Assembly (NCBI GenBank): GCA_005518185.1
Contig: RKSN01000002.1
Span: 496,001-560,000, forward strand
DNA: 64,000 bases
DNA from: Chakrabartia godavariana
GTDB taxonomy: Bacteria > Pseudomonadota > Alphaproteobacteria > Sphingomonadales > Sphingomonadaceae
Direction: 5' to 3'
Shown here: piece by piece, positions 1-64,000 of the stretch
Position numbering within the stretch: the first letter of the stretch is position 1
How the letters are laid out: each line of letters begins with the position of its first letter
Made by a program: the position numbers and the translations under genes
Notes under the pieces: generated by a model
What the model was told of the DNA's origin: nothing
The model's database searches: none
What the model saw: the letters and a program-made list of their open reading frames with translations, nothing else

Positions 1-404
1 TTTTCGTCTCGCTCATCGAGCAGATGATGATGCTGGGCGGGCTTGTGCTGTTCATCGTCCCCGGCCTTTATGTGATCGCACGCACGGCCGTGTCAGACGC
101 AGCGGTCATGGCCGACGACCTTGGCAATCCGCTCAAGGCGATTGCGCGCAGCTTTGCGCTGACCCGTGGCCTTGGCTGGCAGGTCTTCGGGCTGGTGGCC
201 ATTCTGGCCGTGGTGACGTGGGTCGCCTCGTCCGCGCTTGTCGCCATCGTCGGCATTCCGACGCAATTGCTGCTGCCGGAAGGCGGCGCACTGATCGCCC
301 GCAACGTCCTGTCCGCCATCACGCCAACCGCGCTGATGCTGGTCTTCGTGCTCCTGTCGGCGAGCTTCTATCGCGCGCTCTCGGCCGCCAAGAACGGGAT
401 CTGA
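1..404 (+). CDS. Membrane protein, C-terminal part (5' end outside window)
   Basis: The reading frame is open from base 3, so the true start lies upstream of the window and only the last roughly 134 residues are seen. The visible part has three hydrophobic segments (around VLFIVPGLYVI, then VFGLVAILAVV, then a C-terminal ALMLVFVLL stretch) separated by a basic loop containing ARSFALTRG. This layout, with an RS-x-ALT-x-G loop between helices, resembles the membrane domain found with glycerophosphodiester phosphodiesterases and related YciC/DUF975-like proteins, but the family is not certain. It ends 37 bp inside the convergent GNAT gene. No catalytic residues can be assigned. Confidence 0.7.
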   Translation, partial: FVSLIEQMMMLGGLVLFIVPGLYVIARTAVSDAAVMADDLGNPLKAIARSFALTRGLGWQVFGLVAILAVVTWVASSALVAIVGIPTQLLLPEGGALIARNVLSAITPTALMLVFVLLSASFYRALSAAKNGI

Positions 405-967
405 GGCGCCGCGTCGCGCGGCAGGATGCCGACGGCGCGCGGATCAGGGAAGACTTCGACCGCCCGCGCAAATGGCACGAAGCCTGATCTGATGTAAAAC
501 CCGAGCGCCGACGGGCCATCGAGCGTGCAGGTGTGCACCCACACGCGCGTCACGCCCGGCCGCCACGCCGCCGCCATGGCCTGCGCCATCAGCCAGCGGC
601 CATATCCTTTTCCGTTCAGTTCCGGGACGAGGCCGAAAAAGGCGATCTCACACGCGCCCTCGGTCCGGAAGTCGAGCTCCAGGATGCCCACTTCGATCCC
701 GGCCCGGTCGCACACGGCCCAGATGGCGACAGCATCGTCATGAATGATGTCAAGCAGCTGCGCCTCGCTGATGACGAGGCGGGAAAACCAGAGCCAGGGG
801 GCGCCGACCCGTTCAAAGAGCGCGCGGTATTTGACCGCACTCGGCCGTTTCCAGGGCACAAGCGTCAGCGGCGCCGGGACCAGAGGCGCGGGGCTTGGCC
901 GCTTGCGCATCTCAAGCGAGGTGACGACCGTCGCCACATCGCCCGGAGCGACCGGCGTCAGGCCCAT
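368..967 (-). CDS. GNAT-family N-acetyltransferase
   Basis: 199 residues. The acetyl-CoA binding motif A is visible around residues 113-130 (LVPELNGKGYGRWLMAQAM), with the Q/R-x-x-G-x-G/A pattern appearing as N-G-K-G-Y-G. The following strand ends in a VHTCTLDGPSALGFY segment typical of GNAT motif B (neighbouring Pro/Ala-Leu-Phe-Tyr). The protein transfers an acetyl group from acetyl-CoA to an amine; the acceptor cannot be predicted. Its start overlaps the end of hemF by 10 bp, so the two are probably co-transcribed (hemF first). The 3' end overlaps the convergent membrane protein gene. Confidence 0.85.
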   Translation of the reverse strand: MGLTPVAPGDVATVVTSLEMRKRPSPAPLVPAPLTLVPWKRPSAVKYRALFERVGAPWLWFSRLVISEAQLLDIIHDDAVAIWAVCDRAGIEVGILELDFRTEGACEIAFFGLVPELNGKGYGRWLMAQAMAAAWRPGVTRVWVHTCTLDGPSALGFYIRSGFVPFARAVEVFPDPRAVGILPRDAAPQIPFLAAESAR

Positions 968-1827
968 TTCGCTTCGGGCGGCAGGCTCATCAGGATCGCG
1001 TCGATATTGCCGCCGGTCTTGAGGCCGAACAATGTCCCGCGATCATAGACGAGGTTGAACTCGGCATAGCGACCGCGCCACACAAGCTGCTGCTCTTTTT
1101 CCGCCGCGGTGAAGGGCAGGCCCATGCGGCGGCGCACGATCTTCGGGAAAACGTCGAGAAACGCCTCCCCCACGTCGCGCGTGAAGGCGAAATTCGCATC
1201 GAACGCGCCTTCGAGATGGTCATAGAAGATCCCGCCCACGCCGCGATGCACGCCGCGGTGGGGAATCCAGAAATAGTCATCGGCCCACTTTTTGAAGCGG
1301 TCATAATAATCGGCGCCATGCGGATCGCAGGCGGCCTTCAGCCGCGCGTGAAAGTCTGCCGTATCTTCGTCATACGGAAGAGGCGGGTTGAGGTCCGCGC
1401 CGCCGCCAAACCAGCGCTTCTGCGTGACGAGGAAGCGCGTGTTCATGTGCACAGCGGGCACGTGCGGATTGGCCATGTGCGCGACCAGGCTGATACCAGT
1501 TGCAAAGAAATTCGGGTCTTCGCCCGCGCCATGGATCGTCTTGGAAAACTCCTCGGAAAAGGCGCCGCCGACGGTTGAGACGTTGACGCCCACCTTTTCA
1601 AAGACGCGCCCCTTCATCACGCCGCGGACGCCGCCGCCCCCCTTGGCCTCAGGGTCATCGTCGCGGTTCCAGGCCGTATAGTCGAAGGCCGCGTCGCTGC
1701 CGGCCTCGCGCTCGATCGCCTCAAATTCGGCGCAGATGCGGTTGCGCAGCGTCTCGAACCACGACCGTGCGGCCTGCTGTTCGGCATCCAGCGCAAAGGG
1801 GACGTTGGGGATGTTCATCTGCTTCAA
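958..1827 (-). CDS. hemF: Aerobic coproporphyrinogen III oxidase HemF
   Basis: 289 residues, the normal length of HemF. The oxygen-dependent enzyme decarboxylates coproporphyrinogen III to protoporphyrinogen IX in heme synthesis. The family signature NPHVPAVHMNTRFL is at about residues 120-133, followed by WFGGGADLNP (139-148) and the histidine-rich HRGVHRGVGGIFYDHL block (190-205). The annotated start is a TTG with AGGAG four bases upstream; an ATG three codons later (1818) is the alternative but sits 13 bases from that Shine-Dalgarno. Heme supply fits the neighbouring cytochrome bc1 operon, though they are not one transcript. The upstream gene on the same strand is trmL. Confidence 0.96.
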   Translation of the reverse strand: MKQMNIPNVPFALDAEQQAARSWFETLRNRICAEFEAIEREAGSDAAFDYTAWNRDDDPEAKGGGGVRGVMKGRVFEKVGVNVSTVGGAFSEEFSKTIHGAGEDPNFFATGISLVAHMANPHVPAVHMNTRFLVTQKRWFGGGADLNPPLPYDEDTADFHARLKAACDPHGADYYDRFKKWADDYFWIPHRGVHRGVGGIFYDHLEGAFDANFAFTRDVGEAFLDVFPKIVRRRMGLPFTAAEKEQQLVWRGRYAEFNLVYDRGTLFGLKTGGNIDAILMSLPPEAKWA

Positions 1828-1852
1828 AAGGCTCCTGTTCCCTCATCCCGTT

Positions 1853-1876
1853 CGTGTCGTGCAATGTCGCGACACG
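1853..1876. repeat. Inverted repeat between trmL and hemF
   Basis: CGTGTCG (1853-1859) and CGACACG (1870-1876) are perfect 7-bp arms around a 10-bp spacer. It lies in the 119-bp spacer between trmL and hemF on the minus strand. No T-tract follows, so it is not a convincing terminator; it may be a weak hairpin or protein site. Confidence 0.35.
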
Positions 1877-1946
1877 TCCCTCGACGGCGCTCGGGACAAA
1901 CGGAGTGGGAGGCCTCTAATCCCGTGCCCGCCCAATGCCAAGCCGT

Positions 1947-2399
1947 TCAACCGGCGGGCAATTGGCCCGTCTGGCGCAGCGCTTCGAAAATCGCGATGCC
2001 GGTCGCGACCGAAATGTTGAACGAACGCAGGCCCGGCGCCATGGGAATGCGGATGGCCGCGTCGCACTGCGCCCGAATGTCATCGGGCACGCCCGCACTT
2101 TCCTGCCCCATCAGGAGCGTGTCATGGGGGTCGAACGCAAAGTCGCCCAAGAGCATGGTCGCTTTGCTCGACATGAGGACGAGGCGGCCCGGTTTCGCCT
2201 GCTGGAACGTGGTCCAGTCGGGGTGGCGCGTCAGGTCCACGCGCTCGGCATAATCCATGCCCGACCGTTTCAGCTTCTTGTCGGAAAAAGGAAATCCGCA
2301 CGGATCGATGATGTCCACCGGCACATCCATGCAGGCTGCAAGCCGCAGGATTGCGCCAACGTTACCTGCGATTTCAGGTTGGTAAAGTGCAATGCGCAT
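1947..2399 (-). CDS. trmL: tRNA (cytidine(34)-2'-O)-methyltransferase TrmL
   Basis: 150 residues from the ATG at 2399, which starts the protein with MRIALYQPEIAGN as in other SPOUT TrmL/YibK proteins; a longer frame to 2459 adds 20 residues without family resemblance. The three SPOUT knot motifs are visible: the N-terminal PEIAGNVGAILRLAA, then LLMGQESAGVPDDI, then PMAPGLRSFNISVATGIA, which form the trefoil knot that binds S-adenosylmethionine. The enzyme methylates the ribose of the wobble nucleotide in tRNA-Leu isoacceptors. It is divergent from petA across a 181-bp spacer and lies upstream of hemF on the same strand. Confidence 0.93.
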   Translation of the reverse strand: MRIALYQPEIAGNVGAILRLAACMDVPVDIIDPCGFPFSDKKLKRSGMDYAERVDLTRHPDWTTFQQAKPGRLVLMSSKATMLLGDFAFDPHDTLLMGQESAGVPDDIRAQCDAAIRIPMAPGLRSFNISVATGIAIFEALRQTGQLPAG

Positions 2400-2580
2400 C
2401 GCGATGCGATAAGCGAAGCAGTCAGCGTCCGGCAAGTGGCTCGGATTTCGTATTTGCAACTGCCGGTAACATCGCTATCAGGCGCGCAAATCTTACGGTT
2501 CCGGGGGTCGGTGTCCTGATTTTCCGCGGTTTCCATCAAGGAACAGTGGGATGGTAAGGTCGAAGTCGAATCAGGGATAA

Positions 2581-3156
2581 ATGGAAAGCATGGCAAGTTT
2601 GACGGAAGACAGCGCAACCGCTGGCGAAGAACAAGGCGGCGTGCGTCGCCGTGACTTCATCAACGTCGCAGCGGCAAGTTTCGCAGGTGTGGGGGCTGTT
2701 TCGATTGCCCTTCCGCTCATCAACCAGATGAACCCGTCGGCAGACGTGCTCGCCGAGGCGTCGACCGAGATTGATCTCGCGGCGATCCAGCCGGGGCAGA
2801 CGATCAAGACGATCTTCCGCAAACAGCCGCTGTTCGTGCGTCACCTGACGCCGGCAGAGGTCGCGTCTGCTGAAAAGGTCGATCTGGGTGAGCTTCGCGA
2901 CCCGCAGTCGCTGGAACAGCGCACCAAGGCCGGCAAGAAGCAGTGGCTCGTCACCATGGGTGTCTGCACCCATCTGGGCTGCGTGCCGCTGGGTGCCGGC
3001 GAAGGCGAAGTGAAGGGCGAGTTTGGCGGCTATTTCTGCCCCTGCCACGGTTCGTCCTACGACACTGCCGCGCGCATTCGCAAAGGTCCGGCTCCGAAGA
3101 ATCTCGAGGTGCCGCCCTACGAGTTCACTTCTGACACTGCCATCAAAGTCGGCTGA
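2581..3156 (+). CDS. petA: Ubiquinol-cytochrome c reductase iron-sulfur (Rieske) subunit
   Basis: 191 residues. An N-terminal twin-arginine signal-anchor ([11 protein letters not shown], residues 21-31) leads into one hydrophobic helix, as expected for a TAT-exported Rieske protein anchored in the inner membrane. The 2Fe-2S cluster is bound by box I CTHLGC (Cys129, His131, Cys134) and box II CPCHGS (Cys153, Cys155, His156); all four ligands and the disulphide cysteines are present. It is the first gene of petA-petB-petC, 11 bp ahead of petB. An in-frame ATG nine bases further (2590) is an alternative start. It passes electrons from ubiquinol to cytochrome c1. Confidence 0.98.
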
Positions 3157-3167
3157 GGATAAGATCG

Positions 3168-4451
3168 ATGAGTTTTCCTTGGGCTAACGAATATAAGCCG
3201 TCCAACCCGTTCATGCGGTATCTGGACGAGAAGCTTCCGCTTCCGCGCTTCGTCTACAACGCCGTCGGCGCCGGTTATCCGGTGCCCCGCAACCTGAACT
3301 ATTTCTGGAACTTCGGCGTTCTCGCCGGGGTCGCTCTGATGGTCCAGATCGTGTCGGGCATCATCCTCGCGATGCACTTCGCGGCGGAAAGCACGGTTGC
3401 CTTTGCCTCGGTCGAGCACATCATGCGCGACGTTAACGCGGGCTGGTTCATCCGCTATGCGCACATGAACGGCGCCTCGATGTTCTTCATCGTCGTCTAC
3501 ATCCACATTTTCCGTGGCCTGTTCTACGGCTCCTACAAGCCGCCGCGGGAAATGGTGTGGCACCTTGGCCTCGTCATCTTCCTTCTGATGATGGCAACGG
3601 CGTTCATGGGCTATGTCCTTCCCTGGGGCCAGATGAGCTTCTGGGGTGCAAAGGTCATCACCGGCCTGTTCGGCGCCCTTCCGGTCATCGGCACGCCGAT
3701 CCAGACCTGGCTGCTCGGCGGTTTCGCGCCGGACAACGCCGCGCTGAACCGCTTCTTCTCGCTCCACTATCTGCTGCCCTTCGTGATCCTGGGTGTCATC
3801 ATCCTGCACATCTGGGCGCTCCACATCCCCGGTTCCTCGAACCCGACGGGCGTGGAAGTGAAGGACGAGCAGGACACGGTTCCGTTCCACCCCTATTACA
3901 CGGCCAAGGATGGCGTCGGCGTTGCCGTGTTCTTCCTCGTGTTCGCAGGGCTGCTGTTCTTCGCCCCGAACTTCCTGGGTGAGCCGGACAACTATGTGCA
4001 GGCCAACCCGCTGGCGACTCCGGCGAACATCGTGCCTGAATGGTATTTCTGGCCGTTCTACGCGATCCTGCGTGCCTTCACGGTGGACTTCCTGTTCATC
4101 CCGGCAAAGCTGCTCGGCGTGCTCGCGATGTTCGCGGCCATCCTGCTGCTGTTCTTCCTGCCGTGGCTGGACACGTCGGCCGTGCGTTCGGGCCATTACC
4201 GCCCGCTGTTCCGGAAGTTCTTCTGGTTCGGCCTGATCCCGACAATCGCCATCCTCGGCTATTGCGGCGGATCGCACGCGACGGACGGCATCGTCCTGAT
4301 CAGCCAGATTGCTTCGGCCTACTACTTCGCGCACTTCCTGATCATCCTTCCGATCATCGCGCGCGTCGAAACGCCGAAGCCGCTTCCCACCTCCATTACC
4401 GAAGCCGTTCTGGGCCATGCCCCGGGCGCTACGCTTCAGCCTGCCGAATAA
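3168..4451 (+). CDS. petB: Cytochrome b of the bc1 complex
   Basis: 427 residues with eight or more transmembrane helices. The four heme-b histidines are His99 and His113 in helix B and His200 and His214 in helix D, with the standard 14-residue offset in each pair. The Qo-site PEWY motif is at 290-293. The length matches alphaproteobacterial cytochrome b rather than the split b6/subunit IV form. The Shine-Dalgarno GAGGA overlaps the petA stop. The protein oxidises ubiquinol at the Qo site and moves electrons across the inner membrane to reduce quinone at Qi. Confidence 0.98.
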
Positions 4452-4464
4452 GGACGAAAACGAC

Positions 4465-5316
4465 ATGATCCGCATTGGTGCATTTCTTGTTGGGCTGTTC
4501 TTCTCCGGCTGGCTGCTCGTGTCGGCCACGATGGGCGCGTTCAACTTCGTGACCAACCCGGCGGCTCCCACCGCCGAACACGAATTCCACAAAAAGCCGG
4601 AACCGGTGGACTTCTCGTTCAACGGCCCGGCGGGCAAGTACGACCGTGCCCAGCTGCAGCGCGGCCTTCAGATCTTCAAGGAAGTCTGCTCGGCGTGCCA
4701 CAGCCTGAAGTACGTGTCGTTCCGCGACTTCAAGGACCTGGGTTACAGCGACGGCCAGATCAAGACGATCGCGCAGACCTGGCCGGCCGAAGCGCCGTCG
4801 ATCAACCCGGAAACGGGTGAAGCCGCGACGCGCAAGCCGACCCCGGCCGACAAGATTCCGGCGCCCTATCCAAACGAAGTCGCCGCCCGTGCCGCGAACA
4901 ACAATGCCGCGCCGCCGGATCTCTCCCTGATGGCGAAGGCCCGTCACGGTGGTCCGGACTACATCCACGCGCTGCTGACCGGTTATCAGGCACCGCCTGC
5001 GGAACTGAAGAAGAAGTTCCCCGAAGCGATGCCGGGCAAGACGACCCACTACAACCCGTACTTCGCGAACCTGAACCTCGCGATGCCGGCTCCGCTGACG
5101 ACCGATGGTCAGGTGACCTATGGCGAAGGCGCACCCAAGCCGACGGTTGACCAGATGGCGAAGGACGTGTCCGCATTCCTGATGTGGACGGCCGAGCCGA
5201 AGCTCGAGAACCGCAAGCGTGCCGGCACGGCTGCCGTCATCTTCCTTCTCGTCTTCTTCGGCCTGTGCGTCGGTGCCTACAAGAACGTGTGGGCAGACAA
5301 GAAGGCACACGCCTGA
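4465..5316 (+). CDS. petC: Cytochrome c1
   Basis: 283 residues from the ATG at 4465, which gives a short hydrophobic leader (MIRIGAFLVGLFFSGWLLV) and has AGGA upstream; a longer frame from 4417 overlaps petB. The single heme-c attachment motif is CSACH (Cys75, Cys78, His79), followed by the conserved SLKYVSFRDF. A candidate axial methionine is in NLNLAMPAPL. A C-terminal helix (AVIFLLVFFGLCVGAYKNVW) anchors the protein in the inner membrane. It accepts electrons from the Rieske protein and passes them to soluble or membrane cytochrome c. Third and last gene of the pet operon. Confidence 0.97.
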   Translation: MIRIGAFLVGLFFSGWLLVSATMGAFNFVTNPAAPTAEHEFHKKPEPVDFSFNGPAGKYDRAQLQRGLQIFKEVCSACHSLKYVSFRDFKDLGYSDGQIKTIAQTWPAEAPSINPETGEAATRKPTPADKIPAPYPNEVAARAANNNAAPPDLSLMAKARHGGPDYIHALLTGYQAPPAELKKKFPEAMPGKTTHYNPYFANLNLAMPAPLTTDGQVTYGEGAPKPTVDQMAKDVSAFLMWTAEPKLENRKRAGTAAVIFLLVFFGLCVGAYKNVWADKKAHA

Positions 5317-5337
5317 TCTCGTCTGCCGCTGGCTAAA

Positions 5338-5375
5338 GCCGGGCCCCACCCGGCCGTTATCTGACCCAGGGTCAG
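5338..5375. repeat. Hairpin and perfect palindrome between petC and pilZ gene
   Basis: Two adjacent symmetric elements occupy the 80-bp spacer. GCCGGG/CCCGGC (5338-5343 and 5349-5354) forms a 6-bp stem followed by a short TT; it could be a weak petC terminator. CTGACCC-A-GGGTCAG (5361-5375) is a perfect 15-bp palindrome, suited to binding a dimeric regulator upstream of the PilZ gene at 5397. Confidence 0.45.
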
Positions 5376-5396
5376 TTGAACGAATGAGGTGGGGTC

Positions 5397-5792
5397 ATGG
5401 TCGAAAGCCAGATCGAATATAACTACAGCGCACTTGCGCGAACGGCCCGTCAGTCTGAGCGTCATGCTCACCACTGCCGGGCCGTTTTGTCTTCACAGCG
5501 TATTCCGCACCGCGAGGTGACGATCCGTGACGCCTCTGACTTCGGTCTGGGCGGGCGTGGCGCGATGCTCGTTCCGGGCGAGCACCTGCGCGTCTTTGTC
5601 GACAAGATCGGTGATTTCGACGCGGTCGTGAAATGGGCGCGCGGCGACAGCTTCGGCCTGCAGGTCGACCGCCAGGTCGATATCGCCCTGCTCCGTCAGG
5701 CAGAGGAAGACATGGCAATCGCCGATGCCGCATTCGCCCAGGCGGCCTTTGCCGACAGCAACATCACGCCCCTCATGAGCTGGAAGTCCTAA
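5397..5792 (+). CDS. PilZ-domain protein
   Basis: 131 residues. The c-di-GMP binding signature of PilZ domains is visible: RxxxR as Arg35-Ile-Pro-His-Arg39 and [D/N]xSxxG as Asp45-Ala-Ser47-Asp-Phe-Gly50. The following strands (HLRVFVDKIGDFDAVVKW and GDSFGLQVDRQVD) fit the PilZ beta-barrel. There is no other domain, so it would act as a stand-alone c-di-GMP receptor. A purine-rich GAGGTGGGG precedes the ATG. It follows petC by 80 bp with a palindrome between, so it may have its own promoter. Target process unknown; a second PilZ protein is encoded at 8673-9251. Confidence 0.85.
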   Translation: MVESQIEYNYSALARTARQSERHAHHCRAVLSSQRIPHREVTIRDASDFGLGGRGAMLVPGEHLRVFVDKIGDFDAVVKWARGDSFGLQVDRQVDIALLRQAEEDMAIADAAFAQAAFADSNITPLMSWKS

Positions 5793-5822
5793 GACGCCGC
5801 CGCCCGCGCGGCACACGGCGCG

Positions 5823-6545
5823 TCAGGCAATCGCCTTTACGAAATCGTGCCAGCCGGCCGTCGTCCAGATGGAGAAGCGCAGCACGAGAACGGCGGCCGT
5901 CACGAACAGGCCGAGCAATGTCATCCAGTGCAGATCGCCGCGTGTGCGCCTGTCCCAGATGACGAGCGGCAGGATCGTGGCCCAGGCGAGAAATGCTGTG
6001 ACATATTGCCCGGCAAAGCTTGGCGGGAAGAGCGGGAACCGGCCGATGGCAGGTTCCATCATCAAGAGGCCGAGGATGAGCATGGCGCGCTTGTGCGCCT
6101 GCGCATCGCGGCGATATTGCCAGCCGAGCCACAGGAACACCACGAACTGGGGGATGGTGGACAGCGGGACAGCGGTCCAGCTGACCGGATCAATGAAGGG
6201 CGGCTGATTGGCGCGCGCCACCTGCTGAATCGCGGTGACGAACATCAGCCCCAGCATGACCAGCGCCAGCCCAAAGCCGGTCACGCCCAATTTCATGTGC
6301 GTCAGCCGATTGCCGGCCGCGATCAGCCGCGTCTGCCACCAGAACAGCAGCATCCATGTCGTAAAGACGAGACCGTGCGCCCAGACCACCGGCGACATCG
6401 GCGTGTTGGGCCGGGGGACGTGGATGAGGCCGCGCAGGTAGAAGCTCGGGGCAAAGCCGATGAAGACGATCGCCGCCATCGCCACCGCCATCCTTCCGTA
6501 AAAGCGCCGTTCGCGCGCGCTCCTTTGTGCCGCCTCAGCCATCAT
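5823..6545 (-). CDS. Multi-pass membrane protein of unknown function
   Basis: 240 residues with about six or seven predicted transmembrane helices. The first follows a basic N-terminus (RSARERRFYGR), then helices centred near VVWAHGLVFTTWMLLFWW, GFGLALVMLGLMFV, IPQFVVFLWLGW, AMLILGLLMM and a C-terminal FVTAAVLVLRF. Histidines lie at helix edges (WAHG, LTHMKLG), which is reminiscent of small heme or quinol-type membrane proteins, but I do not recognise the family and assign no function. Convergent with the PilZ gene (30-bp gap). A second Met at codon 2 is an alternative start. Confidence 0.8.
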   Translation of the reverse strand: MMAEAAQRSARERRFYGRMAVAMAAIVFIGFAPSFYLRGLIHVPRPNTPMSPVVWAHGLVFTTWMLLFWWQTRLIAAGNRLTHMKLGVTGFGLALVMLGLMFVTAIQQVARANQPPFIDPVSWTAVPLSTIPQFVVFLWLGWQYRRDAQAHKRAMLILGLLMMEPAIGRFPLFPPSFAGQYVTAFLAWATILPLVIWDRRTRGDLHWMTLLGLFVTAAVLVLRFSIWTTAGWHDFVKAIA

Positions 6546-6726
6546 CTTCCCCCTTTGACCAGATGAGTCTCGTCAAAAAGCTAGGCCCATCAAACGCCTG
6601 CGGCAAGATGCTGCCAGATTGGCACGATTGTATCAGCTGTCGCCCCCTCGCCTCATGCAACTGTCAGCTTGCATCACGGCCATGGGATGCGCAGGGGAGA
6701 AGGACGTCATTCAGGGAGAGACTGCC

Positions 6727-7497
6727 ATGACAGTACCGTTTTCGCTTGCGGGGCGCACCGCGCTGATCACCGGCGCTTCGTCCGGGCTTGGCGCCCATTT
6801 CGCGCGGCTGTTCGCCCGCGCCGGGGCCAATATCGTCATCGGCGCGCGCCGCACGGACCGGATCGCCGCCCTGGCCAATGAAATCGAATCGGGTGAAACC
6901 GGCGCACTGGCCGTTCCCCTCGACGTGACCGACGAAGGATCGGTCAAGGAAGCCTTCAACATGGCCGAAGAGCGCTTCGGCACCGTCGATACCATCGTTG
7001 CGAACGCAGGCACCTCGGCCGCCGGTCGTGCGACCGACGTCAGCGTCGAGGCGCTGCGGATGGTGACCGAAACCAACTTCACCGGGGTCTATCTGACCGC
7101 CCGCGAAGGCGCCCGCCGCCTGATCGCAGGGGGCAGCCGGGAGACCGGCAAGGGCCGCATTGTCCTTATCGGCTCGATCACGTCGCACCTGACCGGACAG
7201 GGCGATGCCGCTTATGCCGCCGGCAAGGCCGCCGTTGCGCATCTGGGCCGCAATCTGGCGCGCGAATGGATCCGCCAGGGCATCAATGTGAACACCATCC
7301 AGCCCGGATACATTCAGACCGAGATTGCGGGCGACTGGTTCCAGACGCCGGGCGGGCAGGCCCAGATCGCGGCCTTCCACAGGAAGCGTCTCCAGCCGAT
7401 CGAGTCGCTTGATGCGATGATGCTCTATTTTGCCTCCGATGCCTCTGCGCCCACCACCGGCGCGGTCATCGACATTGATGACGGACAATCGCTGTGA
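6727..7497 (+). CDS. Short-chain dehydrogenase/reductase (SDR)
   Basis: 256 residues from the ATG at 6727, chosen because AGGGAGAG lies seven bases upstream; the longer frame from 6619 has no SDR similarity. Classical SDR motifs are present: cofactor motif TGASSGLG (15-22), NAG (93-95), a catalytic Ser in GSITS (150-154) and Tyr163-x-x-x-Lys167. The C-terminal TGAVIDIDDGQSL is the usual SDR dimer tail. Residues R41-R42 after the second strand suggest NADP(H). The gene overlaps the acyl-CoA dehydrogenase gene by four bases, so both probably act on the same acyl or alcohol substrate, for example in fatty-acid or terpenoid breakdown. Confidence 0.92.
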   Translation: MTVPFSLAGRTALITGASSGLGAHFARLFARAGANIVIGARRTDRIAALANEIESGETGALAVPLDVTDEGSVKEAFNMAEERFGTVDTIVANAGTSAAGRATDVSVEALRMVTETNFTGVYLTAREGARRLIAGGSRETGKGRIVLIGSITSHLTGQGDAAYAAGKAAVAHLGRNLAREWIRQGINVNTIQPGYIQTEIAGDWFQTPGGQAQIAAFHRKRLQPIESLDAMMLYFASDASAPTTGAVIDIDDGQSL

Positions 7498-8660
7498 CCG
7501 CACGCGCACAGGACATCGCCGCCCGGGTTGAGGCCTTCGTCCGCGACGTCGTCATCCCTTATGAACGTGATCCGCGCCGCGACCATCATGGCGCGCCGCT
7601 CGACGACCTCGTCATGGAGATGCGGGCCAAGGCGCGCGCTGCGGGCGTGCTGACGCCGCACATCCTGGCCGATGGCAGCCACCTGACGCAGCAGGAAACG
7701 GCGATCGTCCTGCAAAAATCCGGCCTCTCCCCGCTCGGCCCGCTCGCCGTCAACACCATGGCCCCCGATGAGGGCAACATGTACCTGCTCGGCCATGTCG
7801 GCAGCCCGGAGCTGAAGGACCGCTTCCTGAAGCCCATGGTCGCGGGGGAGGCCCGCTCGGCCTTCTTCATGACCGAACCGGCCTTGGAAGGCGGCGCCGG
7901 ATCCGACCCGTCGATGATGAAAACGACCTGCCGCCCGGATGGCAATCATTGGGTGATCAATGGCCGTAAGGCGTTCATCACCGGTGCTGAGGGCGCAAAG
8001 GTCGGCATCGTCATGGCCAAGGCCGATGAAGGCGCGTGCATGTTCCTTGTCGACCTGCCCGACCCGGCCATCCGCATCGAACATGTGCCCAACACGATCG
8101 ACAGCTCCATGCCCGGCGGCCACGCCACCGTCGTGATCGACAATCTGCGCGTGGCCGCTGACCAGATGCTGGGACAGGCCGGCGAAGGCTTCAAATATGC
8201 GCAGATCCGCCTCTCCCCTGCCCGCCTGTCGCATTGCATGCGCTGGCACGGCAGCTGCCAGCGCGCGCATGAAATCGCGACCGACTATGCCAACCGCCGG
8301 GAGGCCTTCGGCAAGGCCCTGATCGACCATGAGGGCGTCGGCTTCATGCTCGCCGAGAACATGATCGACCTGAAGCAGGCGCAGCTGATGATCGACTGGT
8401 GTGCCTCTGTGCTCGACACAGGCTCGCTGGGCACGGTGGAGAGCTCAATGGCGAAGGTCGCCGTGTCGGAGGCGCTCATGCGCATCGCGGACCGCTGCGT
8501 GCAGGTGATGGGCGGCATGGGCGTGACCGACCACACCATCGTCGAGCAAGTCTTCCGCGAAGTCCGCGCCTTCCGCATCTACGACGGGCCGACCGAGGTC
8601 CACAAATGGAGCCTCGCCAAGAAGATCCGGCGCGACTGGAAAGCCGCAAACGCCGCCTGA
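7494..8660 (+). CDS. Acyl-CoA dehydrogenase family protein
   Basis: 388 residues, normal for the family. It starts with GTG inside the SDR stop (GTGA overlap), a sign of translational coupling. The FAD-binding signature appears as FMTEPALEGGAGSDPSMM followed by WVINGRKAFITGA. The C-terminal domain carries YANRREAFGKAL and ends with RAFRIYDGPTEVHK, the usual cofactor/dimer segment. The protein should be a FAD-linked dehydrogenase that introduces an alpha-beta double bond in an acyl-CoA thioester and passes electrons to ETF. The sequence looks closest to the ACAD10/11-like branch, but the substrate cannot be read from the sequence. Confidence 0.92.
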   Translation: MTARAQDIAARVEAFVRDVVIPYERDPRRDHHGAPLDDLVMEMRAKARAAGVLTPHILADGSHLTQQETAIVLQKSGLSPLGPLAVNTMAPDEGNMYLLGHVGSPELKDRFLKPMVAGEARSAFFMTEPALEGGAGSDPSMMKTTCRPDGNHWVINGRKAFITGAEGAKVGIVMAKADEGACMFLVDLPDPAIRIEHVPNTIDSSMPGGHATVVIDNLRVAADQMLGQAGEGFKYAQIRLSPARLSHCMRWHGSCQRAHEIATDYANRREAFGKALIDHEGVGFMLAENMIDLKQAQLMIDWCASVLDTGSLGTVESSMAKVAVSEALMRIADRCVQVMGGMGVTDHTIVEQVFREVRAFRIYDGPTEVHKWSLAKKIRRDWKAANAA

Positions 8661-8686
8661 CGCAAATGGGCGTCAGGCGGTCTTTT
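8653..8686. terminator. Bidirectional terminator overlapping two stop codons
   Basis: CCGCCTGACGC (8653-8663) pairs perfectly with GCGTCAGGCGG (8670-8680) around a 6-nt loop, followed by TCTTTT on the plus strand. The hairpin includes the stop codons of both convergent genes (8658-8660 and 8673-8675). Confidence 0.75.
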
Positions 8687-9251
8687 CGAAGGTGAGCAGT
8701 TCGACCGGTTCGTCCATCGCGACGCCGGCGCGCGGCCCTTGCGCCCAGGCGACCCGGGTCATCAATGTCCAGCCGTTCAGGACCTTTACCAGCAGCTGCT
8801 GGCCACAGCGCAGCGGCAGGTCCGATTCGATCTGGAGGCCGGTCGATGAGACGTTGCGCACGACCGCGCGGCGGCTCGACTGGCCGACGATCAGCCGGAC
8901 GTCGCGCGTCAGCTCGTTCGGCTCGGTGCCGATCACTGGCGGCGGGGCGAGCAGCTTCAGACCGAAGCGGCGCCCATGCACCCAGCGCACCGTTGCGGGC
9001 ACATAGTGAAGGCCGCTGAACGATACCTCCACATGTTCGCCCACGATGATGCGCGCCTCCGTTTCCCCCGTTAGCCCGGCTTCGGAGATATTGATGACCT
9101 CGGCGGGGACATCCAGCTCGACGGCGATGGCGTCGGCCTTCAGATAGACGCGCTTGCGTTCGGCGATACGGCGGCTTTCCCCATCGACCCGGCCCAGCGG
9201 CGCTGGAAAGATATCGGCTTCGACAGGCTCAAAGGCTTTGACGTGCAACAT
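8673..9251 (-). CDS. Tandem PilZ-domain protein
   Basis: 192 residues with two PilZ-like halves. The first has basic ERKRVYL (31-37) and Asn54-Ile-Ser56-Glu-Ala-Gly59; the second has TRDVRLIVGQSSRRAVV and Asn133-Val-Ser135-Ser-Thr-Gly138, both fitting NxSxxG. Each half then continues with a WVxGxRxGL-like strand (WVHGRRFGLKLL; WAQGPRAGVAM). Tandem PilZ proteins usually pair one nucleotide-binding and one degenerate domain; the first half has the clearer arginine cluster. It shares a hairpin terminator with the acyl-CoA dehydrogenase gene. It probably senses c-di-GMP; the partner is unknown. Confidence 0.82.
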   Translation of the reverse strand: MLHVKAFEPVEADIFPAPLGRVDGESRRIAERKRVYLKADAIAVELDVPAEVINISEAGLTGETEARIIVGEHVEVSFSGLHYVPATVRWVHGRRFGLKLLAPPPVIGTEPNELTRDVRLIVGQSSRRAVVRNVSSTGLQIESDLPLRCGQQLLVKVLNGWTLMTRVAWAQGPRAGVAMDEPVELLTFEKTA

Positions 9252-9366
9252 GGCAGTGACCCCACATTTCTGACCAGATCAGTCTAGCGGGAGTCTATTG
9301 AATCCGGTGTTGCACTACATCCTGTGGAATCCACGGTAGCGGTCCGGAGCGGCGGGTAACCTTTTG

Positions 9367-10029
9367 TTAACCAATCGCCTTTTCGGGATGCTCTTCCCTG
9401 TAGGACGGCAGGCCCGCGACCATCGCCAGCCGCACCGCCGCCGAGACGGTCCGCACGTTGAGCTTTTCCATCAAGGTCGCGCGGAAGCTTTCCACGGTCC
9501 GGATGCTGAGCCCCAGTTCATAGGCGATCAGCTTGTTGGGAAGGCCGTCGAGCAGCCCCTGCATCACCTGCCGCTCCCGGTTTGACAGCTTGGCCACGCG
9601 CGCCTTGGCATCATCAAGCTTGCCAAATTCGCTCACGCGCCGGTCCAGCTCGGCAAAGGCGTTCTCCAGCGTCGCGAGCAGATGTTCCTCGACATAGGGC
9701 TTTTCGATGAACTCAAAGGCACCATTCTTCATGGCGCGCACCGCCCGCTCAATGTCGCCCATGCCGGTCAGGATCAGGACGGGAAAGCGGATGCCGCGCG
9801 CATTGAGTTCCTCCTGCGTCTGATGCCCGTCCATGCCGGGCATTTGCAGATCGAGCATGATGCAGCCGGGCTCAGCCCCGTCCACCTCGGCCAGAAAGGC
9901 CTCTCCGCTCGGATATTGTTCGACGGCGTAGCCATTTGCCTTGAGCAGAAAGGCCGCCGACTCCCGGACGACATCATCGTCGTCGATCAGATATATGAGC
10001 TTCGTCAACTGCACCGTCTCCTGGCTCAA
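9367..10029 (-). CDS. FixJ/NarL-type response regulator
   Basis: 220 residues. The receiver domain (about 10-125) has the acidic pocket DDDD (16-19), phosphoacceptor Asp60 in CIMLDLQMPGMDG, Thr88 and Lys110 (FIEKP). The C-terminal LuxR-type helix-turn-helix (about 145-205) has LSNRERQVMQGLLDGLPNKLIAYELGLS-like order, with ERQVM and the recognition segment TVESFRATLMEKL. This is the FixJ architecture. It lies divergent from, and 99 bp away from, the FixL-like kinase at 10129, with an FNR-like box between them. It probably is one of two outputs of that kinase. Confidence 0.92.
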   Translation of the reverse strand: MSQETVQLTKLIYLIDDDDVVRESAAFLLKANGYAVEQYPSGEAFLAEVDGAEPGCIMLDLQMPGMDGHQTQEELNARGIRFPVLILTGMGDIERAVRAMKNGAFEFIEKPYVEEHLLATLENAFAELDRRVSEFGKLDDAKARVAKLSNRERQVMQGLLDGLPNKLIAYELGLSIRTVESFRATLMEKLNVRTVSAAVRLAMVAGLPSYREEHPEKAIG

Positions 10030-10056
10030 CTGTTTGCGCTAGCTATCGTTGAAGCA

Positions 10057-10070
10057 TTGACTTGAATCAA
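10057..10070. promoter_or_regulatory. FNR/FixK-like box
   Basis: TTGAC-TTGA-ATCAA matches the anaerobox consensus TTGAT-N4-ATCAA at nine of the ten half-site positions. It sits in the 99-bp divergent spacer between the FixJ-like regulator (start 10029) and the kinase (start 10129), where it could control either gene. Assignment is by consensus only. Confidence 0.5.
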
Positions 10071-10128
10071 CTATATTGGATGTGATTTCAGGATTATATT
10101 GCATCAATGTGGCGATGAAAGGCCGTCG

Positions 10129-11955
10129 ATGCGAGACACTGCGACCATGGAGGGGAAACGGCACCGCACGCCGCGCGGGCTGACTTTCTATGTCCTTGTC
10201 GTACTTGCCTTAATCAATCTGGTAGCCGCCGCGGTCGTTGTCGGCCTTGCACTCTCGCGGATGCAGAACACCTCTTCGGAGATCATTCACCGCACCAAAG
10301 TAATCTCTGCCGTCAACCAAATATTATCCATAGCGCGGGACAGTGAAACGGGGCAGCGCGGCTATCTTCTGACCGGAAATGAGAGCTATCTCGATCCCTA
10401 TCGGGGTGCATTAGATCAGGCCCCTGCCGCCTGGCGGGCGTTTTACGCCATGCCTCTTGATCCGTTACAGGTCGGACGGCGCGACGCGATCCGCACCAAT
10501 TTCGACCAGAAGCTCGATCTCAACCGCCGGACCATCGCCCAATACCGATCTGGCAACCGCGCGCAGGCGATCTCGCAGGTCCAGACCGGCCAGGGCAAGG
10601 AGATCATGGACCGGATGCGCGCCGAGGTCGCGGCATTCCAGGCGCATGAGCAACGCGCCCTTGCCCATGCCGAACGCCGGTCGGCGGCAGCCATGCGGCT
10701 GGCGGCCATCCTTACCATCGTCGGCGGCCTCGCTTTCATCGGTGCAGGCGCGCTGATGTATGCCGCCGTACGGCGGGCCAGGGCCGATGCCGGGTCGGAA
10801 GCCGCCCGGGCTCTTTCGGCCGATATGCGGTTCAAGGCCACGTTCGATCAATCCGGCGTTGGCTTCATGCATATCGACAAAGAGGGCCGCCCCCTCCTCG
10901 TCAACGATGCCATGTGCGAGATGACAGGCTATTCGCGTGCGGAATTCGTCACGGCGACCCCGGAGACGCCGGCCTTTCCCTCCAACCTGTTTTCCAACAA
11001 GGCCAATTGCGACGCCCTGATCGGCGGTGAGATCGACGCCTACCGTCACGCCCGCCTGACCCGGACCAAGGACGGCCGCGAAATCTACCTTGCCTCGGTC
11101 GTCTCTGCCGTACGCGATGCGGCGGGCGGCGTTCTGTTCCTGTCGGCGGTCGTTTCCGACCTGACCGACCAATATGTCGCCGAAAGGAACCTGCGCGACA
11201 GCCAGGAGCGGCTGCGGCGGCTTCAGGATGAATTCGCCCATGTCGCCCGCGTCAACGATCTGGGCGAAATGGCGGCGGCCATCGCGCATGAGGTCAACCA
11301 GCCCCTGACCGCGATCAACAACTACCTGTCCGTCGCCGGCAAGATGGCCGCGCGAGGATCAAGCGCGGCCGACATGGGTGATGTGATCCAGCGCGCGGGC
11401 GAACAGGCCCTGCGGGCGGGCCAGATCATCAAGCGCATGCGCAGCTTCGTCGAACGGACCGAGGACGTCCGCGAGATCGAGCGGGTCGGAACGCTGATCG
11501 CCTCCGCCGTCGAACTGACGCTGCTTGGCACCGACCGGGACGCCGTCTCGTTCGAGCAATCTGGCAATGCCGATGCCGCACTGGTCCGCGTCGACCCGAT
11601 CCAGTTCCAGCAGGCGCTCATCATCCTGATGCGCAACGCCATCGAAGCCTTTTCAACAGCCAAGTGCCCCGGAAAGTGCCACATTCACCTCACCAGCACG
11701 TTCGACGCCTCAGGTCAGAATGTGTGCGTTGATGTGTCAGACAATGGCCCCGGCCTGCCCGGCGATCTGGCGCAGGAGGTATTCAAGCCCTTTGTCACGT
11801 CCAAGCCCGGCAATATGGGCATGGGCCTTTCCATCGCCCGGCGTCTGATCGACAGCCATGGCGGGCGGCTGACAATGGAATCCCCGAAGGATGGTGGCGC
11901 GACCTTCCGCATCACCATTCCGCTCGTCGAAAACAATCTGGATCAGGCGGCGTAA
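10129..11955 (+). CDS. CHASE3-PAS sensor histidine kinase, FixL type
   Basis: 608 residues from the ATG at 10129 (GAAAGG upstream; a TTG at 10099 would add ten residues). Order: TM1 (about 19-43), periplasmic helical CHASE3-like domain (45-185) with the signature DSETGQRGYLLTGNE, TM2 (190-215), PAS domain (235-345), then HisKA with phosphoacceptor His387 in AIAHEVNQPLTAINN and a C-terminal HATPase with N and G boxes (LMRNAIEAF, DNGPGLP, GMGMGLSIARRLI). The HEVNQPL H-box is the FixL/DctB-like class, which matches the two FixJ-type regulators at each side. CHASE3 points to a periplasmic or membrane stimulus. No heme-binding PAS histidine could be identified with confidence, so oxygen sensing is not shown. 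Confidence 0.93.
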   Translation: MRDTATMEGKRHRTPRGLTFYVLVVLALINLVAAAVVVGLALSRMQNTSSEIIHRTKVISAVNQILSIARDSETGQRGYLLTGNESYLDPYRGALDQAPAAWRAFYAMPLDPLQVGRRDAIRTNFDQKLDLNRRTIAQYRSGNRAQAISQVQTGQGKEIMDRMRAEVAAFQAHEQRALAHAERRSAAAMRLAAILTIVGGLAFIGAGALMYAAVRRARADAGSEAARALSADMRFKATFDQSGVGFMHIDKEGRPLLVNDAMCEMTGYSRAEFVTATPETPAFPSNLFSNKANCDALIGGEIDAYRHARLTRTKDGREIYLASVVSAVRDAAGGVLFLSAVVSDLTDQYVAERNLRDSQERLRRLQDEFAHVARVNDLGEMAAAIAHEVNQPLTAINNYLSVAGKMAARGSSAADMGDVIQRAGEQALRAGQIIKRMRSFVERTEDVREIERVGTLIASAVELTLLGTDRDAVSFEQSGNADAALVRVDPIQFQQALIILMRNAIEAFSTAKCPGKCHIHLTSTFDASGQNVCVDVSDNGPGLPGDLAQEVFKPFVTSKPGNMGMGLSIARRLIDSHGGRLTMESPKDGGATFRITIPLVENNLDQAA

Positions 11956-11986
11956 GCAGGAAAAGGCCGCACGGCCCGGTCGACGC

Positions 11987-12598
11987 TCAGTCGCGTTCCG
12001 CGCGCGCTGCCAGCGCCACCGCTTCGGCCATCGACCGCACCTGAAGGCGGCGCACGATATGGGCCCGGTGCATTTCGACCGTACGCGGGCTGATGCCCAG
12101 ATGCGCCGCGATCGACTTGGTCGCCATGCCGTGTGCGATCATCTGCAGCACGTCATATTCGCGGGGCGAGAGCCGCTCACGCACCTCATTCTCATCCGAC
12201 GGCTCGGCTACGCCCTGCACCGCGGCCTGCCGCGCGAATGCGGCATTGACGACCGACAGCAGCATTTCGGGCTGGATCGGCTTTTCGATGAAATCGACAG
12301 TGCCAAGCTTCATCGCCATGACGGCCGACGGCACGTCGCCATTCCCGCTCATCATCACCACCGGCCAACCGACCTGCGTGCGTTCGCGCAGCGCCATCAG
12401 GAAATCGATGCCGTCCATTGCCGGCATGTGCAGATCGAGCAGAACCGGCGCCGGCTGCAGCGCGGTGAAACTCTCGAAAAAGTCCGTCGCCGCCCCAAAA
12501 CTATGCGTCTCAAACCCATGCGCGCGCAACAACATCGCCAGCGACAGCCGGACACCCTGATCGTCATCGACGATGTAGACGAGGTTCGTGGCAGACAT
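11987..12598 (-). CDS. Second FixJ-type response regulator
   Basis: 203 residues from the ATG at 12598 (MSATNLVYIVDDD); the longer frame to 12676 adds 26 residues with no receiver similarity. Receiver domain with DDD (11-13), phosphoacceptor Asp55 (PVLLDLHMPAMDG), conserved Ser in VVMMSGNGD and Lys in FIEKP. The LuxR-type HTH has LSPREYDVLQMIAHG and the recognition region SPRTVEMHRAHIVRRLQ. It is convergent with the kinase gene, ending 31 bp beyond its stop. With the regulator at 9367 it makes a one-kinase, two-regulator set. Confidence 0.92.
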   Translation of the reverse strand: MSATNLVYIVDDDQGVRLSLAMLLRAHGFETHSFGAATDFFESFTALQPAPVLLDLHMPAMDGIDFLMALRERTQVGWPVVMMSGNGDVPSAVMAMKLGTVDFIEKPIQPEMLLSVVNAAFARQAAVQGVAEPSDENEVRERLSPREYDVLQMIAHGMATKSIAAHLGISPRTVEMHRAHIVRRLQVRSMAEAVALAARAERD

Positions 12599-12799
12599 GA
12601 ACGGACGCGCTTTCGGAAAAAGAGGCAGGAACGAAACTCCGGCCGGATATCGGGACAAATACCCGCGCGGCCGCACAGCGGCGAGATAGGGAAAATACGG
12701 AGGGGGGGTCTAAAACGATTGCGCAGTCATGGAGGAGAATCACCCGACAGGTTGGGGCACACTTTACAGAAGGCGCGTTCGTCCATATTGGCGCAATCC
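12599..12799. other. 201-bp spacer, start of the polysaccharide locus
   Basis: Spacer between the leftward response regulator and the rightward polymerase-like gene. It must hold the promoters of both. A run of seven Gs lies near 12701-12709 (GGAGGGGGGG). I could not assign a clear sigma-70 or sigma-54 promoter by eye. Confidence 0.4.
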
Positions 12800-14281
12800 A
12801 TGTCGCGTTCGAAGAATTCTGCAGACAAGGGCGATATACGTCGCAGGGTCGAACGCAGTTCCCCGAATCTCAATCGTCACGTTCTTTCTGACGGCGCTGC
12901 ACGCCCGGTGAGGCGTCGAGGCCTCCAGACCGCCCCTTCAAATGCATGGCGTCTCAGTCCCGACAATCGTCCAGCTTTTTGGGCCTTGATGGCATTTTTC
13001 GGCCTGCTGTTTTTTCTGGGTGGCAGCAGCTGGGGGAATGAGGCAGGCCTCATGATCCTTAGACCTGCGGCGATCCTATTACTCTGCTATGGATTAACCC
13101 ATCTGGAGCGTCCGCTACTCAAGCAATATAGTTCAGTTTTCGTCTTATTTGGCGCTGTGACAGCCTTGGTCGTACTGCACTTGGTGCCTCTGCCGCCGTC
13201 AATGTGGCAGCTGTTGCCGACGCGGGATCTGCTCAAACAGATCGACATGGCGGCAGGGCTGGGGCACATTCATAGACCGCTGTCAGTCGCCCCGGACGCC
13301 ACTTGGAACGCCCTCTATTCGCTTGCGGTGCCGGCTGCCGTGCTGGTAACCGCTGCGCAGCTGAAGCTCGCAGATCAAATGCGACTAATGATAGGTTTGT
13401 TGGTTTTCATTCTCGCAAGCTCAGTTGTTACGGTGGCCCAAGCGACAGGTTCTGATGTTGCATTCTATGGCGTCACGTCCACCACCCCAGGCATTTTTGC
13501 AAATAGAAACCATCAAAGCGCCCTTATCGCCATCGCTTTCCCAGTGCTCGCCTCGGCCAGATATTTTGCAACACGCGTCGGCATGATGAATGGAAGGCTC
13601 GCCAACATTTTATCCATTGCACTGGGGCTATCGCTTGTGCCGCTTGTGATCATCATAGGCTCGCGGACGGGATTGGTTCTTTGCTTCATCGCGATTGCCC
13701 TACTCGCAACGATCGTACCGGGGCAGATAAACGGTTCCTCACACAGCAAGCAGCTCGGTGCCGCCGCCATGAAATGGATTGGCGCGGCGGTCGCCGTCGG
13801 GAGCATGGTCTGGCTCACCTTCGCGGCTTCACGGGATGTCGCCTTCACCCGCCTTGGAGACACCCATGAAGATGGAAGATCTGCGATCTGGCGTGGAGTC
13901 GCGGACGACCTTCCAAACTGGATGCCTTGGGGTTCCGGAGTGGGCAGCTTTGCAGACGCTTATCAAATCAACGAGTCCAAATGGGTTCTTGGTCCAAAAT
14001 TCCTGAACCATGCGCACAACGACTGGCTTGAGGTTGTCTATACTACTGGCGTTCCAGGCTGCATCCTCTTAGTGGCTGGATGCGCTCTTTTCCTTGCTGG
14101 ACTGTGGCGGCTGCGCGGAACCGATGGGCGCGCTTCGACCCTGGCGCGATGCGGTATCGTGATTATATTTTTGCTCGCCTTGGCTAGCATTACAGACTAT
14201 CCGATCCGCACCCCGATCATGGCGTCAATTATGTCGCTTGCGGCGATATGGTCTTGTTCCCCCCAAGAGGACCGGAAATGA
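12800..14281 (+). CDS. O-antigen ligase/polymerase-like membrane protein (Wzy_C family)
   Basis: About 493 residues if the ATG at 12800 is used; the frame is open much further upstream and a start closer to the first helix (WALMAFFGLLFFLGG) is possible. About ten or more transmembrane helices. The Wzy_C features are visible: GIFANRNHQSALIAIAFP, then GSRTGLVLCFIAIALLATI, a large periplasmic loop, and NHAHNDWLEVVYTTGVPG, where the H-N-D-x-L-E motif is the family hallmark. Members join lipid-linked glycans, either as polymerase (Wzy) or ligase (WaaL). Its stop overlaps the start of the wza gene (ATGA), so export genes are translationally coupled; polymerase is the better guess. Confidence 0.85.
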   Translation: MSRSKNSADKGDIRRRVERSSPNLNRHVLSDGAARPVRRRGLQTAPSNAWRLSPDNRPAFWALMAFFGLLFFLGGSSWGNEAGLMILRPAAILLLCYGLTHLERPLLKQYSSVFVLFGAVTALVVLHLVPLPPSMWQLLPTRDLLKQIDMAAGLGHIHRPLSVAPDATWNALYSLAVPAAVLVTAAQLKLADQMRLMIGLLVFILASSVVTVAQATGSDVAFYGVTSTTPGIFANRNHQSALIAIAFPVLASARYFATRVGMMNGRLANILSIALGLSLVPLVIIIGSRTGLVLCFIAIALLATIVPGQINGSSHSKQLGAAAMKWIGAAVAVGSMVWLTFAASRDVAFTRLGDTHEDGRSAIWRGVADDLPNWMPWGSGVGSFADAYQINESKWVLGPKFLNHAHNDWLEVVYTTGVPGCILLVAGCALFLAGLWRLRGTDGRASTLARCGIVIIFLLALASITDYPIRTPIMASIMSLAAIWSCSPQEDRK

Positions 14282-15027
14282 ATTTTTCAGAGAGCTGTTC
14301 TCGAGTTCGATTGTTGGCCACTATGGTGACGTCTGGCGCTTTGCTTGGACTGACCGGGTGCGCGTCCTCAACTCAAATGTCTGCGCCCGTTCAAGACCTC
14401 AAGCGGGTAGACGTGTCCTCGATGCCCGTGCCTTCGACTGCCGATCTGTCTGCCTCGGATAGGCCATATCGGGTTGGTCCGTTCGACAAACTGACGATCG
14501 ACGTTTTCGGCAGCGAAGAGTTGAGTCAGAAGGAGGTGCAGGTCGATGCGAGCGGTCGAATTACCTTCCCGCTGATTGGTACGGTCGAGGTCGCAGGAAA
14601 GACGCCGGGAGAAATCGGCGCTGCGATGCAGGATCTTTTCCGCGGCCGCTTTATCAGAAACCCTCAGGTGACTGTAAATCTCAAACAGATTGTCAGTCAG
14701 ACTGTCACCATCGGCGGTGAGGTTCGTAAGCCGGGCGTTTATCCCATTATCGGCAAGATGACCTTAATGACTGCAATCGCGTCCGCAGAAGGTTGGACGG
14801 ACATTTCGGATCGCGGCAATGTTGTTGTCTTTCGGACGGTGAATAAGCAGGACTACGCAGCGGTGTATAACGTCAAGGCGATCCAGCGAGGACGCTATCC
14901 CGACCCCGAAGTATTCGCAAGCGACGTTGTTATGGTTGGCGACTCGCAGTCGAGAAAGATCTGGAAGGACTTCCTCGCTGCGTCACCCCTATTGGCGCCA
15001 GTCGTCTTGCTCATCGGCCGAAATTAA
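14278..15027 (+). CDS. Polysaccharide export lipoprotein, Wza/OPX family
   Basis: 249 residues from the ATG at 14278 within the ATGA overlap. Signal peptide with lipobox LTGC (Cys28), so it should be an outer-membrane lipoprotein. The poly_export domain begins at YRVGPFDKLTIDVFGSEEL, followed by ASGRITFPLIGTVEVAGKT, and the SLBB-like domain contains VTIGGEVRKPGVYPI. It is shorter than E. coli Wza (379 residues) and appears to lack the C-terminal outer-membrane helix, ending instead with a hydrophobic SPLLAPVVLLIGRN tail. It forms the periplasmic/outer-membrane channel with the BY-kinase encoded next, 19 bp downstream. Confidence 0.93.
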   Translation: MNFSESCSRVRLLATMVTSGALLGLTGCASSTQMSAPVQDLKRVDVSSMPVPSTADLSASDRPYRVGPFDKLTIDVFGSEELSQKEVQVDASGRITFPLIGTVEVAGKTPGEIGAAMQDLFRGRFIRNPQVTVNLKQIVSQTVTIGGEVRKPGVYPIIGKMTLMTAIASAEGWTDISDRGNVVVFRTVNKQDYAAVYNVKAIQRGRYPDPEVFASDVVMVGDSQSRKIWKDFLAASPLLAPVVLLIGRN

Positions 15028-15046
15028 TGACCTTCCGGATTTTGAC

Positions 15047-17245
15047 ATGACTGATACCGTAATGAATTCTGGCAACCAGCTTGCGATGACTTCAATCGAC
15101 GGGCGGCAGGATGGCTTCCACCTGCCGCCGGTTTTGCTCCAATATTGGCACACAGCGATGCGCTGGCGCTGGCTCATGGCTGGCATTACAGCAGCCTGCC
15201 TGATCCTCGGGATTGTCCTCACGTTGCTGACCGCCCCGCTATATACCGCGAAAGTTCAGATTCAGATTGATCGTCAACAAAAGCAAGTGACGAAAGTCGA
15301 AGGTCTGGAGGCGCAAAACGCTTCTCAAGACTTGGAATTCTATGCCACTCAATATGCTTTGTTGAAGGCCCGCCCTGTAGCAGAACGCGTTGCTGCCGAA
15401 CTGAACCTTTTCGACAATGTCGCCTTTTTGGAAGCACATGGCATTCAGGCGGACAAATTCCTCAAAAAGGATCCGCTGAAGTCCGAAGCGCAAGTGAAAG
15501 ATCAGCGTCGACGCGCAGTGGTCGACATTCTGCTTTCAAAGGTAACCATCTCACCGCTTCGCGGTTCGAAACTCGTCGACATTACCTACACCTGCCGCAA
15601 CCCGGCATTGTCTGCAGCCATCGCAAACAAGTGGGCATCTTCGTTTATTGCGCTAAGCATGGATCGCCAGTTTGCGTCGACAGCAGATGCCCGGGCGTTC
15701 CTCGAAAATCGACTGCAAACACTGCGGGAACGCCTGGATGAAAGCGAAAAGCAAGTTGTCCTTTACGGGTCGAAATCCGGAATCGTCTCCCTCGACCAGA
15801 TACGGGACGCCGATGGTCGAACAGTAGGTAACCGGACATTGACCGGCACCACGCTTGAGCAGCTCGCAACAGCGCTAAACCAGGCAACCGCCGATCGTAT
15901 TGCAGCGCAGGCAAGAGCCCAGGGAAGCGGGGAAACCGCACTGGAAGCCGTCAACAGCATATCACTTGCCAATCTGCGCCAGCAGCGCGCCGAAATCGCA
16001 GCGCAGTATGCAAAGGCCTCTGTGCAGTTCGAGCCCGAGTATCCGCGGGTTATGGAGTTGTCAAAACAGCTTCAGGCCTTGGACTCCGCAATAGGAAGGG
16101 AAACGTCCCGAATTTCGCAGGCCAGAAACCGAGAGTACCGGGAGGCGCTCGCACGCGAAGTCGACCTACAATCCAAGGTCGATCTTATAAAAAGGCAGTT
16201 GGACACTCAAAACCGGGCAAATATTCAATACTCGAACTATCAGCGCGAAGCTGACACCAATCGGCAACTCTATGATGCGCTTCTGCAGCGCTACAAGGAA
16301 ATTGGCGTCGCTGGCGCCGTGGGCGTCAACAACATTTCGATTGTCGAGCCTGCTATGGTGCCCGCTGCTCCTTCTTCGCCGCGCTTGATGTTGAACGTTG
16401 CCTTTGCGCTCGTCCTCGGCCTGCTGCTCTCGGCTGCCACAGTGTTTGCCTTGGAGCAGATTGACGAAGGTATCCGCGAACCTGGGCAGGTCGAACAGTT
16501 GCTGCATGTGCCGTTGCTCGGCATCACACCAATGGTCGAGACCACCGTCGTCGAAGAGCTTCACGATCCCAAATCCCACTTTTTCGATGCATGCTTTTCC
16601 ATCCGCTCGAGCTTGGCGTTTTCGACCAATCACGGGTTTCCGAAGTCGTTGGCAATCATCAGCACTCAGCCCAGTGAAGGAAAGTCGTCCACGGCGCTCA
16701 CTCTTGCTGTCGTGCTTGGCAGGACCGGGAAACGCGTGCTGCTCGTCGATGGCGACCTTCGATCACCGTCGGTCCATGCGATGGTTGGCGCGCCGAATGA
16801 CCGCGGTTTCAGCAACTATCTGGCAGGTGACAACGATTGGGCGACGCTTCCCCATGAAACAGCGTTCAAGAATCTATCCATCATTGCCGCTGGCCCCATT
16901 CCCCCAAGTGCTGCTGAACTATTGAGCGGTGACCGTCTTTCGCAGTTTGTGAGCGAAGGGTTGCAGCAATTCGATCACATCATCATCGACAGCCCGCCTG
17001 TTCTCGGCATGACGGACGCGCCTCTGATCGCAAAGGCCGTTGAAGGCGTTGTCTACATCGTTCAGTCGGGCGGCGCGGCCAAGCGCGGTATCAAGGCGTC
17101 GATTGATCGTCTCCGGTTGGTCAACGCACATCTCTTCGGTGTAGTTCTTACAAAGATCAGTAGCGGATCGCGTGGTTATGGTTATGGCTATGGCTATGGT
17201 TATGGCTATGGTTCCCACTATGGCGATCATAAGAAGCAGGCGTAA
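15047..17245 (+). CDS. Polysaccharide co-polymerase with tyrosine autokinase domain (Wzc type)
   Basis: 732 residues from the ATG at 15047. TM1 is near 43-65 and TM2 near 446-468, flanking a periplasmic Wzz-like domain with coiled-coil segments (about 210-420). The cytoplasmic BY-kinase domain has Walker A QPSEGKSS (541-548), Walker A' VLLVDGDLRSP (564-574) and Walker B IIIDSPP (645-651). The C-terminal tyrosine cluster needed for autophosphorylation is unusually regular: Gly-Tyr repeated six times (Tyr711, 713, 715, 717, 719, 721) plus Tyr725. It controls chain length and export of the polysaccharide with the Wza-like lipoprotein. Tyr phosphatase partner not seen in the window. Confidence 0.96.
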   Translation: MTDTVMNSGNQLAMTSIDGRQDGFHLPPVLLQYWHTAMRWRWLMAGITAACLILGIVLTLLTAPLYTAKVQIQIDRQQKQVTKVEGLEAQNASQDLEFYATQYALLKARPVAERVAAELNLFDNVAFLEAHGIQADKFLKKDPLKSEAQVKDQRRRAVVDILLSKVTISPLRGSKLVDITYTCRNPALSAAIANKWASSFIALSMDRQFASTADARAFLENRLQTLRERLDESEKQVVLYGSKSGIVSLDQIRDADGRTVGNRTLTGTTLEQLATALNQATADRIAAQARAQGSGETALEAVNSISLANLRQQRAEIAAQYAKASVQFEPEYPRVMELSKQLQALDSAIGRETSRISQARNREYREALAREVDLQSKVDLIKRQLDTQNRANIQYSNYQREADTNRQLYDALLQRYKEIGVAGAVGVNNISIVEPAMVPAAPSSPRLMLNVAFALVLGLLLSAATVFALEQIDEGIREPGQVEQLLHVPLLGITPMVETTVVEELHDPKSHFFDACFSIRSSLAFSTNHGFPKSLAIISTQPSEGKSSTALTLAVVLGRTGKRVLLVDGDLRSPSVHAMVGAPNDRGFSNYLAGDNDWATLPHETAFKNLSIIAAGPIPPSAAELLSGDRLSQFVSEGLQQFDHIIIDSPPVLGMTDAPLIAKAVEGVVYIVQSGGAAKRGIKASIDRLRLVNAHLFGVVLTKISSGSRGYGYGYGYGYGYGSHYGDHKKQA
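17174..17209 (+). repeat. Six tandem GGYTAT hexamers in the BY-kinase C-terminus
   Basis: Six in-frame 6-bp units (GGT or GGC followed by TAT) encode the Gly-Tyr repeats. All units are near identical, so the tract could change length by slippage without a frameshift, altering the number of autophosphorylated tyrosines. Confidence 0.9.
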
Positions 17246-17253
17246 GACGCGTT

Positions 17254-18465
17254 GTGGATGCCCTTCGCTTAGTCCGCATAGTTCCAATTGCTGCGCTTAT
17301 AGTCGTTTCGGCTATGGCAGCTTGGCAGTCGGCGGAGTATTCGTGGACGGCGTTTCTCGCAAAGGCTGACCCGGCACGCGCATTGGCAGCGGCACCTGAC
17401 AGCGGGGCGGCCATCGTCGCGCAAGTGACAGCAAAGATCGAGAGTAACCCAGGCTATGTGCCAGGGCGCTTAGAGGCCAAGAGCGCCTTGGCTTCGCTCC
17501 GTGATCGGCCGCTGAACGAGGGAGCGCTTCGCATCCTCGCGAGTGTTCGGGAACGAGACGGAGATGAATCTAAAGCAGCCGAGTTGATGCGGCTTTCAGA
17601 TCGTGTTTCCCGAAGGGACGTTCTCGCGCAGCTCTGGCTTATAGAAAATGCGGTTCGTCTGGATAACGTTAGCGGAGCAATTGAGCATTATCACAACGCT
17701 TTGTCCTTGCGCGCCGAATTAGGCCCAGTTCTTTTCCCAATTCTTTCGGCCGCATTGCCGCATGAGGAGGTACGAAGAGCACTGCAGCCATATATCAGAA
17801 ATGGTGTCGCCTGGGTGCCGGCGTTTCTCACCATCGCCGCAGCAAACTCCCCGACCCAGGCAATATCAAGTGTGCTCGGCACGAACGCCGCGTATCTATC
17901 CGACGCCAGCTTTGATCGCGCCAAGGCCACAATGATCCACCGTCTGCTGTTGGAAGGCAGTTCGTCGGCCACGACCCTAGCCAGTGCTTTCTGGCCAGGA
18001 CTGGGGGCGTCCGCCTACAAATCCTTTGGGATGTCTGCCGCCAGTCGCGATGGGCGGACTGGAAGGTTGGCATGGGACCTCCCCCAAACCGAGGGTGTCA
18101 CGTCGTCAATCGAGAGTGATGGCATGGTCACTGCCAGCATAGCACCTTTGGCAAGAGGTGTTCTGGTCGAACGTGACTTTCCGGTCACGCCCGGGCAGAG
18201 CTACCACCTGTCCAACAGCTTCCGACAAACTGAGCGCAGCGCTCCGGCGACGCTTCGGTGGATTGTGGCATGTGTGTATGCAGATAGGCTCGAAACGGTA
18301 GCCAGCGAGGGTTCGCTCACGAACCAGAGCGCCGCTGCGTCTGCCATGGATATCACCATTCCCGCCGGGTGCAATTTAGCCCGTTTCTCGCTGGCGGTGC
18401 AGGGCCCGGATAGCCAAACCCCGGCCGGCGTTGTCGCGTCCGGCTTCACTTTGACGAGGCGCTGA
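17254..18465 (+). CDS. Unknown protein of the polysaccharide operon, helical-repeat plus C-terminal beta domain
   Basis: 403 residues, GTG start eight bases after the BY-kinase stop. An N-terminal hydrophobic segment (IVPIAALIVVSAMAAW) should be a signal anchor, putting the rest in the periplasm. Residues about 50-230 look like TPR-type alpha-helical repeats (GALRILASVRERDGDESKAA, VLAQLWLIENAVRL). The C-terminal third (about 270-400) changes character to short beta strands (VERDFPVTPGQSYHLSN, LRWIVACVYA, SGFTLTRR) as in carbohydrate-binding jelly-roll modules. I do not recognise the family. Its position between wzc and the dehydratase gene suggests a role in assembly or export of the polymer. 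Confidence 0.85.
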   Translation: MDALRLVRIVPIAALIVVSAMAAWQSAEYSWTAFLAKADPARALAAAPDSGAAIVAQVTAKIESNPGYVPGRLEAKSALASLRDRPLNEGALRILASVRERDGDESKAAELMRLSDRVSRRDVLAQLWLIENAVRLDNVSGAIEHYHNALSLRAELGPVLFPILSAALPHEEVRRALQPYIRNGVAWVPAFLTIAAANSPTQAISSVLGTNAAYLSDASFDRAKATMIHRLLLEGSSSATTLASAFWPGLGASAYKSFGMSAASRDGRTGRLAWDLPQTEGVTSSIESDGMVTASIAPLARGVLVERDFPVTPGQSYHLSNSFRQTERSAPATLRWIVACVYADRLETVASEGSLTNQSAAASAMDITIPAGCNLARFSLAVQGPDSQTPAGVVASGFTLTRR

Positions 18466-18472
18466 GACCAAC

Positions 18473-20392
18473 ATGATTTCACGCGCCAACACCGCAATAC
18501 TCGCCCTTCCTCGCTGGACGAAGCGGCTGGTTGCGGTGTGCGCCGACATCGCGATGTGCATCGGCACCGTTGCAGCCGCCTTTGCACTTCGCTTGGATGG
18601 CTGGGTGTGGCCACAGGACACAAGATGGTTTGCCTATCTCGCCTCAGTAACCTTCGCCATCCCGTTATTCGTAAGCTTCGGTCTTTACAGGGCGATTTTC
18701 CGTTATGCCGGATGGGGCGCGATGATGAGCATCGCTCGTGCATGCGCTATTTACGCCCTTATTTATTCGTTCGTCTTCACTTGGATCGGAATTGTAGAAG
18801 TTCCACGCAGCATCGGTCTGCTACAACCCATCTTGCTCTTTCTGGCCATAAGTATCTCGCGTGCCGTTGCACGCTACGTTTTGGGTGGAGAGTATCGCGA
18901 TTTGCTCCGCATTCACGAACGAAAGCGTGTGTTGATTTATGGGGCGGGATCTGCCGGTCGCCAACTCGCCGCGGCTTTGGCGAGTTCCGACGAAATGACA
19001 CTGGTCGGCTTTGTCGATGACGACGAGAGCCTCATTGGGGGGGTCCTAAACAGCAAACGAATCTACAGCGGTAGAAACCTCGCTGAAACTATCCGCGACC
19101 TCGAAGCGACAGATTTGCTTCTGGCGATCCCCTCTGCAACTCGGCAGCGACGGGCAGCAATCATTGATGATCTGCATGGTGCTCCTGTGGTCATACGGAC
19201 GCTGCCTGGTCTGATGGATCTCGCGCACGGAAGGGTCACCGTCCAGGACCTGCGCGAACTTGAAATCGAAGATTTGCTTGGACGCGAGCCTGTACCGCCA
19301 AACACACTCTTATTATCCCGCAACATCGCCGGCAAAACCGTCATGGTGTCCGGCGCAGGAGGGTCGATCGGAAGCGAACTATGTCGCCAGATTCTCGATT
19401 TGAAGCCGAAGACCCTCCTGTTGGTCGAGTTCAGCGAATTCAATCTCTATGCAATCGAACAAGAGTTGAACGCTCGTAGCGCAGCGGCTTCTGGCGACAC
19501 GGCCTCTCAAATCGTTCCTCTTCTTGCGTCGGTTCAAGACACCTCTCGGCTTGACGGTCTGTTTGAAATTTGGCGGCCTGACACCGTCTACCATGCCGCA
19601 GCCTACAAACATGTGCCTATCGTAGAGTTTAATCCTTCCGAAGGCGTGCGAAACAACGTCTTCGGAACCCTTTGCGTTGCACAGCTGGCTATGAACTTCG
19701 GTGTTAAAAACTTTGTGCTTATCAGCACCGACAAAGCGGTTCGTCCGACAAATATCATGGGCACTACAAAAAGACTGGCAGAACTCGTCTTGCAAGCCCT
19801 TGCGCGAGAGGCCAGCCAGACCAAGTTTTCAATGGTCCGTTTCGGGAATGTGTTGGGATCGAGCGGCTCGGTCGTTCCCCTCTTCCGGCACCAGATTGCC
19901 TCGGGCGGTCCGGTGACGATTACGCATCCAGAGATCACACGCTACTTCATGACCATCCCTGAAGCAGCCTCGCTCGTTATCCAGGCTGGCGCGATGGCGG
20001 CAGGAGGGGAAGTATTCCTTCTCGATATGGGCGAGCCTGTGAAGATCGCTGATCTTGCGCGGCGTATGATAGAGTTGAGCGGCCTCACGTTGAAGGGGCC
20101 GGACAACCCTGACGGAGACATCGAGATCAAATTCGTTGGCCTGAGACCTGGTGAAAAGCTCTACGAAGAGCTCCTGATTGGCGAGAATCCGGAGCCCACC
20201 TCGCATCCTCGGATCATGAAGGCGCGTGAGCACCACATCGAATGGAGGGAACTGGCGCCCCAGCTGGATACGCTCCGACAAGCCGTCGAAAATGGTGAAG
20301 TCTTCGACATCTTGGCCATTCTTAGAAATTTGGTGCCGGAGGCCAGTCTGGAAGAGCGCGGCCCATTCAGGCGAACCACCGTGACATCCTGA
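18473..20392 (+). CDS. Membrane-bound UDP-N-acetylglucosamine 4,6-dehydratase (PglF/WbpM type)
   Basis: 639 residues. Four N-terminal membrane helices (about 20-130), a first Rossmann fold with YGAGSAGRQLA (156-166), then the catalytic SDR domain with GAGGSIGSE (294-302). In the active site the usual Tyr is replaced by Met429 with Lys433 (STDKAVRPTNIMGTTKR), which is the known pattern of the FlaA1/WbpM/PglF dehydratases. The length matches WbpM (665) and PglF (590). It should convert UDP-GlcNAc to the 4-keto-6-deoxy sugar, the precursor of bacillosamine or FucNAc/QuiNAc. Last gene of the rightward block; convergent with the PglE-like aminotransferase, a likely next step. Confidence 0.93.
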   Translation: MISRANTAILALPRWTKRLVAVCADIAMCIGTVAAAFALRLDGWVWPQDTRWFAYLASVTFAIPLFVSFGLYRAIFRYAGWGAMMSIARACAIYALIYSFVFTWIGIVEVPRSIGLLQPILLFLAISISRAVARYVLGGEYRDLLRIHERKRVLIYGAGSAGRQLAAALASSDEMTLVGFVDDDESLIGGVLNSKRIYSGRNLAETIRDLEATDLLLAIPSATRQRRAAIIDDLHGAPVVIRTLPGLMDLAHGRVTVQDLRELEIEDLLGREPVPPNTLLLSRNIAGKTVMVSGAGGSIGSELCRQILDLKPKTLLLVEFSEFNLYAIEQELNARSAAASGDTASQIVPLLASVQDTSRLDGLFEIWRPDTVYHAAAYKHVPIVEFNPSEGVRNNVFGTLCVAQLAMNFGVKNFVLISTDKAVRPTNIMGTTKRLAELVLQALAREASQTKFSMVRFGNVLGSSGSVVPLFRHQIASGGPVTITHPEITRYFMTIPEAASLVIQAGAMAAGGEVFLLDMGEPVKIADLARRMIELSGLTLKGPDNPDGDIEIKFVGLRPGEKLYEELLIGENPEPTSHPRIMKAREHHIEWRELAPQLDTLRQAVENGEVFDILAILRNLVPEASLEERGPFRRTTVTS

Positions 20393-20431
20393 ATTACCTC
20401 ACGAACATCAGCAAAAAAGTCCGATAGCGGG

Positions 20432-21628
20432 TTAACGGCAGGCAGATTTGAGGACTGCAACAACTTTCGCGCAATAATCCTCGAGCTGTACATCGGTGAT
20501 AGTCGGATGGGTCAGAAACATTAGGCTAGTCTCACCGAGCCTCTGTGCGACGGGCAGCCGCCTTGCAGGGCGACACTCCAATCCGTCGAAGGCCTTTTCG
20601 AGATACACTTCCGAGCAGCTGCCTTGGAAAACAGGGGCGCCAGCCTCAGTGCACGCTTGCACGATGCGGTCACGGTTCCAATCAGGTCGAAGACCCCCTT
20701 CCTCCACGTACGCGTAGAGGCGGTAGAATGCATGGCGGTGTTGATCCGAAGGGAGCGGGACCCTTATGGCATCCTGAAACGGCAAGAGGCTATCGACGAG
20801 GCGGCCTGCGATGTGCCGACGGCGCGCTGACCAAGTGTCCATTCGGCTGAGCTGTATCCGACCGATAGCCGCCTGCATCTCAAGCATCCGCCAGTTTGTC
20901 CCCACGCTTTCGTGCAGCCAGCGGAAGCCGGGAGCATGTGAGCGATTGTACACCGCGTCCCAGCTCTTGCCATGGTCTTTGAACGACCACATCCTGGCCC
21001 ACAATGTCTCATCCTGACAAGTGACCATACCGCCCTCGCCACCAGTCGTCATAATCTTGTCCTGACAAAACGACCAGGCACCTATATGACCGATCGCGCC
21101 AACCGACTGGCCGCGATAGCGGGCCCCGTGCGCCTGAGCGCAGTCCTCGATGACCTTAGCTCCGCAGCGACCCGCGACTGCCATGATATCACTCATCTCG
21201 CATGGCCAGCCAGCCAGGTGGACCGGGATGATAGCGCGAGTGTTTTCGGTCATGACTTCAGCTACGGTTTGTGCGCTGATGAGACCGCTATCCTTGTCGA
21301 TATCCGCAAACACCGGCTTAGCTCCTGCGTTCAGCACACAAGTCACGGAAGCGATAAAGGTACGCGGGGTCACGATGACTTCGTCGGAATGGCTGCCGCC
21401 AAAGGCTGCTCCGATACCCAACCCTTGCAGGGCCAGATCCAATGCCAACGTACCATTAGAGACAGCGATCGCTTTGTTGGCGCCGACCCAGCTTGCGAAT
21501 TCGCGTTCGAATACCCGACACTGCTCTCCAGTCCAGTAGTTCACACGATTTGATCGAAGCACTTCCGCCACCGCGTTGGCCTCTTCTTCGGTATATGACG
21601 GCCAAGGTGCCAAACTCGTATTCAGCAT
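20432..21628 (-). CDS. DegT/DnrJ/EryC1 sugar aminotransferase, PglE-like
   Basis: 398 residues from the ATG at 21628, which has GGAGAAG seven bases upstream; a frame to 21661 adds 11 residues. It starts with the typical LAPWPSYTEEEANAV...NYWTGEQ block. PLP is bound by Lys191 in SFCQDKIMTTGGEGG, with EDCAQAHGA (161-169) contacting the cofactor. The enzyme uses PLP and glutamate to aminate a keto-sugar nucleotide. Given the PglF-type dehydratase encoded convergently and the PglC-like transferase just upstream, the likely reaction is 4-amination of UDP-4-keto-6-deoxy-GlcNAc, as by PglE. The assignment of the substrate is inference. Confidence 0.9.
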   Translation of the reverse strand: MLNTSLAPWPSYTEEEANAVAEVLRSNRVNYWTGEQCRVFEREFASWVGANKAIAVSNGTLALDLALQGLGIGAAFGGSHSDEVIVTPRTFIASVTCVLNAGAKPVFADIDKDSGLISAQTVAEVMTENTRAIIPVHLAGWPCEMSDIMAVAGRCGAKVIEDCAQAHGARYRGQSVGAIGHIGAWSFCQDKIMTTGGEGGMVTCQDETLWARMWSFKDHGKSWDAVYNRSHAPGFRWLHESVGTNWRMLEMQAAIGRIQLSRMDTWSARRRHIAGRLVDSLLPFQDAIRVPLPSDQHRHAFYRLYAYVEEGGLRPDWNRDRIVQACTEAGAPVFQGSCSEVYLEKAFDGLECRPARRLPVAQRLGETSLMFLTHPTITDVQLEDYCAKVVAVLKSACR

Positions 21629-21786
21629 TTCAAATGCTTCTCCCCAGATGGAGCCGGACATCCACGGCTAGATAAGCGCTCGCTTGCCTAGCTACCGAAT
21701 TCGGATGGTTCGCCCGGACCGCTGCAGAAAGCCGATCAGTGGGCGAAATGTTGGACTGTCCACTCGCATGCCCATGTTTTGGCGTC
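21629..21786. other. 158-bp spacer in the leftward polysaccharide block
   Basis: The only sizeable gap within the leftward block, between the PglC-like and PglE-like genes. It could contain a separate promoter for the aminotransferase gene. No hairpin with T-tract or tRNA was seen. Confidence 0.35.
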
Positions 21787-22380
21787 CTAGCGCATATTAC
21801 CTGTAAACTTGCTAGTTGTGGCTTCACCATGAGCCGATACACCCTCACGCCTCAACACTTTCGCGATGGTCATCACTATTATACGCAAGTCGAGCAAAAA
21901 GTTACGATTATCGACGTACCAAAGGTCCAAAGCGAACTTTTCGTCCCAAGTCACGGCATTCCGACCATTCACCTGAGCCCATCCCGTTATACCTGGACGA
22001 ACATCATGACGGCGTGCCTGTTCTGCTGAGTAAAGAGGCAAGTATTCAACCAGCAGGGGTCGGGGGCCGACAAGACTCATTTCCCCCTTCAAAACGTTCC
22101 ATAAACCTGGCAACTCGTCTAGACTGGTCGATCGAAGCAGACGGCCGAAGCGCGTCAACCTCTCCGCGTCCGGCCGCAATTTGCCATTTGCGTCCGCGAA
22201 GTTGTTCATCGAGCGAAACTTGAACATGTTGAACAGTCGGCCATGAAGCCCTGGCCGCTCTTGGCAGAAAAGGACTGGAGTACCCAGCTTGAGCCGCACC
22301 AACAGTGCGACAATCGCGATGACTGGCGAGAGAAACAACATGGCCGAGGCGGCTATGACTATATCGAACAACCGCTTCAT
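21787..22380 (-). CDS. Initiating phosphoglycosyl transferase, PglC-like
   Basis: 197 residues, the size of the minimal monotopic phosphoglycosyl transferases such as PglC (about 200) without extra domains. N-terminal re-entrant helix (MKRLFDIVIAASAMLFLSPV), then GTPVLFCQERPG, KFRSM, the catalytic Asp-Glu dyad in STSLDELPGLWNVLKGEMSL, and VGPRPLL with PGITGWAQVNGRN. It transfers a sugar 1-phosphate from a UDP-sugar to undecaprenyl phosphate at the inner membrane and starts the repeat unit. Diacetylbacillosamine would fit the PglF, PglE and PglD-like genes in the window. It overlaps the upstream glycosyltransferase gene by four bases. Confidence 0.93.
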   Translation of the reverse strand: MKRLFDIVIAASAMLFLSPVIAIVALLVRLKLGTPVLFCQERPGLHGRLFNMFKFRSMNNFADANGKLRPDAERLTRFGRLLRSTSLDELPGLWNVLKGEMSLVGPRPLLVEYLPLYSAEQARRHDVRPGITGWAQVNGRNAVTWDEKFALDLWYVDNRNFLLDLRIIVMTIAKVLRREGVSAHGEATTSKFTGNMR

Positions 22381-23627
22381 GGCTGCCTCCCCACGTCAGC
22401 CCCCCGGTTTTGATGGGGGAAGACGACGGCTGCCATTTGGCGTGCGAGTTGCGAGTATTGGCGATTGCTTTTTATCCAAGCGCGCCCAGCCGCCCCGATG
22501 CGCGCGCGCTCTTCGCAAGGAAGCGCCGCGAGGCGAAGGATCTCTTCCCGCAACGCTTCTGCATTGCCGGCTGGAACAAAACGCCCGCCGCCGGACTCGT
22601 TTAACATGGACGGATAACCGGAATAAGCTCCGATGACCGGCCGTCCGGCAAGCAGGTAGTCGTTCAACTTGTTGAGCGACATGCCATAATCCCAGACCTT
22701 GGAAGGATAGGTGGAAAAGAATGTAACATCACAGTGTCGTAGCAGGGATTGCACCATATTTTTAGGAACTGCTGGTGCAAAGCTGACGTTTTGCAGGTCT
22801 GCAGTGTCCCGCTCAAAACGTTCCTTCAGATCACCGTCTCCGACCAATAGGAAATGGATATCCGGACAGGCGGTCATCTCGCGCGCAGTTTGAAGCAATA
22901 CCTCCAAGGCATTTGTTTGACCGATTGTCCCGGCATGGCAGACGATGAACTTTCCACGCGGAATATGGGACGTGACGTAGTCCTCCGGCAAAGGGTCCGG
23001 CTCCCCTAGTTGTGAAGCGTCAATGCCCATAGGAATACAATAAACCGGTACAGGCGCTCCCGAAACTTCGCGCACATGCTGAACCAGGTTTGGCATTGTG
23101 CCGATAACGGCGTCGCTTTTCCGATAAGCAAGTTTTTCCACCCATTGCAGCGCGACAACGAACGGATTCCGGGGACTGAAACCGCCTTCCGCGACGAGCG
23201 TCAATGGCCAGATATCCCGGACTTCGAACACAAGCCGACAGCGATACCGCGCACGAAGCAAAAGACCATTGAAAATGGTGAGAAGGGACAACGAAGACAC
23301 AATGACGACTGAAGGCGGCGGGAGCTGCTTCTTCGGCAAGCGCCAAAGCCTCCATTCAAACTCGAGCCAGCTGAAGATCCGGCCGACCGACTTTGCCCCT
23401 GAATATTTGCGCAATCTGATCCAGTGGATCTCCACATTATCAATTGCTTCAGCCAAATGCGGCCGTGCGAGGTGCCTGCTGACGAAGAGATGGTTCGAAG
23501 CGCCAGCGAACACGACAGGCCGAATGCCGAGTGCAGCGAGTTCCCGCAGCAGTAGAAACGGTCTAGAACCGACTCGATGTTCTGGAAGCCCGAAATACTT
23601 CGAGATGTACCACACAGTCTCTAACAC
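22377..23627 (-). CDS. Glycosyltransferase, GT4 family
   Basis: 416 residues with a GTG start ten bases after the amidotransferase stop. N-terminal domain begins VWYISKYFGLPEHRVGSRPF, the usual opening of WbuB/WcfI-type GT4 enzymes that act on UDP-N-acetyl sugars (FucNAc transferase branch). The C-terminal nucleotide-binding domain contains FIVCHAGTIGQTNALEVLL, FLLVGDGDLKERFE and the E-x7-E-like region GRPVIGAYSGYPSMLNESGGG. Activated sugar and acceptor cannot be fixed from sequence. It lies directly upstream of the PGT gene and downstream of the amidotransferase, so it probably adds the second or third sugar of the repeat. Confidence 0.9.
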   Translation of the reverse strand: MLETVWYISKYFGLPEHRVGSRPFLLLRELAALGIRPVVFAGASNHLFVSRHLARPHLAEAIDNVEIHWIRLRKYSGAKSVGRIFSWLEFEWRLWRLPKKQLPPPSVVIVSSLSLLTIFNGLLLRARYRCRLVFEVRDIWPLTLVAEGGFSPRNPFVVALQWVEKLAYRKSDAVIGTMPNLVQHVREVSGAPVPVYCIPMGIDASQLGEPDPLPEDYVTSHIPRGKFIVCHAGTIGQTNALEVLLQTAREMTACPDIHFLLVGDGDLKERFERDTADLQNVSFAPAVPKNMVQSLLRHCDVTFFSTYPSKVWDYGMSLNKLNDYLLAGRPVIGAYSGYPSMLNESGGGRFVPAGNAEALREEILRLAALPCEERARIGAAGRAWIKSNRQYSQLARQMAAVVFPHQNRGADVGRQP

Positions 23628-23636
23628 GGTAAGCTC

Positions 23637-25451
23637 TTAATAGAGCCGCGGGATGGCGTTGACTGTCTTCACTACCTCAGCAAACGGCAACCCGACTGCG
23701 TCGAGATACCATTTCATGTTGGCGTAGCGTGGTCGGTTTTCGTCTTCGATCAGTGCCAGAGCCTCATCCCGCGTTATTTGACCTTCGCGGATCTGATTGC
23801 TCCGGAATGTCTCATGCTCTGAAAAGCCGGCAACTGTATAGTACACATAGTTATAGAAGGCGGCGGTGCCGTCGCCGATCCGCCATGTGGTGTTTGTATC
23901 AGGTGCCTTTTCCCAGTCATACATGGCGAGACACTGGTCGACAAGACGCTCGTCCCATGTCCAATAATCAAACACGTGGAAATAATCAGTCTTGGCGTGG
24001 AAGCTGCGATAATATTCGCCAGAGATGGTGTCCCATATCGACCGATTAAAATAGCCTGGGCTTTTCGCCATCGCTCTCAGGCGAAGATATTGATAGCGCA
24101 GTTGCTTTGCAGCCCCGTTCGAGTAAACCTTGTCTTCCTCAAAATCGGGAGGAACACCCAGGAAACCGGCCTTGAAGTGCGTAGTCTCAAGCGGGTTGAC
24201 CCCCCACAAGTTGAGGGAAATGCCGGTTTGACGCTTCACCGTCTCGACGTGACGGAAAAAGTGCTTATCGCCAGCCATCAATATGTTGATCATTCCCAGA
24301 TCGGGGTTCTTCAGCCACGCAGTCAGGTTCATCCGGATGTTTCGGCGTTTAAGGCTGATATCATCTGCGACAATAATGTTTTCCACACCTAGTTCCGCGC
24401 ACATCCGACTGATGTTGCGGCGTCCCAGGTCCGTCACCATGCCCCAGTCATATGTGTAGGTGATGGGCTTCATCTTCAGTTCTTCGACGATAAGATGGAG
24501 CGCATAGCAGCTGTCCCGTCCACCCGAAAACGGAACGATACAGTCCTCGCCTTTCGCGCGCCGGAACGGCTCAACCAGATCAAATAGTTCCTGTTTCGGT
24601 TTGGGCTTGTTCCGCTGCCGATAATTTGTGCAATAATTGCAGACGCCTTCTGAATCGAAACGAATGTAGGGCATTGTTTCCGGGAGTACGCACTTTGTGC
24701 ACCGCCGGAGATTGTGCGGCTCATAAACGAGCAGCTTTTCTTCGGCAGAAGTGAGAACCAATTCCGGGATCAGGTTTTCCGTACGGACGTTCACGTCCGT
24801 CACATCGAAATCCGAACTGCTCACTGGAATGTCGATGATGGCACCCTCGCGCCTGATTTGCCGCACGTTGACGCAGCCCAACTCCTTCAGAGGAAATGCC
24901 TCTGAAGAGAAGAGTGTATCGCCTCCCTTCTCGCCGACGTAGAGGCTACCGTTGTTCGAAAACAAACACAGTTTCCCAATCTTTGGGAATACAACAGCAC
25001 ACGCCGCCACGCCTTTGCACGCATCAAGGACTGTCTTTGCTACATTATCGACATGGCCATCGCGCTCAACGGATGTTGCGGCCAACGCCGCAATGACTTC
25101 CGTGTCGATTTCCAACTCGCGGCTTTTGTCGAGAGTCTCCCAGACTTTCTCATGATTGACGATAATGCCGTTGTGCAAGACACAAACGCCGTCGCGAAGG
25201 ACAGGCTGATTGTCGCTCAGTCCGTTCGTGATCAGGCGGCTGTGGCCCATCACGACGTCGGAAGCTCCAATTTTCGTATCCGCCAGTAAGCGCGATACGT
25301 CATGATCTGCCCGCTTTACGTGATAGCTATCGGCAAAGTGATATACGAGGCCGCTGGAGTCCCTCCCGCGCTGGCGCGCGTGAGTGGCAAGTGCCTGAAG
25401 ATCCGATTTCGCCCAAGTAGAACGGGATACGATCCCGAAAATTCCGCACAT
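23637..25451 (-). CDS. Single-chain glutaminase / N-acetyl sugar amidotransferase (class II GATase fused to WbpG-like domain)
   Basis: 604 residues from the ATG at 25451, which places the catalytic Cys2 directly after Met (MCGIFGIVS); the frame continues to 25634 but those residues would mask the nucleophile. N-terminal class II glutaminase: Cys2, Arg72 (GHSRLITNG), Asn94-Gly95 (LHNGII), Asp116 (IDTEV). Residues 247-604 form a WbpG/PseA/LegF-type amidotransferase: zinc-type cysteines Cys251, Cys254, Cys271, Cys274 (RRCTKCVLPE, GVCNYCTNY) and PP-loop FSGGRDSCYALH (308-319). It should make ammonia from glutamine and use ATP to convert an acetamido group of a sugar into acetamidino. In Pseudomonas WbpG needs separate HisH/HisF-like partners; here the ammonia source is fused. 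Confidence 0.9.
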   Translation of the reverse strand: MCGIFGIVSRSTWAKSDLQALATHARQRGRDSSGLVYHFADSYHVKRADHDVSRLLADTKIGASDVVMGHSRLITNGLSDNQPVLRDGVCVLHNGIIVNHEKVWETLDKSRELEIDTEVIAALAATSVERDGHVDNVAKTVLDACKGVAACAVVFPKIGKLCLFSNNGSLYVGEKGGDTLFSSEAFPLKELGCVNVRQIRREGAIIDIPVSSSDFDVTDVNVRTENLIPELVLTSAEEKLLVYEPHNLRRCTKCVLPETMPYIRFDSEGVCNYCTNYRQRNKPKPKQELFDLVEPFRRAKGEDCIVPFSGGRDSCYALHLIVEELKMKPITYTYDWGMVTDLGRRNISRMCAELGVENIIVADDISLKRRNIRMNLTAWLKNPDLGMINILMAGDKHFFRHVETVKRQTGISLNLWGVNPLETTHFKAGFLGVPPDFEEDKVYSNGAAKQLRYQYLRLRAMAKSPGYFNRSIWDTISGEYYRSFHAKTDYFHVFDYWTWDERLVDQCLAMYDWEKAPDTNTTWRIGDGTAAFYNYVYYTVAGFSEHETFRSNQIREGQITRDEALALIEDENRPRYANMKWYLDAVGLPFAEVVKTVNAIPRLY

Positions 25452-25509
25452 CGTGTTTACCCTCGGTGACAGGCTAGATTGTCGAGTTTCGAAAGCTGCT
25501 AAGAATACG

Positions 25510-26640
25510 CTATTGAGCAGACGGACGAACGAGCAAGTGACTATGATAGAAATTAATGAGCCGCTCCGCCTCGGCGCCCCAGTTGTACCTGAGTTCCACG
25601 GCGGACCGACCGCATTTGCCCATTGCCTCGGCATCCTTCGGATGATCGATTATCCAGCGCATGCAATTTGCAATAGAGGCAGAATTGCGAGGGTCAACTA
25701 ATAGTCCACAGCTAGAGTCCTCGACAATTTCACGCCAAACCGGAAAGTCTGACGCGATGACAGGCACTCCCGCAGCCATGTACTCAAACAGCTTGATCGG
25801 CAAAGTTAGCATCTCATGTTCAACCGGCTGCAAAACCACAAGTCCGGCGCGCACTTCCCCGAGGATTTGCCCCACTTTCTCGCGCGATGCCCAGCCTTCG
25901 AATATGACGGAACGGTCCCACTCGGCCATGGCCTTGGCCTGCTCCTCGGTCTTTTGGATTGCGAAGCTCCCCACCAATCTGAGCTTCGCATTCATGTCGG
26001 CCAACTGAGCCGTCGCTTCCATCATCCCGAATATGTTGCGTACTTCCGAGATGTAACCGACATAGGCGAAATGGGCAGGGCGTTGATCCAGCGAACGTGC
26101 GTCCGGCTGATGCAGTTCCTCCAGAATCGGAAAGTTACGGACCAGAACTGTCTTGGCCGGCGGAAACCGGTCAGCAATGGTCTGGGTCGGCACAACGAGG
26201 CCGTCAAAGACGCGCGCGCCAATCCATTCGGCCGCCGCAACGAAAGGTGGCAACGTTCGCTGCGCCCAGGGCGGAAGACCCGGATTGTGCTTGACCTGTT
26301 CGGGCATGTCCTCATGAACATCGTAAACGATCCTGATCCCCGCGAGCCGCAGCAGAATTGCCCAGGGCAGCAGTTCAGGATCGTGAAAATGTGCAACCTT
26401 GGGCCGCGCCTTCAAAACGGCGCGAAACATCCGCCAGCCGCCGACGAACATCCGCTTCAACCGCGGAAGCCGAGGGCCGGTATCCACAACAGAATAGCCA
26501 TGCCGGGCATCAATCTCATTGCCCAGCCCGTCCTGCACATACAGCGCCACATCGTCAAAAGCACGGGAAAGGGACGCGACCTCTTTCGAACGTATCCGGG
26601 AGTCGTCCCTCGGGTGAACCGTCGTAAAATGAATGATCAT
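25510..26640 (-). CDS. Glycosyltransferase, GT4 family
   Basis: 376 residues. Starts inside the polymerase stop (ATGA overlap). N-terminal domain has IIHFTTVHPRDDSRI, then KVAHFHDPELLPWAILLRLAG and VYDVHEDMPEQ, a pattern of GT4 enzymes close to WbpH/WbpJ-type O-antigen transferases. The C-terminal domain has FAYVGYISEVRN, IFEGWASREKVGQILGEVRAGLV and the nucleotide-sugar contact LFEYMAAGVPVIASDFPVWREIV. It transfers a sugar from a nucleotide donor to the lipid-linked repeat unit on the cytoplasmic side. With the GT at 22377 and the PGT it supports a repeat of about three sugars. Confidence 0.9.
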   Translation of the reverse strand: MIIHFTTVHPRDDSRIRSKEVASLSRAFDDVALYVQDGLGNEIDARHGYSVVDTGPRLPRLKRMFVGGWRMFRAVLKARPKVAHFHDPELLPWAILLRLAGIRIVYDVHEDMPEQVKHNPGLPPWAQRTLPPFVAAAEWIGARVFDGLVVPTQTIADRFPPAKTVLVRNFPILEELHQPDARSLDQRPAHFAYVGYISEVRNIFGMMEATAQLADMNAKLRLVGSFAIQKTEEQAKAMAEWDRSVIFEGWASREKVGQILGEVRAGLVVLQPVEHEMLTLPIKLFEYMAAGVPVIASDFPVWREIVEDSSCGLLVDPRNSASIANCMRWIIDHPKDAEAMGKCGRSAVELRYNWGAEAERLINFYHSHLLVRPSAQ

Positions 26641-27932
26641 CGCGCAGCGCTCCCCGCTAATCCCTTCGACGAGCCACTTGGAGGACTGACCAGCAAGTAT
26701 ATGAGGAGCAGCAACAGCCCGTGAGTGAGGAGGGAAGTCAGTAAATCAGCGCTGGACAGGATGTTGAATATAGTAACAAAGCTCACCGCCGCGACAAACG
26801 CATGCCCCACACGCTCAGCCACGCTGTTCAAGAAAGCAATGATGAGACCGGTCGCCATCGAGTAGGCCAAAACGCCAGGCACCCCGGCATTCGAGAAGCC
26901 GCTACCCACGATGCCTGTGTTCGCGGACGTATCCAGATCGCGAAAATACTCATAGCCGATGATAAACGGCGCAGTCAGATTATAATCACTCGTCGTGGCC
27001 CAAGAAAAGAACCGCGAAGACGACCAGTAGTAAAACGGGTTATCAGAAAAAAATTCAATGTATTTTGAGTCAAGCATCGCTGGAACGAAAAGAACCCTCC
27101 TGACAATAAGTGACGTTAAATAAGATATATCTCCAGGATAACCGAAAAAACGTGTAAACAATATTTCCATTATTGATATCGATGGAATTATGATAAAAAC
27201 ATCGGGAAAATATCTTGATATTAAACGACTATTAAAAGAAGCATATAAAAACAAAGCCACAGGCGGAGAAAACAGAACACTTTTATGGTGACTCATTCCA
27301 AACAGAATTATGGTCAAGGCCAATGCGCCTACGAAATATACATACGAGCGATTAATATAAGCTGTCACAATAATTATTGGGAGAATTACGCTGGAGACAT
27401 TTGAATAAACGTACGCAAATATCGCAGGAAGATTATCAGCGGACTCACGCCTGAACTCATAAACCCTTTCAATATCCAAGTTGAAATTTTCCAAGCCGCC
27501 ATAGAAGGCCTGCAGCGAAATGACCATGACGACGAGCGCCAGAGATGCCAGCATTAAAGCCTCGCCTCTCATGGGATGCAAATTGACAGACGGAACGCGG
27601 AACGTTGACATAAAATGGAGAGAGATCACAACTAGGAAATATATAAAAATATTCAAATTTCCCTGCCCGGAAAGAGCAATATAAACGGCAGATGGTATTA
27701 TCCAAAGATAATACACCGATATAATTATATATGATTTTGCAGTATTATTTACCTTAAAAATTAAAGAAAACGGGACCGTCATAATAAGAGCCGTCAGAAG
27801 CCCTTCGACCGTCAATGATCCGGAGAATCCCATGTACGCCCACGTAGGGACGATCTCTATATGATAAATAACACATAGAAGAACTGTATATATAAATGCC
27901 GATGCAGTGTGGTTCTTTTTCACCTGTATCAC
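26637..27932 (-). CDS. Polysaccharide repeat-unit polymerase, Wzy type
   Basis: 431 residues with about eleven or twelve hydrophobic helices and no soluble domain, flanked by wzx and a glycosyltransferase: the standard place for a Wzy polymerase. Helices can be seen near AFIYTVLLCVIYHI, IFIYFLVVISLHF, ALMLASLALVVMVI and a C-terminal LLTHGLLLLLIYLLV. A long periplasmic loop contains NPFYYWSSSRFFSWAT. Such polymerases have little sequence conservation, so the call rests on topology and context. The coding region, above all 27000-27930, is much richer in A and T than the genes around it, which suggests recent acquisition. GTG start. Confidence 0.82.
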   Translation of the reverse strand: MIQVKKNHTASAFIYTVLLCVIYHIEIVPTWAYMGFSGSLTVEGLLTALIMTVPFSLIFKVNNTAKSYIIISVYYLWIIPSAVYIALSGQGNLNIFIYFLVVISLHFMSTFRVPSVNLHPMRGEALMLASLALVVMVISLQAFYGGLENFNLDIERVYEFRRESADNLPAIFAYVYSNVSSVILPIIIVTAYINRSYVYFVGALALTIILFGMSHHKSVLFSPPVALFLYASFNSRLISRYFPDVFIIIPSISIMEILFTRFFGYPGDISYLTSLIVRRVLFVPAMLDSKYIEFFSDNPFYYWSSSRFFSWATTSDYNLTAPFIIGYEYFRDLDTSANTGIVGSGFSNAGVPGVLAYSMATGLIIAFLNSVAERVGHAFVAAVSFVTIFNILSSADLLTSLLTHGLLLLLIYLLVSPPSGSSKGLAGSAAR

Positions 27933-27962
27933 AATATATTGTTCCCGTACATTTAATTAATT

Positions 27963-29231
27963 CTATTTATAATTTGACATAATACTGAACACCAATGCGA
28001 TGTTAAGTGCATAAAAGACGGCGCCAGCCACCGCAAACGCTTCGACGAGCACCGAACTGCAATAGTGTAGAGCAACGAGCAACGCCAGTATGCGAAAGCA
28101 TGCTCCGGCTGCTTGCAACCCCATCGCGAGGGTAAGACGTCCGGTGACGTGCAAAATGGAAAGCAACGGCGTCGCGATGAACTGCATCAGGAACATCGGT
28201 GCTAACCAAGCCACCATAATACCAGCTGGAGCCCATTCCGAGCCGAACACAAAGGGAAACGCGATTGGAGAAACTAAGCCGACCAGTAGCAATAGGGGGG
28301 CGCCCAACTTAGCCATACCCCACATCATTTTCCGGCTAAACTGCGCAAGTTCACCCTCCTGGAGCTTGTCGGGCGCTTCAGTCAGATAAACTTGGGCAAC
28401 CGAATTGCCGACGAGCATCATCGGAACGCCCAAGAGACGCATGGCAAGCATAAGATGGCCCCCACTCGCGCCATCGGCAGATCCTGCGATAATCAGAATC
28501 GAGACTTCAAGCGCCGCTGTGTTGAAGAGCGCTTCGGGAACGGAATAAATCGGAAACTGGCGATATTTGCGAGCCGCAGCTCGCAGATCGGCTGAGCGGA
28601 CGGATTTGGCAAGATGTCGGTCTCGCTTCCAGAACGATGCGGCCAGGCCCAAAAAACCAAGTCCGCTCAGCAGCATGTGCCCGAACAGCAGCCCAAAGGG
28701 ACCTGAAGTCAAAGCTCCGGCGCCGGCTTGAGTCGCGGTTCCACCAATGGCACGGGTCAGGCGCGTCTGCGCAATCAACCCAAACTGACGCCGCCTCGAC
28801 GCCCAATATTGGAAAGCATCATAAGCTGCCGCGAGAAATACGCCTGCCGGAAGCAGCCAAAGATAGGGTTTTAACGCAGGTTGCCCTATGAGACGCGATA
28901 ACTCGGCAGGCGCGAGAGCAACGCTGAGCCCAACAATGAGCGCAATCACCCCGCCCGAGCCGAGGGACAGCAGCAGGAGGTGGAGCGCGGTCGCATCGTC
29001 GCGTGGCAGCGGGATCGCAAGATTGAACCGCAAACATGCTGCCACGGTCAGCAAGCCGAGTGTCGATGCGTAAGCCGCCAACAGATTGAAGTCCGCCGGC
29101 GTGTAGAGACGTGTCAAAAGAGGAAGGGCGAGAAGCGTTACCGCTTGGGCTGCAGCGGTACCGCCTGCGAGCAGGCCAACGCTTCTAACGACCCTATTTC
29201 CCAGCCAACGCTGGATTCTAGCCCTCGCCAT
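27963..29231 (-). CDS. Lipid-linked oligosaccharide flippase, Wzx/RfbX family
   Basis: 422 residues with about twelve helices. It starts RWLGNRVVRSVGLLAGGTAAAQAVTLLALPLLTRLYTP in parts, the common N-terminus of the MOP-superfamily polysaccharide flippases (G-G-T-A-x-x-Q, then the LLTRLYTPADF motif). The second half repeats this pattern (PMMLVGNSVAQVYLTEAP). It moves undecaprenyl-pyrophosphate-linked repeat units across the inner membrane to the polymerase encoded immediately downstream (30-bp gap). Confidence 0.92.
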   Translation of the reverse strand: MARARIQRWLGNRVVRSVGLLAGGTAAAQAVTLLALPLLTRLYTPADFNLLAAYASTLGLLTVAACLRFNLAIPLPRDDATALHLLLLSLGSGGVIALIVGLSVALAPAELSRLIGQPALKPYLWLLPAGVFLAAAYDAFQYWASRRRQFGLIAQTRLTRAIGGTATQAGAGALTSGPFGLLFGHMLLSGLGFLGLAASFWKRDRHLAKSVRSADLRAAARKYRQFPIYSVPEALFNTAALEVSILIIAGSADGASGGHLMLAMRLLGVPMMLVGNSVAQVYLTEAPDKLQEGELAQFSRKMMWGMAKLGAPLLLLVGLVSPIAFPFVFGSEWAPAGIMVAWLAPMFLMQFIATPLLSILHVTGRLTLAMGLQAAGACFRILALLVALHYCSSVLVEAFAVAGAVFYALNIALVFSIMSNYK

Positions 29232-29295
29232 GAACAGCCTTCTTCTGAGACGCGGCCATATGTTCGGGCTCCAGCGAGCTGGCCGTGCCCGAGCC

Positions 29296-30621
29296 TCAGG
29301 CCTTTACCACGTTAGCGTTTGCAGCCCGATACTTCCCTCGCGTATCCACAATCAGCTGCGCATTCTCAAGGATCATGTCGTAATCAAAATCGCTGTGATC
29401 GGTCAGCAAGACGACGGCGTCGAAGGATGCAATGCTCTGCGGCGTCACCACTTCTGAAACGAGGTCAAAATGGTGTTCGCGCATCTTGGGAAACTCGGGC
29501 ACGTTCGGATCGGAATAGGCCACGATAGCGCCGCGATTCCGGAGGTGCTCCATCACGAAGACCGAGGGGGATTCGCGCATATCGTCTACATCGCGCTTGT
29601 AGGCGATGCCGAGCGCAAGAATGCGGCTGCCCTTCAGGGCCTTCTGCCGTTCATTCAAGGCATCGGCAATCTTGCTCACCACCCATTCCGGCATGTCGCG
29701 GTTGATCTCTCCCGCGAGTTCGATGAAGTGCGTGGACAGCCCATATTCGCGCGCCTTCCAGGTGAGATAGAAGGGATCGATCGGAATGCAGTGGCCGCCG
29801 AGACCAGGCCCCGGGTAGTAAGCAGTGAAGCCAAACGGCTTTGTCGCAGCCGCGTCAATCACTTCAAAAATGTCGATTCCCATCCGGTCAGCGATGAGCT
29901 TCATTTCGTTGGCCAGACCGATGTTTACGGACCGGTGAATGTTCTCGAGGAGCTTGGTCAGTTCGGCAGCCCGTGTTGAACTGACGGGGACAACACGGTC
30001 GATTACCTGCTCATACAGTGACTGACCGGCCGCTAGACAGTCTGCCGTTTCCCCGCCGACGACCTTGGGAATCGTCCGTGTCGTAAAGTTGGGATTGCCC
30101 GGGTCCTCTCTCTCCGGCGAGTAGACCAAAAAGAAGTTTTCGCCGACGTGCAAATCACGACCTTCAACGAAGGGGCGAAGCACTTCAGACGTAGTGCCCG
30201 GCCATGTCGTGCTTTCGAGAGACAGCATCTGCCCTTCCCGTAAATAGGGAGTGATCGCCTTCATCGTGTCGACGATATAGGTCAGATCGGGCTCGCGATG
30301 GGCGCTCAAAGGCGTCGGCACACAGATGATGATCGCATCAACCTCCGGAATGCGTGCAAAATCGCCAGTCGCCTCGAACCCGCTTACGACCATCTTCTGG
30401 ATATCTGTCGCCGGGATGTGCCGGATCGGCGTGCGCCCGGCATTAAGTTCTTCAACGCGTTCATGATCAATGTCGAAACCGAGCACCCTCAGCCCGACCT
30501 CCTGAAAGCGAAGGGCGAGCGGAATGCCGACATAACCAAGACCTATGATTCCGATGAGGGCCGAGCGACCGACCACACGCTGTTGGAATGCGGACAGCAA
30601 GACATTGGGAACAGCAGTCAT
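29296..30621 (-). CDS. UDP-N-acetylglucosamine 6-dehydrogenase, WbpA-like
   Basis: 441 residues from the ATG at 30621; a GTG at 30633 would add four. Rossmann motif [11 protein letters not shown], the ribose-contact FDID, and the catalytic Cys in [16 protein letters not shown] (Cys278 from this start). The block [13 protein letters not shown] just before it is a feature of the WbpA/WlbA-pathway UDP-GlcNAc dehydrogenases rather than UDP-glucose enzymes. It oxidises C6 of UDP-GlcNAc twice with NAD+ to give UDP-GlcNAcA. Next genes upstream (WbpE-, acyltransferase, WbpB-like) complete the route to UDP-2,3-diacetamido-2,3-dideoxy-glucuronic acid. Confidence 0.93.
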
Positions 30622-30648
30622 GTTCAAAACCACTTCTATTCAACGTTT

Positions 30649-31779
30649 TCAGGCGGTGGTGGAAACAGCAGCAATCACGGCCGAGCAAACCTGATCAATT
30701 TCCTCGTTCGAGAGATAGGGATGCATCGGCAGGCTGAGCACGTCGCAGGACAATTGCTCCGCAATCGGCAGCGAACCTTCCCCCCCTCCGTATGCGACAT
30801 AAGCCGGCTGGAGATGCATCGGACGAGGATAATAGACGTTCGAAGGAATGCCTGCTTCTCGTAACCGTGCCTGAACCGCGTCGCGATCCGGAACTTTGAT
30901 CGTGTACTGCGCCCACGCGAAACGGTCATTACCTTCAGCGAGAAACGGCGTGGCGACGTGTCCGGAAAGTGCGGACGAATAAGCCAAGGATACCGCATGG
31001 CGCTTTTCCAATTCTTCCGCGAAGACTGCAAGTTTTGGCAAGAGAATTGCCGCCTGAAGCGTGTCCAGGCGGCTGTTCACACCCACGCGGACGACATCAT
31101 ATTTTTCTTGACCCTTGCCATGCAGGCAAATCGAACGGATCGTGTCGGCTATCTCGTCACTGTCCGTAAAGATCGCACCGCCGTCACCATAGCACCCGAG
31201 TGGCTTGGCTGGAAAAAAGCTTGTTGTCGTGATGTCAGCCATCCCTGAGCCAACGCGCTGGCCACGGAAACTTGCCCCGAAACCCTGAGCGGCATCCGAA
31301 ATAAACACCAGTCCATACTTGTCAGATATCGCGCGAGCGCGGTCATAATCGACTGGCTGACCAAATAGATCGACGGTGAGCAAGGCTGCGGGCCTGAGCT
31401 TTGCGTCCTGCTTGACGCGCTCAATGGCAGCCTCTGCACTGGCATAATCAAGGTTGAAGGTTTGGGAGTCAGAATCGACGAATACCGGGGTCGCTCCCAA
31501 AAGCAGGATCACTTCAGCCGTTGCCGTATATGTGAAGCTTGGAACGAAAACAGCATCACCGCGGCCAATGCCAAGTGCCATCATGGCCAATTGGAGTGCG
31601 TCGGTCCCGTTTGCGCAGCTGACAACGCGCTTTGCTCCACTAAACTGAGCGAGTTCATCTTCGAGTTCGCGAACCTCGGATCCTTGGATGAATGCTTGCC
31701 TTTCCAACACCCCGTTGATCCGCAGATCGATGTCGGATTTCAGAAGTTGATACTGAGTTTTTAGATCAATGAATTGCAT
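30649..31779 (-). CDS. DegT-family aminotransferase, WbpE-like
   Basis: 376 residues from the ATG at 31779 (GGGAAG upstream); a GTG at 31785 is two codons earlier. It begins MQFIDLKTQYQLLKSDID, close to the usual WbpE/WlbC start. PLP lysine is Lys192 in SFFPAKPLGCYGDGG, with SDAAQGFGA (161-169) and the cofactor-phosphate block CANGTDALQLA. Expected reaction: glutamate-dependent amination at C3 of UDP-3-keto-GlcNAcA, the product of the WbpB-like oxidoreductase. It is separated by 14 bp from the acyltransferase gene upstream. Confidence 0.92.
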   Translation of the reverse strand: MQFIDLKTQYQLLKSDIDLRINGVLERQAFIQGSEVRELEDELAQFSGAKRVVSCANGTDALQLAMMALGIGRGDAVFVPSFTYTATAEVILLLGATPVFVDSDSQTFNLDYASAEAAIERVKQDAKLRPAALLTVDLFGQPVDYDRARAISDKYGLVFISDAAQGFGASFRGQRVGSGMADITTTSFFPAKPLGCYGDGGAIFTDSDEIADTIRSICLHGKGQEKYDVVRVGVNSRLDTLQAAILLPKLAVFAEELEKRHAVSLAYSSALSGHVATPFLAEGNDRFAWAQYTIKVPDRDAVQARLREAGIPSNVYYPRPMHLQPAYVAYGGGEGSLPIAEQLSCDVLSLPMHPYLSNEEIDQVCSAVIAAVSTTA

Positions 31780-31793
31780 AAACACTTCCCGAG

Positions 31794-32684
31794 TTAGCGA
31801 ATGGAACGGATATGATCCAAGAAACGACTATGCTCGATCGCGAAGTTCCCGCTCACGACCTCGCGATCAGCGACATTTCGCGTTACAACCGCACCGATAC
31901 TCACTTTTGCACCAGCGCCAATTGTCAAACCGTTTTTGATGACTGAGGAGGGACCGATATAGGCGCCATCGCCAATGATCGCGCGCCCCAAAATGTTGAC
32001 GAGCGCGCAGATCTGCACCCTTTTCCCGATCTGGACGTCGTGCGCGATATATACGAGATTATCGGCAACGACTTCTTCACCAAGCGTTGTATAGCCGCCA
32101 AACAACGCCTTCGCGACGCACACGTTACTCAGCAATTCGACAAAGGGCATGAGCCGCACGCCGCCAATCTGGGGGACGATACGCTGCCTTCCTCCGATAA
32201 TCCCCGTATTGAAGCCCGGCATGCCAAGACTCACTCCGGAATGGAGGACACAATCACTTTCAATGGTGACTCCAGGCCTGACGCACACATTCGGACCTAT
32301 CCAGCTTCTGGCACCAATCTTGACCCCATGATCGGCAATACGAGCGGTCGGATCGATTACAGCGGCGGAGTCGATCTCGGTCTCCATCAAACGAAGCCGC
32401 GCATTGTGTTGCTCCGCGAGACGTGCGTGGATCTCGGAATGCGCCGCATCGGGATCGTCTGTGACCGCAACAGCCAAAGCTTGATCGACAAGTTCGGCAA
32501 CGTCGGGCTTGGTGATCACTGCAGCTACGTTTGCGTTTTCGTTAACCTCGCTAACGTATTTGGCGGACCTTAGAGGCACGCATAAGCCGCGAAGCGGCGT
32601 CGATAGCTTCCCGGTAACGTCAAAGGAGCCGTCGCGCAAAATCCGCAAACCAGCCAACCCAGCAAAATCGGAAAGCCGCGTCAC
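31794..32684 (-). CDS. LpxD-like left-handed beta-helix acyltransferase, probable sugar N-acetyltransferase
   Basis: 296 residues. An N-terminal domain of about 100 residues resembles the uridine-binding part of LpxD, followed by hexapeptide repeats (VKIGARSWIGPNVCVRPG, IIGDGAYIGPSSVIKNG). The probable catalytic His215 is in NLVYIAHDVQIG, the same environment as the LpxD active-site histidine. The Pseudomonas pathway uses the short WbpD acetyltransferase for the 3-amino group of UDP-GlcNAc3NA; no WbpD-like gene is present, and this gene sits exactly between the WbpB- and WbpE-like genes, so it likely does that step. Its start overlaps the stop of the oxidoreductase gene by four bases. Confidence 0.85.
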   Translation of the reverse strand: MTRLSDFAGLAGLRILRDGSFDVTGKLSTPLRGLCVPLRSAKYVSEVNENANVAAVITKPDVAELVDQALAVAVTDDPDAAHSEIHARLAEQHNARLRLMETEIDSAAVIDPTARIADHGVKIGARSWIGPNVCVRPGVTIESDCVLHSGVSLGMPGFNTGIIGGRQRIVPQIGGVRLMPFVELLSNVCVAKALFGGYTTLGEEVVADNLVYIAHDVQIGKRVQICALVNILGRAIIGDGAYIGPSSVIKNGLTIGAGAKVSIGAVVTRNVADREVVSGNFAIEHSRFLDHIRSIR

Positions 32685-33661
32685 GCGACACCCGCAGCTT
32701 GAGAAGCACGACGCAGCAGCCGAAGTACAGGGATCGCTTCCGCTGGTCCAGTAACGGCCGTTTGCCCTGTCCCAATTGATGTTAGGAATGCGCTCATTTC
32801 CTGATGCAATGGCTCAAGCTGCGGCCACTCGATTGGTTCGCCAGTGCCTTTCACAAAGGCCGGAGAGACGCCCCCAAAATCGACATAGTTTTTGTAGAGA
32901 ACCAGCTTACGGTCTCGTTCCGCGTGCGTATCTTCAAAGATGATCGCGCCGCGCGTACCCAGCACAACTAATTTATGCTCTTTGAACGGCGATAGCCACG
33001 ACACGTTAACTTGCGCGGTGAGCACATCGGTGAAACGGAGCGAAATAGAAAATTGATCGGGAATATCGGGATTAACCACCCGGACTGCCAAGCCTTCGAC
33101 GGACTGCGGTTCTTGTCCGGTAACGCCGAGCACCATTGAAAAGTCATGGGGTGCCATGCTCCACAATGCATTTTCCTCTGTGCGGATAGCGCCCGGATTC
33201 AGGCGGTTCGAAGTGATGTGACGAACTTCGCCGATAACGCCGGAAACGATGACCTCCTTCAACCTCACAAAAGCCGGGTGATATTGCAGCAAATGCCCGA
33301 CCATGAGCGGGCGCCGCACCGAGGCAGCAAGCGCGGACAGCTCTGCAGCTTCATCCAAATGAAGCGCGAGCGGCTTTTCAACAAAAACCGCCTTCTTATT
33401 TTTGAGCGCACGAAGCGCGAGCCCGTAGTGTTCTACAGCTGGGGCAGCTATTGCTACACCGTCGATACCATCCTGAAATGCGGCCTCAACGTCCGACGTC
33501 ACTTTAGCGCCAAGCCCGGCAACATAAGCGTCAAGCTGCTCGACAGCAGGATCAATAACAATTTCAAGCGCGCCCAATTCGGACAGTACCCGGGCTATGT
33601 TCCTGCCCCACCGGCCACAGCCGATGAGTGCTACTCTCGGCACAGACTCAGACCTGATCAC
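32681..33661 (-). CDS. Gfo/Idh/MocA oxidoreductase, WbpB/WlbA-like
   Basis: 326 residues from the GTG at 33661, chosen because GGAAGG lies seven bases upstream and the Rossmann strand VALIGCGRWGRNIA follows at once; the frame extends to 33826 without family similarity. The conserved Glu-Lys-Pro motif is in VFVEKPLALH, and the catalytic-region His in WSMAPHDFSM. The fold and neighbours point to NAD-dependent oxidation of C3 of UDP-GlcNAcA. Known WbpB/WlbA enzymes recycle their NADH by reducing 2-oxoglutarate, which the WbpE-like enzyme regenerates. First gene of the long leftward block. Confidence 0.9.
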   Translation of the reverse strand: MIRSESVPRVALIGCGRWGRNIARVLSELGALEIVIDPAVEQLDAYVAGLGAKVTSDVEAAFQDGIDGVAIAAPAVEHYGLALRALKNKKAVFVEKPLALHLDEAAELSALAASVRRPLMVGHLLQYHPAFVRLKEVIVSGVIGEVRHITSNRLNPGAIRTEENALWSMAPHDFSMVLGVTGQEPQSVEGLAVRVVNPDIPDQFSISLRFTDVLTAQVNVSWLSPFKEHKLVVLGTRGAIIFEDTHAERDRKLVLYKNYVDFGGVSPAFVKGTGEPIEWPQLEPLHQEMSAFLTSIGTGQTAVTGPAEAIPVLRLLRRASQAAGVA

Positions 33662-34038
33662 AAACAATCCTTCCAGTTTCTCAAAAACGCGGAGATGACA
33701 ACAAAGAACGGTGTTTAAAAGTTGAGAGACCCCAGACTTCCGAGAGGCTGAAAACCATGAATCTTTGCGAAGCCCTATGTCGGAACGATGCCTTCGGCAA
33801 GCTAGAATCGGGGACTGTCGAAGCACATCGGCGGAAGGCTGAGATGGTGGCAGATGGACGCTGCTCGCGCGAAGAGAGACTTACAGCCGATGTGTCGAGC
33901 GGCCTGCCGCAAGTCTACTTCAAACAGAATTTACGAAAAACTCGTTCTTTCAACGAATTATTTTTGCAATTCAAAAAGATCCCAAGACCAAGAAGCTGAT
34001 CTGGTGCAGGGCGAGCGTTTGATACCACAGGCGGATCC
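33662..34038. other. 377-bp intergenic region, probable promoter of the leftward polysaccharide block
   Basis: No recognisable gene. An 80-codon frame on the plus strand (33757-33999) has no resemblance to a known family and ends in low-complexity basic sequence. An A/T-rich pocket at about 33925-33985 (ACAGAATTTACG, AATTATTTTTGC) stands out from the GC-rich flanks and is the best place for a promoter reading left into the WbpB-like gene, which would give a leader near 300 nt. I could not fix -35 and -10 elements. Confidence 0.4.
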
Positions 34039-35343
34039 CTACCCCACCGCCCGCACTTTGTCCGCCGCGCGCTCGACAAACTGGCGGTCCCCCCAGATGC
34101 CGCGCGTGTCGTACACGACCTTGCCCCCACGCTCGGCGTCGGGCACCGATTTGAACACGTCGTGGTCGACCAGCAGGATGAACACGCCGCAGTCCCCCAG
34201 CGCCTCGTCCAGATCCGCCAAGACGGCACCGGTGCCGGCGAACTCGATGGGCAGGCCGCTTGCATAGGGCTCGACCACCTGGATGCGCGGGCCGTACGTC
34301 CTGGCGAGCGCGGCAGCGACCTTGACGGCGGGGCTTTCGCGGAAATCATCAATGTTGGGTTTGAAGGCGAGGCCGAAGACCGCAACCTTGGCAGCGGGCT
34401 GGCTGTCGATGACCGCCGACGCACGGTCGATGACGAAGTCGGTCTTCTTGTCGTTCACCTCACGCGCCGTGCGGATGAGCGGCGTCGTTTCAGGGTCGCC
34501 ATGGACAAGAAACCAGGGGTCAACCGCGATGCAGTGCCCGCCGACGCCGGGCCCGGGCTGAAGGATGTTCACGCGCGGGTGGCGGTTGGCCAGCTTGATG
34601 ACGTCCCACACGTCGATGCCCATGCGCTGGGCCACCATCGAGAGCTCGTTGGCAAACGCGATGTTCACGTCGCGGAAGCTGTTCTCGACGAGCTTCACCA
34701 TTTCGGCCGCGCGGGCCGTGGTGGTGACGCAGTCGCCGCGGACGAACTGGCGGTAGAAAAGCATCGCCTTGCGCGCGCAGCGGGGCGTGACGCCGCCGAT
34801 GCAGCGGTCGTTGTTGACCAGTTCAATGAGGATGCGACCCGGCAGAACCCGTTCCGGGCAATAGGCCACAAAAATGTCTGACGTCTCGCAGGTCTGGCCC
34901 GGAATCCTGAGATCGGGACGCAGCCGCGCCAGCACCTCGCACACCTGTTCGGTCGTGCCGACCGGCGAGGTCGATTCGAGGATGACGAGGTTCCCCGGCG
35001 CCAGGACCGGCGCGATCGTCTCGGCGGCCTGAAGGACGTAGCTGACATCAGGGCGCTCGCCGTCGCGCAAGGGGGTCGGCACCGCTATGACGAAGGTGTC
35101 CGCCGGTTCGACCGTCAGCGACGCGCGCAACGTGCCGCGCTGGACGACGCCCTGCACCAGCCCGTCGAGGTCGACTTCCTCGATATGGATGCGGCCGGAA
35201 TTGATGGTGTCGACGACGCTTGCATTGACGTCGATGCCCAGCACCTTGCAGCCGGACCGCGCGATAAGAGCCGCGGTGGGCAAGCCGATATAACCGAGCC
35301 CGACAACAACAACCTTCTTTTCGACATCAACCGGCATCTGCAA
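34039..35343 (-). CDS. wecC: UDP-N-acetyl-D-mannosamine dehydrogenase WecC
   Basis: 434 residues. Rossmann motif GLGYIGLPTAA (16-26), and catalytic Cys271 in GPGVGGHCIAVDPWFL, the spelling typical of WecC rather than WbpA or Ugd. The C-terminal domain has FGLAFKPNIDDFRESP. It oxidises UDP-ManNAc to UDP-ManNAcA with two NAD+. The start overlaps the 3' end of wecB by 17 bp (11 bp if Met3 is used), so wecB and wecC are one unit. Their product could feed the polysaccharide encoded beside them. It is paralogous to the WbpA-like gene at 29296. Confidence 0.94.
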   Translation of the reverse strand: MQMPVDVEKKVVVVGLGYIGLPTAALIARSGCKVLGIDVNASVVDTINSGRIHIEEVDLDGLVQGVVQRGTLRASLTVEPADTFVIAVPTPLRDGERPDVSYVLQAAETIAPVLAPGNLVILESTSPVGTTEQVCEVLARLRPDLRIPGQTCETSDIFVAYCPERVLPGRILIELVNNDRCIGGVTPRCARKAMLFYRQFVRGDCVTTTARAAEMVKLVENSFRDVNIAFANELSMVAQRMGIDVWDVIKLANRHPRVNILQPGPGVGGHCIAVDPWFLVHGDPETTPLIRTAREVNDKKTDFVIDRASAVIDSQPAAKVAVFGLAFKPNIDDFRESPAVKVAAALARTYGPRIQVVEPYASGLPIEFAGTGAVLADLDEALGDCGVFILLVDHDVFKSVPDAERGGKVVYDTRGIWGDRQFVERAADKVRAVG

Positions 35344-36466
35344 TCACCTTCGCAATACGCTGCGCCGCCTTGCCGTCGCCGAACGGATTGTGGGCGCGCG
35401 ACATGGCGGAATAGGCGGCCTTGTCGTCCAAAAGGCTGAAAATTTCGGTAACGATCTGCGCGGGGTCGGTGCCCACAAGGCGCGCTGTCCCTGCCGCCAC
35501 GCCTTCGGGTCGCTCGGTCGTCTCGCGCATGACGAGGACTGGCTTGCCCAGCGAAGGCGCTTCCTCCTGCACGCCGCCGGAGTCCGTCAGCACCAGCTCA
35601 CACATGTCGAGCAGGCGAACGAAGTGCGGGTAATCGAGGGGGTCGATCATCGCGACATTGTCGCACCCGGCCAGTTCGGCGTCCATCACCGAGCGGACAT
35701 TGGGGTTGGGATGGACCGGAAAGATGACGGCAACATCGGGCCGTGCCGCGATCCGCGCGACGGCGCGTGCGATATTGCGCATGCCCTCCCCAAAGTTCTC
35801 GCGCCGGTGCGACGTGACCGCAACAATGCGGCGTCCGGCGAAGCGCGTGGCAAGATCATTCAGGCCCGCAGCCATTTCCGGTCGCGCCGTCAGTTGCGCC
35901 TGCGTGGCCAACAGCGCGTCAATCACGGTGTTGCCGGTGATATGGATGCGCGCAGGATCGACATTCTCTGCGGTCAGCGCGTCGGCGGCGGCCTGCGTCG
36001 GGGCAAAATGCAGATCAGCCACAACGCCCGTCACGCGCCGGTTCACTTCTTCGGGCCAGGGCTGATAGATGTCGCCGCTGCGCAGGCCTGCTTCGACATG
36101 GCCAACCGGAATCTTGCGGAAATAGGCCGCGATCGTCCCGGCCATCGTGGTCAGCGTGTCGCCATGGACAAGGATGCGGTCGGGCCTCTCGCGGTCGAAC
36201 GCCTCACCCAGTCCCGTGACCAGACGAGCCAAAAGCGCGTCGAGGCTCTGGTTCGGCTGCATGACGTCAAGGTCGACGTCAGGAACAATCTGCGCGATGT
36301 CGAGCACCTGGTCGAGCATTTCGCGGTGCTGCGCCGTCACACAGACGCGCGCGTCAACGCCCGGCTGTGCGCGCAACGCGTGGACCACGGGAAACATCTT
36401 GATCGCCTCCGGCCGGGTGCCGAAGACGGTCAGGATACGCTTGGAGGAACGCGCCGGATCAGCCAT
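35327..36466 (-). CDS. wecB: Non-hydrolysing UDP-N-acetylglucosamine 2-epimerase WecB
   Basis: 379 residues, the WecB length. Conserved blocks: FGTRPEAIKMFPV at the start, LVHGDTLTTM, GHVEAGLRSGD with the catalytic Glu, TSHRRENFGEG with the active-site His-Arg-Arg, and LTDSGGVQEEAPSLGKPVLVMRETTERPEG (in two stretches) near the C-terminus. It interconverts UDP-GlcNAc and UDP-ManNAc. Because a UDP-GlcNAc(3NAc)A pathway is encoded just downstream, a WbpI-like role on that uronic acid is an alternative; adjacency to wecC makes the WecB role more likely. Confidence 0.93.
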   Translation of the reverse strand: MADPARSSKRILTVFGTRPEAIKMFPVVHALRAQPGVDARVCVTAQHREMLDQVLDIAQIVPDVDLDVMQPNQSLDALLARLVTGLGEAFDRERPDRILVHGDTLTTMAGTIAAYFRKIPVGHVEAGLRSGDIYQPWPEEVNRRVTGVVADLHFAPTQAAADALTAENVDPARIHITGNTVIDALLATQAQLTARPEMAAGLNDLATRFAGRRIVAVTSHRRENFGEGMRNIARAVARIAARPDVAVIFPVHPNPNVRSVMDAELAGCDNVAMIDPLDYPHFVRLLDMCELVLTDSGGVQEEAPSLGKPVLVMRETTERPEGVAAGTARLVGTDPAQIVTEIFSLLDDKAAYSAMSRAHNPFGDGKAAQRIAKVIADAG

Positions 36467-36490
36467 GCATCCGGCGATAGTCCGGTTCGG

Positions 36491-37864
36491 TTAAATTGCT
36501 GTCAACTGCGGCTGCGCAAGGTCCAGCGCCAGGCGGATAATCCTTACCATCTCGTCGATCTGCTCGGTCGTGATGATGAGCGGCGGGCACATGACGATGG
36601 TGTCGCGGATGCCGCGGACCATCAGGCCGTTCTCAATGCACAGATCGCGCACCATCGGGCCAGCCGTACCTTCCGCCCCGCCAAAGCGGGCGCCGGTCGC
36701 CTTGTCCGCGACAATCTCGACCGCGCCGAGCAGACCGACCGAGCGGGTCTCGCCGACCAGCGGATGATCGTTGAGCGTGGCGAGTGCCTTGGCGAGATAG
36801 GGGCCGGTCTCATTGCGCGTCCGCTCCACCAGATGCTCGCGCTCCATGATCTCGATGTTGCGCAGGGCGACAGCGGCGGCGACGGGATGGCCGGAATAGG
36901 TGAAGCCGTGCACGAAATCGCCGCCCGTCTTCAGCACATCGACAATTTCGGCGGACACGGCGACAGCCGAGATCGGCTGATATCCGGACGAGAGGCCCTT
37001 CGCCATGGCGATCATGTCGGGCTTCACGCCCATGGTTTCATGGCCCCACATGTTGCCGGTGCGGCCAAAGCCGCAGATGACCTCATCGCAGACGAGCAGG
37101 ATGCCATATTTGCGGACGATACGTTCCACCTCGGGCCAGTAATTGGCGGGCGGGATGATCACGCCCCCTGCCCCCTGCACCGGTTCACCGATGAAGGCGG
37201 CAACGTTCTCGGGGCCGACCTCGAGGATCTTGTCCTCAATGGCCTTGGCGCAGGCCAGACCAAAGTCTTCGGGCGACATGTCGCGCCCTTCGTTGAACCA
37301 ATAGGGCTGACGGACATGCTCGACGCCGGGCACGGGCAGGTCGCCCTGTACGTGCATGCCCTTCATCCCGCCAAGGCTGACGCCCGCGACGGTCGAGCCG
37401 TGATAGGCATTCCAGCGCGAAATGAAGACCTTGCGCTTGGGCTCTCCCTTCACCTGCCAATAATGGCGGACCATGCGGAACACCGTGTCATTGGCTTCGG
37501 AGCCCGAGGCGTTGAAGAAAACGTGCGGCAGACGCCCGCCGGTCAGCGACGCGATCTTGGCGGCGAGCAGGACCGTCGGCGGCGTCGCGGTCTTGAAGAA
37601 GGTGTTGTAAAAGGGCAGCTCGCGCATCTGCTCAGCCGCGACATCGGCAAGCTCATCCCGCCCATAGCCGATGTTGACGCACCACAGGCCGGCCATACCG
37701 TCCAAGATGCGATTGCCATCGCCATCATGGATGTAGCAGCCTTCGGCATGGGTGACGATGCGGCTGCCGCCCATGTCCTCGATAAGCTTGTAATCCTGCT
37801 GGGCGGGCAGATGGTGCGCGACGTCGAGGCGCTTCAGTTCGGCAATGTCATAGTTGCGGGGCAT
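36491..37864 (-). CDS. Class III (omega-amino acid type) PLP aminotransferase
   Basis: 457 residues, typical of the aspartate aminotransferase family fold type I subgroup II. Phosphate cup FNASGSEANDTVFR (117-130), cofactor Asp260 in LVCDEVICGFGRTG, and Schiff-base Lys289 in IAMAKGLSSGYQPISAV. Members transaminate beta-alanine, polyamines, taurine or similar terminal amines with pyruvate. The blocks PFYNTFFKTATPP and WNAYHGSTVAGVSLGG match the omega-amino acid:pyruvate branch. It is 24 bp upstream of wecB on the same strand, but its function does not clearly connect with sugars. The alanine it might form could be recycled by alanine dehydrogenase encoded nearby. Confidence 0.92.
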   Translation of the reverse strand: MPRNYDIAELKRLDVAHHLPAQQDYKLIEDMGGSRIVTHAEGCYIHDGDGNRILDGMAGLWCVNIGYGRDELADVAAEQMRELPFYNTFFKTATPPTVLLAAKIASLTGGRLPHVFFNASGSEANDTVFRMVRHYWQVKGEPKRKVFISRWNAYHGSTVAGVSLGGMKGMHVQGDLPVPGVEHVRQPYWFNEGRDMSPEDFGLACAKAIEDKILEVGPENVAAFIGEPVQGAGGVIIPPANYWPEVERIVRKYGILLVCDEVICGFGRTGNMWGHETMGVKPDMIAMAKGLSSGYQPISAVAVSAEIVDVLKTGGDFVHGFTYSGHPVAAAVALRNIEIMEREHLVERTRNETGPYLAKALATLNDHPLVGETRSVGLLGAVEIVADKATGARFGGAEGTAGPMVRDLCIENGLMVRGIRDTIVMCPPLIITTEQIDEMVRIIRLALDLAQPQLTAI

Positions 37865-38060
37865 GGATCGATCCTGCTGAGTAGGGTTTAGGTGCGTGCG
37901 GCGCTCAGGCGCGCGGCATCACGGCGAAAAGCCGATTCTCGCAAGGTAGCGATTGACCCGTTCCATCATGGGCGCAGCCTAAGCGGACCGGGCCTGCGGG
38001 GCAAGATTTGGTTCATGCGGAGGTGCAGCAGGAAGGAGTGCACAGGACGAGCTAGCTCCC

Positions 38061-38091
38061 CCCGTCATCCTGAACTTGTTTCAGGATCCAT
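38061..38091. repeat. REP-like palindrome, copy 1
   Basis: CCCGTCATCCTGAACTTG begins a 30-bp unit. Its core ATCCTGAA-CTTGT-TTCAGGAT (38067-38087) is a perfect 8-bp hairpin. It is one arm of a larger inverted pair with 38141-38170, in the 315-bp spacer between the class III aminotransferase and ald. Confidence 0.75.
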
Positions 38092-38140
38092 TAGCGCCAC
38101 TGATCAAAGGCGTACTCAACCGTCCGAACTTGCGTGTTCA

Positions 38141-38170
38141 TGGATGCTGAAACAAGTTCAGCATGACGGG
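38141..38170. repeat. REP-like palindrome, inverted copy 2
   Basis: Inverted copy of the unit at 38061. Its core ATGCTGAA-ACAAG-TTCAGCAT (38144-38164) is again a perfect 8-bp hairpin, but with C-G turned to G-C at the third pair relative to copy 1: a compensated double change. The two units are 49 bp apart. Confidence 0.75.
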
Positions 38171-38179
38171 ATAAATCCC

Positions 38180-39277
38180 CTACCCCTCAAACGGCAGATC
38201 GAGCGCCTCGGCGACAGCCTTGTGCCGGATCTTGCCGCCTGACACGTTGAGGCCGGCTGCCAGATGCGGGTCGGCCGCCATGGCCGCTTCCGCGCCAAGA
38301 TTGGCGAGCTTCAGCGCAAAGGGCAGCGTCGCATTGTTGAGCGCAAAGGCCGAGGTACGGGCGACCGCGCCGGGCATGTTGGCCACGCAATAATGGATGA
38401 TGCCCTCCTCCACGAACACCGGGTCCGCGTGCGTGGTCGGACGGCTGGTTTCGAAGCAGCCCCCCTGATCGATGGCGATATCGACCAGCACTGCGCCGCG
38501 CTTCATGGTCTTCAGCATCTCGCGCGTCACGAGCTTGGGGGCCGCGGCACCGGGAACCAGAACAGCGCCGATCACCAGGTGCGCATTGGCAACGGCCGAC
38601 GCAATCGCCGACTTGGAGGCATATGCCGTCTTGATCGAGTTCCCGAAATGCGTGTCGAGTTCGGCGAGCCGGTCATTGCTGATGTCGTAAATGGTGACGT
38701 CGGCACGCAGGCCCACCGCCATTTGCGCGGCGTTGAGACCAGAGACCCCACCCCCAAGGATCGCGACACGCGCCGGTGCCACGCCGGGGACGCCGCCCAG
38801 CAGGATGCCGCGCCCGCCCTGTTCCTTTTCCAGATAATGCGCGCCGACCTGCACCGACATCCGGCCGGCGACTTCCGACATTGGCTTGAGCAGCGGGAGC
38901 GACCGGTTGGGCGAGGTCACGGTTTCATAGGCGATGCAGGTCGCGCCCGATTGCATCAGACCCAGCGCCTGCGGCTTGTCGGCGGCCAGATGAAGGTAGG
39001 TGAACAGGGTGTGGCGCGCCTCCAGCAGGGCGATCTCCTGCGCCTGCGGTTCCTTGACCTTCACGATCATGTCGGCGGCGGCGAACACCTCGGCAGCCGT
39101 GCCCAGGATCTTGGCACCAACGTCGGTATAGGCGCTGTCCCCAAAATCGATGCCGAGCCCGGCCCCGGTCTCGACGAAGACTTCATGTCCGGCCGCCACC
39201 AGCTCGCCGACCGAAGGCGGCGTCAGTCCGACGCGATATTCGTGTACCTTGATTTCCTTGGGGACGCCGATCTTCAT
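38180..39277 (-). CDS. ald: Alanine dehydrogenase
   Basis: 365 residues from the ATG at 39277 ([20 protein letters not shown]); the frame extends 11 codons upstream without similarity. Catalytic Lys75 (MIVKVKEPQ) and His96 ([11 protein letters not shown]) occur at the positions known for the family. The Rossmann segment [20 protein letters not shown] binds NAD, followed by the acidic YDISNDRL. The enzyme catalyses reversible oxidative deamination of L-alanine to pyruvate and ammonia. It is divergent from an Lrp/AsnC regulator, the common arrangement for ald in alphaproteobacteria. Confidence 0.97.
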
Positions 39278-39408
39278 GGGACTGCTCCGTGTGCTTGGCC
39301 TTGCCAACACTATAAGCGAAGCGCCGCGCCAAGACTTTGCAATTCCATGCGAGCGGCGTAGACGAGATAAGAATTTATCGCGCCAAAGTCCGACAACACG
39401 AGAGATTT
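39278..39408. promoter_or_regulatory. Divergent promoter region ald / lrp
   Basis: 131-bp spacer between ald and its presumed Lrp regulator. It includes a short A/T-rich part (AGATAAGAATTTATCGCG around 39366-39383) that contains the imperfect dyad GATAA...TTATC, a plausible Lrp contact. No promoter could be fixed. Confidence 0.45.
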
Positions 39409-39876
39409 ATGCAGCCAGACGCAATCGATCGAAAAATCCTTGCAGCACTTGTCGCCGATTCAACGCTGACCAGCGAGCAATTGGGCGACCGGGTCGGCCT
39501 TTCTCCGTCAGCTGCGCACCGCCGCGTCCGCGCGCTGGAACAGGCTGGCCTCATTCTTGGCTATGGCGCGCGCCTCTCCGCCGCTGCGCGCGGCAATCCA
39601 TCCATCGTCTTCGTAGCCGTAACGTTGGTCGATCAGCGGAAGGAAACGATGGAGCGGTTCGAAGCCGCCGTCACGCAGGAGCCACGCGTGACCGAAGCGC
39701 ATCTGATGAGCGGCGAATATGATTATCTGTTGAAAGCCGAAGTGCCGGAAGCGGACCGGTTTGAACGTGTCCACCGAGAGGTGCTGGCCGCTCTCCCCGG
39801 CGTCCACCGGCTGGTCACGCATTTCAGCATCCGGACTGTGGTGCGCGGCACCGGAGAAACGCAGCCTCAGAGCTGA
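39409..39876 (+). CDS. Lrp/AsnC-family transcriptional regulator
   Basis: 155 residues from the ATG at 39409 (MQPDAIDRKILAALVADSTL). N-terminal winged helix-turn-helix with SEQLGDRVGLSPSAAHRRVRALEQ, then the AsnC ligand-binding/oligomerisation domain (about 70-150) with EAHLMSGEYDYLLKAEV, where GEYDYLL is the hallmark. It is divergently arranged with ald and most likely activates it in response to alanine, as known for AldR/Lrp regulators. It ends 10 bp inside a convergent small ORF. Confidence 0.93.
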   Translation: MQPDAIDRKILAALVADSTLTSEQLGDRVGLSPSAAHRRVRALEQAGLILGYGARLSAAARGNPSIVFVAVTLVDQRKETMERFEAAVTQEPRVTEAHLMSGEYDYLLKAEVPEADRFERVHREVLAALPGVHRLVTHFSIRTVVRGTGETQPQS

Positions 39877-40052
39877 GGTTCGTATTCTTCCCACTTGCGG
39901 TTGAGTGCGCGGCGCACAGGCGTCCCGCAATGCACGCACACGGAGACCCAGCCCTTTTCATCCTGATAGGCACGCGACGCGTCCCGATCATGTATGCCAC
40001 GCGTGCAATTGATTGCCCGCGCCAAAAGCTTCCGCATTCGTGTCGACCCCAC
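39867..40052 (-). CDS. Small Cys-containing protein of unknown function
   Basis: 61 residues. The C-terminal part has one CxxC knuckle (VCVHCGTPVRR), an additional Cys17, and basic residues, so a small zinc ribbon is possible but only half of the ligands are clear. The alternative start at Met6 (MRKLLARAINC) has a better N-terminus. It overlaps the end of the Lrp gene by 10 bp. The coding sequence looks real by its GC-rich third positions and balanced composition, but the family is unknown to me. Confidence 0.5.
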   Translation of the reverse strand: MGSTRMRKLLARAINCTRGIHDRDASRAYQDEKGWVSVCVHCGTPVRRALNRKWEEYEPQL

Positions 40053-40170
40053 CAGTCTGTCGCGCGACCATCCGCGTCATTCGTTAATGATGTGGCTCTA
40101 AGGCCAATTTATTCGAGATAAAGGGTATTTTGCGCCAGTCCGAACCATTCAAGCGACCAGCTTTACGCGA

Positions 40171-41529
40171 TCAGGGCGCAATAGGCAGCTTGAGCCGGGC
40201 GAGGAGGCCGCCCATGTCCTCGCTCTCTTCCAGCGAGATGGACCCGCCATAGATCTCCGCCACATCGCGCACAATGGCGAGGCCAAGGCCCGTCCCCGGC
40301 TTGGAACTGTCGAGCCGCATTCCCCGGCTGAACAGCCGCTCCCGGTCGTCCTCGCTGATGCCCATGCCGTCATCTTCGACAAGGATCTCGACGAAGCCGC
40401 CGTCCTTCTGCACGGTGATGAAGACGCTGCCGCCGCCATATTTGGCTGCGTTCTCGATCAGATTGCCGAGGATCTCATCCAGATCCTGCCGCTCCACATG
40501 CGCTGCAAGGCCCTTGTCGCCTGCGATATCGAGCCGCACCTCAGGGTAGAGCCGCGACACGGCGCGCTCGACCGATTCCAGCGACGGCCAGATTTCGGCG
40601 CGGCTATGGGCATGGCCCCGCCGACCCACTGCGCGGGCGCGGGCCAGATGGTGGTCGACCTGCCGCCGCATCGTGGCCGCCTCGCGGATGACGGTCTCGC
40701 CAAGGTCGGGTGCCTGCGCCGTGGCCGCATTCATGATGACCGTCAGCGGCGTTTTCAGCGCATGGGCCAGATTGCCGGCATGTTCGCGGGCTTCCTCCGC
40801 CTGCTTCTCATTATGTTCGAGCAGGCCATTGAGTTCATTGACCAGCGGCTCGACCTCCAGCGGCAGCGTCTGGGGCAAGACGCGGCGCGCGCGGCCTGCG
40901 CGCATGTCGGCAATGGCGATCTGGAGCTTGCGCAGCGGCCAGAGCCCGTAGAGCGTCTGGAGCGCGGCCATGCCGATCAGGCCGACCGCCAGCAGCACGA
41001 AGCTTTTGACGAGCGTGCTGCGCAGCGTTTCAATCTGCTCGTCGAGCGAGGCGCGCGCCTGTGCGACCTGGAAACGCCAGCGCGTCTTGGACGTGGGCAG
41101 GAAAATATCCCGCTCCACGATGCGCAGTTCCTCGTCCTGAAACTCGCCGCTGTTGTAGAAATGCGCGCCGCTGTCCTTGTGGGCCGGACTGACCTTGAGC
41201 GCCTGATCCCAGAGCGAGCGCGACCGGAACGGCTCATAGCCGGTGCCGCTGATCTGCCAGTAGAGGCCCGAATAGGGCTCCAGAAACCGCTGGTCGCCCA
41301 TGGGTCGATTGAGGCGCACTTCGCCGTCCGGGCCGATTTCGGCCGACGCGATCATTTGGGTGAGGACATATTCGAGGCCGGAATCGAAATTGCTCGTGAC
41401 GGCATTCGTCAGGACGCGATCGAGCGCGACGCCACCGCCCAGCAGCAGAACCGAAATCCACCCTGCGGCAATGAGGATCATTCGGCGGCCGAGCGAACCG
41501 CTCGACCGGCGCTCTGCCGCCCCGCTCAT
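40171..41529 (-). CDS. Sensor histidine kinase (PhoQ-like)
   Basis: 452 residues from the ATG at 41529, which lies two bases before the regulator stop region and is preferred to the frame start at 41562. TM1 about 17-38, a periplasmic sensor domain of about 135 residues, TM2 about 176-194, then a HAMP-like linker with GLWPLRKLQIAI. The H-box has His256 in AGNLAHALKTPLTVIMNAA; the ATPase domain has NLIENAAKYGGG, DDGMGIS and GTGLGLAIVRDV. NLAHALKTPL is the PhoQ-type H-box. It pairs with the response regulator encoded just upstream. Its signal is unknown; the PepSY-like gene in the same run may be a target or modulator. Confidence 0.93.
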   Translation of the reverse strand: MSGAAERRSSGSLGRRMILIAAGWISVLLLGGGVALDRVLTNAVTSNFDSGLEYVLTQMIASAEIGPDGEVRLNRPMGDQRFLEPYSGLYWQISGTGYEPFRSRSLWDQALKVSPAHKDSGAHFYNSGEFQDEELRIVERDIFLPTSKTRWRFQVAQARASLDEQIETLRSTLVKSFVLLAVGLIGMAALQTLYGLWPLRKLQIAIADMRAGRARRVLPQTLPLEVEPLVNELNGLLEHNEKQAEEAREHAGNLAHALKTPLTVIMNAATAQAPDLGETVIREAATMRRQVDHHLARARAVGRRGHAHSRAEIWPSLESVERAVSRLYPEVRLDIAGDKGLAAHVERQDLDEILGNLIENAAKYGGGSVFITVQKDGGFVEILVEDDGMGISEDDRERLFSRGMRLDSSKPGTGLGLAIVRDVAEIYGGSISLEESEDMGGLLARLKLPIAP

Positions 41530-41530
41530 G

Positions 41531-42196
41531 TCAGGCGGCCGGTTCTTCCAGGCTGTAGCCAAGACCGCGGATCGTGGTGATCACGTCCTGCCCCAGCTTC
41601 TTGCGAATGCGCGTCACAAAGACTTCAATCGTATTGGAATCGCGGTCAAAATCCTGATCGTAAATGTGCTCAATCAACTCGGTCCGGCTGACGACCTTGC
41701 CCTTGTGGTGCATCAGATAGCTCAGCAGCTTATATTCCTGCGCCGTCATCTTCACCGGCTCGCCAGCAAGGGTGACGCGCCCCGATCGGGTATCGAGCCG
41801 GACATCGCCCGCGATCAGTTCGGACGAGGCATTGCCCGATGCGCGGCGGATGAGCGCCCGCAGCCGTGCGATCAGTTCCTGCGTCTGGAAGGGCTTGGCG
41901 AGATAATCATCGGCACCAGCATCAAGGCCGGCGACCTTGTCCGACCAGCTGTCGCGCGCGGTCAGCACGAGAACCGGGGTCGTCTTGCCTTCCTTGCGCC
42001 AGCGATCGAGCACGGTGAGGCCGTCCACTTCAGGCAGGCCCAGATCGAGGATCACGGCATCATAGCTCTCGGTGGAGCCCAGAAAATGGCCCTCTTCACC
42101 ATCCGTCGCAAGGTCGACCGCATAGCCATTGTGCTCGAGCGTCGATTTGAGCTGACGGCCCAGTGTCGGTTCGTCTTCGACGATCAAAATGCGCAT
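41531..42196 (-). CDS. OmpR/PhoP-type response regulator
   Basis: 221 residues. Receiver domain with acidic pair Glu7-Asp8, phosphoacceptor Asp51 (VILDLGLPEVDGL), TARD and Lys in YLAKPFQTQE. The winged-helix output domain (about 130-220) has LTAQEYKLLSYLMHHKGKVVSRTEL and the recognition segment SNTIEVFVTRIRKKLG with the usual GLGYSLE end. The kinase gene follows without a gap. Upstream is the PepSY-like gene. Confidence 0.95.
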   Translation of the reverse strand: MRILIVEDEPTLGRQLKSTLEHNGYAVDLATDGEEGHFLGSTESYDAVILDLGLPEVDGLTVLDRWRKEGKTTPVLVLTARDSWSDKVAGLDAGADDYLAKPFQTQELIARLRALIRRASGNASSELIAGDVRLDTRSGRVTLAGEPVKMTAQEYKLLSYLMHHKGKVVSRTELIEHIYDQDFDRDSNTIEVFVTRIRKKLGQDVITTIRGLGYSLEEPAA

Positions 42197-42233
42197 GGCG
42201 TCCCCTTAAAGCTCTAATTCGATCCAGATAGGC

Positions 42234-42557
42234 TCAATTGCCGGCTTGGGCAATAATTGCGCCAGACCGCCCATCCACGTCGATCCAGATCACCGACGAG
42301 CCGCGCACGAATTTCAGGCGATAGCGCATGACATCCGAATCAAACTCGGCGCCGATGTAGTTTGCGCCCCGCCGCTTCATGGCCGGGACGACCGCACCTT
42401 CGATCTGGCGCAGCGAATGCACAGAGCCCCGGCGCGTCGCATTGAGGGCGGCATCCTGCTCATCCCGGCGGCTCTGCTGCGCCTGCGCATCCGCGCCAAG
42501 CACGGTCGCGATGAGCGCCATCGCAAAAACTCGGGAGGGGACGTTGAACTTAAACAC
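42234..42557 (-). CDS. Small periplasmic PepSY-like protein
   Basis: 107 residues. Signal peptide with an AQAQQ cleavage region near residue 27 (ALIATVLGADAQAQ). The mature part has a single PepSY-type fold: GSVHSLRQIEGAVVPAMKRRGANYIGAEF, then RYRLKFVRGSSVIWIDVDGRSGAII (in two stretches), the usual alpha-beta pattern ending in V-D-x-x-x-G. Such proteins are often encoded with PhoPQ-like two-component systems and are thought to inhibit periplasmic proteases or modulate the kinase. It lies 37 bp upstream of the response regulator gene on the same strand. Confidence 0.82.
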   Translation of the reverse strand: MFKFNVPSRVFAMALIATVLGADAQAQQSRRDEQDAALNATRRGSVHSLRQIEGAVVPAMKRRGANYIGAEFDSDVMRYRLKFVRGSSVIWIDVDGRSGAIIAQAGN

Positions 42558-42659
42558 GATTTGAGCGCATAGCAGGCCGGATTGAATAGGCCATGAATGG
42601 CCTGTGCAGTTTCCTCTTGGTCAGACACCTCTGCCTTTTCACTAGTCCGGTTCCGTAAA

Positions 42660-44441
42660 ATGTCAGCACCTGTTTTGAGTTATGAAGGCCTTGGACTGGT
42701 CCAAGGGTCCGGCTGGCTGTTCCGTGGACTGGACGTCTATGTAGGCGAACGCGACCGGCTGGCCCTGATCGGCCGCAATGGCGCGGGCAAAACGACGCTG
42801 TTCAAGCTGCTCGCCAACCGGATCGATTCGGACGAAGGCCGCCGCACCATCGTGCCCGGCACCAACGTCGTCCTGCTGGAACAGGAACCCGACCTGGGCG
42901 GCTGTCGAACGCTGCGCGACTATGCGATTTCCGGAGACAATGCCCCGCCGCTGCATGAAGCCGAAGCCATTGCCGACCAGCTGGGCATCGACCTGTCACG
43001 CGAGGCGGCCACCGCGTCCGGCGGGGAACGCCGCCGCGCCGCCATCGCAAAGGCTCTGGCACAGCAGCCCGATGTTCTCCTGCTCGACGAACCGACCAAC
43101 CATCTGGATCTCGGCGCGATCGAATGGCTCGAAAACTGGCTCAACCGCTTCACCGGCGCCTTCCTGGTCATCAGCCATGACCGCACGTTCCTGACGCGGC
43201 TGACGCGCGAAACGCTGTGGATCGATCGTGGCAAGGTGCGCCGCGCCGAAGTCGGCTTTGGCGGTTTCGAGGCCTGGCAGGACAAGGTCTTTGCCGAAGA
43301 GGCCCGGGCCGCGGAAAAGCTTGACGCGAAACTGAAGATCGAACTCCACTGGCTCGAACGTGGCGTCACGGCGCGGCGCAAGCGCAATCAGGGGCGCCTG
43401 GAAAAGCTCAATCAGATGCGCGCCACGCGCGCCGCCATGATGGGGCCGACCGGCATTGCCAAGATGTCGGTCGAAAGCGACGACGTCCGTTCCAAATCCG
43501 TCATAACTGCTGAGGGCGTGTCGAAATCCTTCGGGGACCGCACGCTCATCAAGAACTTGACCCTGCGCGTCCAGCGCGGCGACCGGATCGGCATTGTCGG
43601 GTCAAACGGCACCGGCAAGACGACGCTGCTCAAGCTGCTGACCGGCGAGATCGCGCCCGATACGGGCAGTATCACGCTCGCCAAGTCCTTGAATGGCATC
43701 GTCATTGACCAGCAACGCGCGCTGCTTTCCGGTGACAAGCGCGTGCGCGACGTGCTCGCCGATGGCGGAGACTGGGTGACCGTGCTTGGCGAGAAGAAGC
43801 ACATCAAGGGATATCTGAAGGAATTCCTGTTCGACCCCGAACTGTCAGAGGCGCGCGTCGCCACGCTCTCGGGGGGCGAACAGGCCCGGCTTCTGCTCGC
43901 GCGGGAGTTCGCCCGCCACTCCAACCTGCTCGTGCTCGACGAACCGACCAACGATCTGGACCTCGAAACGCTCGACCTGCTTCAGGAGGTGATTGCCGAT
44001 TATGACGGCACCGTCCTGATCGTCAGCCATGACCGCGACTTTCTGGACCGCACCGTGACCCTCACGCTCGGCCTCGACGGATCGGGCAAGGTCGATATCG
44101 TGGCCGGTGGCTATGCCGATTGGGAAAAGCGCCGGTCTCCGCCCAAGGTCGTGTCTGCAAAGCCGAAGACTTCCGCAGACGCCCCTGAAAAGCCCAGGCT
44201 GCAGACCAAGCTCTCCTACAAGGACCAGCGCGACTATGATCTTCTGCCCGCGCGGGTGGAGGAATTGGGCGCGGCGATTGCCGACGCGGAGACCAAATTG
44301 TCCGACCCGGACCTCTATACGCAGAACCCGGCCCGCTTTGCGGACCTCACCAAGGAAATTGAGCGGCTGCGCGCCGAGCGTGACGCGGCTGAAGAGCGCT
44401 GGCTGACGCTTGCCGAGATGGTCGAGACGCTCGGCGGTTAG
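42660..44441 (+). CDS. ABC-F family ATPase, Uup-like
   Basis: 593 residues from the ATG at 42660 (MSAPVLSYEGLGLVQG); the frame to 42597 adds 21 residues with no similarity. Two ABC cassettes: Walker A GRNGAGKT (38-45) and signature ASGGERRRAAIAKAL in the first; GSNGTGKTTLLKLL and LSGGEQARLLLAREF in the second. The ABC-F linker with RRKRNQGRLEKL lies between. No transmembrane part. The last 50 residues form a coiled coil (PARVEELGAAIADAETKL), a Uup feature. ABC-F proteins act on ribosomes or DNA rather than in transport. Confidence 0.93.
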   Translation: MSAPVLSYEGLGLVQGSGWLFRGLDVYVGERDRLALIGRNGAGKTTLFKLLANRIDSDEGRRTIVPGTNVVLLEQEPDLGGCRTLRDYAISGDNAPPLHEAEAIADQLGIDLSREAATASGGERRRAAIAKALAQQPDVLLLDEPTNHLDLGAIEWLENWLNRFTGAFLVISHDRTFLTRLTRETLWIDRGKVRRAEVGFGGFEAWQDKVFAEEARAAEKLDAKLKIELHWLERGVTARRKRNQGRLEKLNQMRATRAAMMGPTGIAKMSVESDDVRSKSVITAEGVSKSFGDRTLIKNLTLRVQRGDRIGIVGSNGTGKTTLLKLLTGEIAPDTGSITLAKSLNGIVIDQQRALLSGDKRVRDVLADGGDWVTVLGEKKHIKGYLKEFLFDPELSEARVATLSGGEQARLLLAREFARHSNLLVLDEPTNDLDLETLDLLQEVIADYDGTVLIVSHDRDFLDRTVTLTLGLDGSGKVDIVAGGYADWEKRRSPPKVVSAKPKTSADAPEKPRLQTKLSYKDQRDYDLLPARVEELGAAIADAETKLSDPDLYTQNPARFADLTKEIERLRAERDAAEERWLTLAEMVETLGG

Positions 44442-45253
44442 AGCGTCTTGCCCGCGCGCCCGGCGAGTTCCACCGCATAATGCCAGGCGACGCGGCCCGA
44501 CCGCGCCCCGCGCTGCGTCGCCCAGGTCAGCGCATCCTGCGGGTCAAAATCCAGCCCCAGATGTCGCGCATAGCCCGCAACCATGTCCAGCCAGACATCC
44601 TGCGTGCAGACATGGAAGCCAAGGCTCAGCCCGAAGCGGTCCGCAAGCGCCAGATTGTCATCCACGGCATCGCGCGGATTGATGGCGCTCGCCTGCTCGT
44701 CCAGATTGCGCGGCACGATGTGCCGGCGGTTGGCCGTGACGTACAGCCGGACATGGCCCGGCCGCGCCGAAATGCCGCCATCCAGCACCGACCGGATGTG
44801 CCGCATACGCGGATCGCCTTGCTCAAAGCCGATATCGTCGATGAAGACGAGCGTCGGCAGGTCTGAGCGGCTCAGCAGCGCAAAGAGGGCGGGCAGAGTG
44901 TCGATCTCATCGCAGGAGGCCTCAACAAGACGCAGCGTTCCGCCCGCATCCTGCACGGCCTTTGTCGTCGATTTAACAAGAGCCGACTTGCCCGTCCCCC
45001 GCGCGCCCCACAACAGGATGTCATGCGCTGCGGCCCCTGCCGCCAAACGACGGCTGTTTTCAAGCACCGCCGCCTTCTGCGCGTCCACGCCGGCCAAAAG
45101 GTCAATGGAGACGGGATTGAAGCTGGAAACGGGCCGCATCTGTCCGCCCTGCCAGACATAGGCCGGGCCATTGCCCGGCACATGGTTCATGACAGGCGGC
45201 GCGAGGCGCTCCAGCGCGTCGGCAATGCGGTTGAGGGCGTCCTTGTCCATCAT
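44438..45253 (-). CDS. AAA-type ATPase, DUF815 family
   Basis: 271 residues. Walker A in LLWGARGTGKSALVK, Walker B in LPTLVFIDDIGFE and the sensor-type region LYVTANRRHIVPRN match the DUF815 family. The N-terminal HVPGNGPAYVWQGGQMRPV is also a family block. The function of DUF815 proteins is not known. The gene start overlaps the PglD-like gene stop by four bases, so it is the last gene of the epsB-prsK-prsR-prsT-pglD run. Its stop overlaps the convergent ABC-F stop. Confidence 0.88.
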   Translation of the reverse strand: MMDKDALNRIADALERLAPPVMNHVPGNGPAYVWQGGQMRPVSSFNPVSIDLLAGVDAQKAAVLENSRRLAAGAAAHDILLWGARGTGKSALVKSTTKAVQDAGGTLRLVEASCDEIDTLPALFALLSRSDLPTLVFIDDIGFEQGDPRMRHIRSVLDGGISARPGHVRLYVTANRRHIVPRNLDEQASAINPRDAVDDNLALADRFGLSLGFHVCTQDVWLDMVAGYARHLGLDFDPQDALTWATQRGARSGRVAWHYAVELAGRAGKTL

Positions 45254-45894
45254 GCTTTTCGCGCCAAGGGACGGGCAGGGTTTCCGACCACAGTCGTCCC
45301 CGGTTCGACATCTTTCGTCACGACGGCTCCCATGCCGACGACAGCATTCTCGCCAATTCGAAGCGGACGGCCGACCTGACCCTGCCGGATAACCGCGCCA
45401 GAACCGATATAAGCACCAGAGCCGATATGTATATTGCCATTACATTTCACCCCCGGTGCAAACGTAACATAATCTCCAATACGGCAATCATGCTCAACAT
45501 AAGAATATATATTTAGATGAAATTGCCGACCGATTTTCACATTCGATGTAATATGAGTGAATGGACACAGGATAGACCCTTCTCCGATGTGAACTTCATC
45601 TCCAATAATTACATTGGGCGCTTGGACGGGCAGAAATGGGATACCTGCTTCCATACAGCGATCCGCAAGCATGCGGCGCACAGATGCACTTGCGACAGCG
45701 ATGGTGATATGTTTGTCGGCGGTCTCCAAGTCCCTGAACGCCTCAAAGGTGATTGTTGGAACGCCGTTGACGGCATCGACCGCATTGTCGTCAATGAAGA
45801 AGAACTGGTTTCCCTGTATCCCATATTGCGCACGAATTGTGGGCAGCAATCCGCGTCCAAAACCTCCACAGCCATAGATGCCAATTGTCGCCAA
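45250..45894 (-). CDS. PglD-like sugar acetyltransferase
   Basis: 214 residues. N-terminal Rossmann-like half (MATIGIYGCGGFGRGL, then FFFIDDN) binds the UDP-sugar, followed by hexapeptide repeats from about residue 95 (IIGDEVHIGEGSILCPFTHI, IGSGAYIGSGAVIRQG). The catalytic histidine is in IYSYVEHDCRIGDY, in the E-H-x-C setting of PglD. Members N- or O-acetylate amino sugars; the 4-amino group of the bacillosamine precursor is the best candidate given PglF-, PglE- and PglC-like genes about 24 kb to the left. The stretch 45430-45560 is noticeably A/T-rich, unlike the flanking genes. Confidence 0.88.
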   Translation of the reverse strand: MATIGIYGCGGFGRGLLPTIRAQYGIQGNQFFFIDDNAVDAVNGVPTITFEAFRDLETADKHITIAVASASVRRMLADRCMEAGIPFLPVQAPNVIIGDEVHIGEGSILCPFTHITSNVKIGRQFHLNIYSYVEHDCRIGDYVTFAPGVKCNGNIHIGSGAYIGSGAVIRQGQVGRPLRIGENAVVGMGAVVTKDVEPGTTVVGNPARPLARKA

Positions 45895-45948
45895 GACGGT
45901 CTCCTGTGCTTAAGCCCAACAGCCCTTATCCGCGGTGCCTTTCAGGTG

Positions 45949-47874
45949 TCAAAGGCGGGCTTGTGCTAGTTGGCGGCGGATTGTCGCATCATCTGGAGCT
46001 AGGGTATGCGCCTTCATCAATGTCTCAACAGCCTTGGAACGGCCACCAGACGCGCGCGCAACCCAACCGAGCGTCGCATTGATCGCGGCATTGCCCGGAG
46101 TGAGCGCATAGGCCGCCGACGCATACCGAGCAGCCTCCGGCACATCGTTCGCCTTCAAATGAGCCCAGGCAAGATTGTTCAGCAGGGCCGCATCCCTGTT
46201 CCCAATACGTGCGCGGACGATCTCCAACGCGGCAATGGCACTGTGCCAGCGGCCGGCCGCCATGTGGATGTCAGCCTGCATCAGGCGCGCGGGGATGCTT
46301 TGTGGGTTTTGAGACAGATAAAGGCCGATCACCCGGGCCGCGCCCGGCGCATCCCCGGCACTGATCAGCGCACGCGCGAAGCGCAGTGCGGTCGCTTCCG
46401 AAAAATCGAGGTTCGCGGCCGACTGATAGGCCGTCATCGCGGCCCGCCAGTTTCCAAGCGCGGCCTCTACGTCCCCAAGCAGGACCTGCGCGGCCGGTAC
46501 GCCAGAGTTGCGCCGGGCGATCTCTGTGGCGCGCCCAAGTGCGGCCCCCGCCTGCCCGCTGCCAATCTGCGCCGCGATCAGGGGGATTGCAGTCCGGGCG
46601 TCCAGTGGGGCTGCGGCATTGTCCTGCGCTGCCTTGGCGAGGGGCACGGTCACGAGCGCCTGCGCCGGGCGCAGCCTTGGGCTCGCCGCCCGGTCAAGGA
46701 TCGGTGCGGCAGCGATCCGGTCGCCTTTGGCCTCCAGCGCCCGGCCATAGAGGGTCAGGGTATAGCTATCGGCATCGTCGCGTGCGGCAAGGCCACGCAA
46801 CGTGTTGATGACACCGTCATGATCCTTGGCCTGCGCAAAAGCCGCCGCGAGCAGTTTCCGCGCGGTCAGGTTGGCGGGCTGCAGGTCAACGAGATCCGAC
46901 AGCCGGTCAATCGCCTGTTCGTGCGCGCCGTCGTGCAGATCGATGGCGGCGCGCAGCAGAAGCATGGCCGGTTCGGCATCCAGACGACCCGACGTGCGGG
47001 CAAGGAGCGACCGCGCCAGGTCAAACCGCCCGGCCCGCGCCGCCATGACGGCCTGAAGATACCAGGCACGCGGGTTGCGCGGGTCGAGCGACAGGGCGTG
47101 ACGCGTGAGATCGAGCATCTCGCGATTGGCGCCAGCATCGCCCAGGGTTGCCGCCAGCCCGAGCAACGCCTCGATATTGTTGCGGTCGACATCCAGCGCC
47201 TTGCGATACCAGGGCACCGCTGCCGCCAGCCCAAAGCGCTTCCGATCCAATTCAGCTGCGAGCACGAGCGCCTTCACATTGCGCGGACCAAGGCGCACGG
47301 CCTGTGCCGCCGCATTGAAAGCGACCGCCAGATTGCCCGTCCCCATGTGCAGTCGCGCGAGATCGGTCCAGACCTCCACGGTCGTCCAGCCGCGTGCCAC
47401 CGCGCTTTCCAGTGTCGCGCGTGCATCGTCCGGTCGGCCCAAGCCGAAAAGTGCGGCCGCCCGGACGCGGGCCGCATATTCGCCGTGTCGTTCCCCCGCC
47501 AGCACGGGATCTGACAGTCTCAAGGCGTCGGCATAGTTGGCCTCGTACAGCCGGACGTGCCCCAACAGATACGCCGTTTCGGCCGCAGGCGCACCAAGCG
47601 CGGTCGCGCGCTCCAGCTGTTCGGCGGCAAGATCGGGCTGTCCAAGCTCCAGCGCGACGCGGGCCTGTGCCAATCGTGCCGCAACGTTTGCAGGGTCCGC
47701 CTTGACCGCGTTCATGAACTCGACACGGGCCGCGCGGGCATCCCCCTGCGCGATCAGCATCTGCCCCCGTGCCAGCGCGTCGCGCGACGCCGCAGCATCC
47801 CCCGACTGCGCCATCCCTGCGCCGCCCAGCACACTGGCGGCCAACAGTATGCCAAGACAATGCCGCCGGAACAT
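45949..47874 (-). CDS. prsT: TPR-repeat protein, PrsT type
   Basis: 641 residues from the ATG at 47874; a longer frame to 47895 runs into prsR. Signal peptide (FRRHCLGILLAASVLGGAGMA). The rest is almost entirely tetratricopeptide-like helical repeats, for example DARAARVEFMNAVKADPANV, GQPDLAAEQLERATALG and AVPWYRKALDVDRNNIEALL. Length and position right behind prsR match the PEP-CTERM/exosortase-associated TPR protein PrsT, although it is shorter than many family members (about 900). It is periplasmic and probably a scaffold for polysaccharide or protein sorting. 54 bp precede the PglD-like gene. Confidence 0.85.
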   Translation of the reverse strand: MFRRHCLGILLAASVLGGAGMAQSGDAAASRDALARGQMLIAQGDARAARVEFMNAVKADPANVAARLAQARVALELGQPDLAAEQLERATALGAPAAETAYLLGHVRLYEANYADALRLSDPVLAGERHGEYAARVRAAALFGLGRPDDARATLESAVARGWTTVEVWTDLARLHMGTGNLAVAFNAAAQAVRLGPRNVKALVLAAELDRKRFGLAAAVPWYRKALDVDRNNIEALLGLAATLGDAGANREMLDLTRHALSLDPRNPRAWYLQAVMAARAGRFDLARSLLARTSGRLDAEPAMLLLRAAIDLHDGAHEQAIDRLSDLVDLQPANLTARKLLAAAFAQAKDHDGVINTLRGLAARDDADSYTLTLYGRALEAKGDRIAAAPILDRAASPRLRPAQALVTVPLAKAAQDNAAAPLDARTAIPLIAAQIGSGQAGAALGRATEIARRNSGVPAAQVLLGDVEAALGNWRAAMTAYQSAANLDFSEATALRFARALISAGDAPGAARVIGLYLSQNPQSIPARLMQADIHMAAGRWHSAIAALEIVRARIGNRDAALLNNLAWAHLKANDVPEAARYASAAYALTPGNAAINATLGWVARASGGRSKAVETLMKAHTLAPDDATIRRQLAQARL

Positions 47875-47878
47875 GGTC

Positions 47879-49252
47879 TCAGGCCTGCATCCCATATTGC
47901 TTCAGAAGGTCGTAGAGCGTTGGTCGGCTGATCCCGAGCAGCTTTGCGGCGTTCGAAATATTGCCTTCGGTTCGCGCAACCGCACGGCGGATGGCCACCC
48001 TGTCCGCCCGCTCACGCACGGCCTTCAGGTTGATGACGTCGGCGGTATCGTCCTCTTCGGCGGCGGCCGGCAGATCGAGGTCCGCTGCCGTCACCAGCCG
48101 CCCCTCCGCCATGATGACCGCCCGCTTCATGCGGTTCTCCAGCTCGCGCACATTGCCCGGCCATGTCCAGCGGTCGATGGCGGCCAGCGCATCTGGCGAA
48201 AGGCCCTTCACATTGGGGTTCATGGCCGCTGCATATTTGGTGACAAAATGCCGCGCGAGCAGGCCAGCATCCCCGGGGCGCTGCGCCAGCGCCGGGATGC
48301 GGACGACAATTTCGGCCAGCCGGTAATAAAGGTCTTCGCGGAAAGTCCCTTCCGCCGTCATGGCGTCGAGATTCTGGTGCGTGGCACATACGATGCGGGT
48401 ATCAACCGGGATCGTCTTTCGGCCCCCGATACGCTCGACCACGCGCTCCTGCAGAAAGCGGAGCAGCTTGACCTGCAGGGGCAGAGGAATGTCCCCCACT
48501 TCGTCGAGGAACAGGGTGCCGCCCTGCGCCATCTCGATCTTGCCTTCGGTCGTCTTGACCGCGCCCGTGAAGGCCCCCTTTTCATAACCGAACAGCTCGG
48601 CCTCCAGCAGCGTTTCCGGGATGGCCGCGCAGTTGATGGCGACGAAGGGCCCGCGCTTCCGGTTGGAGCTGTCGTGAAGCCCGCGGGCCAGCAGCTCCTT
48701 GCCGGTCCCGCTCGCCCCGAGCAGCATGACCGTCACGTCTGCCTTGGCGACCCGCTCAATCGTTGTTGCGACCTTCAGCATTTCCGGCGCGGCGGTGATC
48801 ATCCCGCCCAGAACGCTGATCGTGCCCGGCGACACGGAGGCCAGCCGCGCATTGTCCGCTTCGATCGCGTGGACATGAAAGGCGCGCTTCACGATGTGGC
48901 CGAGCTCGTCGATATCGACCGGCTTCTGGTAGAAGTCATATGCCCCGCCCGAAATCGCGCGCATCGCGCTTTCCCGCGCGCCATGGCCGGACGCCACGAT
49001 CACCTTGGTGTCGGGTTTCAGCTTCAGAATCTCCTCGAGGGTGGCGAAGCCTTCGGTGACGCCATCGGGATCCGGCGGCAGGCCGAGGTCGAGCGTGACG
49101 ACCGCCGGCTCTTCGGCCCGAAGGAGGTCGATCGCGGTCTGACGGTCACCGGCGACGAGCACTTCATAATCGTCATACGCCCATTTGAGCTGGCGCTGGA
49201 GGCCCTCATCGTCTTCGACGACCAGCAATTTGGGTTTCGCGTCCTGCGTCAT
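47879..49252 (-). CDS. prsR: Sigma-54-dependent response regulator PrsR
   Basis: 457 residues. Receiver domain with Glu13-Asp14-Asp15, phosphoacceptor Asp55 (VTLDLGLPPDPDG) and Lys110 (FYQKPVD). AAA+ domain with Walker A GASGTGKE (179-186), the sigma-54 contact loop GAFTGA (226-231) and Walker B GTLFLDEVGDIP. C-terminal Fis-type HTH with ISNAAKLLGISRPTLYDLLKQ. The family is known to activate exosortase and PEP-CTERM genes with RpoN. It overlaps prsK by four bases. Confidence 0.94.
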   Translation of the reverse strand: MTQDAKPKLLVVEDDEGLQRQLKWAYDDYEVLVAGDRQTAIDLLRAEEPAVVTLDLGLPPDPDGVTEGFATLEEILKLKPDTKVIVASGHGARESAMRAISGGAYDFYQKPVDIDELGHIVKRAFHVHAIEADNARLASVSPGTISVLGGMITAAPEMLKVATTIERVAKADVTVMLLGASGTGKELLARGLHDSSNRKRGPFVAINCAAIPETLLEAELFGYEKGAFTGAVKTTEGKIEMAQGGTLFLDEVGDIPLPLQVKLLRFLQERVVERIGGRKTIPVDTRIVCATHQNLDAMTAEGTFREDLYYRLAEIVVRIPALAQRPGDAGLLARHFVTKYAAAMNPNVKGLSPDALAAIDRWTWPGNVRELENRMKRAVIMAEGRLVTAADLDLPAAAEEDDTADVINLKAVRERADRVAIRRAVARTEGNISNAAKLLGISRPTLYDLLKQYGMQA

Positions 49253-51333
49253 GCGGCCTGTGCCTTGGTTTCAATGGAAAGGTTGATGCTGTCACGGGCG
49301 AGCGGCATCAGGATTCGGAAGGTTGTGCCCTCTCCTTCCCGGCTCTGGACCTCGATCCGGCCGCCCATGGCGGTGATAAGCGCGCGGGCTTCAAAGGCGC
49401 CGACGCCAAAGCCACCCTGTTTGGTTGAGGCGAAGGGCTTGAACAGTTCATTGTGCACGAACTGGGGGGACATGCCGCACCCCTTGTCGATGACTTCAAT
49501 CACCGCATCCTCCGGGGTTGAGCGCATGTGCACGGTCACCGGCTCGGACGGCGGGCTGGCATCAATCGCGTTCTGCACAAGATGCGCGAGCGCCTGTTCC
49601 AGCCGCACCCCGTCTGCGACGAGGTAGAGGCCCGTGTCCCCAGTGGTCACGACCGGCAGCTGGAACCGCTTGGCCGCCGCCACCCGCGCCACAAGCGGGG
49701 CCAGCGGGATTGCGCGCGGTGCCTCGGCCTGCGCCTTGTTGTGCTGCGACAGGCGCGCGAGCAGATCGTTCATGCGGGCGACGGAGGATTTGAGCGTCGC
49801 GATCATGTCGGCCTGAAATTCCGGGTTTCCGGCGTGCTTTTCGGCATTGCGCGTGACGAGGGTAAGCTGGCTCACCAGATTCTTCACGTCGTGCATGATG
49901 AAGGCAAAGCGCCGGTTGAACTCTTCAAACCGCTGTGCCGTCGCCAGCGCCTGCTGCCCATGCGCCTCGGCCAGATAGGTCGCGACCTGACGCCCGACGA
50001 CCTTCAGCAGGTCGAAATCTTCCCAGTCGAGCGTGCGCGCCACCGGCGGGCGGGACAGGATGACGAGGCCGCTCAACTTTCCGAAATGAAGAAGCGGCAC
50101 GACAGCCCAAGCCGATTGTTCGCCGATCAGCCATTCGGGAATGGCAGCACCCTCCTCATCCATCTGGTCGATCATCCGGCGCACCGCGTCGAGTTCGACA
50201 ATGCGTCCGGTTCGTTCGAAATACTCCACGGTCGAGCCCGTTGCGCCCTGCATGGGCGCTTCGAGACCCGGCCAGTTCCAACGCGCGCGCATGTCGAGCC
50301 CGCCCGCGCCGTCTGGCACCAGAAGGCAGCCCGACGGCGATTCGGTGATGTCGGCCAGAGCCTGCACGATGCGCGCCTCCAGCGGACGGGCTTCGTCATC
50401 GGGTTTGCCCAGCGTCTCCGAAAAGCGGAGCCACTCGCTGCGATAGTCATAGCGATGCTGGAAGAGATGTTTGGCGACCTTGATCTTGAACCAGGCGCGG
50501 AAATGCGGCGACGGCAGAAGGACCAGCGCGATGACCGAACAGCCGAACACAAAAGCCACCTGCACCGGCCGGGCGAAATCCCCCAGGAGCGCGCCGAGCA
50601 GCGTATTCAGCACGATCATGGCCGCGAGATAGGCCCCGATGGCACCGAGGCTCAGCGTCTGGAACGTCGCCGTGCGGGACAGATGGATGCGCAGCCCGCT
50701 CGTCACATTTGCGGACAGCGCGACGAGCGGGGCCACCATCGCAACAGCAATGCCGCGCAGACCCACGAGTTCGCCAGACCATGCCCCGGAAAGGTAGGAG
50801 ACGGTGTAGAGATTGAGGTCATAGACCCAGATCACGGCAATGGCCGTCAGCGGCAGGCGGAGCGCCATGCGCGTGTCCGACGTCCCGGCCGTGTAGAGAT
50901 TGTGGACCAAAACAAGCCCGCCAACCGAAAACAACATGCCCAGCACGAAACCCGAATAGGTCGCGATATTGGCCGCTGCCGTGCGGGCATCGGGCGCGAC
51001 CAGCGTCGCGGCGATCTGCAACAGCGCGACAAGAACCAGCGCGCCATAGAGTGCACCGACCGTCGGCATCGCAGACCCGGCCGAATCGCGCCGCCAGAAA
51101 GCGTACATCAGCGACAGCCAGCCGAGATTGCGGATGACCTCCGCGACCATCGCCCAAAGTGTTTCCGGGCCATTGGCCGCCGTGATGAGCGCCCAAGCCG
51201 CCGTCAGGGCGCAGGCCGCCGCCATCGACCGCGCCACCTGCCCGTGGCGGACCTGCGGCAGAAACCACAAGGCCAGCGCCGCGAACAGGACAGCCGCACC
51301 AGCATGTCCCCATTGCGAAACAAAGGCGATCAT
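49249..51333 (-). CDS. prsK: Membrane sensor kinase PrsK
   Basis: 694 residues. About eight N-terminal transmembrane helices (to about 275), a GAF domain (about 315-455), an H-box with His481 in FAFIMHDVKNLVSQL, and a C-terminal HATPase (LVQNAIDASP, DKGCGMS, GFGVGAFEARALI). This architecture and the HDVKN H-box define PrsK, the partner of PrsR in exosortase-type systems. The start overlaps the epsB stop (TGATG). The signal is not known. Confidence 0.94.
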   Translation of the reverse strand: MIAFVSQWGHAGAAVLFAALALWFLPQVRHGQVARSMAAACALTAAWALITAANGPETLWAMVAEVIRNLGWLSLMYAFWRRDSAGSAMPTVGALYGALVLVALLQIAATLVAPDARTAAANIATYSGFVLGMLFSVGGLVLVHNLYTAGTSDTRMALRLPLTAIAVIWVYDLNLYTVSYLSGAWSGELVGLRGIAVAMVAPLVALSANVTSGLRIHLSRTATFQTLSLGAIGAYLAAMIVLNTLLGALLGDFARPVQVAFVFGCSVIALVLLPSPHFRAWFKIKVAKHLFQHRYDYRSEWLRFSETLGKPDDEARPLEARIVQALADITESPSGCLLVPDGAGGLDMRARWNWPGLEAPMQGATGSTVEYFERTGRIVELDAVRRMIDQMDEEGAAIPEWLIGEQSAWAVVPLLHFGKLSGLVILSRPPVARTLDWEDFDLLKVVGRQVATYLAEAHGQQALATAQRFEEFNRRFAFIMHDVKNLVSQLTLVTRNAEKHAGNPEFQADMIATLKSSVARMNDLLARLSQHNKAQAEAPRAIPLAPLVARVAAAKRFQLPVVTTGDTGLYLVADGVRLEQALAHLVQNAIDASPPSEPVTVHMRSTPEDAVIEVIDKGCGMSPQFVHNELFKPFASTKQGGFGVGAFEARALITAMGGRIEVQSREGEGTTFRILMPLARDSINLSIETKAQAA

Positions 51334-52739
51334 CAGCGCGCGCCCTCCGGCCAGAGAACGACGCGGATCGTCTGCAACAGGATCAGGATGTCGAGGAAGG
51401 GCGTGTAATTTTTGGCGTAATAAAGGTCATATTCCAGCTTGGCGCGGGCATCCTGCAAGCTGGCGCCATAAGGGTAATTGATCTGCGCCCAGCCGGTGAT
51501 GCCCGGCTTCACCATGTGCCGTTCGGAATAATAGACGAGCTTTTCCTCAAGGTCGGCAACGAACTCGGGCCGTTCCGGTCGCGGGCCGACAAAGCTCATA
51601 TCGCCTTTGAGCACGCTCCAGATCTGCGGCAGTTCATCGATCCGCAGCAGCCGGATCCACTTTCCAACGCGGGTCACGCGCGGATCGTCCTTCTCGGCCC
51701 ACTTGGCCTTGCCGTCCGCTTCGGCGTCAGTCCGCATCGACCGCAGCTTCACAAGCTGGAAATGCTCTCCGAAAAGCCCGACGCGCGTCTGGCGGAAGAA
51801 AGCCGGTCCCTTGCTGTCCAGTTTGACCGCCATTGCCCCGAGGAGGATGAGCGGGAGGGCCACGACCAGCAGGATGAGCGAGGCGACAATATCGAAAACG
51901 CGCTTCAGGAAGGACGACAGCCGACGACCGGACGTGAAGCCGTCCGAAAAAATGAGCCAGGACGGGTTGGTGCTGCGCAGATCGATGCGCCCGGTCTCGC
52001 GCTCCAGAAAGGTCGAGACTTCGTTCACATGGACACCTGTCGTGCGGAGACGGATCAGGTCGGCCAGCGGCATCGCGTTGCGGCGCTCCTCGATCGCCAG
52101 GACGACTTCGCTCGCGCTCAGCCGCACTACATGGTCGGCAAGGTTATCGATATGTGCACGGGCAATCGCGGTCGGGATCGCGCTTGGGCCGTCCGACATT
52201 TCCACGTGTCCGACGACGACGAAACCGGCCCCGTCGCGTTCGGCAAGCTTGCTGATGCGCAGTGCCCGCTGCCCGGCGCCCAGAATAAGGACCCGGCGCT
52301 TGAATGCCTCGCCGCCAAACAGGCTCTGCAGGGCGACACGCATGACCATGAGCATCAGGAAGGACAGGACCATCGCGTAGAGCGAGTTGGATCGCCACAG
52401 GGTGGTCCCCGGCAGCATGAAATAGGTGACCGACAGCAGAATGACGCCAAGCGAGATCGCGACAAGCAGGCGCGCGGCCGCGAACTTTAGCGATTGGAGT
52501 GCCTCGGGGGAATAGACGCCGACGGAGATCATCGCCGTCTGCAGCGCGAGGGCAAAGCTGATCAGCGGCAGCAGCCGATCACCGACCGGCGTCACATGCA
52601 TGTCGATCTGATGGGCGCGGATCGTCCAGGCGAAGTCGGCGGCCGCAAACAGGAGCATGATGTCCAGCAGGCCCAGAAAGAGGACCGCATAGGGGACATA
52701 GTGCTTGAACAACCTGACCACGCGCGCAAACCTACCCAT
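51333..52739 (-). CDS. Exosortase-type phosphoglycosyl transferase (EpsB/TIGR03013 family)
   Basis: 468 residues. Four N-terminal helices (about 12-130), a soluble Rossmann-like region with VLILGAGQRALRISKLAE, then the C-terminal PGT: helix KRVFDIVASLILLVVALPL, GPAFFRQTRVG, the catalytic Asp-Glu dyad in LRIDELPQIWSVLKGDMSF, and VGPRPERPEFV with PGITGWAQINYPYG. It transfers sugar 1-phosphate to undecaprenyl phosphate and starts repeat-unit synthesis. It is the first gene of the operon with prsK, prsR and prsT. Its ATG (52737-52739) lies inside the outer arm of a large palindrome. No Shine-Dalgarno is obvious; a GTG seven codons in is an alternative start. Confidence 0.92.
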   Translation of the reverse strand: MGRFARVVRLFKHYVPYAVLFLGLLDIMLLFAAADFAWTIRAHQIDMHVTPVGDRLLPLISFALALQTAMISVGVYSPEALQSLKFAAARLLVAISLGVILLSVTYFMLPGTTLWRSNSLYAMVLSFLMLMVMRVALQSLFGGEAFKRRVLILGAGQRALRISKLAERDGAGFVVVGHVEMSDGPSAIPTAIARAHIDNLADHVVRLSASEVVLAIEERRNAMPLADLIRLRTTGVHVNEVSTFLERETGRIDLRSTNPSWLIFSDGFTSGRRLSSFLKRVFDIVASLILLVVALPLILLGAMAVKLDSKGPAFFRQTRVGLFGEHFQLVKLRSMRTDAEADGKAKWAEKDDPRVTRVGKWIRLLRIDELPQIWSVLKGDMSFVGPRPERPEFVADLEEKLVYYSERHMVKPGITGWAQINYPYGASLQDARAKLEYDLYYAKNYTPFLDILILLQTIRVVLWPEGAR

Positions 52740-52791
52740 TGAGTGTCAAGAACGCCGACACACGGCTGTGTCGGAATATTTGACACTCAAT
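52738..52791. promoter_or_regulatory. Nested 54-bp palindrome over the epsB start codon
   Basis: Two perfect inverted repeats share one centre (52764.5). Outer arms ATTGAGTGTCAA (52738-52749) and TTGACACTCAAT (52780-52791), 12 bp; inner arms CCGACACA (52755-52762) and TGTGTCGG (52767-52774), 8 bp, with a 4-nt loop; five unpaired bases on each side lie between. The epsB ATG occupies 52737-52739. It could be an operator or an mRNA hairpin that hides the start codon. Confidence 0.75.
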
Positions 52792-52842
52792 GTTTAAAGA
52801 ATGCGTAACGCAGGGTCCGGAAATGCGGGATTTTCTGCCGTT

Positions 52843-54222
52843 TCAGTCGGATGCGAAGGAGAAGGGCGAGAGCCTGCGTTCGCGTTCGTTGAAGGTCAGC
52901 ACGCGTCCGGCCGGAGGGGCGCTGCGCTGCGGGCATTCTGACCGGAGGCACTGGCGGCATCCCTGACCAACGGGCGTTGCGGCACCATTGAGCAGATCGA
53001 TGCCACGTGCATAGACGAGCGGTGCCGCAAGCGCCGCCTCGACCCCCAGACAGATCGAGAACTCGGCCACCACGCCGCCGGCGCGTCCGGCCTGCGGCTT
53101 GACCGTCCGCGCCATGGTGAACCAGCGCTTCCCGTCCTCCAGCTCGACGAGCTGGACATTGATCTCGCCCGGCCGGTCAAAGGCATGGTGCACATGCCAC
53201 AGGGGGCAGCGCCCTTCCGAGCTCACCAGTTGCGAACCGCTGGCCCCGGCGTACCGCTTTGAGGATTGGCCCGCCCGGTCGATGCGCAGCATGAAGAAGG
53301 GCAGGCCGCGCGCGCCAACGCGCTGCAGCGTCGTCAGCCGGTGGGCAACCTGCTCAAACCCCGCAACGAAACGCCGCTGCAGGATCTCAATATCATAGCC
53401 GGTCGCCTCGCAGGCCCGTTGGAAGCGGCCATAAGGCATCATGACAGCAGCGGCGAAATAGCCGTTCAGATGGCGACGGAACATGCGCTCCCCCGCCCTG
53501 TCGGTAAATTCGCCACCAGCCACCAGAGCATCGATCTCCGTCTTGGCCTCCAGCTGGGCCAGCTGGAACGCGGCGGCAAAGGTGCGCGACGCGGGATCGA
53601 GCAGTTCCGAAAGCTGCAGCTGCCGCGCATGAAGATCGAGACGCCGCAGCCGGTCGGGCATGATGTCGATGGGGAGAATGCGGATGGAAAGTTCGTGCTT
53701 GATGCGCAGCCGGTCTGCAATCGCCCCATAAAGGTCACCCGAGACAAGGCGCAGCTCGTCCGCCAGCGCCTCGGCCTGCGCGTCGAGATCAGCAAAATGG
53801 TTGCGCCAGCGCTCAATCTCCGCGCGCACTTCCGACACCGGGTCGCGCGCCGGACCCGTCACGGCGCCCGCCCGGTCAAAGGCGCGGGCAAAGGCCTCCG
53901 CCGCCTCGGGCGCCGACGCGATCCAGTCCGCGATGGCCGTGCGATCAAGATCGAGGTCTTCGAACATTGGATCGGACAGACGCCGCCGGATCGCCTCCAC
54001 GCCGCCGCCGGGGGCCGCCCCCGTCAAGGTGCGCGGGTCAAAGTCATAGCGGTCGGCCAGCCGCAGCATGATCGCCGCCGTCAGCGGTCGCTGATTGCGC
54101 TCGATGAGGTTCAGATAGGAGGGGGACACCTGCAAGGCCTCGGCCATTGCCGCCTGTGTCAGCCCGGTCGCCCGCCGGATGCGGCGGACCGCATGTCCGG
54201 CAAAGAGTTTCTGTTCAGCCAT
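52843..54222 (-). CDS. ScfR/RamB-type regulator (XRE HTH plus IrrE-like domain)
   Basis: 459 residues. N-terminal XRE HTH (about 10-65) with RATGLTQAAMAEALQVSPSYLNLIERNQRP. The centre (about 150-270) corresponds to the IrrE/ImmA-like domain, but the usual HExxH zinc site is replaced (FAAAFQLAQLEAKTE), so no peptidase activity is expected. The C-terminal DUF2083 part has CPLWHVHHAF and a cysteine cluster CRQCLRSEC. The family contains short-chain fatty acyl-CoA sensing regulators such as RamB, which control acetate and glyoxylate genes. It is divergent from aceA across 173 bp with inverted AGTAAATT sites, so aceA is the likely target. Confidence 0.9.
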   Translation of the reverse strand: MAEQKLFAGHAVRRIRRATGLTQAAMAEALQVSPSYLNLIERNQRPLTAAIMLRLADRYDFDPRTLTGAAPGGGVEAIRRRLSDPMFEDLDLDRTAIADWIASAPEAAEAFARAFDRAGAVTGPARDPVSEVRAEIERWRNHFADLDAQAEALADELRLVSGDLYGAIADRLRIKHELSIRILPIDIMPDRLRRLDLHARQLQLSELLDPASRTFAAAFQLAQLEAKTEIDALVAGGEFTDRAGERMFRRHLNGYFAAAVMMPYGRFQRACEATGYDIEILQRRFVAGFEQVAHRLTTLQRVGARGLPFFMLRIDRAGQSSKRYAGASGSQLVSSEGRCPLWHVHHAFDRPGEINVQLVELEDGKRWFTMARTVKPQAGRAGGVVAEFSICLGVEAALAAPLVYARGIDLLNGAATPVGQGCRQCLRSECPQRSAPPAGRVLTFNERERRLSPFSFASD

Positions 54223-54233
54223 GCGGCATACTT

Positions 54234-54309
54234 AGTAAATTTGTGACAATATGACAATAATTACCTTCCATTCCTGAACTTTCGGACAATTCTATTTACA
54301 TAATTTACT
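54234..54309. promoter_or_regulatory. Candidate ScfR operators in the scfR/aceA spacer
   Basis: AGTAAATT (54234-54241) and its exact inverse AATTTACT (54302-54309) lie 60 bp apart in the divergent spacer. Next to the first is a perfect tandem 8-mer, TGACAATA twice (54244-54259). The whole region is A/T-rich. RamB-type regulators bind such upstream regions; the exact site is inference. Confidence 0.5.
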
Positions 54310-54395
54310 CGCCTCCGACCGCCTGATCGCGCAATCCCGCCTCATCAAAGCGAGCAAAGACGATGATTCGTCGGGCTATGAAGAGGAAATTGTAA

Positions 54396-55988
54396 ATGTC
54401 GTATCAGCAGCACATCCAGACCATCGAAAGCCTGAAGGCGGCCAAGGGCGGCACCTGGGACGGCATCAATCCGGAGTCGGTTGCGCGGATGCGCCTCCAG
54501 AACCAGTTCCGCACCGGCCTCGACATTGCGCGCTACACAGCGAAGATCATGCGCGAGGACATGGCCGCCTATGATGCGGATCCGGCCAACTACACCCAGT
54601 CGCTCGGCTGCTGGCACGGCTTCATCGCGCAGCAGAAGATGATTTCCATCAAGAAGCATTTCGGCACGACCAAGCGCAAGTACCTGTACCTCTCCGGCTG
54701 GATGGTCGCGGCGCTGCGCTCTGAGTTCGGTCCGCTGCCCGACCAGTCGATGCATGAAAAGACCAGCGTCCCCGCCCTGATCGAGGAACTCTACACATTC
54801 CTGCGTCAGGCCGACTCGCGTGAACTCAACCTGCTGTTCCGCGATCTCGACGCGGCACGGGCCAAGGGCGACGCCGCGAAGGAAGCCGAGATCCAGTCGA
54901 AGATCGACAATTTCGAGACGCACATCGTCCCGGTCATCGCCGACATCGACGCCGGCTTCGGCAATGCCGAGGCGACCTATCTGCTCGCCAAGAAGATGAT
55001 CGAAGCTGGCGCCTGCGCGCTCCAGATCGAAAATCAGGTCTCGGATGAAAAGCAGTGCGGCCACCAGGACGGCAAGGTTACCGTGCCGCATGAGGACTTC
55101 ATCGCGAAGGTCCGCGCCTGCCGCTACGCCTTCCTCGAACTGGGCGTTGAAGACGGGATCATTGTGACGCGCACCGACTCGCTCGGCGCCGGCCTCACCA
55201 AGCAGATCGCCGTCAGCCACGAACCCGGCGACATTGGCGACCAGTATAACAGCTTCCTCGACTGCGAGGAGATTGACCCCGCGACCGCGAAGAACGGCGA
55301 TGTCATCCTGAACCGCAACGGCAAACTGCTGCGTCCCAAGCGCCTGGCGTCCAACCTGTTCCAGTTCCGCCCCGGAACCGGCGAGGACCGCTGCGTGCTC
55401 GACAGCATCACTTCGCTGCAGAACGGCGCCGATCTGCTGTGGATCGAAACCGAAAAGCCGCACGTCGAACAGATTGCGGGCATGATGGACCGCATCCGCG
55501 AAGTCGTTCCGAACGCGAAGCTCGTCTACAACAACTCGCCGTCGTTCAACTGGACGCTGAACTTCCGCCAGCAGGTCTATGATGCGATGGTCGCAGAAGG
55601 TCTGGACGTCTCGGCCTATGATCGTGCCGACCTGATGAATGCGAAGTATGACGATACAGAACTCGGCATTGCCGCCGACAAGCGCATCCGCACCTTCCAG
55701 GCCGATGGCGCGAAGCGGGCGGGCATCTTCCACCACCTCATCACGTTGCCAACCTACCATACGGCGGCCCTGTCGACCGACAATCTGGCGAAGGAATATT
55801 TCGGCGAAGCGGGCATGCTCGGTTATGTCGCTGGGGTCCAGCGCAAGGAAATCCGCGAAGGGATCGCCTGCGTGAAGCACCAGAACATGTCGGGATCCGA
55901 CATTGGCGATGACCACAAGGAATATTTCTCGGGTGAAGCCGCGCTCAAGGCCGGCGGCGTCCACAACACCATGAACCAGTTCGGCTGA
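54396..55988 (+). CDS. aceA: Isocitrate lyase AceA (long form)
   Basis: 530 residues, the longer isocitrate lyase type known from Pseudomonas and alphaproteobacteria rather than the 434-residue E. coli type. The catalytic Cys221 is in EKQCGHQDGKV (the KQCGH variant of KKCGH). Metal and substrate residues lie in IADIDAGFGNAEAT (181-194) and SPSFNWTLNF. It cleaves isocitrate to glyoxylate and succinate, the first step of the glyoxylate shunt needed for growth on acetate or fatty acids. Malate synthase is not in the window. A small ORF follows at 24 bp. Confidence 0.96.
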   Translation: MSYQQHIQTIESLKAAKGGTWDGINPESVARMRLQNQFRTGLDIARYTAKIMREDMAAYDADPANYTQSLGCWHGFIAQQKMISIKKHFGTTKRKYLYLSGWMVAALRSEFGPLPDQSMHEKTSVPALIEELYTFLRQADSRELNLLFRDLDAARAKGDAAKEAEIQSKIDNFETHIVPVIADIDAGFGNAEATYLLAKKMIEAGACALQIENQVSDEKQCGHQDGKVTVPHEDFIAKVRACRYAFLELGVEDGIIVTRTDSLGAGLTKQIAVSHEPGDIGDQYNSFLDCEEIDPATAKNGDVILNRNGKLLRPKRLASNLFQFRPGTGEDRCVLDSITSLQNGADLLWIETEKPHVEQIAGMMDRIREVVPNAKLVYNNSPSFNWTLNFRQQVYDAMVAEGLDVSAYDRADLMNAKYDDTELGIAADKRIRTFQADGAKRAGIFHHLITLPTYHTAALSTDNLAKEYFGEAGMLGYVAGVQRKEIREGIACVKHQNMSGSDIGDDHKEYFSGEAALKAGGVHNTMNQFG

Positions 55989-56012
55989 GCACAGACAGAA
56001 AGGAGACAAGCC

Positions 56013-56171
56013 ATGTCAGAACCAGCACGTTCCCGCGCCGTCCTTTCCACCGAGGATTTCGAGCTGCTCCGCGAAGCCGTGGTCCACTATCTCGAAGTGG
56101 TGAAGGACAAGCCGGAGTCGATCAAATTTTCCCGGCTGTACCACCGCCTCGGCAGCGCCATGGGCCGCTGA
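56013..56171 (+). CDS. 52-residue small protein downstream of aceA
   Basis: ATG at 56013 with AAGGAG seven bases upstream, 24 bp after the aceA stop and followed by a hairpin terminator, so it is clearly in the aceA transcript. The protein is soluble and helical, beginning MSEPARSRAVLSTEDFELL and ending RLYHRLGSAMGR, with a central AVVHYLEVVKDKPESI helix. No cysteines, signal peptide or membrane segment. I do not recognise a named family. The codon use matches neighbouring genes. A role linked to isocitrate lyase or the glyoxylate shunt is inference from the position only. Confidence 0.75.
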   Translation: MSEPARSRAVLSTEDFELLREAVVHYLEVVKDKPESIKFSRLYHRLGSAMGR

Positions 56172-56197
56172 ACCAAGTTTCCTGGGGAGGAAAAGGG

Positions 56198-56233
56198 ATG
56201 CCCGTCGGACATGTGTCCGGCGGGCATTTTCTT
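56198..56233 (+). terminator. Terminator of the aceA operon
   Basis: A strong hairpin with about 13 pairs (ATGCCCGTCGGACA against TGTCCGGCGGGCAT, one G-U) at 56198-56227, followed by TTTCTT. It ends the aceA plus small-ORF transcript. Confidence 0.8.
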
Positions 56234-56256
56234 GTCCGCCTGCCGCGGACAAACAA

Positions 56257-56286
56257 GAAGGGCGGCCAGTTGCCTGACCGCCCTTC
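56257..56286 (-). terminator. Terminator of the Flp pilin gene
   Basis: GAAGGGCGG (56257-56265) pairs with CCGCCCTTC (56278-56286), with inner CAG/CTG pairing. Read on the minus strand it is followed by TTGTTTGT, in the right place 27 bp past the pilin stop. Confidence 0.65.
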
Positions 56287-56313
56287 CGTTTTGACTTACG
56301 TCGATGTCTGGGA

Positions 56314-56481
56314 TTAGCCAGCCATCTTCGTGTTGACCTTGGTGAAGGTCGTGTTCAGCGTGGTGCCGAGGTTCGACATCGCGGTCATTGCAGCGACGGC
56401 GATGAGAGCGGCAATCAGGCCGTATTCGATGGCGGTCGCGCCCTTGCTGTTGCGGGCAAGCTTACGTGCAAACTTGATCAT
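56314..56481 (-). CDS. Flp-type pilin
   Basis: 55 residues from the ATG at 56481. A short basic leader (MIKFARKLARNSKG) is followed by ATAIEYGLIAALIAVAAM, the conserved start of mature Flp pilins: cleavage by a TadV-type prepilin peptidase after Gly, then the Glu-Tyr pair at +4/+5. The remaining NLGTTLNTTFTKVNTKMAG is the usual short tail. It forms tight-adherence pili that take part in surface attachment. No tad genes are in the window, so this is an isolated pilin gene. Confidence 0.92.
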   Translation of the reverse strand: MIKFARKLARNSKGATAIEYGLIAALIAVAAMTAMSNLGTTLNTTFTKVNTKMAG

Positions 56482-56679
56482 CTCTGGTCTCCAACTTTGT
56501 TCCACTACGACATGGATCTGAATCGATCTTCTTGTCGCAGTCCCTTATCCCGCAAAGTTCTTACCAATCCGTTGACGCCGCCCCCAAACAAACAGGGTTA
56601 GCAATGGGTTACCGCCATACGGCCAAAAGCTGCACTTTCGGGGGCTGGTCAGCCAAGGCTGGCGCGCTATAGCGGGGGC
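56482..56679. other. 198-bp divergent spacer flp / cinA-like
   Basis: Spacer between the Flp pilin gene and the MoaB/CinA-domain gene. A purine-rich ribosome site GGAGACC lies just before the pilin start on the minus strand. No further gene or clear promoter seen. Confidence 0.35.
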
Positions 56680-57438
56680 ATGGACGAACATCGCATCTGG
56701 ACGGCGGGCATCGCCATCATCGGCGACGAGATTCTCTCGGGCCGCACGCAGGACAAGAACATTTCGCAGATCGCGCTCTGGCTTAACCTCCAGGGCATTC
56801 GCCTGCGCGAGGTGCGCGTGGTGCCCGATGTGGAAGAGGAAATCGTCGCCGCCGTAAACGCGCTGCGGACGCGGTATGACTATCTCTTCACGACCGGCGG
56901 AATCGGCCCGACGCATGACGACATCACCGTCGATGCGATTGCAAAGGCGCTTGGCGTCGATGTGGTACTGCACCCTGAAGCGAGCGAAATGCTCTGCAGC
57001 TATTATGAAAAGCGCGGCGGCATCACCGAAGCACGGCTCAGAATGGCGCGCGTTCCGGACGGTGCCGAACTCATTCCCAACCGCATGTCCGGCGCACCCG
57101 GCATCCGGCATGGCAATATCTTCATCATGGCGGGCGTGCCACACATCACGGCCGGGATGCTCGATGCGCTGACGGGGACGTTGGAAGGCGGACGTCCGCT
57201 CCTGTCCGAAACGGTGGGCTGCTGGGTCGCGGAAAGCGAAATCGCCGATATGCTCGCCGCCGTCGAAAAGGCGCACGACGGCACGCAGATCGGCAGCTAC
57301 CCCTTTTTCCGCGAAGGCAAGGTCGGCACCAACTTCGTCATCCGGTCGGTGGATCAGGCCGTGCTGGACACCTGCGCCGCCGCGCTGGTCGCGGAACTCG
57401 CCGCGCTTGGCCGCGAAGGGATTATGGGCGGGATCTGA
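56680..57438 (+). CDS. MoaB/CinA-domain molybdopterin-binding family protein
   Basis: 252 residues. The competence/damage-inducible CinA N-terminal (MoCF/MoaB) domain begins ITAIIGDEIL-like (TAGIAIIGDEILSGRTQDKN) and contains TTGGIGPTHDDITVDAIAKALG with the conserved GGxGPTxDD. The C-terminal half (about 170-252) is smaller than the deamidase domain of full CinA (about 400 residues), so nicotinamide-nucleotide amidase activity is not expected. Such stand-alone proteins may act as ADP-ribose pyrophosphatases or molybdopterin binders. The end overlaps the convergent MFS gene by 17 bp. Confidence 0.9.
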   Translation: MDEHRIWTAGIAIIGDEILSGRTQDKNISQIALWLNLQGIRLREVRVVPDVEEEIVAAVNALRTRYDYLFTTGGIGPTHDDITVDAIAKALGVDVVLHPEASEMLCSYYEKRGGITEARLRMARVPDGAELIPNRMSGAPGIRHGNIFIMAGVPHITAGMLDALTGTLEGGRPLLSETVGCWVAESEIADMLAAVEKAHDGTQIGSYPFFREGKVGTNFVIRSVDQAVLDTCAAALVAELAALGREGIMGGI

Positions 57439-58696
57439 CGCGGTTCGGGTCCGCCTGCGCGGCGGGCGGTACCGCGACAAGGACCAGCAGCGCCACAAGC
57501 GCGAACAGGGCCGCGACCACAAAGGCCGCGCCCCAGAACACGAACGGCGCGTCCGGTCCCGTGAACCAGGCCAGCAGCGGATTGAACAGCGATGGTGCGA
57601 CAATGGCGCCCAGCGACATGGTGCTGGAGGCAAAGCCCTGCACTTCGCCTTGCGTGTCCGGCGTCGCCCGGCGCGACATCATCGCGGTCAATGAGGGATG
57701 GGCGAGGCTTTGGAGGCCGAGCAGCGGGATCGCCGCAAAACCGAGCCAGCCATAGGGGATGACGGCATAAGCCAGCATGGCCGTGGCCCCAAAGCCGATG
57801 CCGATCATCGCCGTATGCCGTTCGCCGAAACGGCGCACCGCCCGCCCCGTCACGAAAGTCTGCACGAGCGCCATCGAAATGCCGACCGCCGACAGCGACG
57901 CGCCGACCATGCCGGACGTCCAGCCATAGCGGCCATAAGCGAAGAAGTTCCACGTCATCGGGTAGATAAGGCTGGCGACCTGCCACAGGAAATAGACCAC
58001 CGCGATCGGCAGGATCCCCGGCAGCTTTCGGACATTGAGGATCGCGCCGACCGGATTGGCGCGGCGTAGGTCGAAGGGGCGGCGGTTCTCCCGCGCCATC
58101 GTTTCGGGAAAGACGAGAAAGCCATAAACGCAGTTTGCAGCGGCGAGTGCCGCCGCCGCGAAAAACGGCACGCGGTGACCAAATTCGCCCAACAGGCCGC
58201 CAATCACGGGTCCAATGACAAAGCCGATCCCGAAGGCGGCGCCGATCAGGCCGAATAGTCGCGGGCGCGCATCGGGCGGAGTCAGATCGGCAATGGCCGA
58301 CTGGGCGGGCCCGTTCGAGGCACCGAAGATGCCCGAGAGGAAGCGCCCGACATAGAGCCAGGTCAGATTGGGCGCGAAGGCGAGGATCAGAAAGTCGGCC
58401 GAGAAACCGAACAGAGAGCCTAACAGAACCGGCCGCCGGCCAAACCGGTCCGACAGGTTCCCCGCCAGCGGGCCGAACAGGAACTGGGTTCCGGCGTAAA
58501 GGAGTGAAAGCGTGCCACCGATCGCCGTCGCGTGCGACAGGTCGGCATGGCCGAGCTCCATGACGAGTTCGGGGAGGACAGGCGTGATGATGCCAAAGCC
58601 GATCGCATTGATCAGGATGGTCGCGAGAACGAACTTGATCGACGCCGGGATGGGGGCCTGTTCACGCTGCGCGTCAGGGTGTGGATCGGCGTTCAA
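57422..58696 (-). CDS. MFS transporter, TetA-like drug/metabolite exporter
   Basis: 424 residues, twelve helices. Cytoplasmic motif A between helices 2 and 3 is GPLAGNLSDRFGRRPVLLG, and the antiporter motif C region is GIGFVIGPVIGGLLGEFG. These mark the DHA1/TetA branch of proton-coupled exporters. The substrate is unknown; it should not be called tetracycline resistance from sequence alone. The gene ends 17 bp inside the convergent MoaB-like gene and starts 76 bp from the tRNA-Gly gene. Confidence 0.9.
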   Translation of the reverse strand: MNADPHPDAQREQAPIPASIKFVLATILINAIGFGIITPVLPELVMELGHADLSHATAIGGTLSLLYAGTQFLFGPLAGNLSDRFGRRPVLLGSLFGFSADFLILAFAPNLTWLYVGRFLSGIFGASNGPAQSAIADLTPPDARPRLFGLIGAAFGIGFVIGPVIGGLLGEFGHRVPFFAAAALAAANCVYGFLVFPETMARENRRPFDLRRANPVGAILNVRKLPGILPIAVVYFLWQVASLIYPMTWNFFAYGRYGWTSGMVGASLSAVGISMALVQTFVTGRAVRRFGERHTAMIGIGFGATAMLAYAVIPYGWLGFAAIPLLGLQSLAHPSLTAMMSRRATPDTQGEVQGFASSTMSLGAIVAPSLFNPLLAWFTGPDAPFVFWGAAFVVAALFALVALLVLVAVPPAAQADPNRVRSRP

Positions 58697-58772
58697 TGAT
58701 TTCCCCTCGGCAGCCTGCGCCCGTGTGCGCCGTCGCGGCGCCGAGACCGAAAATGCGCGCTTTGCCGCAGTC

Positions 58773-58846
58773 TGGAGCGGGTGAAGGGAATCGAACCCTC
58801 GTCGTAAGCTTGGAAGGCTTCTGCTCTACCATTGAGCTACACCCGC
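58773..58846 (-). tRNA. tRNA-Gly (anticodon UCC)
   Basis: Read on the minus strand: acceptor GCGGGTG/CACCCGC, D-arm GCTCAATGGTAGAGC, anticodon loop CTTCCAA with anticodon TCC (decoding GGA/GGG), T-arm with GGTTCGATTCCC, discriminator T and encoded CCA (58773-58775). All stems pair. Confidence 0.97.
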
Positions 58847-58926
58847 GCCACGTGTTTGCGACGTGCACGGCGCTGCCCTTGCCATTGCGGCCGCCCCGAC
58901 GTCAACTTGATTCCGGTTCGCCCGCG

Positions 58927-59400
58927 TCAGGCGGCGGTTGGCGTGAGGAAGATGGCTGCCGCGGCAAGCAGCAGCGTCAGCGCACCCAGTCCTTGCGACA
59001 GCCGGGACCGGAGCCGCACCCACCCGTCAGGCAGCGGCAGTTTCAGCGCCATTTCCCGGTCTACGGCGGGGCTGAAGACAAGGCATAGCCCCATCACAAC
59101 CAGCGATGGCCCCGGCCAATCCCAGCCGAAAATCCACGGAAGATAGGCCGCAAGCGCGATCAGGCTCGGCAGAACGGCGGCGAGATAGATCCAGCGCGGC
59201 GCTTGCGGGTTGCTCACGGCCACGCCCCACCAGACGCCGCCCAGAAAACTGAAGATCAGCGCCGCATACCCAAAGCCGCCCGCGAGCGCGATCCAGCGCG
59301 TTTCCGGATCCGCCAGAAGGACGACGGCGAACAGCTGCGGCAACTGTCCTGCATAGCCAAGGGCGCGCGCACGCGGATTGAGAGAGGGTTGATCAAACAT
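58927..59400 (-). CDS. DUF3429 membrane protein
   Basis: 157 residues from the ATG at 59400 (MFDQPSLNPRARALGYAGQL); the frame extends to 59601 without similarity. Four to five membrane helices, with the family block GFGYAALIFSFLGGVWWGVAV and LPSLIALAAYLPW. The function of DUF3429 proteins is unknown. The gene is divergent from pntB. Confidence 0.88.
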   Translation of the reverse strand: MFDQPSLNPRARALGYAGQLPQLFAVVLLADPETRWIALAGGFGYAALIFSFLGGVWWGVAVSNPQAPRWIYLAAVLPSLIALAAYLPWIFGWDWPGPSLVVMGLCLVFSPAVDREMALKLPLPDGWVRLRSRLSQGLGALTLLLAAAAIFLTPTAA

Positions 59401-59580
59401 GGGGGCATCGATGCGCCTTCGCGCGTCGGCATTCAACCTGACAAATGGTCCACCAATGCCGCGTTCCCCTGCAATCCGGCGCGAACGCACGGCGTGCTCC
59501 AAAAATCGGTGACAAGTCGGATCGCGCTCCCTAATCGTTCCGACAAACATTCGCGCTTCGCCAACGGGGGCAGGACAGAC

Positions 59581-60996
59581 ATGCACGCCGCATCCGCACA
59601 ACCTTCCTGGGTCATGCTCGCCTATCTGATTTCAGGCGTCTTTTTCATCCTCGCCTTGCGCGGACTGTCGTCACCCGCAACGTCGCGACGGGGCAACCGC
59701 TTCGGCATGGCGGGCATGCTCATCGCAGTCGTGACGACGGTGTTGACCCACGAACTGGCGAGCTTGCCTGAAATCCTTGGCGCGATCGTGATCGGTGGCG
59801 GGGTTGGCTGGATCACGGCCCGCAGAATCGCCATGACCGACATGCCGCAGCTTGTCGCAGCCTTTCACTCGCTGGTCGGCATGGCTGCCGTGCTGGTTGC
59901 CGCCGCCGCATTTCTGGAACCCGAGAATTTCGGCATCGCCGGCCCCGATGGCCTGATCCACACGGTGAGCCGCATCGAAATGGGGCTGGGCATCGCGATC
60001 GGCGCCATTACCTTTTCGGGGTCGGTCATCGCGTTCCTCAAACTCAATGGCAACATGTCCGGCGCACCGATCCTGCTGCCTGCCCGTCACATCATCAACC
60101 TTGGCACGCTGGCGGCAATCCTTGGCCTCATCGCCTACTTCCTGACCGACCAGAGCCCCTGGATTTTCTGGACGATCACCGCGCTGAGCTTCCTGATCGG
60201 CTTCCTGCTCATCATCCCCATCGGCGGCGCGGACATGCCGGTCGTCGTGTCGATGCTCAACAGCTATTCGGGCTGGGCTGCGGCGGCCATGGGCTTCACA
60301 CTTCAGAACTCGGCGATGATCATCACGGGTGCCTTGGTCGGCTCGTCCGGTGCGATCCTCAGCTACATCATGTGCAAGGCCATGAACCGCAGCTTCGTGA
60401 GCGTGATCGCGGGCGGCTTCGGCGCAGAAGCGTCCGCCGCCGGTGGCCCTGCGAAGGAACAGCGCCCGTGGAAGCGCGGCTCCGCAGAGGACGCCGCCTT
60501 CCTCCTCAAGGAAGCCGAACAGGTCATCATCGTTCCCGGTTACGGTATGGCGGTTGCCCAGGCGCAGCATATCCTGCGCGAGATGGCCGACCTGCTGAAG
60601 AAGGAAGGCGTGCGCGTGAAATACGCGATCCACCCCGTCGCCGGCCGTATGCCCGGGCACATGAACGTCCTGCTCGCAGAAGCCAACGTCCCCTATGACG
60701 AGGTGTTCGAACTGGAGGACATCAACAGCGAATTTGCGCAGACCGATGTCGCCTTCATCATCGGCGCGAACGACGTCGTGAACCCGGCCGCCAAGACGGA
60801 CAAGACGTCCCCGATCTATGGCATGCCCGTGTTCGACGTGGACAAGGCGAAGACCGTCATGTTCATCAAGCGCTCCATGGGCGGCGTCGGCTATGCCGGG
60901 GTCGATAATGACGTGTTCTACATGGACCAGACGATGATGCTCCTCGCCGATGCGAAGAAGATGGTGGAAGACATCGTCAAATCGCTCCAGCTCTGA
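59581..60996 (+). CDS. pntB: NAD(P) transhydrogenase subunit beta PntB
   Basis: 471 residues from the ATG at 59581, matching PntB (about 460). Domain II membrane helices (about 10-260) include GLIAYFLTDQSPWIFWT and MLNSYSGWAAAAMGFTLQN. The NADP(H)-binding domain III (about 295-471) has PGYGMAVAQAQHILREM, VKYAIHPVAGRMPGHMNVLL in part, and IGANDVVNPAA. The enzyme couples proton flow to hydride transfer from NADH to NADP+. The alpha subunits PntAA and PntAB are not upstream: that side carries the divergent DUF3429 gene. The phosphatase gene follows at 7 bp. Confidence 0.96.
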   Translation: MHAASAQPSWVMLAYLISGVFFILALRGLSSPATSRRGNRFGMAGMLIAVVTTVLTHELASLPEILGAIVIGGGVGWITARRIAMTDMPQLVAAFHSLVGMAAVLVAAAAFLEPENFGIAGPDGLIHTVSRIEMGLGIAIGAITFSGSVIAFLKLNGNMSGAPILLPARHIINLGTLAAILGLIAYFLTDQSPWIFWTITALSFLIGFLLIIPIGGADMPVVVSMLNSYSGWAAAAMGFTLQNSAMIITGALVGSSGAILSYIMCKAMNRSFVSVIAGGFGAEASAAGGPAKEQRPWKRGSAEDAAFLLKEAEQVIIVPGYGMAVAQAQHILREMADLLKKEGVRVKYAIHPVAGRMPGHMNVLLAEANVPYDEVFELEDINSEFAQTDVAFIIGANDVVNPAAKTDKTSPIYGMPVFDVDKAKTVMFIKRSMGGVGYAGVDNDVFYMDQTMMLLADAKKMVEDIVKSLQL

Positions 60997-61003
60997 GGCG
61001 GCC

Positions 61004-61792
61004 GTGGGTCTGGAAACTGATATTGCCCTCGCCCATGCGCTCGCCGATGCGGCGGGAGCGGCGATCCGCCCCTATTTCCGGGGCAGCTTCGGACTGGAAT
61101 CAAAGGATGATGCCTCGCCAGTGACGCTCGCCGATCGCGCGGCGGAAGAGGTGATGCGCAAGCTGCTCGCGGGCGAAGCCCCGCGCGACGGCATTGTCGG
61201 CGAGGAATTCGGCAGCGAACGCGCCGATGCCAGCCGCGTCTGGGTGCTCGACCCGATTGACGGCACGACAAGCTTTGTTGCGGGCCGCCCCATCTTCGGC
61301 ACGCTCATTGCGCTGCTGCAGGATGGCTGGCCCGTTCTCGGCATCATTGATCAGCCGATCGGCGGGGAACGATGGGTCGGCGCCATTGGCCAGACCACGA
61401 CCTTCAACGGCAAGCCCGCCGCCACTCGCCGCTGCCGAGAACTGGAGGACGCGGTCCTTGGTACCACAAGCCCGCATCTGTTCAGCGAGCATGAGGCTGG
61501 ACATTTCCTTTCGCTCGCAGGCAAGGTTGCGCGTCGGCGCATCATCTATGGCGGCGACTGCTACAATTACGGCCTGGTCGCCAGCGGCCATGTCGATCTC
61601 GTCGTCGAAGCTGGCCTCAAGCTGCACGACTTTGCGGCACTCGTCCCGGTCATTGAGGGCGCGGGCGGCCTGATGTGCGACTGGAATGGCAATGCCCTGA
61701 ACGCGGACTCGGCCGGCGACGTCATCGCCCTTGGCGACCCGGCCCGGCTTGATGACGTCCTTGAGGCGCTGGGCCACGCGGACTGCGGCTAG
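61004..61792 (+). CDS. hisN: Inositol-monophosphatase-family phosphatase, probable histidinol-phosphatase HisN
   Basis: 262 residues from the GTG at 61004, seven bases after the pntB stop. Metal-binding residues Glu67 (IVGEEFGSE) and Asp83, Asp86 (WVLDPIDGTTSF) and the C-terminal GLKLHDFAALVPVIEGAGG (the W/HDxAA block) define the family. The block HDFAALVPVIEGAGG with C-terminal NADSAGDVIALGDP matches alphaproteobacterial HisN, which makes histidinol from histidinol phosphate. Other family roles (inositol or PAP phosphatase) are possible. Confidence 0.85.
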   Translation: MGLETDIALAHALADAAGAAIRPYFRGSFGLESKDDASPVTLADRAAEEVMRKLLAGEAPRDGIVGEEFGSERADASRVWVLDPIDGTTSFVAGRPIFGTLIALLQDGWPVLGIIDQPIGGERWVGAIGQTTTFNGKPAATRRCRELEDAVLGTTSPHLFSEHEAGHFLSLAGKVARRRIIYGGDCYNYGLVASGHVDLVVEAGLKLHDFAALVPVIEGAGGLMCDWNGNALNADSAGDVIALGDPARLDDVLEALGHADCG

Positions 61793-61811
61793 GCCGCTTT
61801 CGGGCAGCCGG

Positions 61812-62405
61812 TTAGCGGACGATCACCTCAACGCGGCGATTGGTTGCCGAGGCGGTTTCGTCGGGTGTCTTTTCGAGCAGTTCGCGTTCGCCCCGCCCGG
61901 CAATGCGGACGATCGTCTTGTCGAGGCCCTGCGAGAACAGATAGGACGTGATCTCTGCTGCACGACGCAGCGAGAACGCGTCGTTGACCTCCTCAGACCC
62001 GACCGTATCGGTATGGCCAGTGATCTCCAGATCGGCACCCGGCCGCTTTTTGATCTCCGCAAAGATCTCCGCCAGCATGGCCTGCGACTCTTCGGTCGGC
62101 TCGACCGAATTTTCCTTGAAATAGAGGACAAACGTGCGAGGCTGGGGCGGCAGCGCAGCGAGCAGATCGGCATATTTTGCGTCAAAGGTCGCGCTGTCGA
62201 TCGTCTTGACCGAGGCACTGCTCCCTGAAACGCTCGCAACCGCGCCCGGCTTGTCGACCACGGCGATCTCCGTCCCGGCGCTGTTGAGCACCGCAACGCT
62301 ACCAGCCTCGCCATTCTCGCCCGGCCCAAGCGCAAGCTGCGACATCGCACACCCCGCAAGCAGCAGCGGCAGAACCGCCGCGCAAAGACGTGTCCGCCCC
62401 CTCAT
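61812..62405 (-). CDS. OmpA-domain outer-membrane lipoprotein
   Basis: 197 residues. Lipobox LAGC with Cys19. The C-terminal OmpA-like domain (about 95-197) has FVLYFKENSVEPTEES, the peptidoglycan-contact LEITGHTDTVGSEEVNDAFSL (in two stretches) and SATNRRVEVIV. It should be anchored in the outer membrane and bind peptidoglycan. The start overlaps the FecR-like gene stop by four bases, so the two are one transcript and probably act together at the envelope. Confidence 0.92.
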   Translation of the reverse strand: MRGRTRLCAAVLPLLLAGCAMSQLALGPGENGEAGSVAVLNSAGTEIAVVDKPGAVASVSGSSASVKTIDSATFDAKYADLLAALPPQPRTFVLYFKENSVEPTEESQAMLAEIFAEIKKRPGADLEITGHTDTVGSEEVNDAFSLRRAAEITSYLFSQGLDKTIVRIAGRGERELLEKTPDETASATNRRVEVIVR

Positions 62406-62830
62406 TTGACGTTCAGCACGACGCGCGCGCGCCGGATCACGTAAATGTTCTTGGGCGTCTCCACCCGCATCGCCTGCGGGTCATTGCGGGCGATCCGGCC
62501 GGAAATGATCGCGACGACACCCTTTTTCAGAACGCCGACAAAGCGCCCCTGCTGTGTCGTGTCATTATAGTCGAAGGCGCGAATCGTCAGGCGCGTGCCC
62601 GGGCCGGCCGAAAGCCGCGTGTTGTCGATGAAGGTTGCCCCGGCCTTGCCGCGCGCGCCGGTGACAAGAGTATCGCCCGTTTCAATGACGAAGCCAGGTT
62701 TGACCGGGATAAGCTTGCCATCGCGTTCAACCGACGCCCCGCCGCTGGAAAGTTTGATGCGGCCGATATCGGCCCATGCCGGCTGTGCCAGCACGACAGC
62801 CAACAATGCCCCTGTTCCCAAAGCCCGCAC
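62402..62830 (-). CDS. Secreted FecR-domain protein
   Basis: 142 residues. Signal peptide (LGTGALLAVVLAQPAWA, cleavage near residue 20). The mature part is a single FecR domain: VIETGDTLVTGARGKAGATFIDNTRL, with the usual GD-x-L-x-T-G turn, then SAGPGTRLTIRAFDYN. It lacks the regulatory TonB-linked parts of true FecR anti-sigma factors, so it is a periplasmic FecR-fold protein of unknown role. It is coupled to the OmpA-type lipoprotein gene. Confidence 0.87.
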   Translation of the reverse strand: MRALGTGALLAVVLAQPAWADIGRIKLSSGGASVERDGKLIPVKPGFVIETGDTLVTGARGKAGATFIDNTRLSAGPGTRLTIRAFDYNDTTQQGRFVGVLKKGVVAIISGRIARNDPQAMRVETPKNIYVIRRARVVLNVK

Positions 62831-62956
62831 GCAACCCCCTGCCCTTTTGCACCCGCTTGATGCGATAATGTCACCATATTGGCAAGAGCGTCATCCACAA
62901 CCTTTCGACATCTCCCTCTTTCACATCGGTGGACTGTGCCGTAACAGGCTTGGGCC

Positions 62957-63628
62957 ATGTGGCAGCTATATCAGTTCGCTCTCTGTCCGTTTTCACGCAA
63001 GGTCCGCCTTCTCATGGGAGAGAAGGGCGTGGGCTACCAGCTCGTGCGCGAATATCCGTGGGAACGGCGCGATGAATTCGTCGACTTGAACCCGACGAGC
63101 CAGACGCCGGTGCTCGTCGAATCGGAGCGCGGGCTGACCCTGATCCATTCTGCGGCCATCTGCGAATATCTGGAGGAAACGGTCGATCAGTCGCCGATGA
63201 TCTCCGGGACGGCGCCCAATCGGGCCGAGATCCGTCGACTGACGTGCTGGTTTGATGAGCAGTTTTACATGCAGGTCGTCGGCCCCTTGCTGCATGAGCG
63301 CATGGAGAAAAGGCTGGTGCATCGCGCGGCGCCCGATGGCGGCGTGCTGCGTCAGGCCATGAAGAACGCCAACCAGCTGCTCGATTATATCGACTGGCTG
63401 CTGGATCATCGCAACTGGCTTGCAGGGGCCAGTCTCAGCCTCGCCGATCTGGCAGGTGCCGCACATATTTCGGTCGCAGACTATCTCGGCGGCATCGACT
63501 GGCGCGGGCATGAGGCGACGAAGCGCTGGTATTCCGGGCTCAAGTCCCGGCCCTCCTTCCGCCCGCTGCTCAGCGAACGGATGGAAGTCATTCCGCCGCC
63601 CGCCCATTATGACAAGGTCGACTTCTGA
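62957..63628 (+). CDS. Glutathione S-transferase family protein
   Basis: 223 residues. The thioredoxin-fold N-terminal domain (1-80) starts MWQLYQFALCPFSRKVRLLM with CPFS (Cys10 to Ser13) in the position of the GSH-activating residue, followed by NPTSQTPVLVESERGL and LIHSAAICEYLEE with the Ser that binds the gamma-glutamyl part. The helical C-terminal domain contains WLAGASLSLADLAGAAHISV, with the N-capping box of GSTs. Cysteine in the active site suggests the omega/beta-type glutathionyl or reductase class. Substrate not predictable. Confidence 0.92.
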   Translation: MWQLYQFALCPFSRKVRLLMGEKGVGYQLVREYPWERRDEFVDLNPTSQTPVLVESERGLTLIHSAAICEYLEETVDQSPMISGTAPNRAEIRRLTCWFDEQFYMQVVGPLLHERMEKRLVHRAAPDGGVLRQAMKNANQLLDYIDWLLDHRNWLAGASLSLADLAGAAHISVADYLGGIDWRGHEATKRWYSGLKSRPSFRPLLSERMEVIPPPAHYDKVDF

Positions 63629-63637
63629 GCCGCGGCG

Positions 63638-64000
63638 CTAAGCGCGTGTCGCGGTGAAGATGTAGTTGAGCGACAGATCGTCCGAGAGGTGCAGGCCCGC
63701 CGTCGCGGAAAAGGCAATGCCGCGCATCTCGCCGGCAACCAGTCCGGCATCGCGCAGCAAATCCTGCATCTCATCCGGCGTCAGGAACTTGTCCCAATCG
63801 TGCGTGCCCTTGGGGATCGCGCCGAGGCCTTCACCGAGAGTGATCATGGCGAGCCTTGATTTGGGCGTGCGGTTGGGTGTCGAAAGCACCATCAGTCCGC
63901 CATCTGCCAGCCGGTCGCGCAGGGCGGCGAGGAAATCTGCCGGGTCTGTAACATGTTCGATGACCTCCATCGAGGTCACGAGATCAAACTGTTCTGCCAT
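63638..64000 (-). CDS. ubiG: Ubiquinone O-methyltransferase UbiG, C-terminal part (continues past window)
   Basis: At least 120 residues; the 5' end lies outside the window. The visible sequence has the SAM-methyltransferase post-motif FDLVTSMEVIEHVTDP and the UbiG-specific blocks STPNRTPKSRLAMITLGEG and LPKGTHDWDKF-like IPKGTHDWDKFLTPDEM. UbiG methylates both O-positions in ubiquinone synthesis, in keeping with the ubiquinol-dependent bc1 complex encoded at 2581-5316. Convergent with the GST gene (9-bp gap). Confidence 0.94.
   Translation of the reverse strand: MAEQFDLVTSMEVIEHVTDPADFLAALRDRLADGGLMVLSTPNRTPKSRLAMITLGEGLGAIPKGTHDWDKFLTPDEMQDLLRDAGLVAGEMRGIAFSATAGLHLSDDLSLNYIFTATRA

Follow-up and report, generated by a model that had tools for sequence, protein, structure and literature searches.

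The window analysed here is a stretch of 64,000 nucleotides from Chakrabartia godavariana (contig RKSN01000002.1, positions 496,001 to 560,000), in which a run of genes from 36466 down to 18473 encodes WecB, WecC, WbpB-like, LpxD-like and WbpE-like proteins, a dehydrogenase, Wzx, Wzy, a GT4 glycosyltransferase, a fused protein, a second GT4, PglC, PglE and (on the other strand) PglF. The features are given below with their supporting evidence in brackets, where E. coli refers to the galF-gnd cluster described further on.

18473..20392, plus strand: PglF/WbpM-like NDP-sugar 4,6-dehydratase (NCBIfam and neighbour comparison)
20432..21661, minus strand: DegT sugar aminotransferase, PglE-like (61% to the Agrobacterium copy)
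21787..22380, minus strand: initiating sugar-phosphate transferase of the PglC/WcaJ C-terminal type (family matches)
22377..23627, minus strand: GT4 glycosyltransferase, the family's most constant neighbour, beginning 9 bases past the fused gene (NF007640 WcaI below cut-off; 46.5% to the E. coli counterpart)
23637..25451, minus strand: fused class II glutaminase and N-acetyl sugar amidotransferase (NASAT)-like enzyme, 604 aa (frame, Pfam/NCBIfam, PDB search, alignment, AlphaFold2, Foldseek)
23640..24719, minus strand: its NASAT-like half, approximately residues 245-604, with Cys 251/254/271/274 and the PP-loop at 308-314 (24510-24530) (profiles, PDB search, alignment, Foldseek)
24732..25451, minus strand: its glutaminase half (Ntn, GATase_6/7), approximately residues 1-240, with Cys2 as nucleophile (profiles and alignment; the boundary is approximate and comes from the alignment)
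25510..26640, minus strand: GT4 glycosyltransferase upstream of the fusion (33% to the E. coli counterpart; no NCBIfam family at 1e-15)
26637..27932, minus strand: Wzy-like polymerase (no family match; 31% to the E. coli protein annotated as O-antigen polymerase)
27963..29231, minus strand: Wzx-like flippase (39% to the E. coli cluster counterpart)
29296..30633, minus strand: nucleotide-sugar 6-dehydrogenase, WbpA-like (TIGR03026 over cut-off; 32% to E. coli WbpA)
30649..31785, minus strand: DegT aminotransferase, WbpE-like (48.9% to E. coli WbpE)
31794..32684, minus strand: LpxD-like N-acyltransferase occupying the place of WbpD (27.8% to E. coli WbpD)
32681..33826, minus strand: Gfo/Idh/MocA oxidoreductase, WbpB-like (NF040723 below cut-off)
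34039..35343, minus strand: UDP-ManNAc dehydrogenase, WecC (NF008286 571.8 bits, cut-off 459)
35327..36466, minus strand: UDP-GlcNAc 2-epimerase, WecB type (Met/His/Arg at three diagnostic sites)

A NeuD/PglD-like acetyltransferase is encoded apart from the locus, at 45250-45894.

The fused gene is an open frame on the minus strand (ATG at 25451, stop ending at 23637) whose 604-residue product begins MCGIFG, and the plus-strand frame across 23637-25451 is interrupted by stops. An ATG at 25634 would open a longer frame of 665 aa; we favour the start at 25451, since a class II glutaminase requires a Cys directly after the start Met and a GAGGGT lies shortly upstream of this ATG. The original prediction described a single chain carrying the whole class II glutaminase set, and Cys2, Arg72, Asn94-Gly95 and Asp116 are all in place. 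These residues, together with Pfam scores over cut-off for GATase_6 (43.3 bits, cut-off 27) and GATase_7 (36.2 bits, cut-off 25), assign the N-terminal half to the class II (Ntn) glutaminases; the same half is also matched by the N-terminal parts of the GlmS, PurF and AsnB models. The C-terminal half carries the four zinc-type Cys (251/254/271/274) and FSGGRDS (308-314), which conform to the CxxC...CxxC and SGGxDS motifs by which NASATs are defined in PMC10607449. Its match to NCBIfam TIGR03573 (WbuX) spans residues 250-572 with 132.8 bits (E 1.8e-38), below the cut-off of 203.2.

The structure prediction that had been proposed as a check gave a confident AlphaFold2 model (71-sequence alignment, mean pLDDT 91.3, pTM 0.91), with a C-terminal half closest to 8wex, the Legionella NASAT, which was also the best match of this half in the PDB sequence search. 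In Foldseek, 8wex occupied ranks 1-2 (E 2.5e-14, TM by target 0.58), followed by chains of asparagine synthetase, GlmS and PurF. The highest whole-query TM-score among the 50 matches listed by Foldseek was 0.39, hence none of them resembles the entire protein.

Searching for the domain pair across genomes, as originally suggested, uncovered a broad family. A contig scan for relatives yielded 297 loci, from which the best 80 were chosen by similarity (a lower bound); the matches start at residue 1 in 79 of these 80 (at residue 219 in L098), so that a fusion unique to the window's genome is ruled out. Record titles place the loci in Pseudomonadota, Bacteroidota, Actinomycetota, Planctomycetota, Campylobacterales, Verrucomicrobia, Clostridia and Prochlorococcus, although many are MAG contigs whose taxon titles may be wrong. 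The fused gene is broken in L066 and L099 (stop, frameshift). It was further found on two Agrobacterium plasmids (67% identity), on a Solidesulfovibrio plasmid (41% identity) and in at least 2 of 5,426 E. coli genomes (DNA-level search, lower bound). Within 299 Pseudomonadota genomes TIGR03573 scored over cut-off in 32, and the fused form was recovered from two (the window's own and G082). Matches were present in 59 of 60 related genomes (own included), but none besides the own one was full-length; the window's gene was probably gained, as the other searched relatives match by one half or part alone. A mainly phage-borne gene can be discarded: the first IMG/VR scan gave 3 related loci, the second (best 80 of 99) returned the same 3 as the matches extending past the glutaminase end, and the phage collection contributed one N-terminal match, in an Alcaligenes phage.

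Full-length fused sequences were aligned (n=81: 77 of the best 80 of 297 loci, plus those of the window, Agrobacterium, a viral contig and Solidesulfovibrio). On the glutaminase side, Cys2, Arg72 and Asn94 are each kept in 79 rows, Gly95 in 81 and Asp116 in 80; on the NASAT side, the four Cys are kept in 81, 81, 80 and 80 rows (both shortfalls being unknown residues in L036) and SGGRDS, including its Arg, in all 81. Judged from the alignment, this conservation is far beyond chance, and with the open frame it rules out a misread or accidental fusion. Two sequences have lost the glutaminase residues together, namely L088 (Ser2, Gly72, Ser94, with Asp116 retained) and L089 (Pro2, Gly72, Asp94, Thr116). 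Comparison with standalone NASAT rows exposed 66 positions that are at least 95% invariant in the fused rows and at most 15% in the standalone ones, the Cys set and the PP-loop being common to both, and an additional segment near residues 379-385 of the fusion that is absent from 31 of 33 standalone rows. The original assignment of this half to a WbpG/PseA-type domain thus stands as regards the four Cys and FSGGRDS, and has to be loosened to a distant relative, set apart by the 66 positions and by its sub-cut-off TIGR03573 score. For the same two reasons the substrate of WbpG/WbuX cannot be assumed for the fusion, and its chemistry or substrate may differ from that of WbuX.

A tree was built by a quick method from 114 NASAT domains, of which 81 are fused and 33 standalone. 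Its fused rows form one long-branched group (SH-aLRT 99), which is joined by L004 and L098, both devoid of the glutaminase half; the program warns of long branches, and these two sequences had been found using fused queries. The topology requires three changes of state and can be read as one fusion followed by two losses. Together with the 66 family-specific positions, this marks the fused NASATs as a separate, old branch.

The notion of an internal ammonia source is favoured by the gene content of the genome (rated 100% complete). Its single TIGR03573 match is the fusion itself, and its one HisH over cut-off lies on contig C3 (the window is on C2). There, the WbuZ model detects a HisF-like protein (278 bits) and a HisA-like neighbour (105 bits), both adjoining HisH; a stray match of 25.7 bits lies on C1. 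Profile searches of the whole genome hence revealed no dedicated HisH/HisF for the fusion, which is without the partner pair typical of standalone NASAT loci (19 of 25).

The same tendency is seen across the family. HisH or HisF occurs in 14 of 80 fused loci (best 80 of 297) versus 19 of 25 standalone-NASAT loci (Fisher p 1.4e-7), a comparison in which the controls are all Pseudomonadota and the fused loci span many phyla. For the controls, a single locus was taken per genome, covering 25 of the 32 Pseudomonadota genomes that pass the TIGR03573 cut-off; some of these loci are clipped by contig ends. Among the best 80 of 297 loci, 64 have neither HisH/HisF nor a detected standalone NASAT, 11 have both, 3 have HisH/HisF alone (L048, L050, L082) and 2 have a NASAT alone. 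Since the standalone-NASAT query retrieves a NASAT in just 12 of the 19 control loci having HisH/HisF, it must miss diverged copies. We also extended the flanks by up to 20 kb upstream for the 25 controls and for 37 of the best 80 of 297 loci (those on long contigs; henceforth long-flank loci). The HisH and HisF pair was present in 19 of 25 standalone loci but in 8 of the 37 long-flank fused loci (Fisher p 3e-5), and each of these 8 also has a standalone NASAT; in the remaining 29 fused loci the pair was not found. We therefore favour an internal supply of ammonia over HisH/HisF, as far as gene content can tell.

Several loci hold the fusion plus a NASAT/HisH/HisF set (the Agrobacterium plasmid, G082, L031, L077, L080, L090), so that the fusion is no plain substitute for such a set in every case. 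A rather speculative reading is that the fusion constitutes a second, chemically distinct amidination system and that, where it lies beside such a set, each modifies different N-acyl groups, for example N-2 in one case and N-3 in the other on a single 2,3-diamino-uronate, or a pair of residues within the same repeat. If true, this would imply strongly cationic, doubly amidinated repeat units that are so far undescribed.

The usual gene order, among the best 80 of 297 loci and those added, is GT4 - fusion - GT4 - PglC - PglD - PglE - PglF. In the neighbour count, for which the fused gene was recognised in 75 of 85 loci, a GT4 occupied the +1 position in 35 of 44 loci counted and was on the same strand in 44 of 44. 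The genes for 2,3-diacetamido-hexuronate sit in many loci farther upstream of the fusion than the 9-10 kb flanks reach: WbpA, WbpD and WbpE together (at >=40% identity) are present in 18 of 37 long-flank fused loci (of the best 80 of 297) versus 2 of 25 standalone loci (p 8e-4), whereas without the added flank the counts do not differ (3 of 37 versus 2 of 25), and WbpD with WbpE in the 9-10 kb flanks alone gives 9 of 37 versus 2 of 25 (p 0.17, not significant). An apparent absence of WbpB from the fused loci was dismissed, as the 1 of 80 obtained with the window's WbpB query rose to 18 of 80 (best 80 of 297) once the E. coli WbpB was added. In G544 (L250), WbpA-, B-, D- and E-like genes lie upstream of a relative that scores 145.3 bits against TIGR03573, below cut-off. 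Three diagnostic residues are described in PMC10622841 as separating the UDP-GlcNAc3NAcA type of 2-epimerase, and their Ala/Tyr/Trp signature is carried by all 8 of the 2-epimerases that could be recognised in fused loci, compared with 1 of 5 in controls; the counts are small because the pattern recognises only some of the epimerases.

The clearest view of the sugar comes from E. coli Z1323CEC0003, where the interval from galF to gnd holds wbpB, wbpA, wbpD, wbpE, wzx, wzy, GT4, wbpI, the fusion, GT4 and two frameshifted transposases (the wbp names are our assignment from sequence comparisons). The wbpA product scores over the cut-off of the TviB model, the 2-epimerase is nearest to the solved UDP-GlcNAc3NAcA 2-epimerase (380 bits versus 305 for the next kind), and the fusion reaches 145.4 bits against TIGR03573 (cut-off 203.2). 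This cluster contains no further sugar-making gene and no second hisH/hisF; the ordinary his operon is close by. Because it has the genes of that sugar only, and given the 8 of 8 epimerase signatures, 2,3-diacetamido-hexuronate appears to be the best-supported substrate across the family, our best guess being ManNAc3NAcA or GlcNAc3NAcA.

For the window itself the picture is more mixed. The originally proposed 2,3-diamino-uronic acid locus agrees with the family-wide link seen with long flanks; however, WecB/WecC (ManNAcA) and a bacillosamine-type PglF/PglE/PglC set are present there too, which leaves the amidinated sugar unsettled, and its epimerase is WecB-type, unlike the UDP-GlcNAc3NAcA type of the family, which makes the window's own substrate less certain. 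Our best guess is GlcNAc3N-acyl-A, with ManNAcA or QuiNAc4NAc as alternatives; since an LpxD-like acyltransferase occupies the position of WbpD, the C3 acyl group may not be acetyl. The identities between the two clusters (Wzx 39%, Wzy 31%, GT4s 33% and 46.5%) point to repeat units that are probably akin, the window's presumably starting from a QuiNAc4N-type sugar.

Glutamine hydrolysis, ammonia transfer, adenylation of an amide oxygen and displacement of AMP are the general chemistry of the two enzyme families joined here. We reason that the fusion is quite probably a self-contained, glutamine-dependent sugar amidine synthase, on the grounds of its architecture, conservation, single tree group, lack of dedicated HisH/HisF, occurrence in surface-polysaccharide loci and link to 2,3-diacetamido-hexuronate genes. 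Glutamine would be hydrolysed at Cys2 of the glutaminase half and the ammonia would travel within the protein, through a presumed tunnel, to the C-terminal half, where the PP-loop would spend ATP (giving AMP + PPi) on activating an N-acetyl group of a nucleotide-activated sugar at its carbonyl oxygen; ammonia would then displace AMP to leave a basic acetamidino group. The likely product is thus an acetamidino sugar, and a single chain would do the job of a WbpG-type enzyme, HisH2 and HisF2. For NASAT, the conversion of ATP to AMP + PPi is put forward from structure, not from an assay, in PMC10607449.

The C-terminal half could instead activate the C6 carboxylate of a uronic acid in the manner of AsnB, yielding a sugar amide. 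A glutaminase and a PP-loop in AsnB order, the uronic acid genes of many long-flank loci, the place of asparagine synthetase next after 8wex in the structure search and the 2,3-diamino-glucuronamide described from a Vibrio vulnificus polysaccharide (PMC3210612) are all compatible with such a uronamide; yet the synthetase half matches NASAT (8wex, TIGR03573) and retains its Cys set, the AsnB models hit the N-terminal half alone, and 14 of 80 fused loci (best 80 of 297) have a separate AsnB-like gene, so that we regard this outcome as unlikely. We are comparably doubtful that the amidine is placed on the 4-N-acetyl of a bacillosamine-type QuiNAc4NAc, the sugar made by the conserved downstream genes: the common order fusion - GT4 - PglC - PglD - PglE - PglF, and the joint presence of PglC and PglD in 19 of 37 long-flank fused versus 4 of 25 standalone loci, would fit it, but PglC/D/E/F genes are missing beside the fusion in the E. 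coli cluster (which weakens an early bacillosamine idea), L091 is without PglD/E/F and L083 without PglC/D/E/F matches, and a literature search produced no paper containing the word QuiNAc4NAm.

That the glutaminase half is a structural leftover, with ammonia arriving from HisH/HisF or from solution, strikes us as very improbable. It would account for the residue losses in L088 and L089, for the relatives without a glutaminase half (L004, L098) and for L048, in which HisH-HisF immediately precede the fusion and no standalone NASAT was found within 20 kb; against it stand the catalytic residues retained in 79 of 81 sequences and the lack of dedicated HisH/HisF in the window's genome and in 29 of 37 long-flank fused loci. 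The self-contained amidine synthase remains our preferred reading, and it would turn sugar amidination into a one-protein reaction, assayable with glutamine alone.

Relatives go under database names such as glucosamine 6-phosphate synthetase and hypothetical protein (both in RefSeq) or 7-cyano-7-deazaguanine synthase, and the present results point to a correct name for this broad, mislabelled family. They would also allow acetamidino sugars to be predicted in O-antigen and exopolysaccharide clusters lacking HisH/HisF, such as the E. coli galF-gnd cluster. The fusion is undescribed in the titles and abstracts of the open-access literature searched (subscription papers lie mostly outside that search). 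The O-antigen of E. albertii O1 reportedly resembles that of P. aeruginosa O5, going by the title of a 2017 paper, which may already list such a gene; for serotype O1.1, PMC5622975 gives the accession KY574559.

The fusion shares with WbpG, WbuX and LpNASAT (8wex) the tetra-Cys motif, the PP-loop, the fold of the C-terminal half and the setting in surface-polysaccharide loci, and differs from them in its own class II glutaminase, the usual lack of HisH/HisF, the Arg of SGGRDS, the segment near 379-385 and the sub-cut-off score. The ordinary layout is found in a Sphingomonas exopolysaccharide locus, where, according to PMC11340318, the HisF2- and HisH-type genes stand apart from that of the WbuX enzyme. 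One control genome (G067) has yet another solution: in the 805-aa frame of L202, a HisF2-type barrel is fused with an ordinary NASAT part that scores 309 bits, above the WbuX cut-off. Like the window's fusion it unites a NASAT and an ammonia path in one chain, but its partner is a HisF-type barrel without glutaminase; the tying of NASAT to its ammonia path therefore arose in more than one way. Neither of the long standalone-control frames is a hidden glutaminase fusion, as L202 is HisF2-NASAT and L200 shows the NASAT family alone.

Asparagine synthetase B has the same order of glutaminase and PP-loop synthetase, and the original proposal of an AsnB-like arrangement with a different synthetase part agrees with our data: TIGR01536 covers residues 2-197 only (43.6 bits, cut-off 267.1), and the C-terminal half is 8wex-like. 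GlmS likewise begins with a glutaminase, but the fusion is without the isomerase half (TIGR01135 60.6 bits, cut-off 418.05, residues 2-190 only). QueC is a PP-loop enzyme, and its family is absent among the Pfam/NCBIfam matches of the window's fusion up to E 0.1. Membership in GlmS, AsnB or QueC is thereby ruled out. The archaeosine synthase GAT-QueC is a close parallel in function: it joins QueC to a glutamine amidotransferase domain, and its expression leads to the formamidine-bearing archaeosine (PMC5485725, PMC6884629); it sets the precedent that a glutaminase joined to a PP-loop protein can yield an amidine, although its synthetase half is QueC and acts on a deazaguanine. A candidate for comparison is Tanf_01265 of Tannerella forsythia, which is of about the same length (605 versus 604 aa), has a predicted AsnB domain and is proposed in PMC6120980 for the acetamidino group of pseudaminic acid.

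The fusion was found to share a single locus with a standalone N-acetyl-sugar amidotransferase (NASAT), HisH and HisF in L017/L021 (Agrobacterium plasmid), L232, L031, L077, L080 and L090, and each of these loci appears, judging by its gene content, to hold two putative amidination systems side by side. At L048:28-10818 the fusion is immediately preceded by HisH and HisF, no standalone NASAT was found within the 20 kb examined, and frames that are presumably NeuC-like and NeuA-like lie upstream.

Related loci in other genomes and contigs were as follows:

L240:4956-18009, fusion-bearing O-antigen cluster, E. coli Z1323CEC0003
L088:187-1968, fused homolog, glutaminase residues lost
L089:9001-10803, fused homolog, glutaminase residues lost
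L002:3001-4824, fusion on an IMG/VR contig classed as viral
L202:202-2619, HisF2/WbuZ-type barrel and NASAT in a single frame (805 aa; control genome G067)

The E. coli fusion is annotated in the database as glucosamine 6-phosphate synthetase, and a DNA-level search recovered the fusion from at least 2 of 5,426 E. coli genomes. The alignment of 81 full-length fused sequences highlighted that in L088 and in L089 glutaminase residues were lost jointly, while the NASAT half was retained. A second IMG/VR contig classed as viral (L003) also carries the fusion; in L002, the long frame that follows it appears similar to a T4-type portal protein.

Two genes were noted in the window:

31794-32684, LpxD-like acyltransferase at the WbpD position
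51333-52739, second initiating transferase, XrtA/PEP-CTERM type (TIGR03013, above cut-off), distant from the polysaccharide cluster

Given the LpxD-like character of the former, the acyl group on C3 may here be other than acetyl.

In the L202 frame, residues 122-363 form the HisF2/WbuZ-type barrel and residues 434-783 an ordinary NASAT that exceeds the WbuX cut-off; this is another kind of fusion joining NASAT to its ammonia path.
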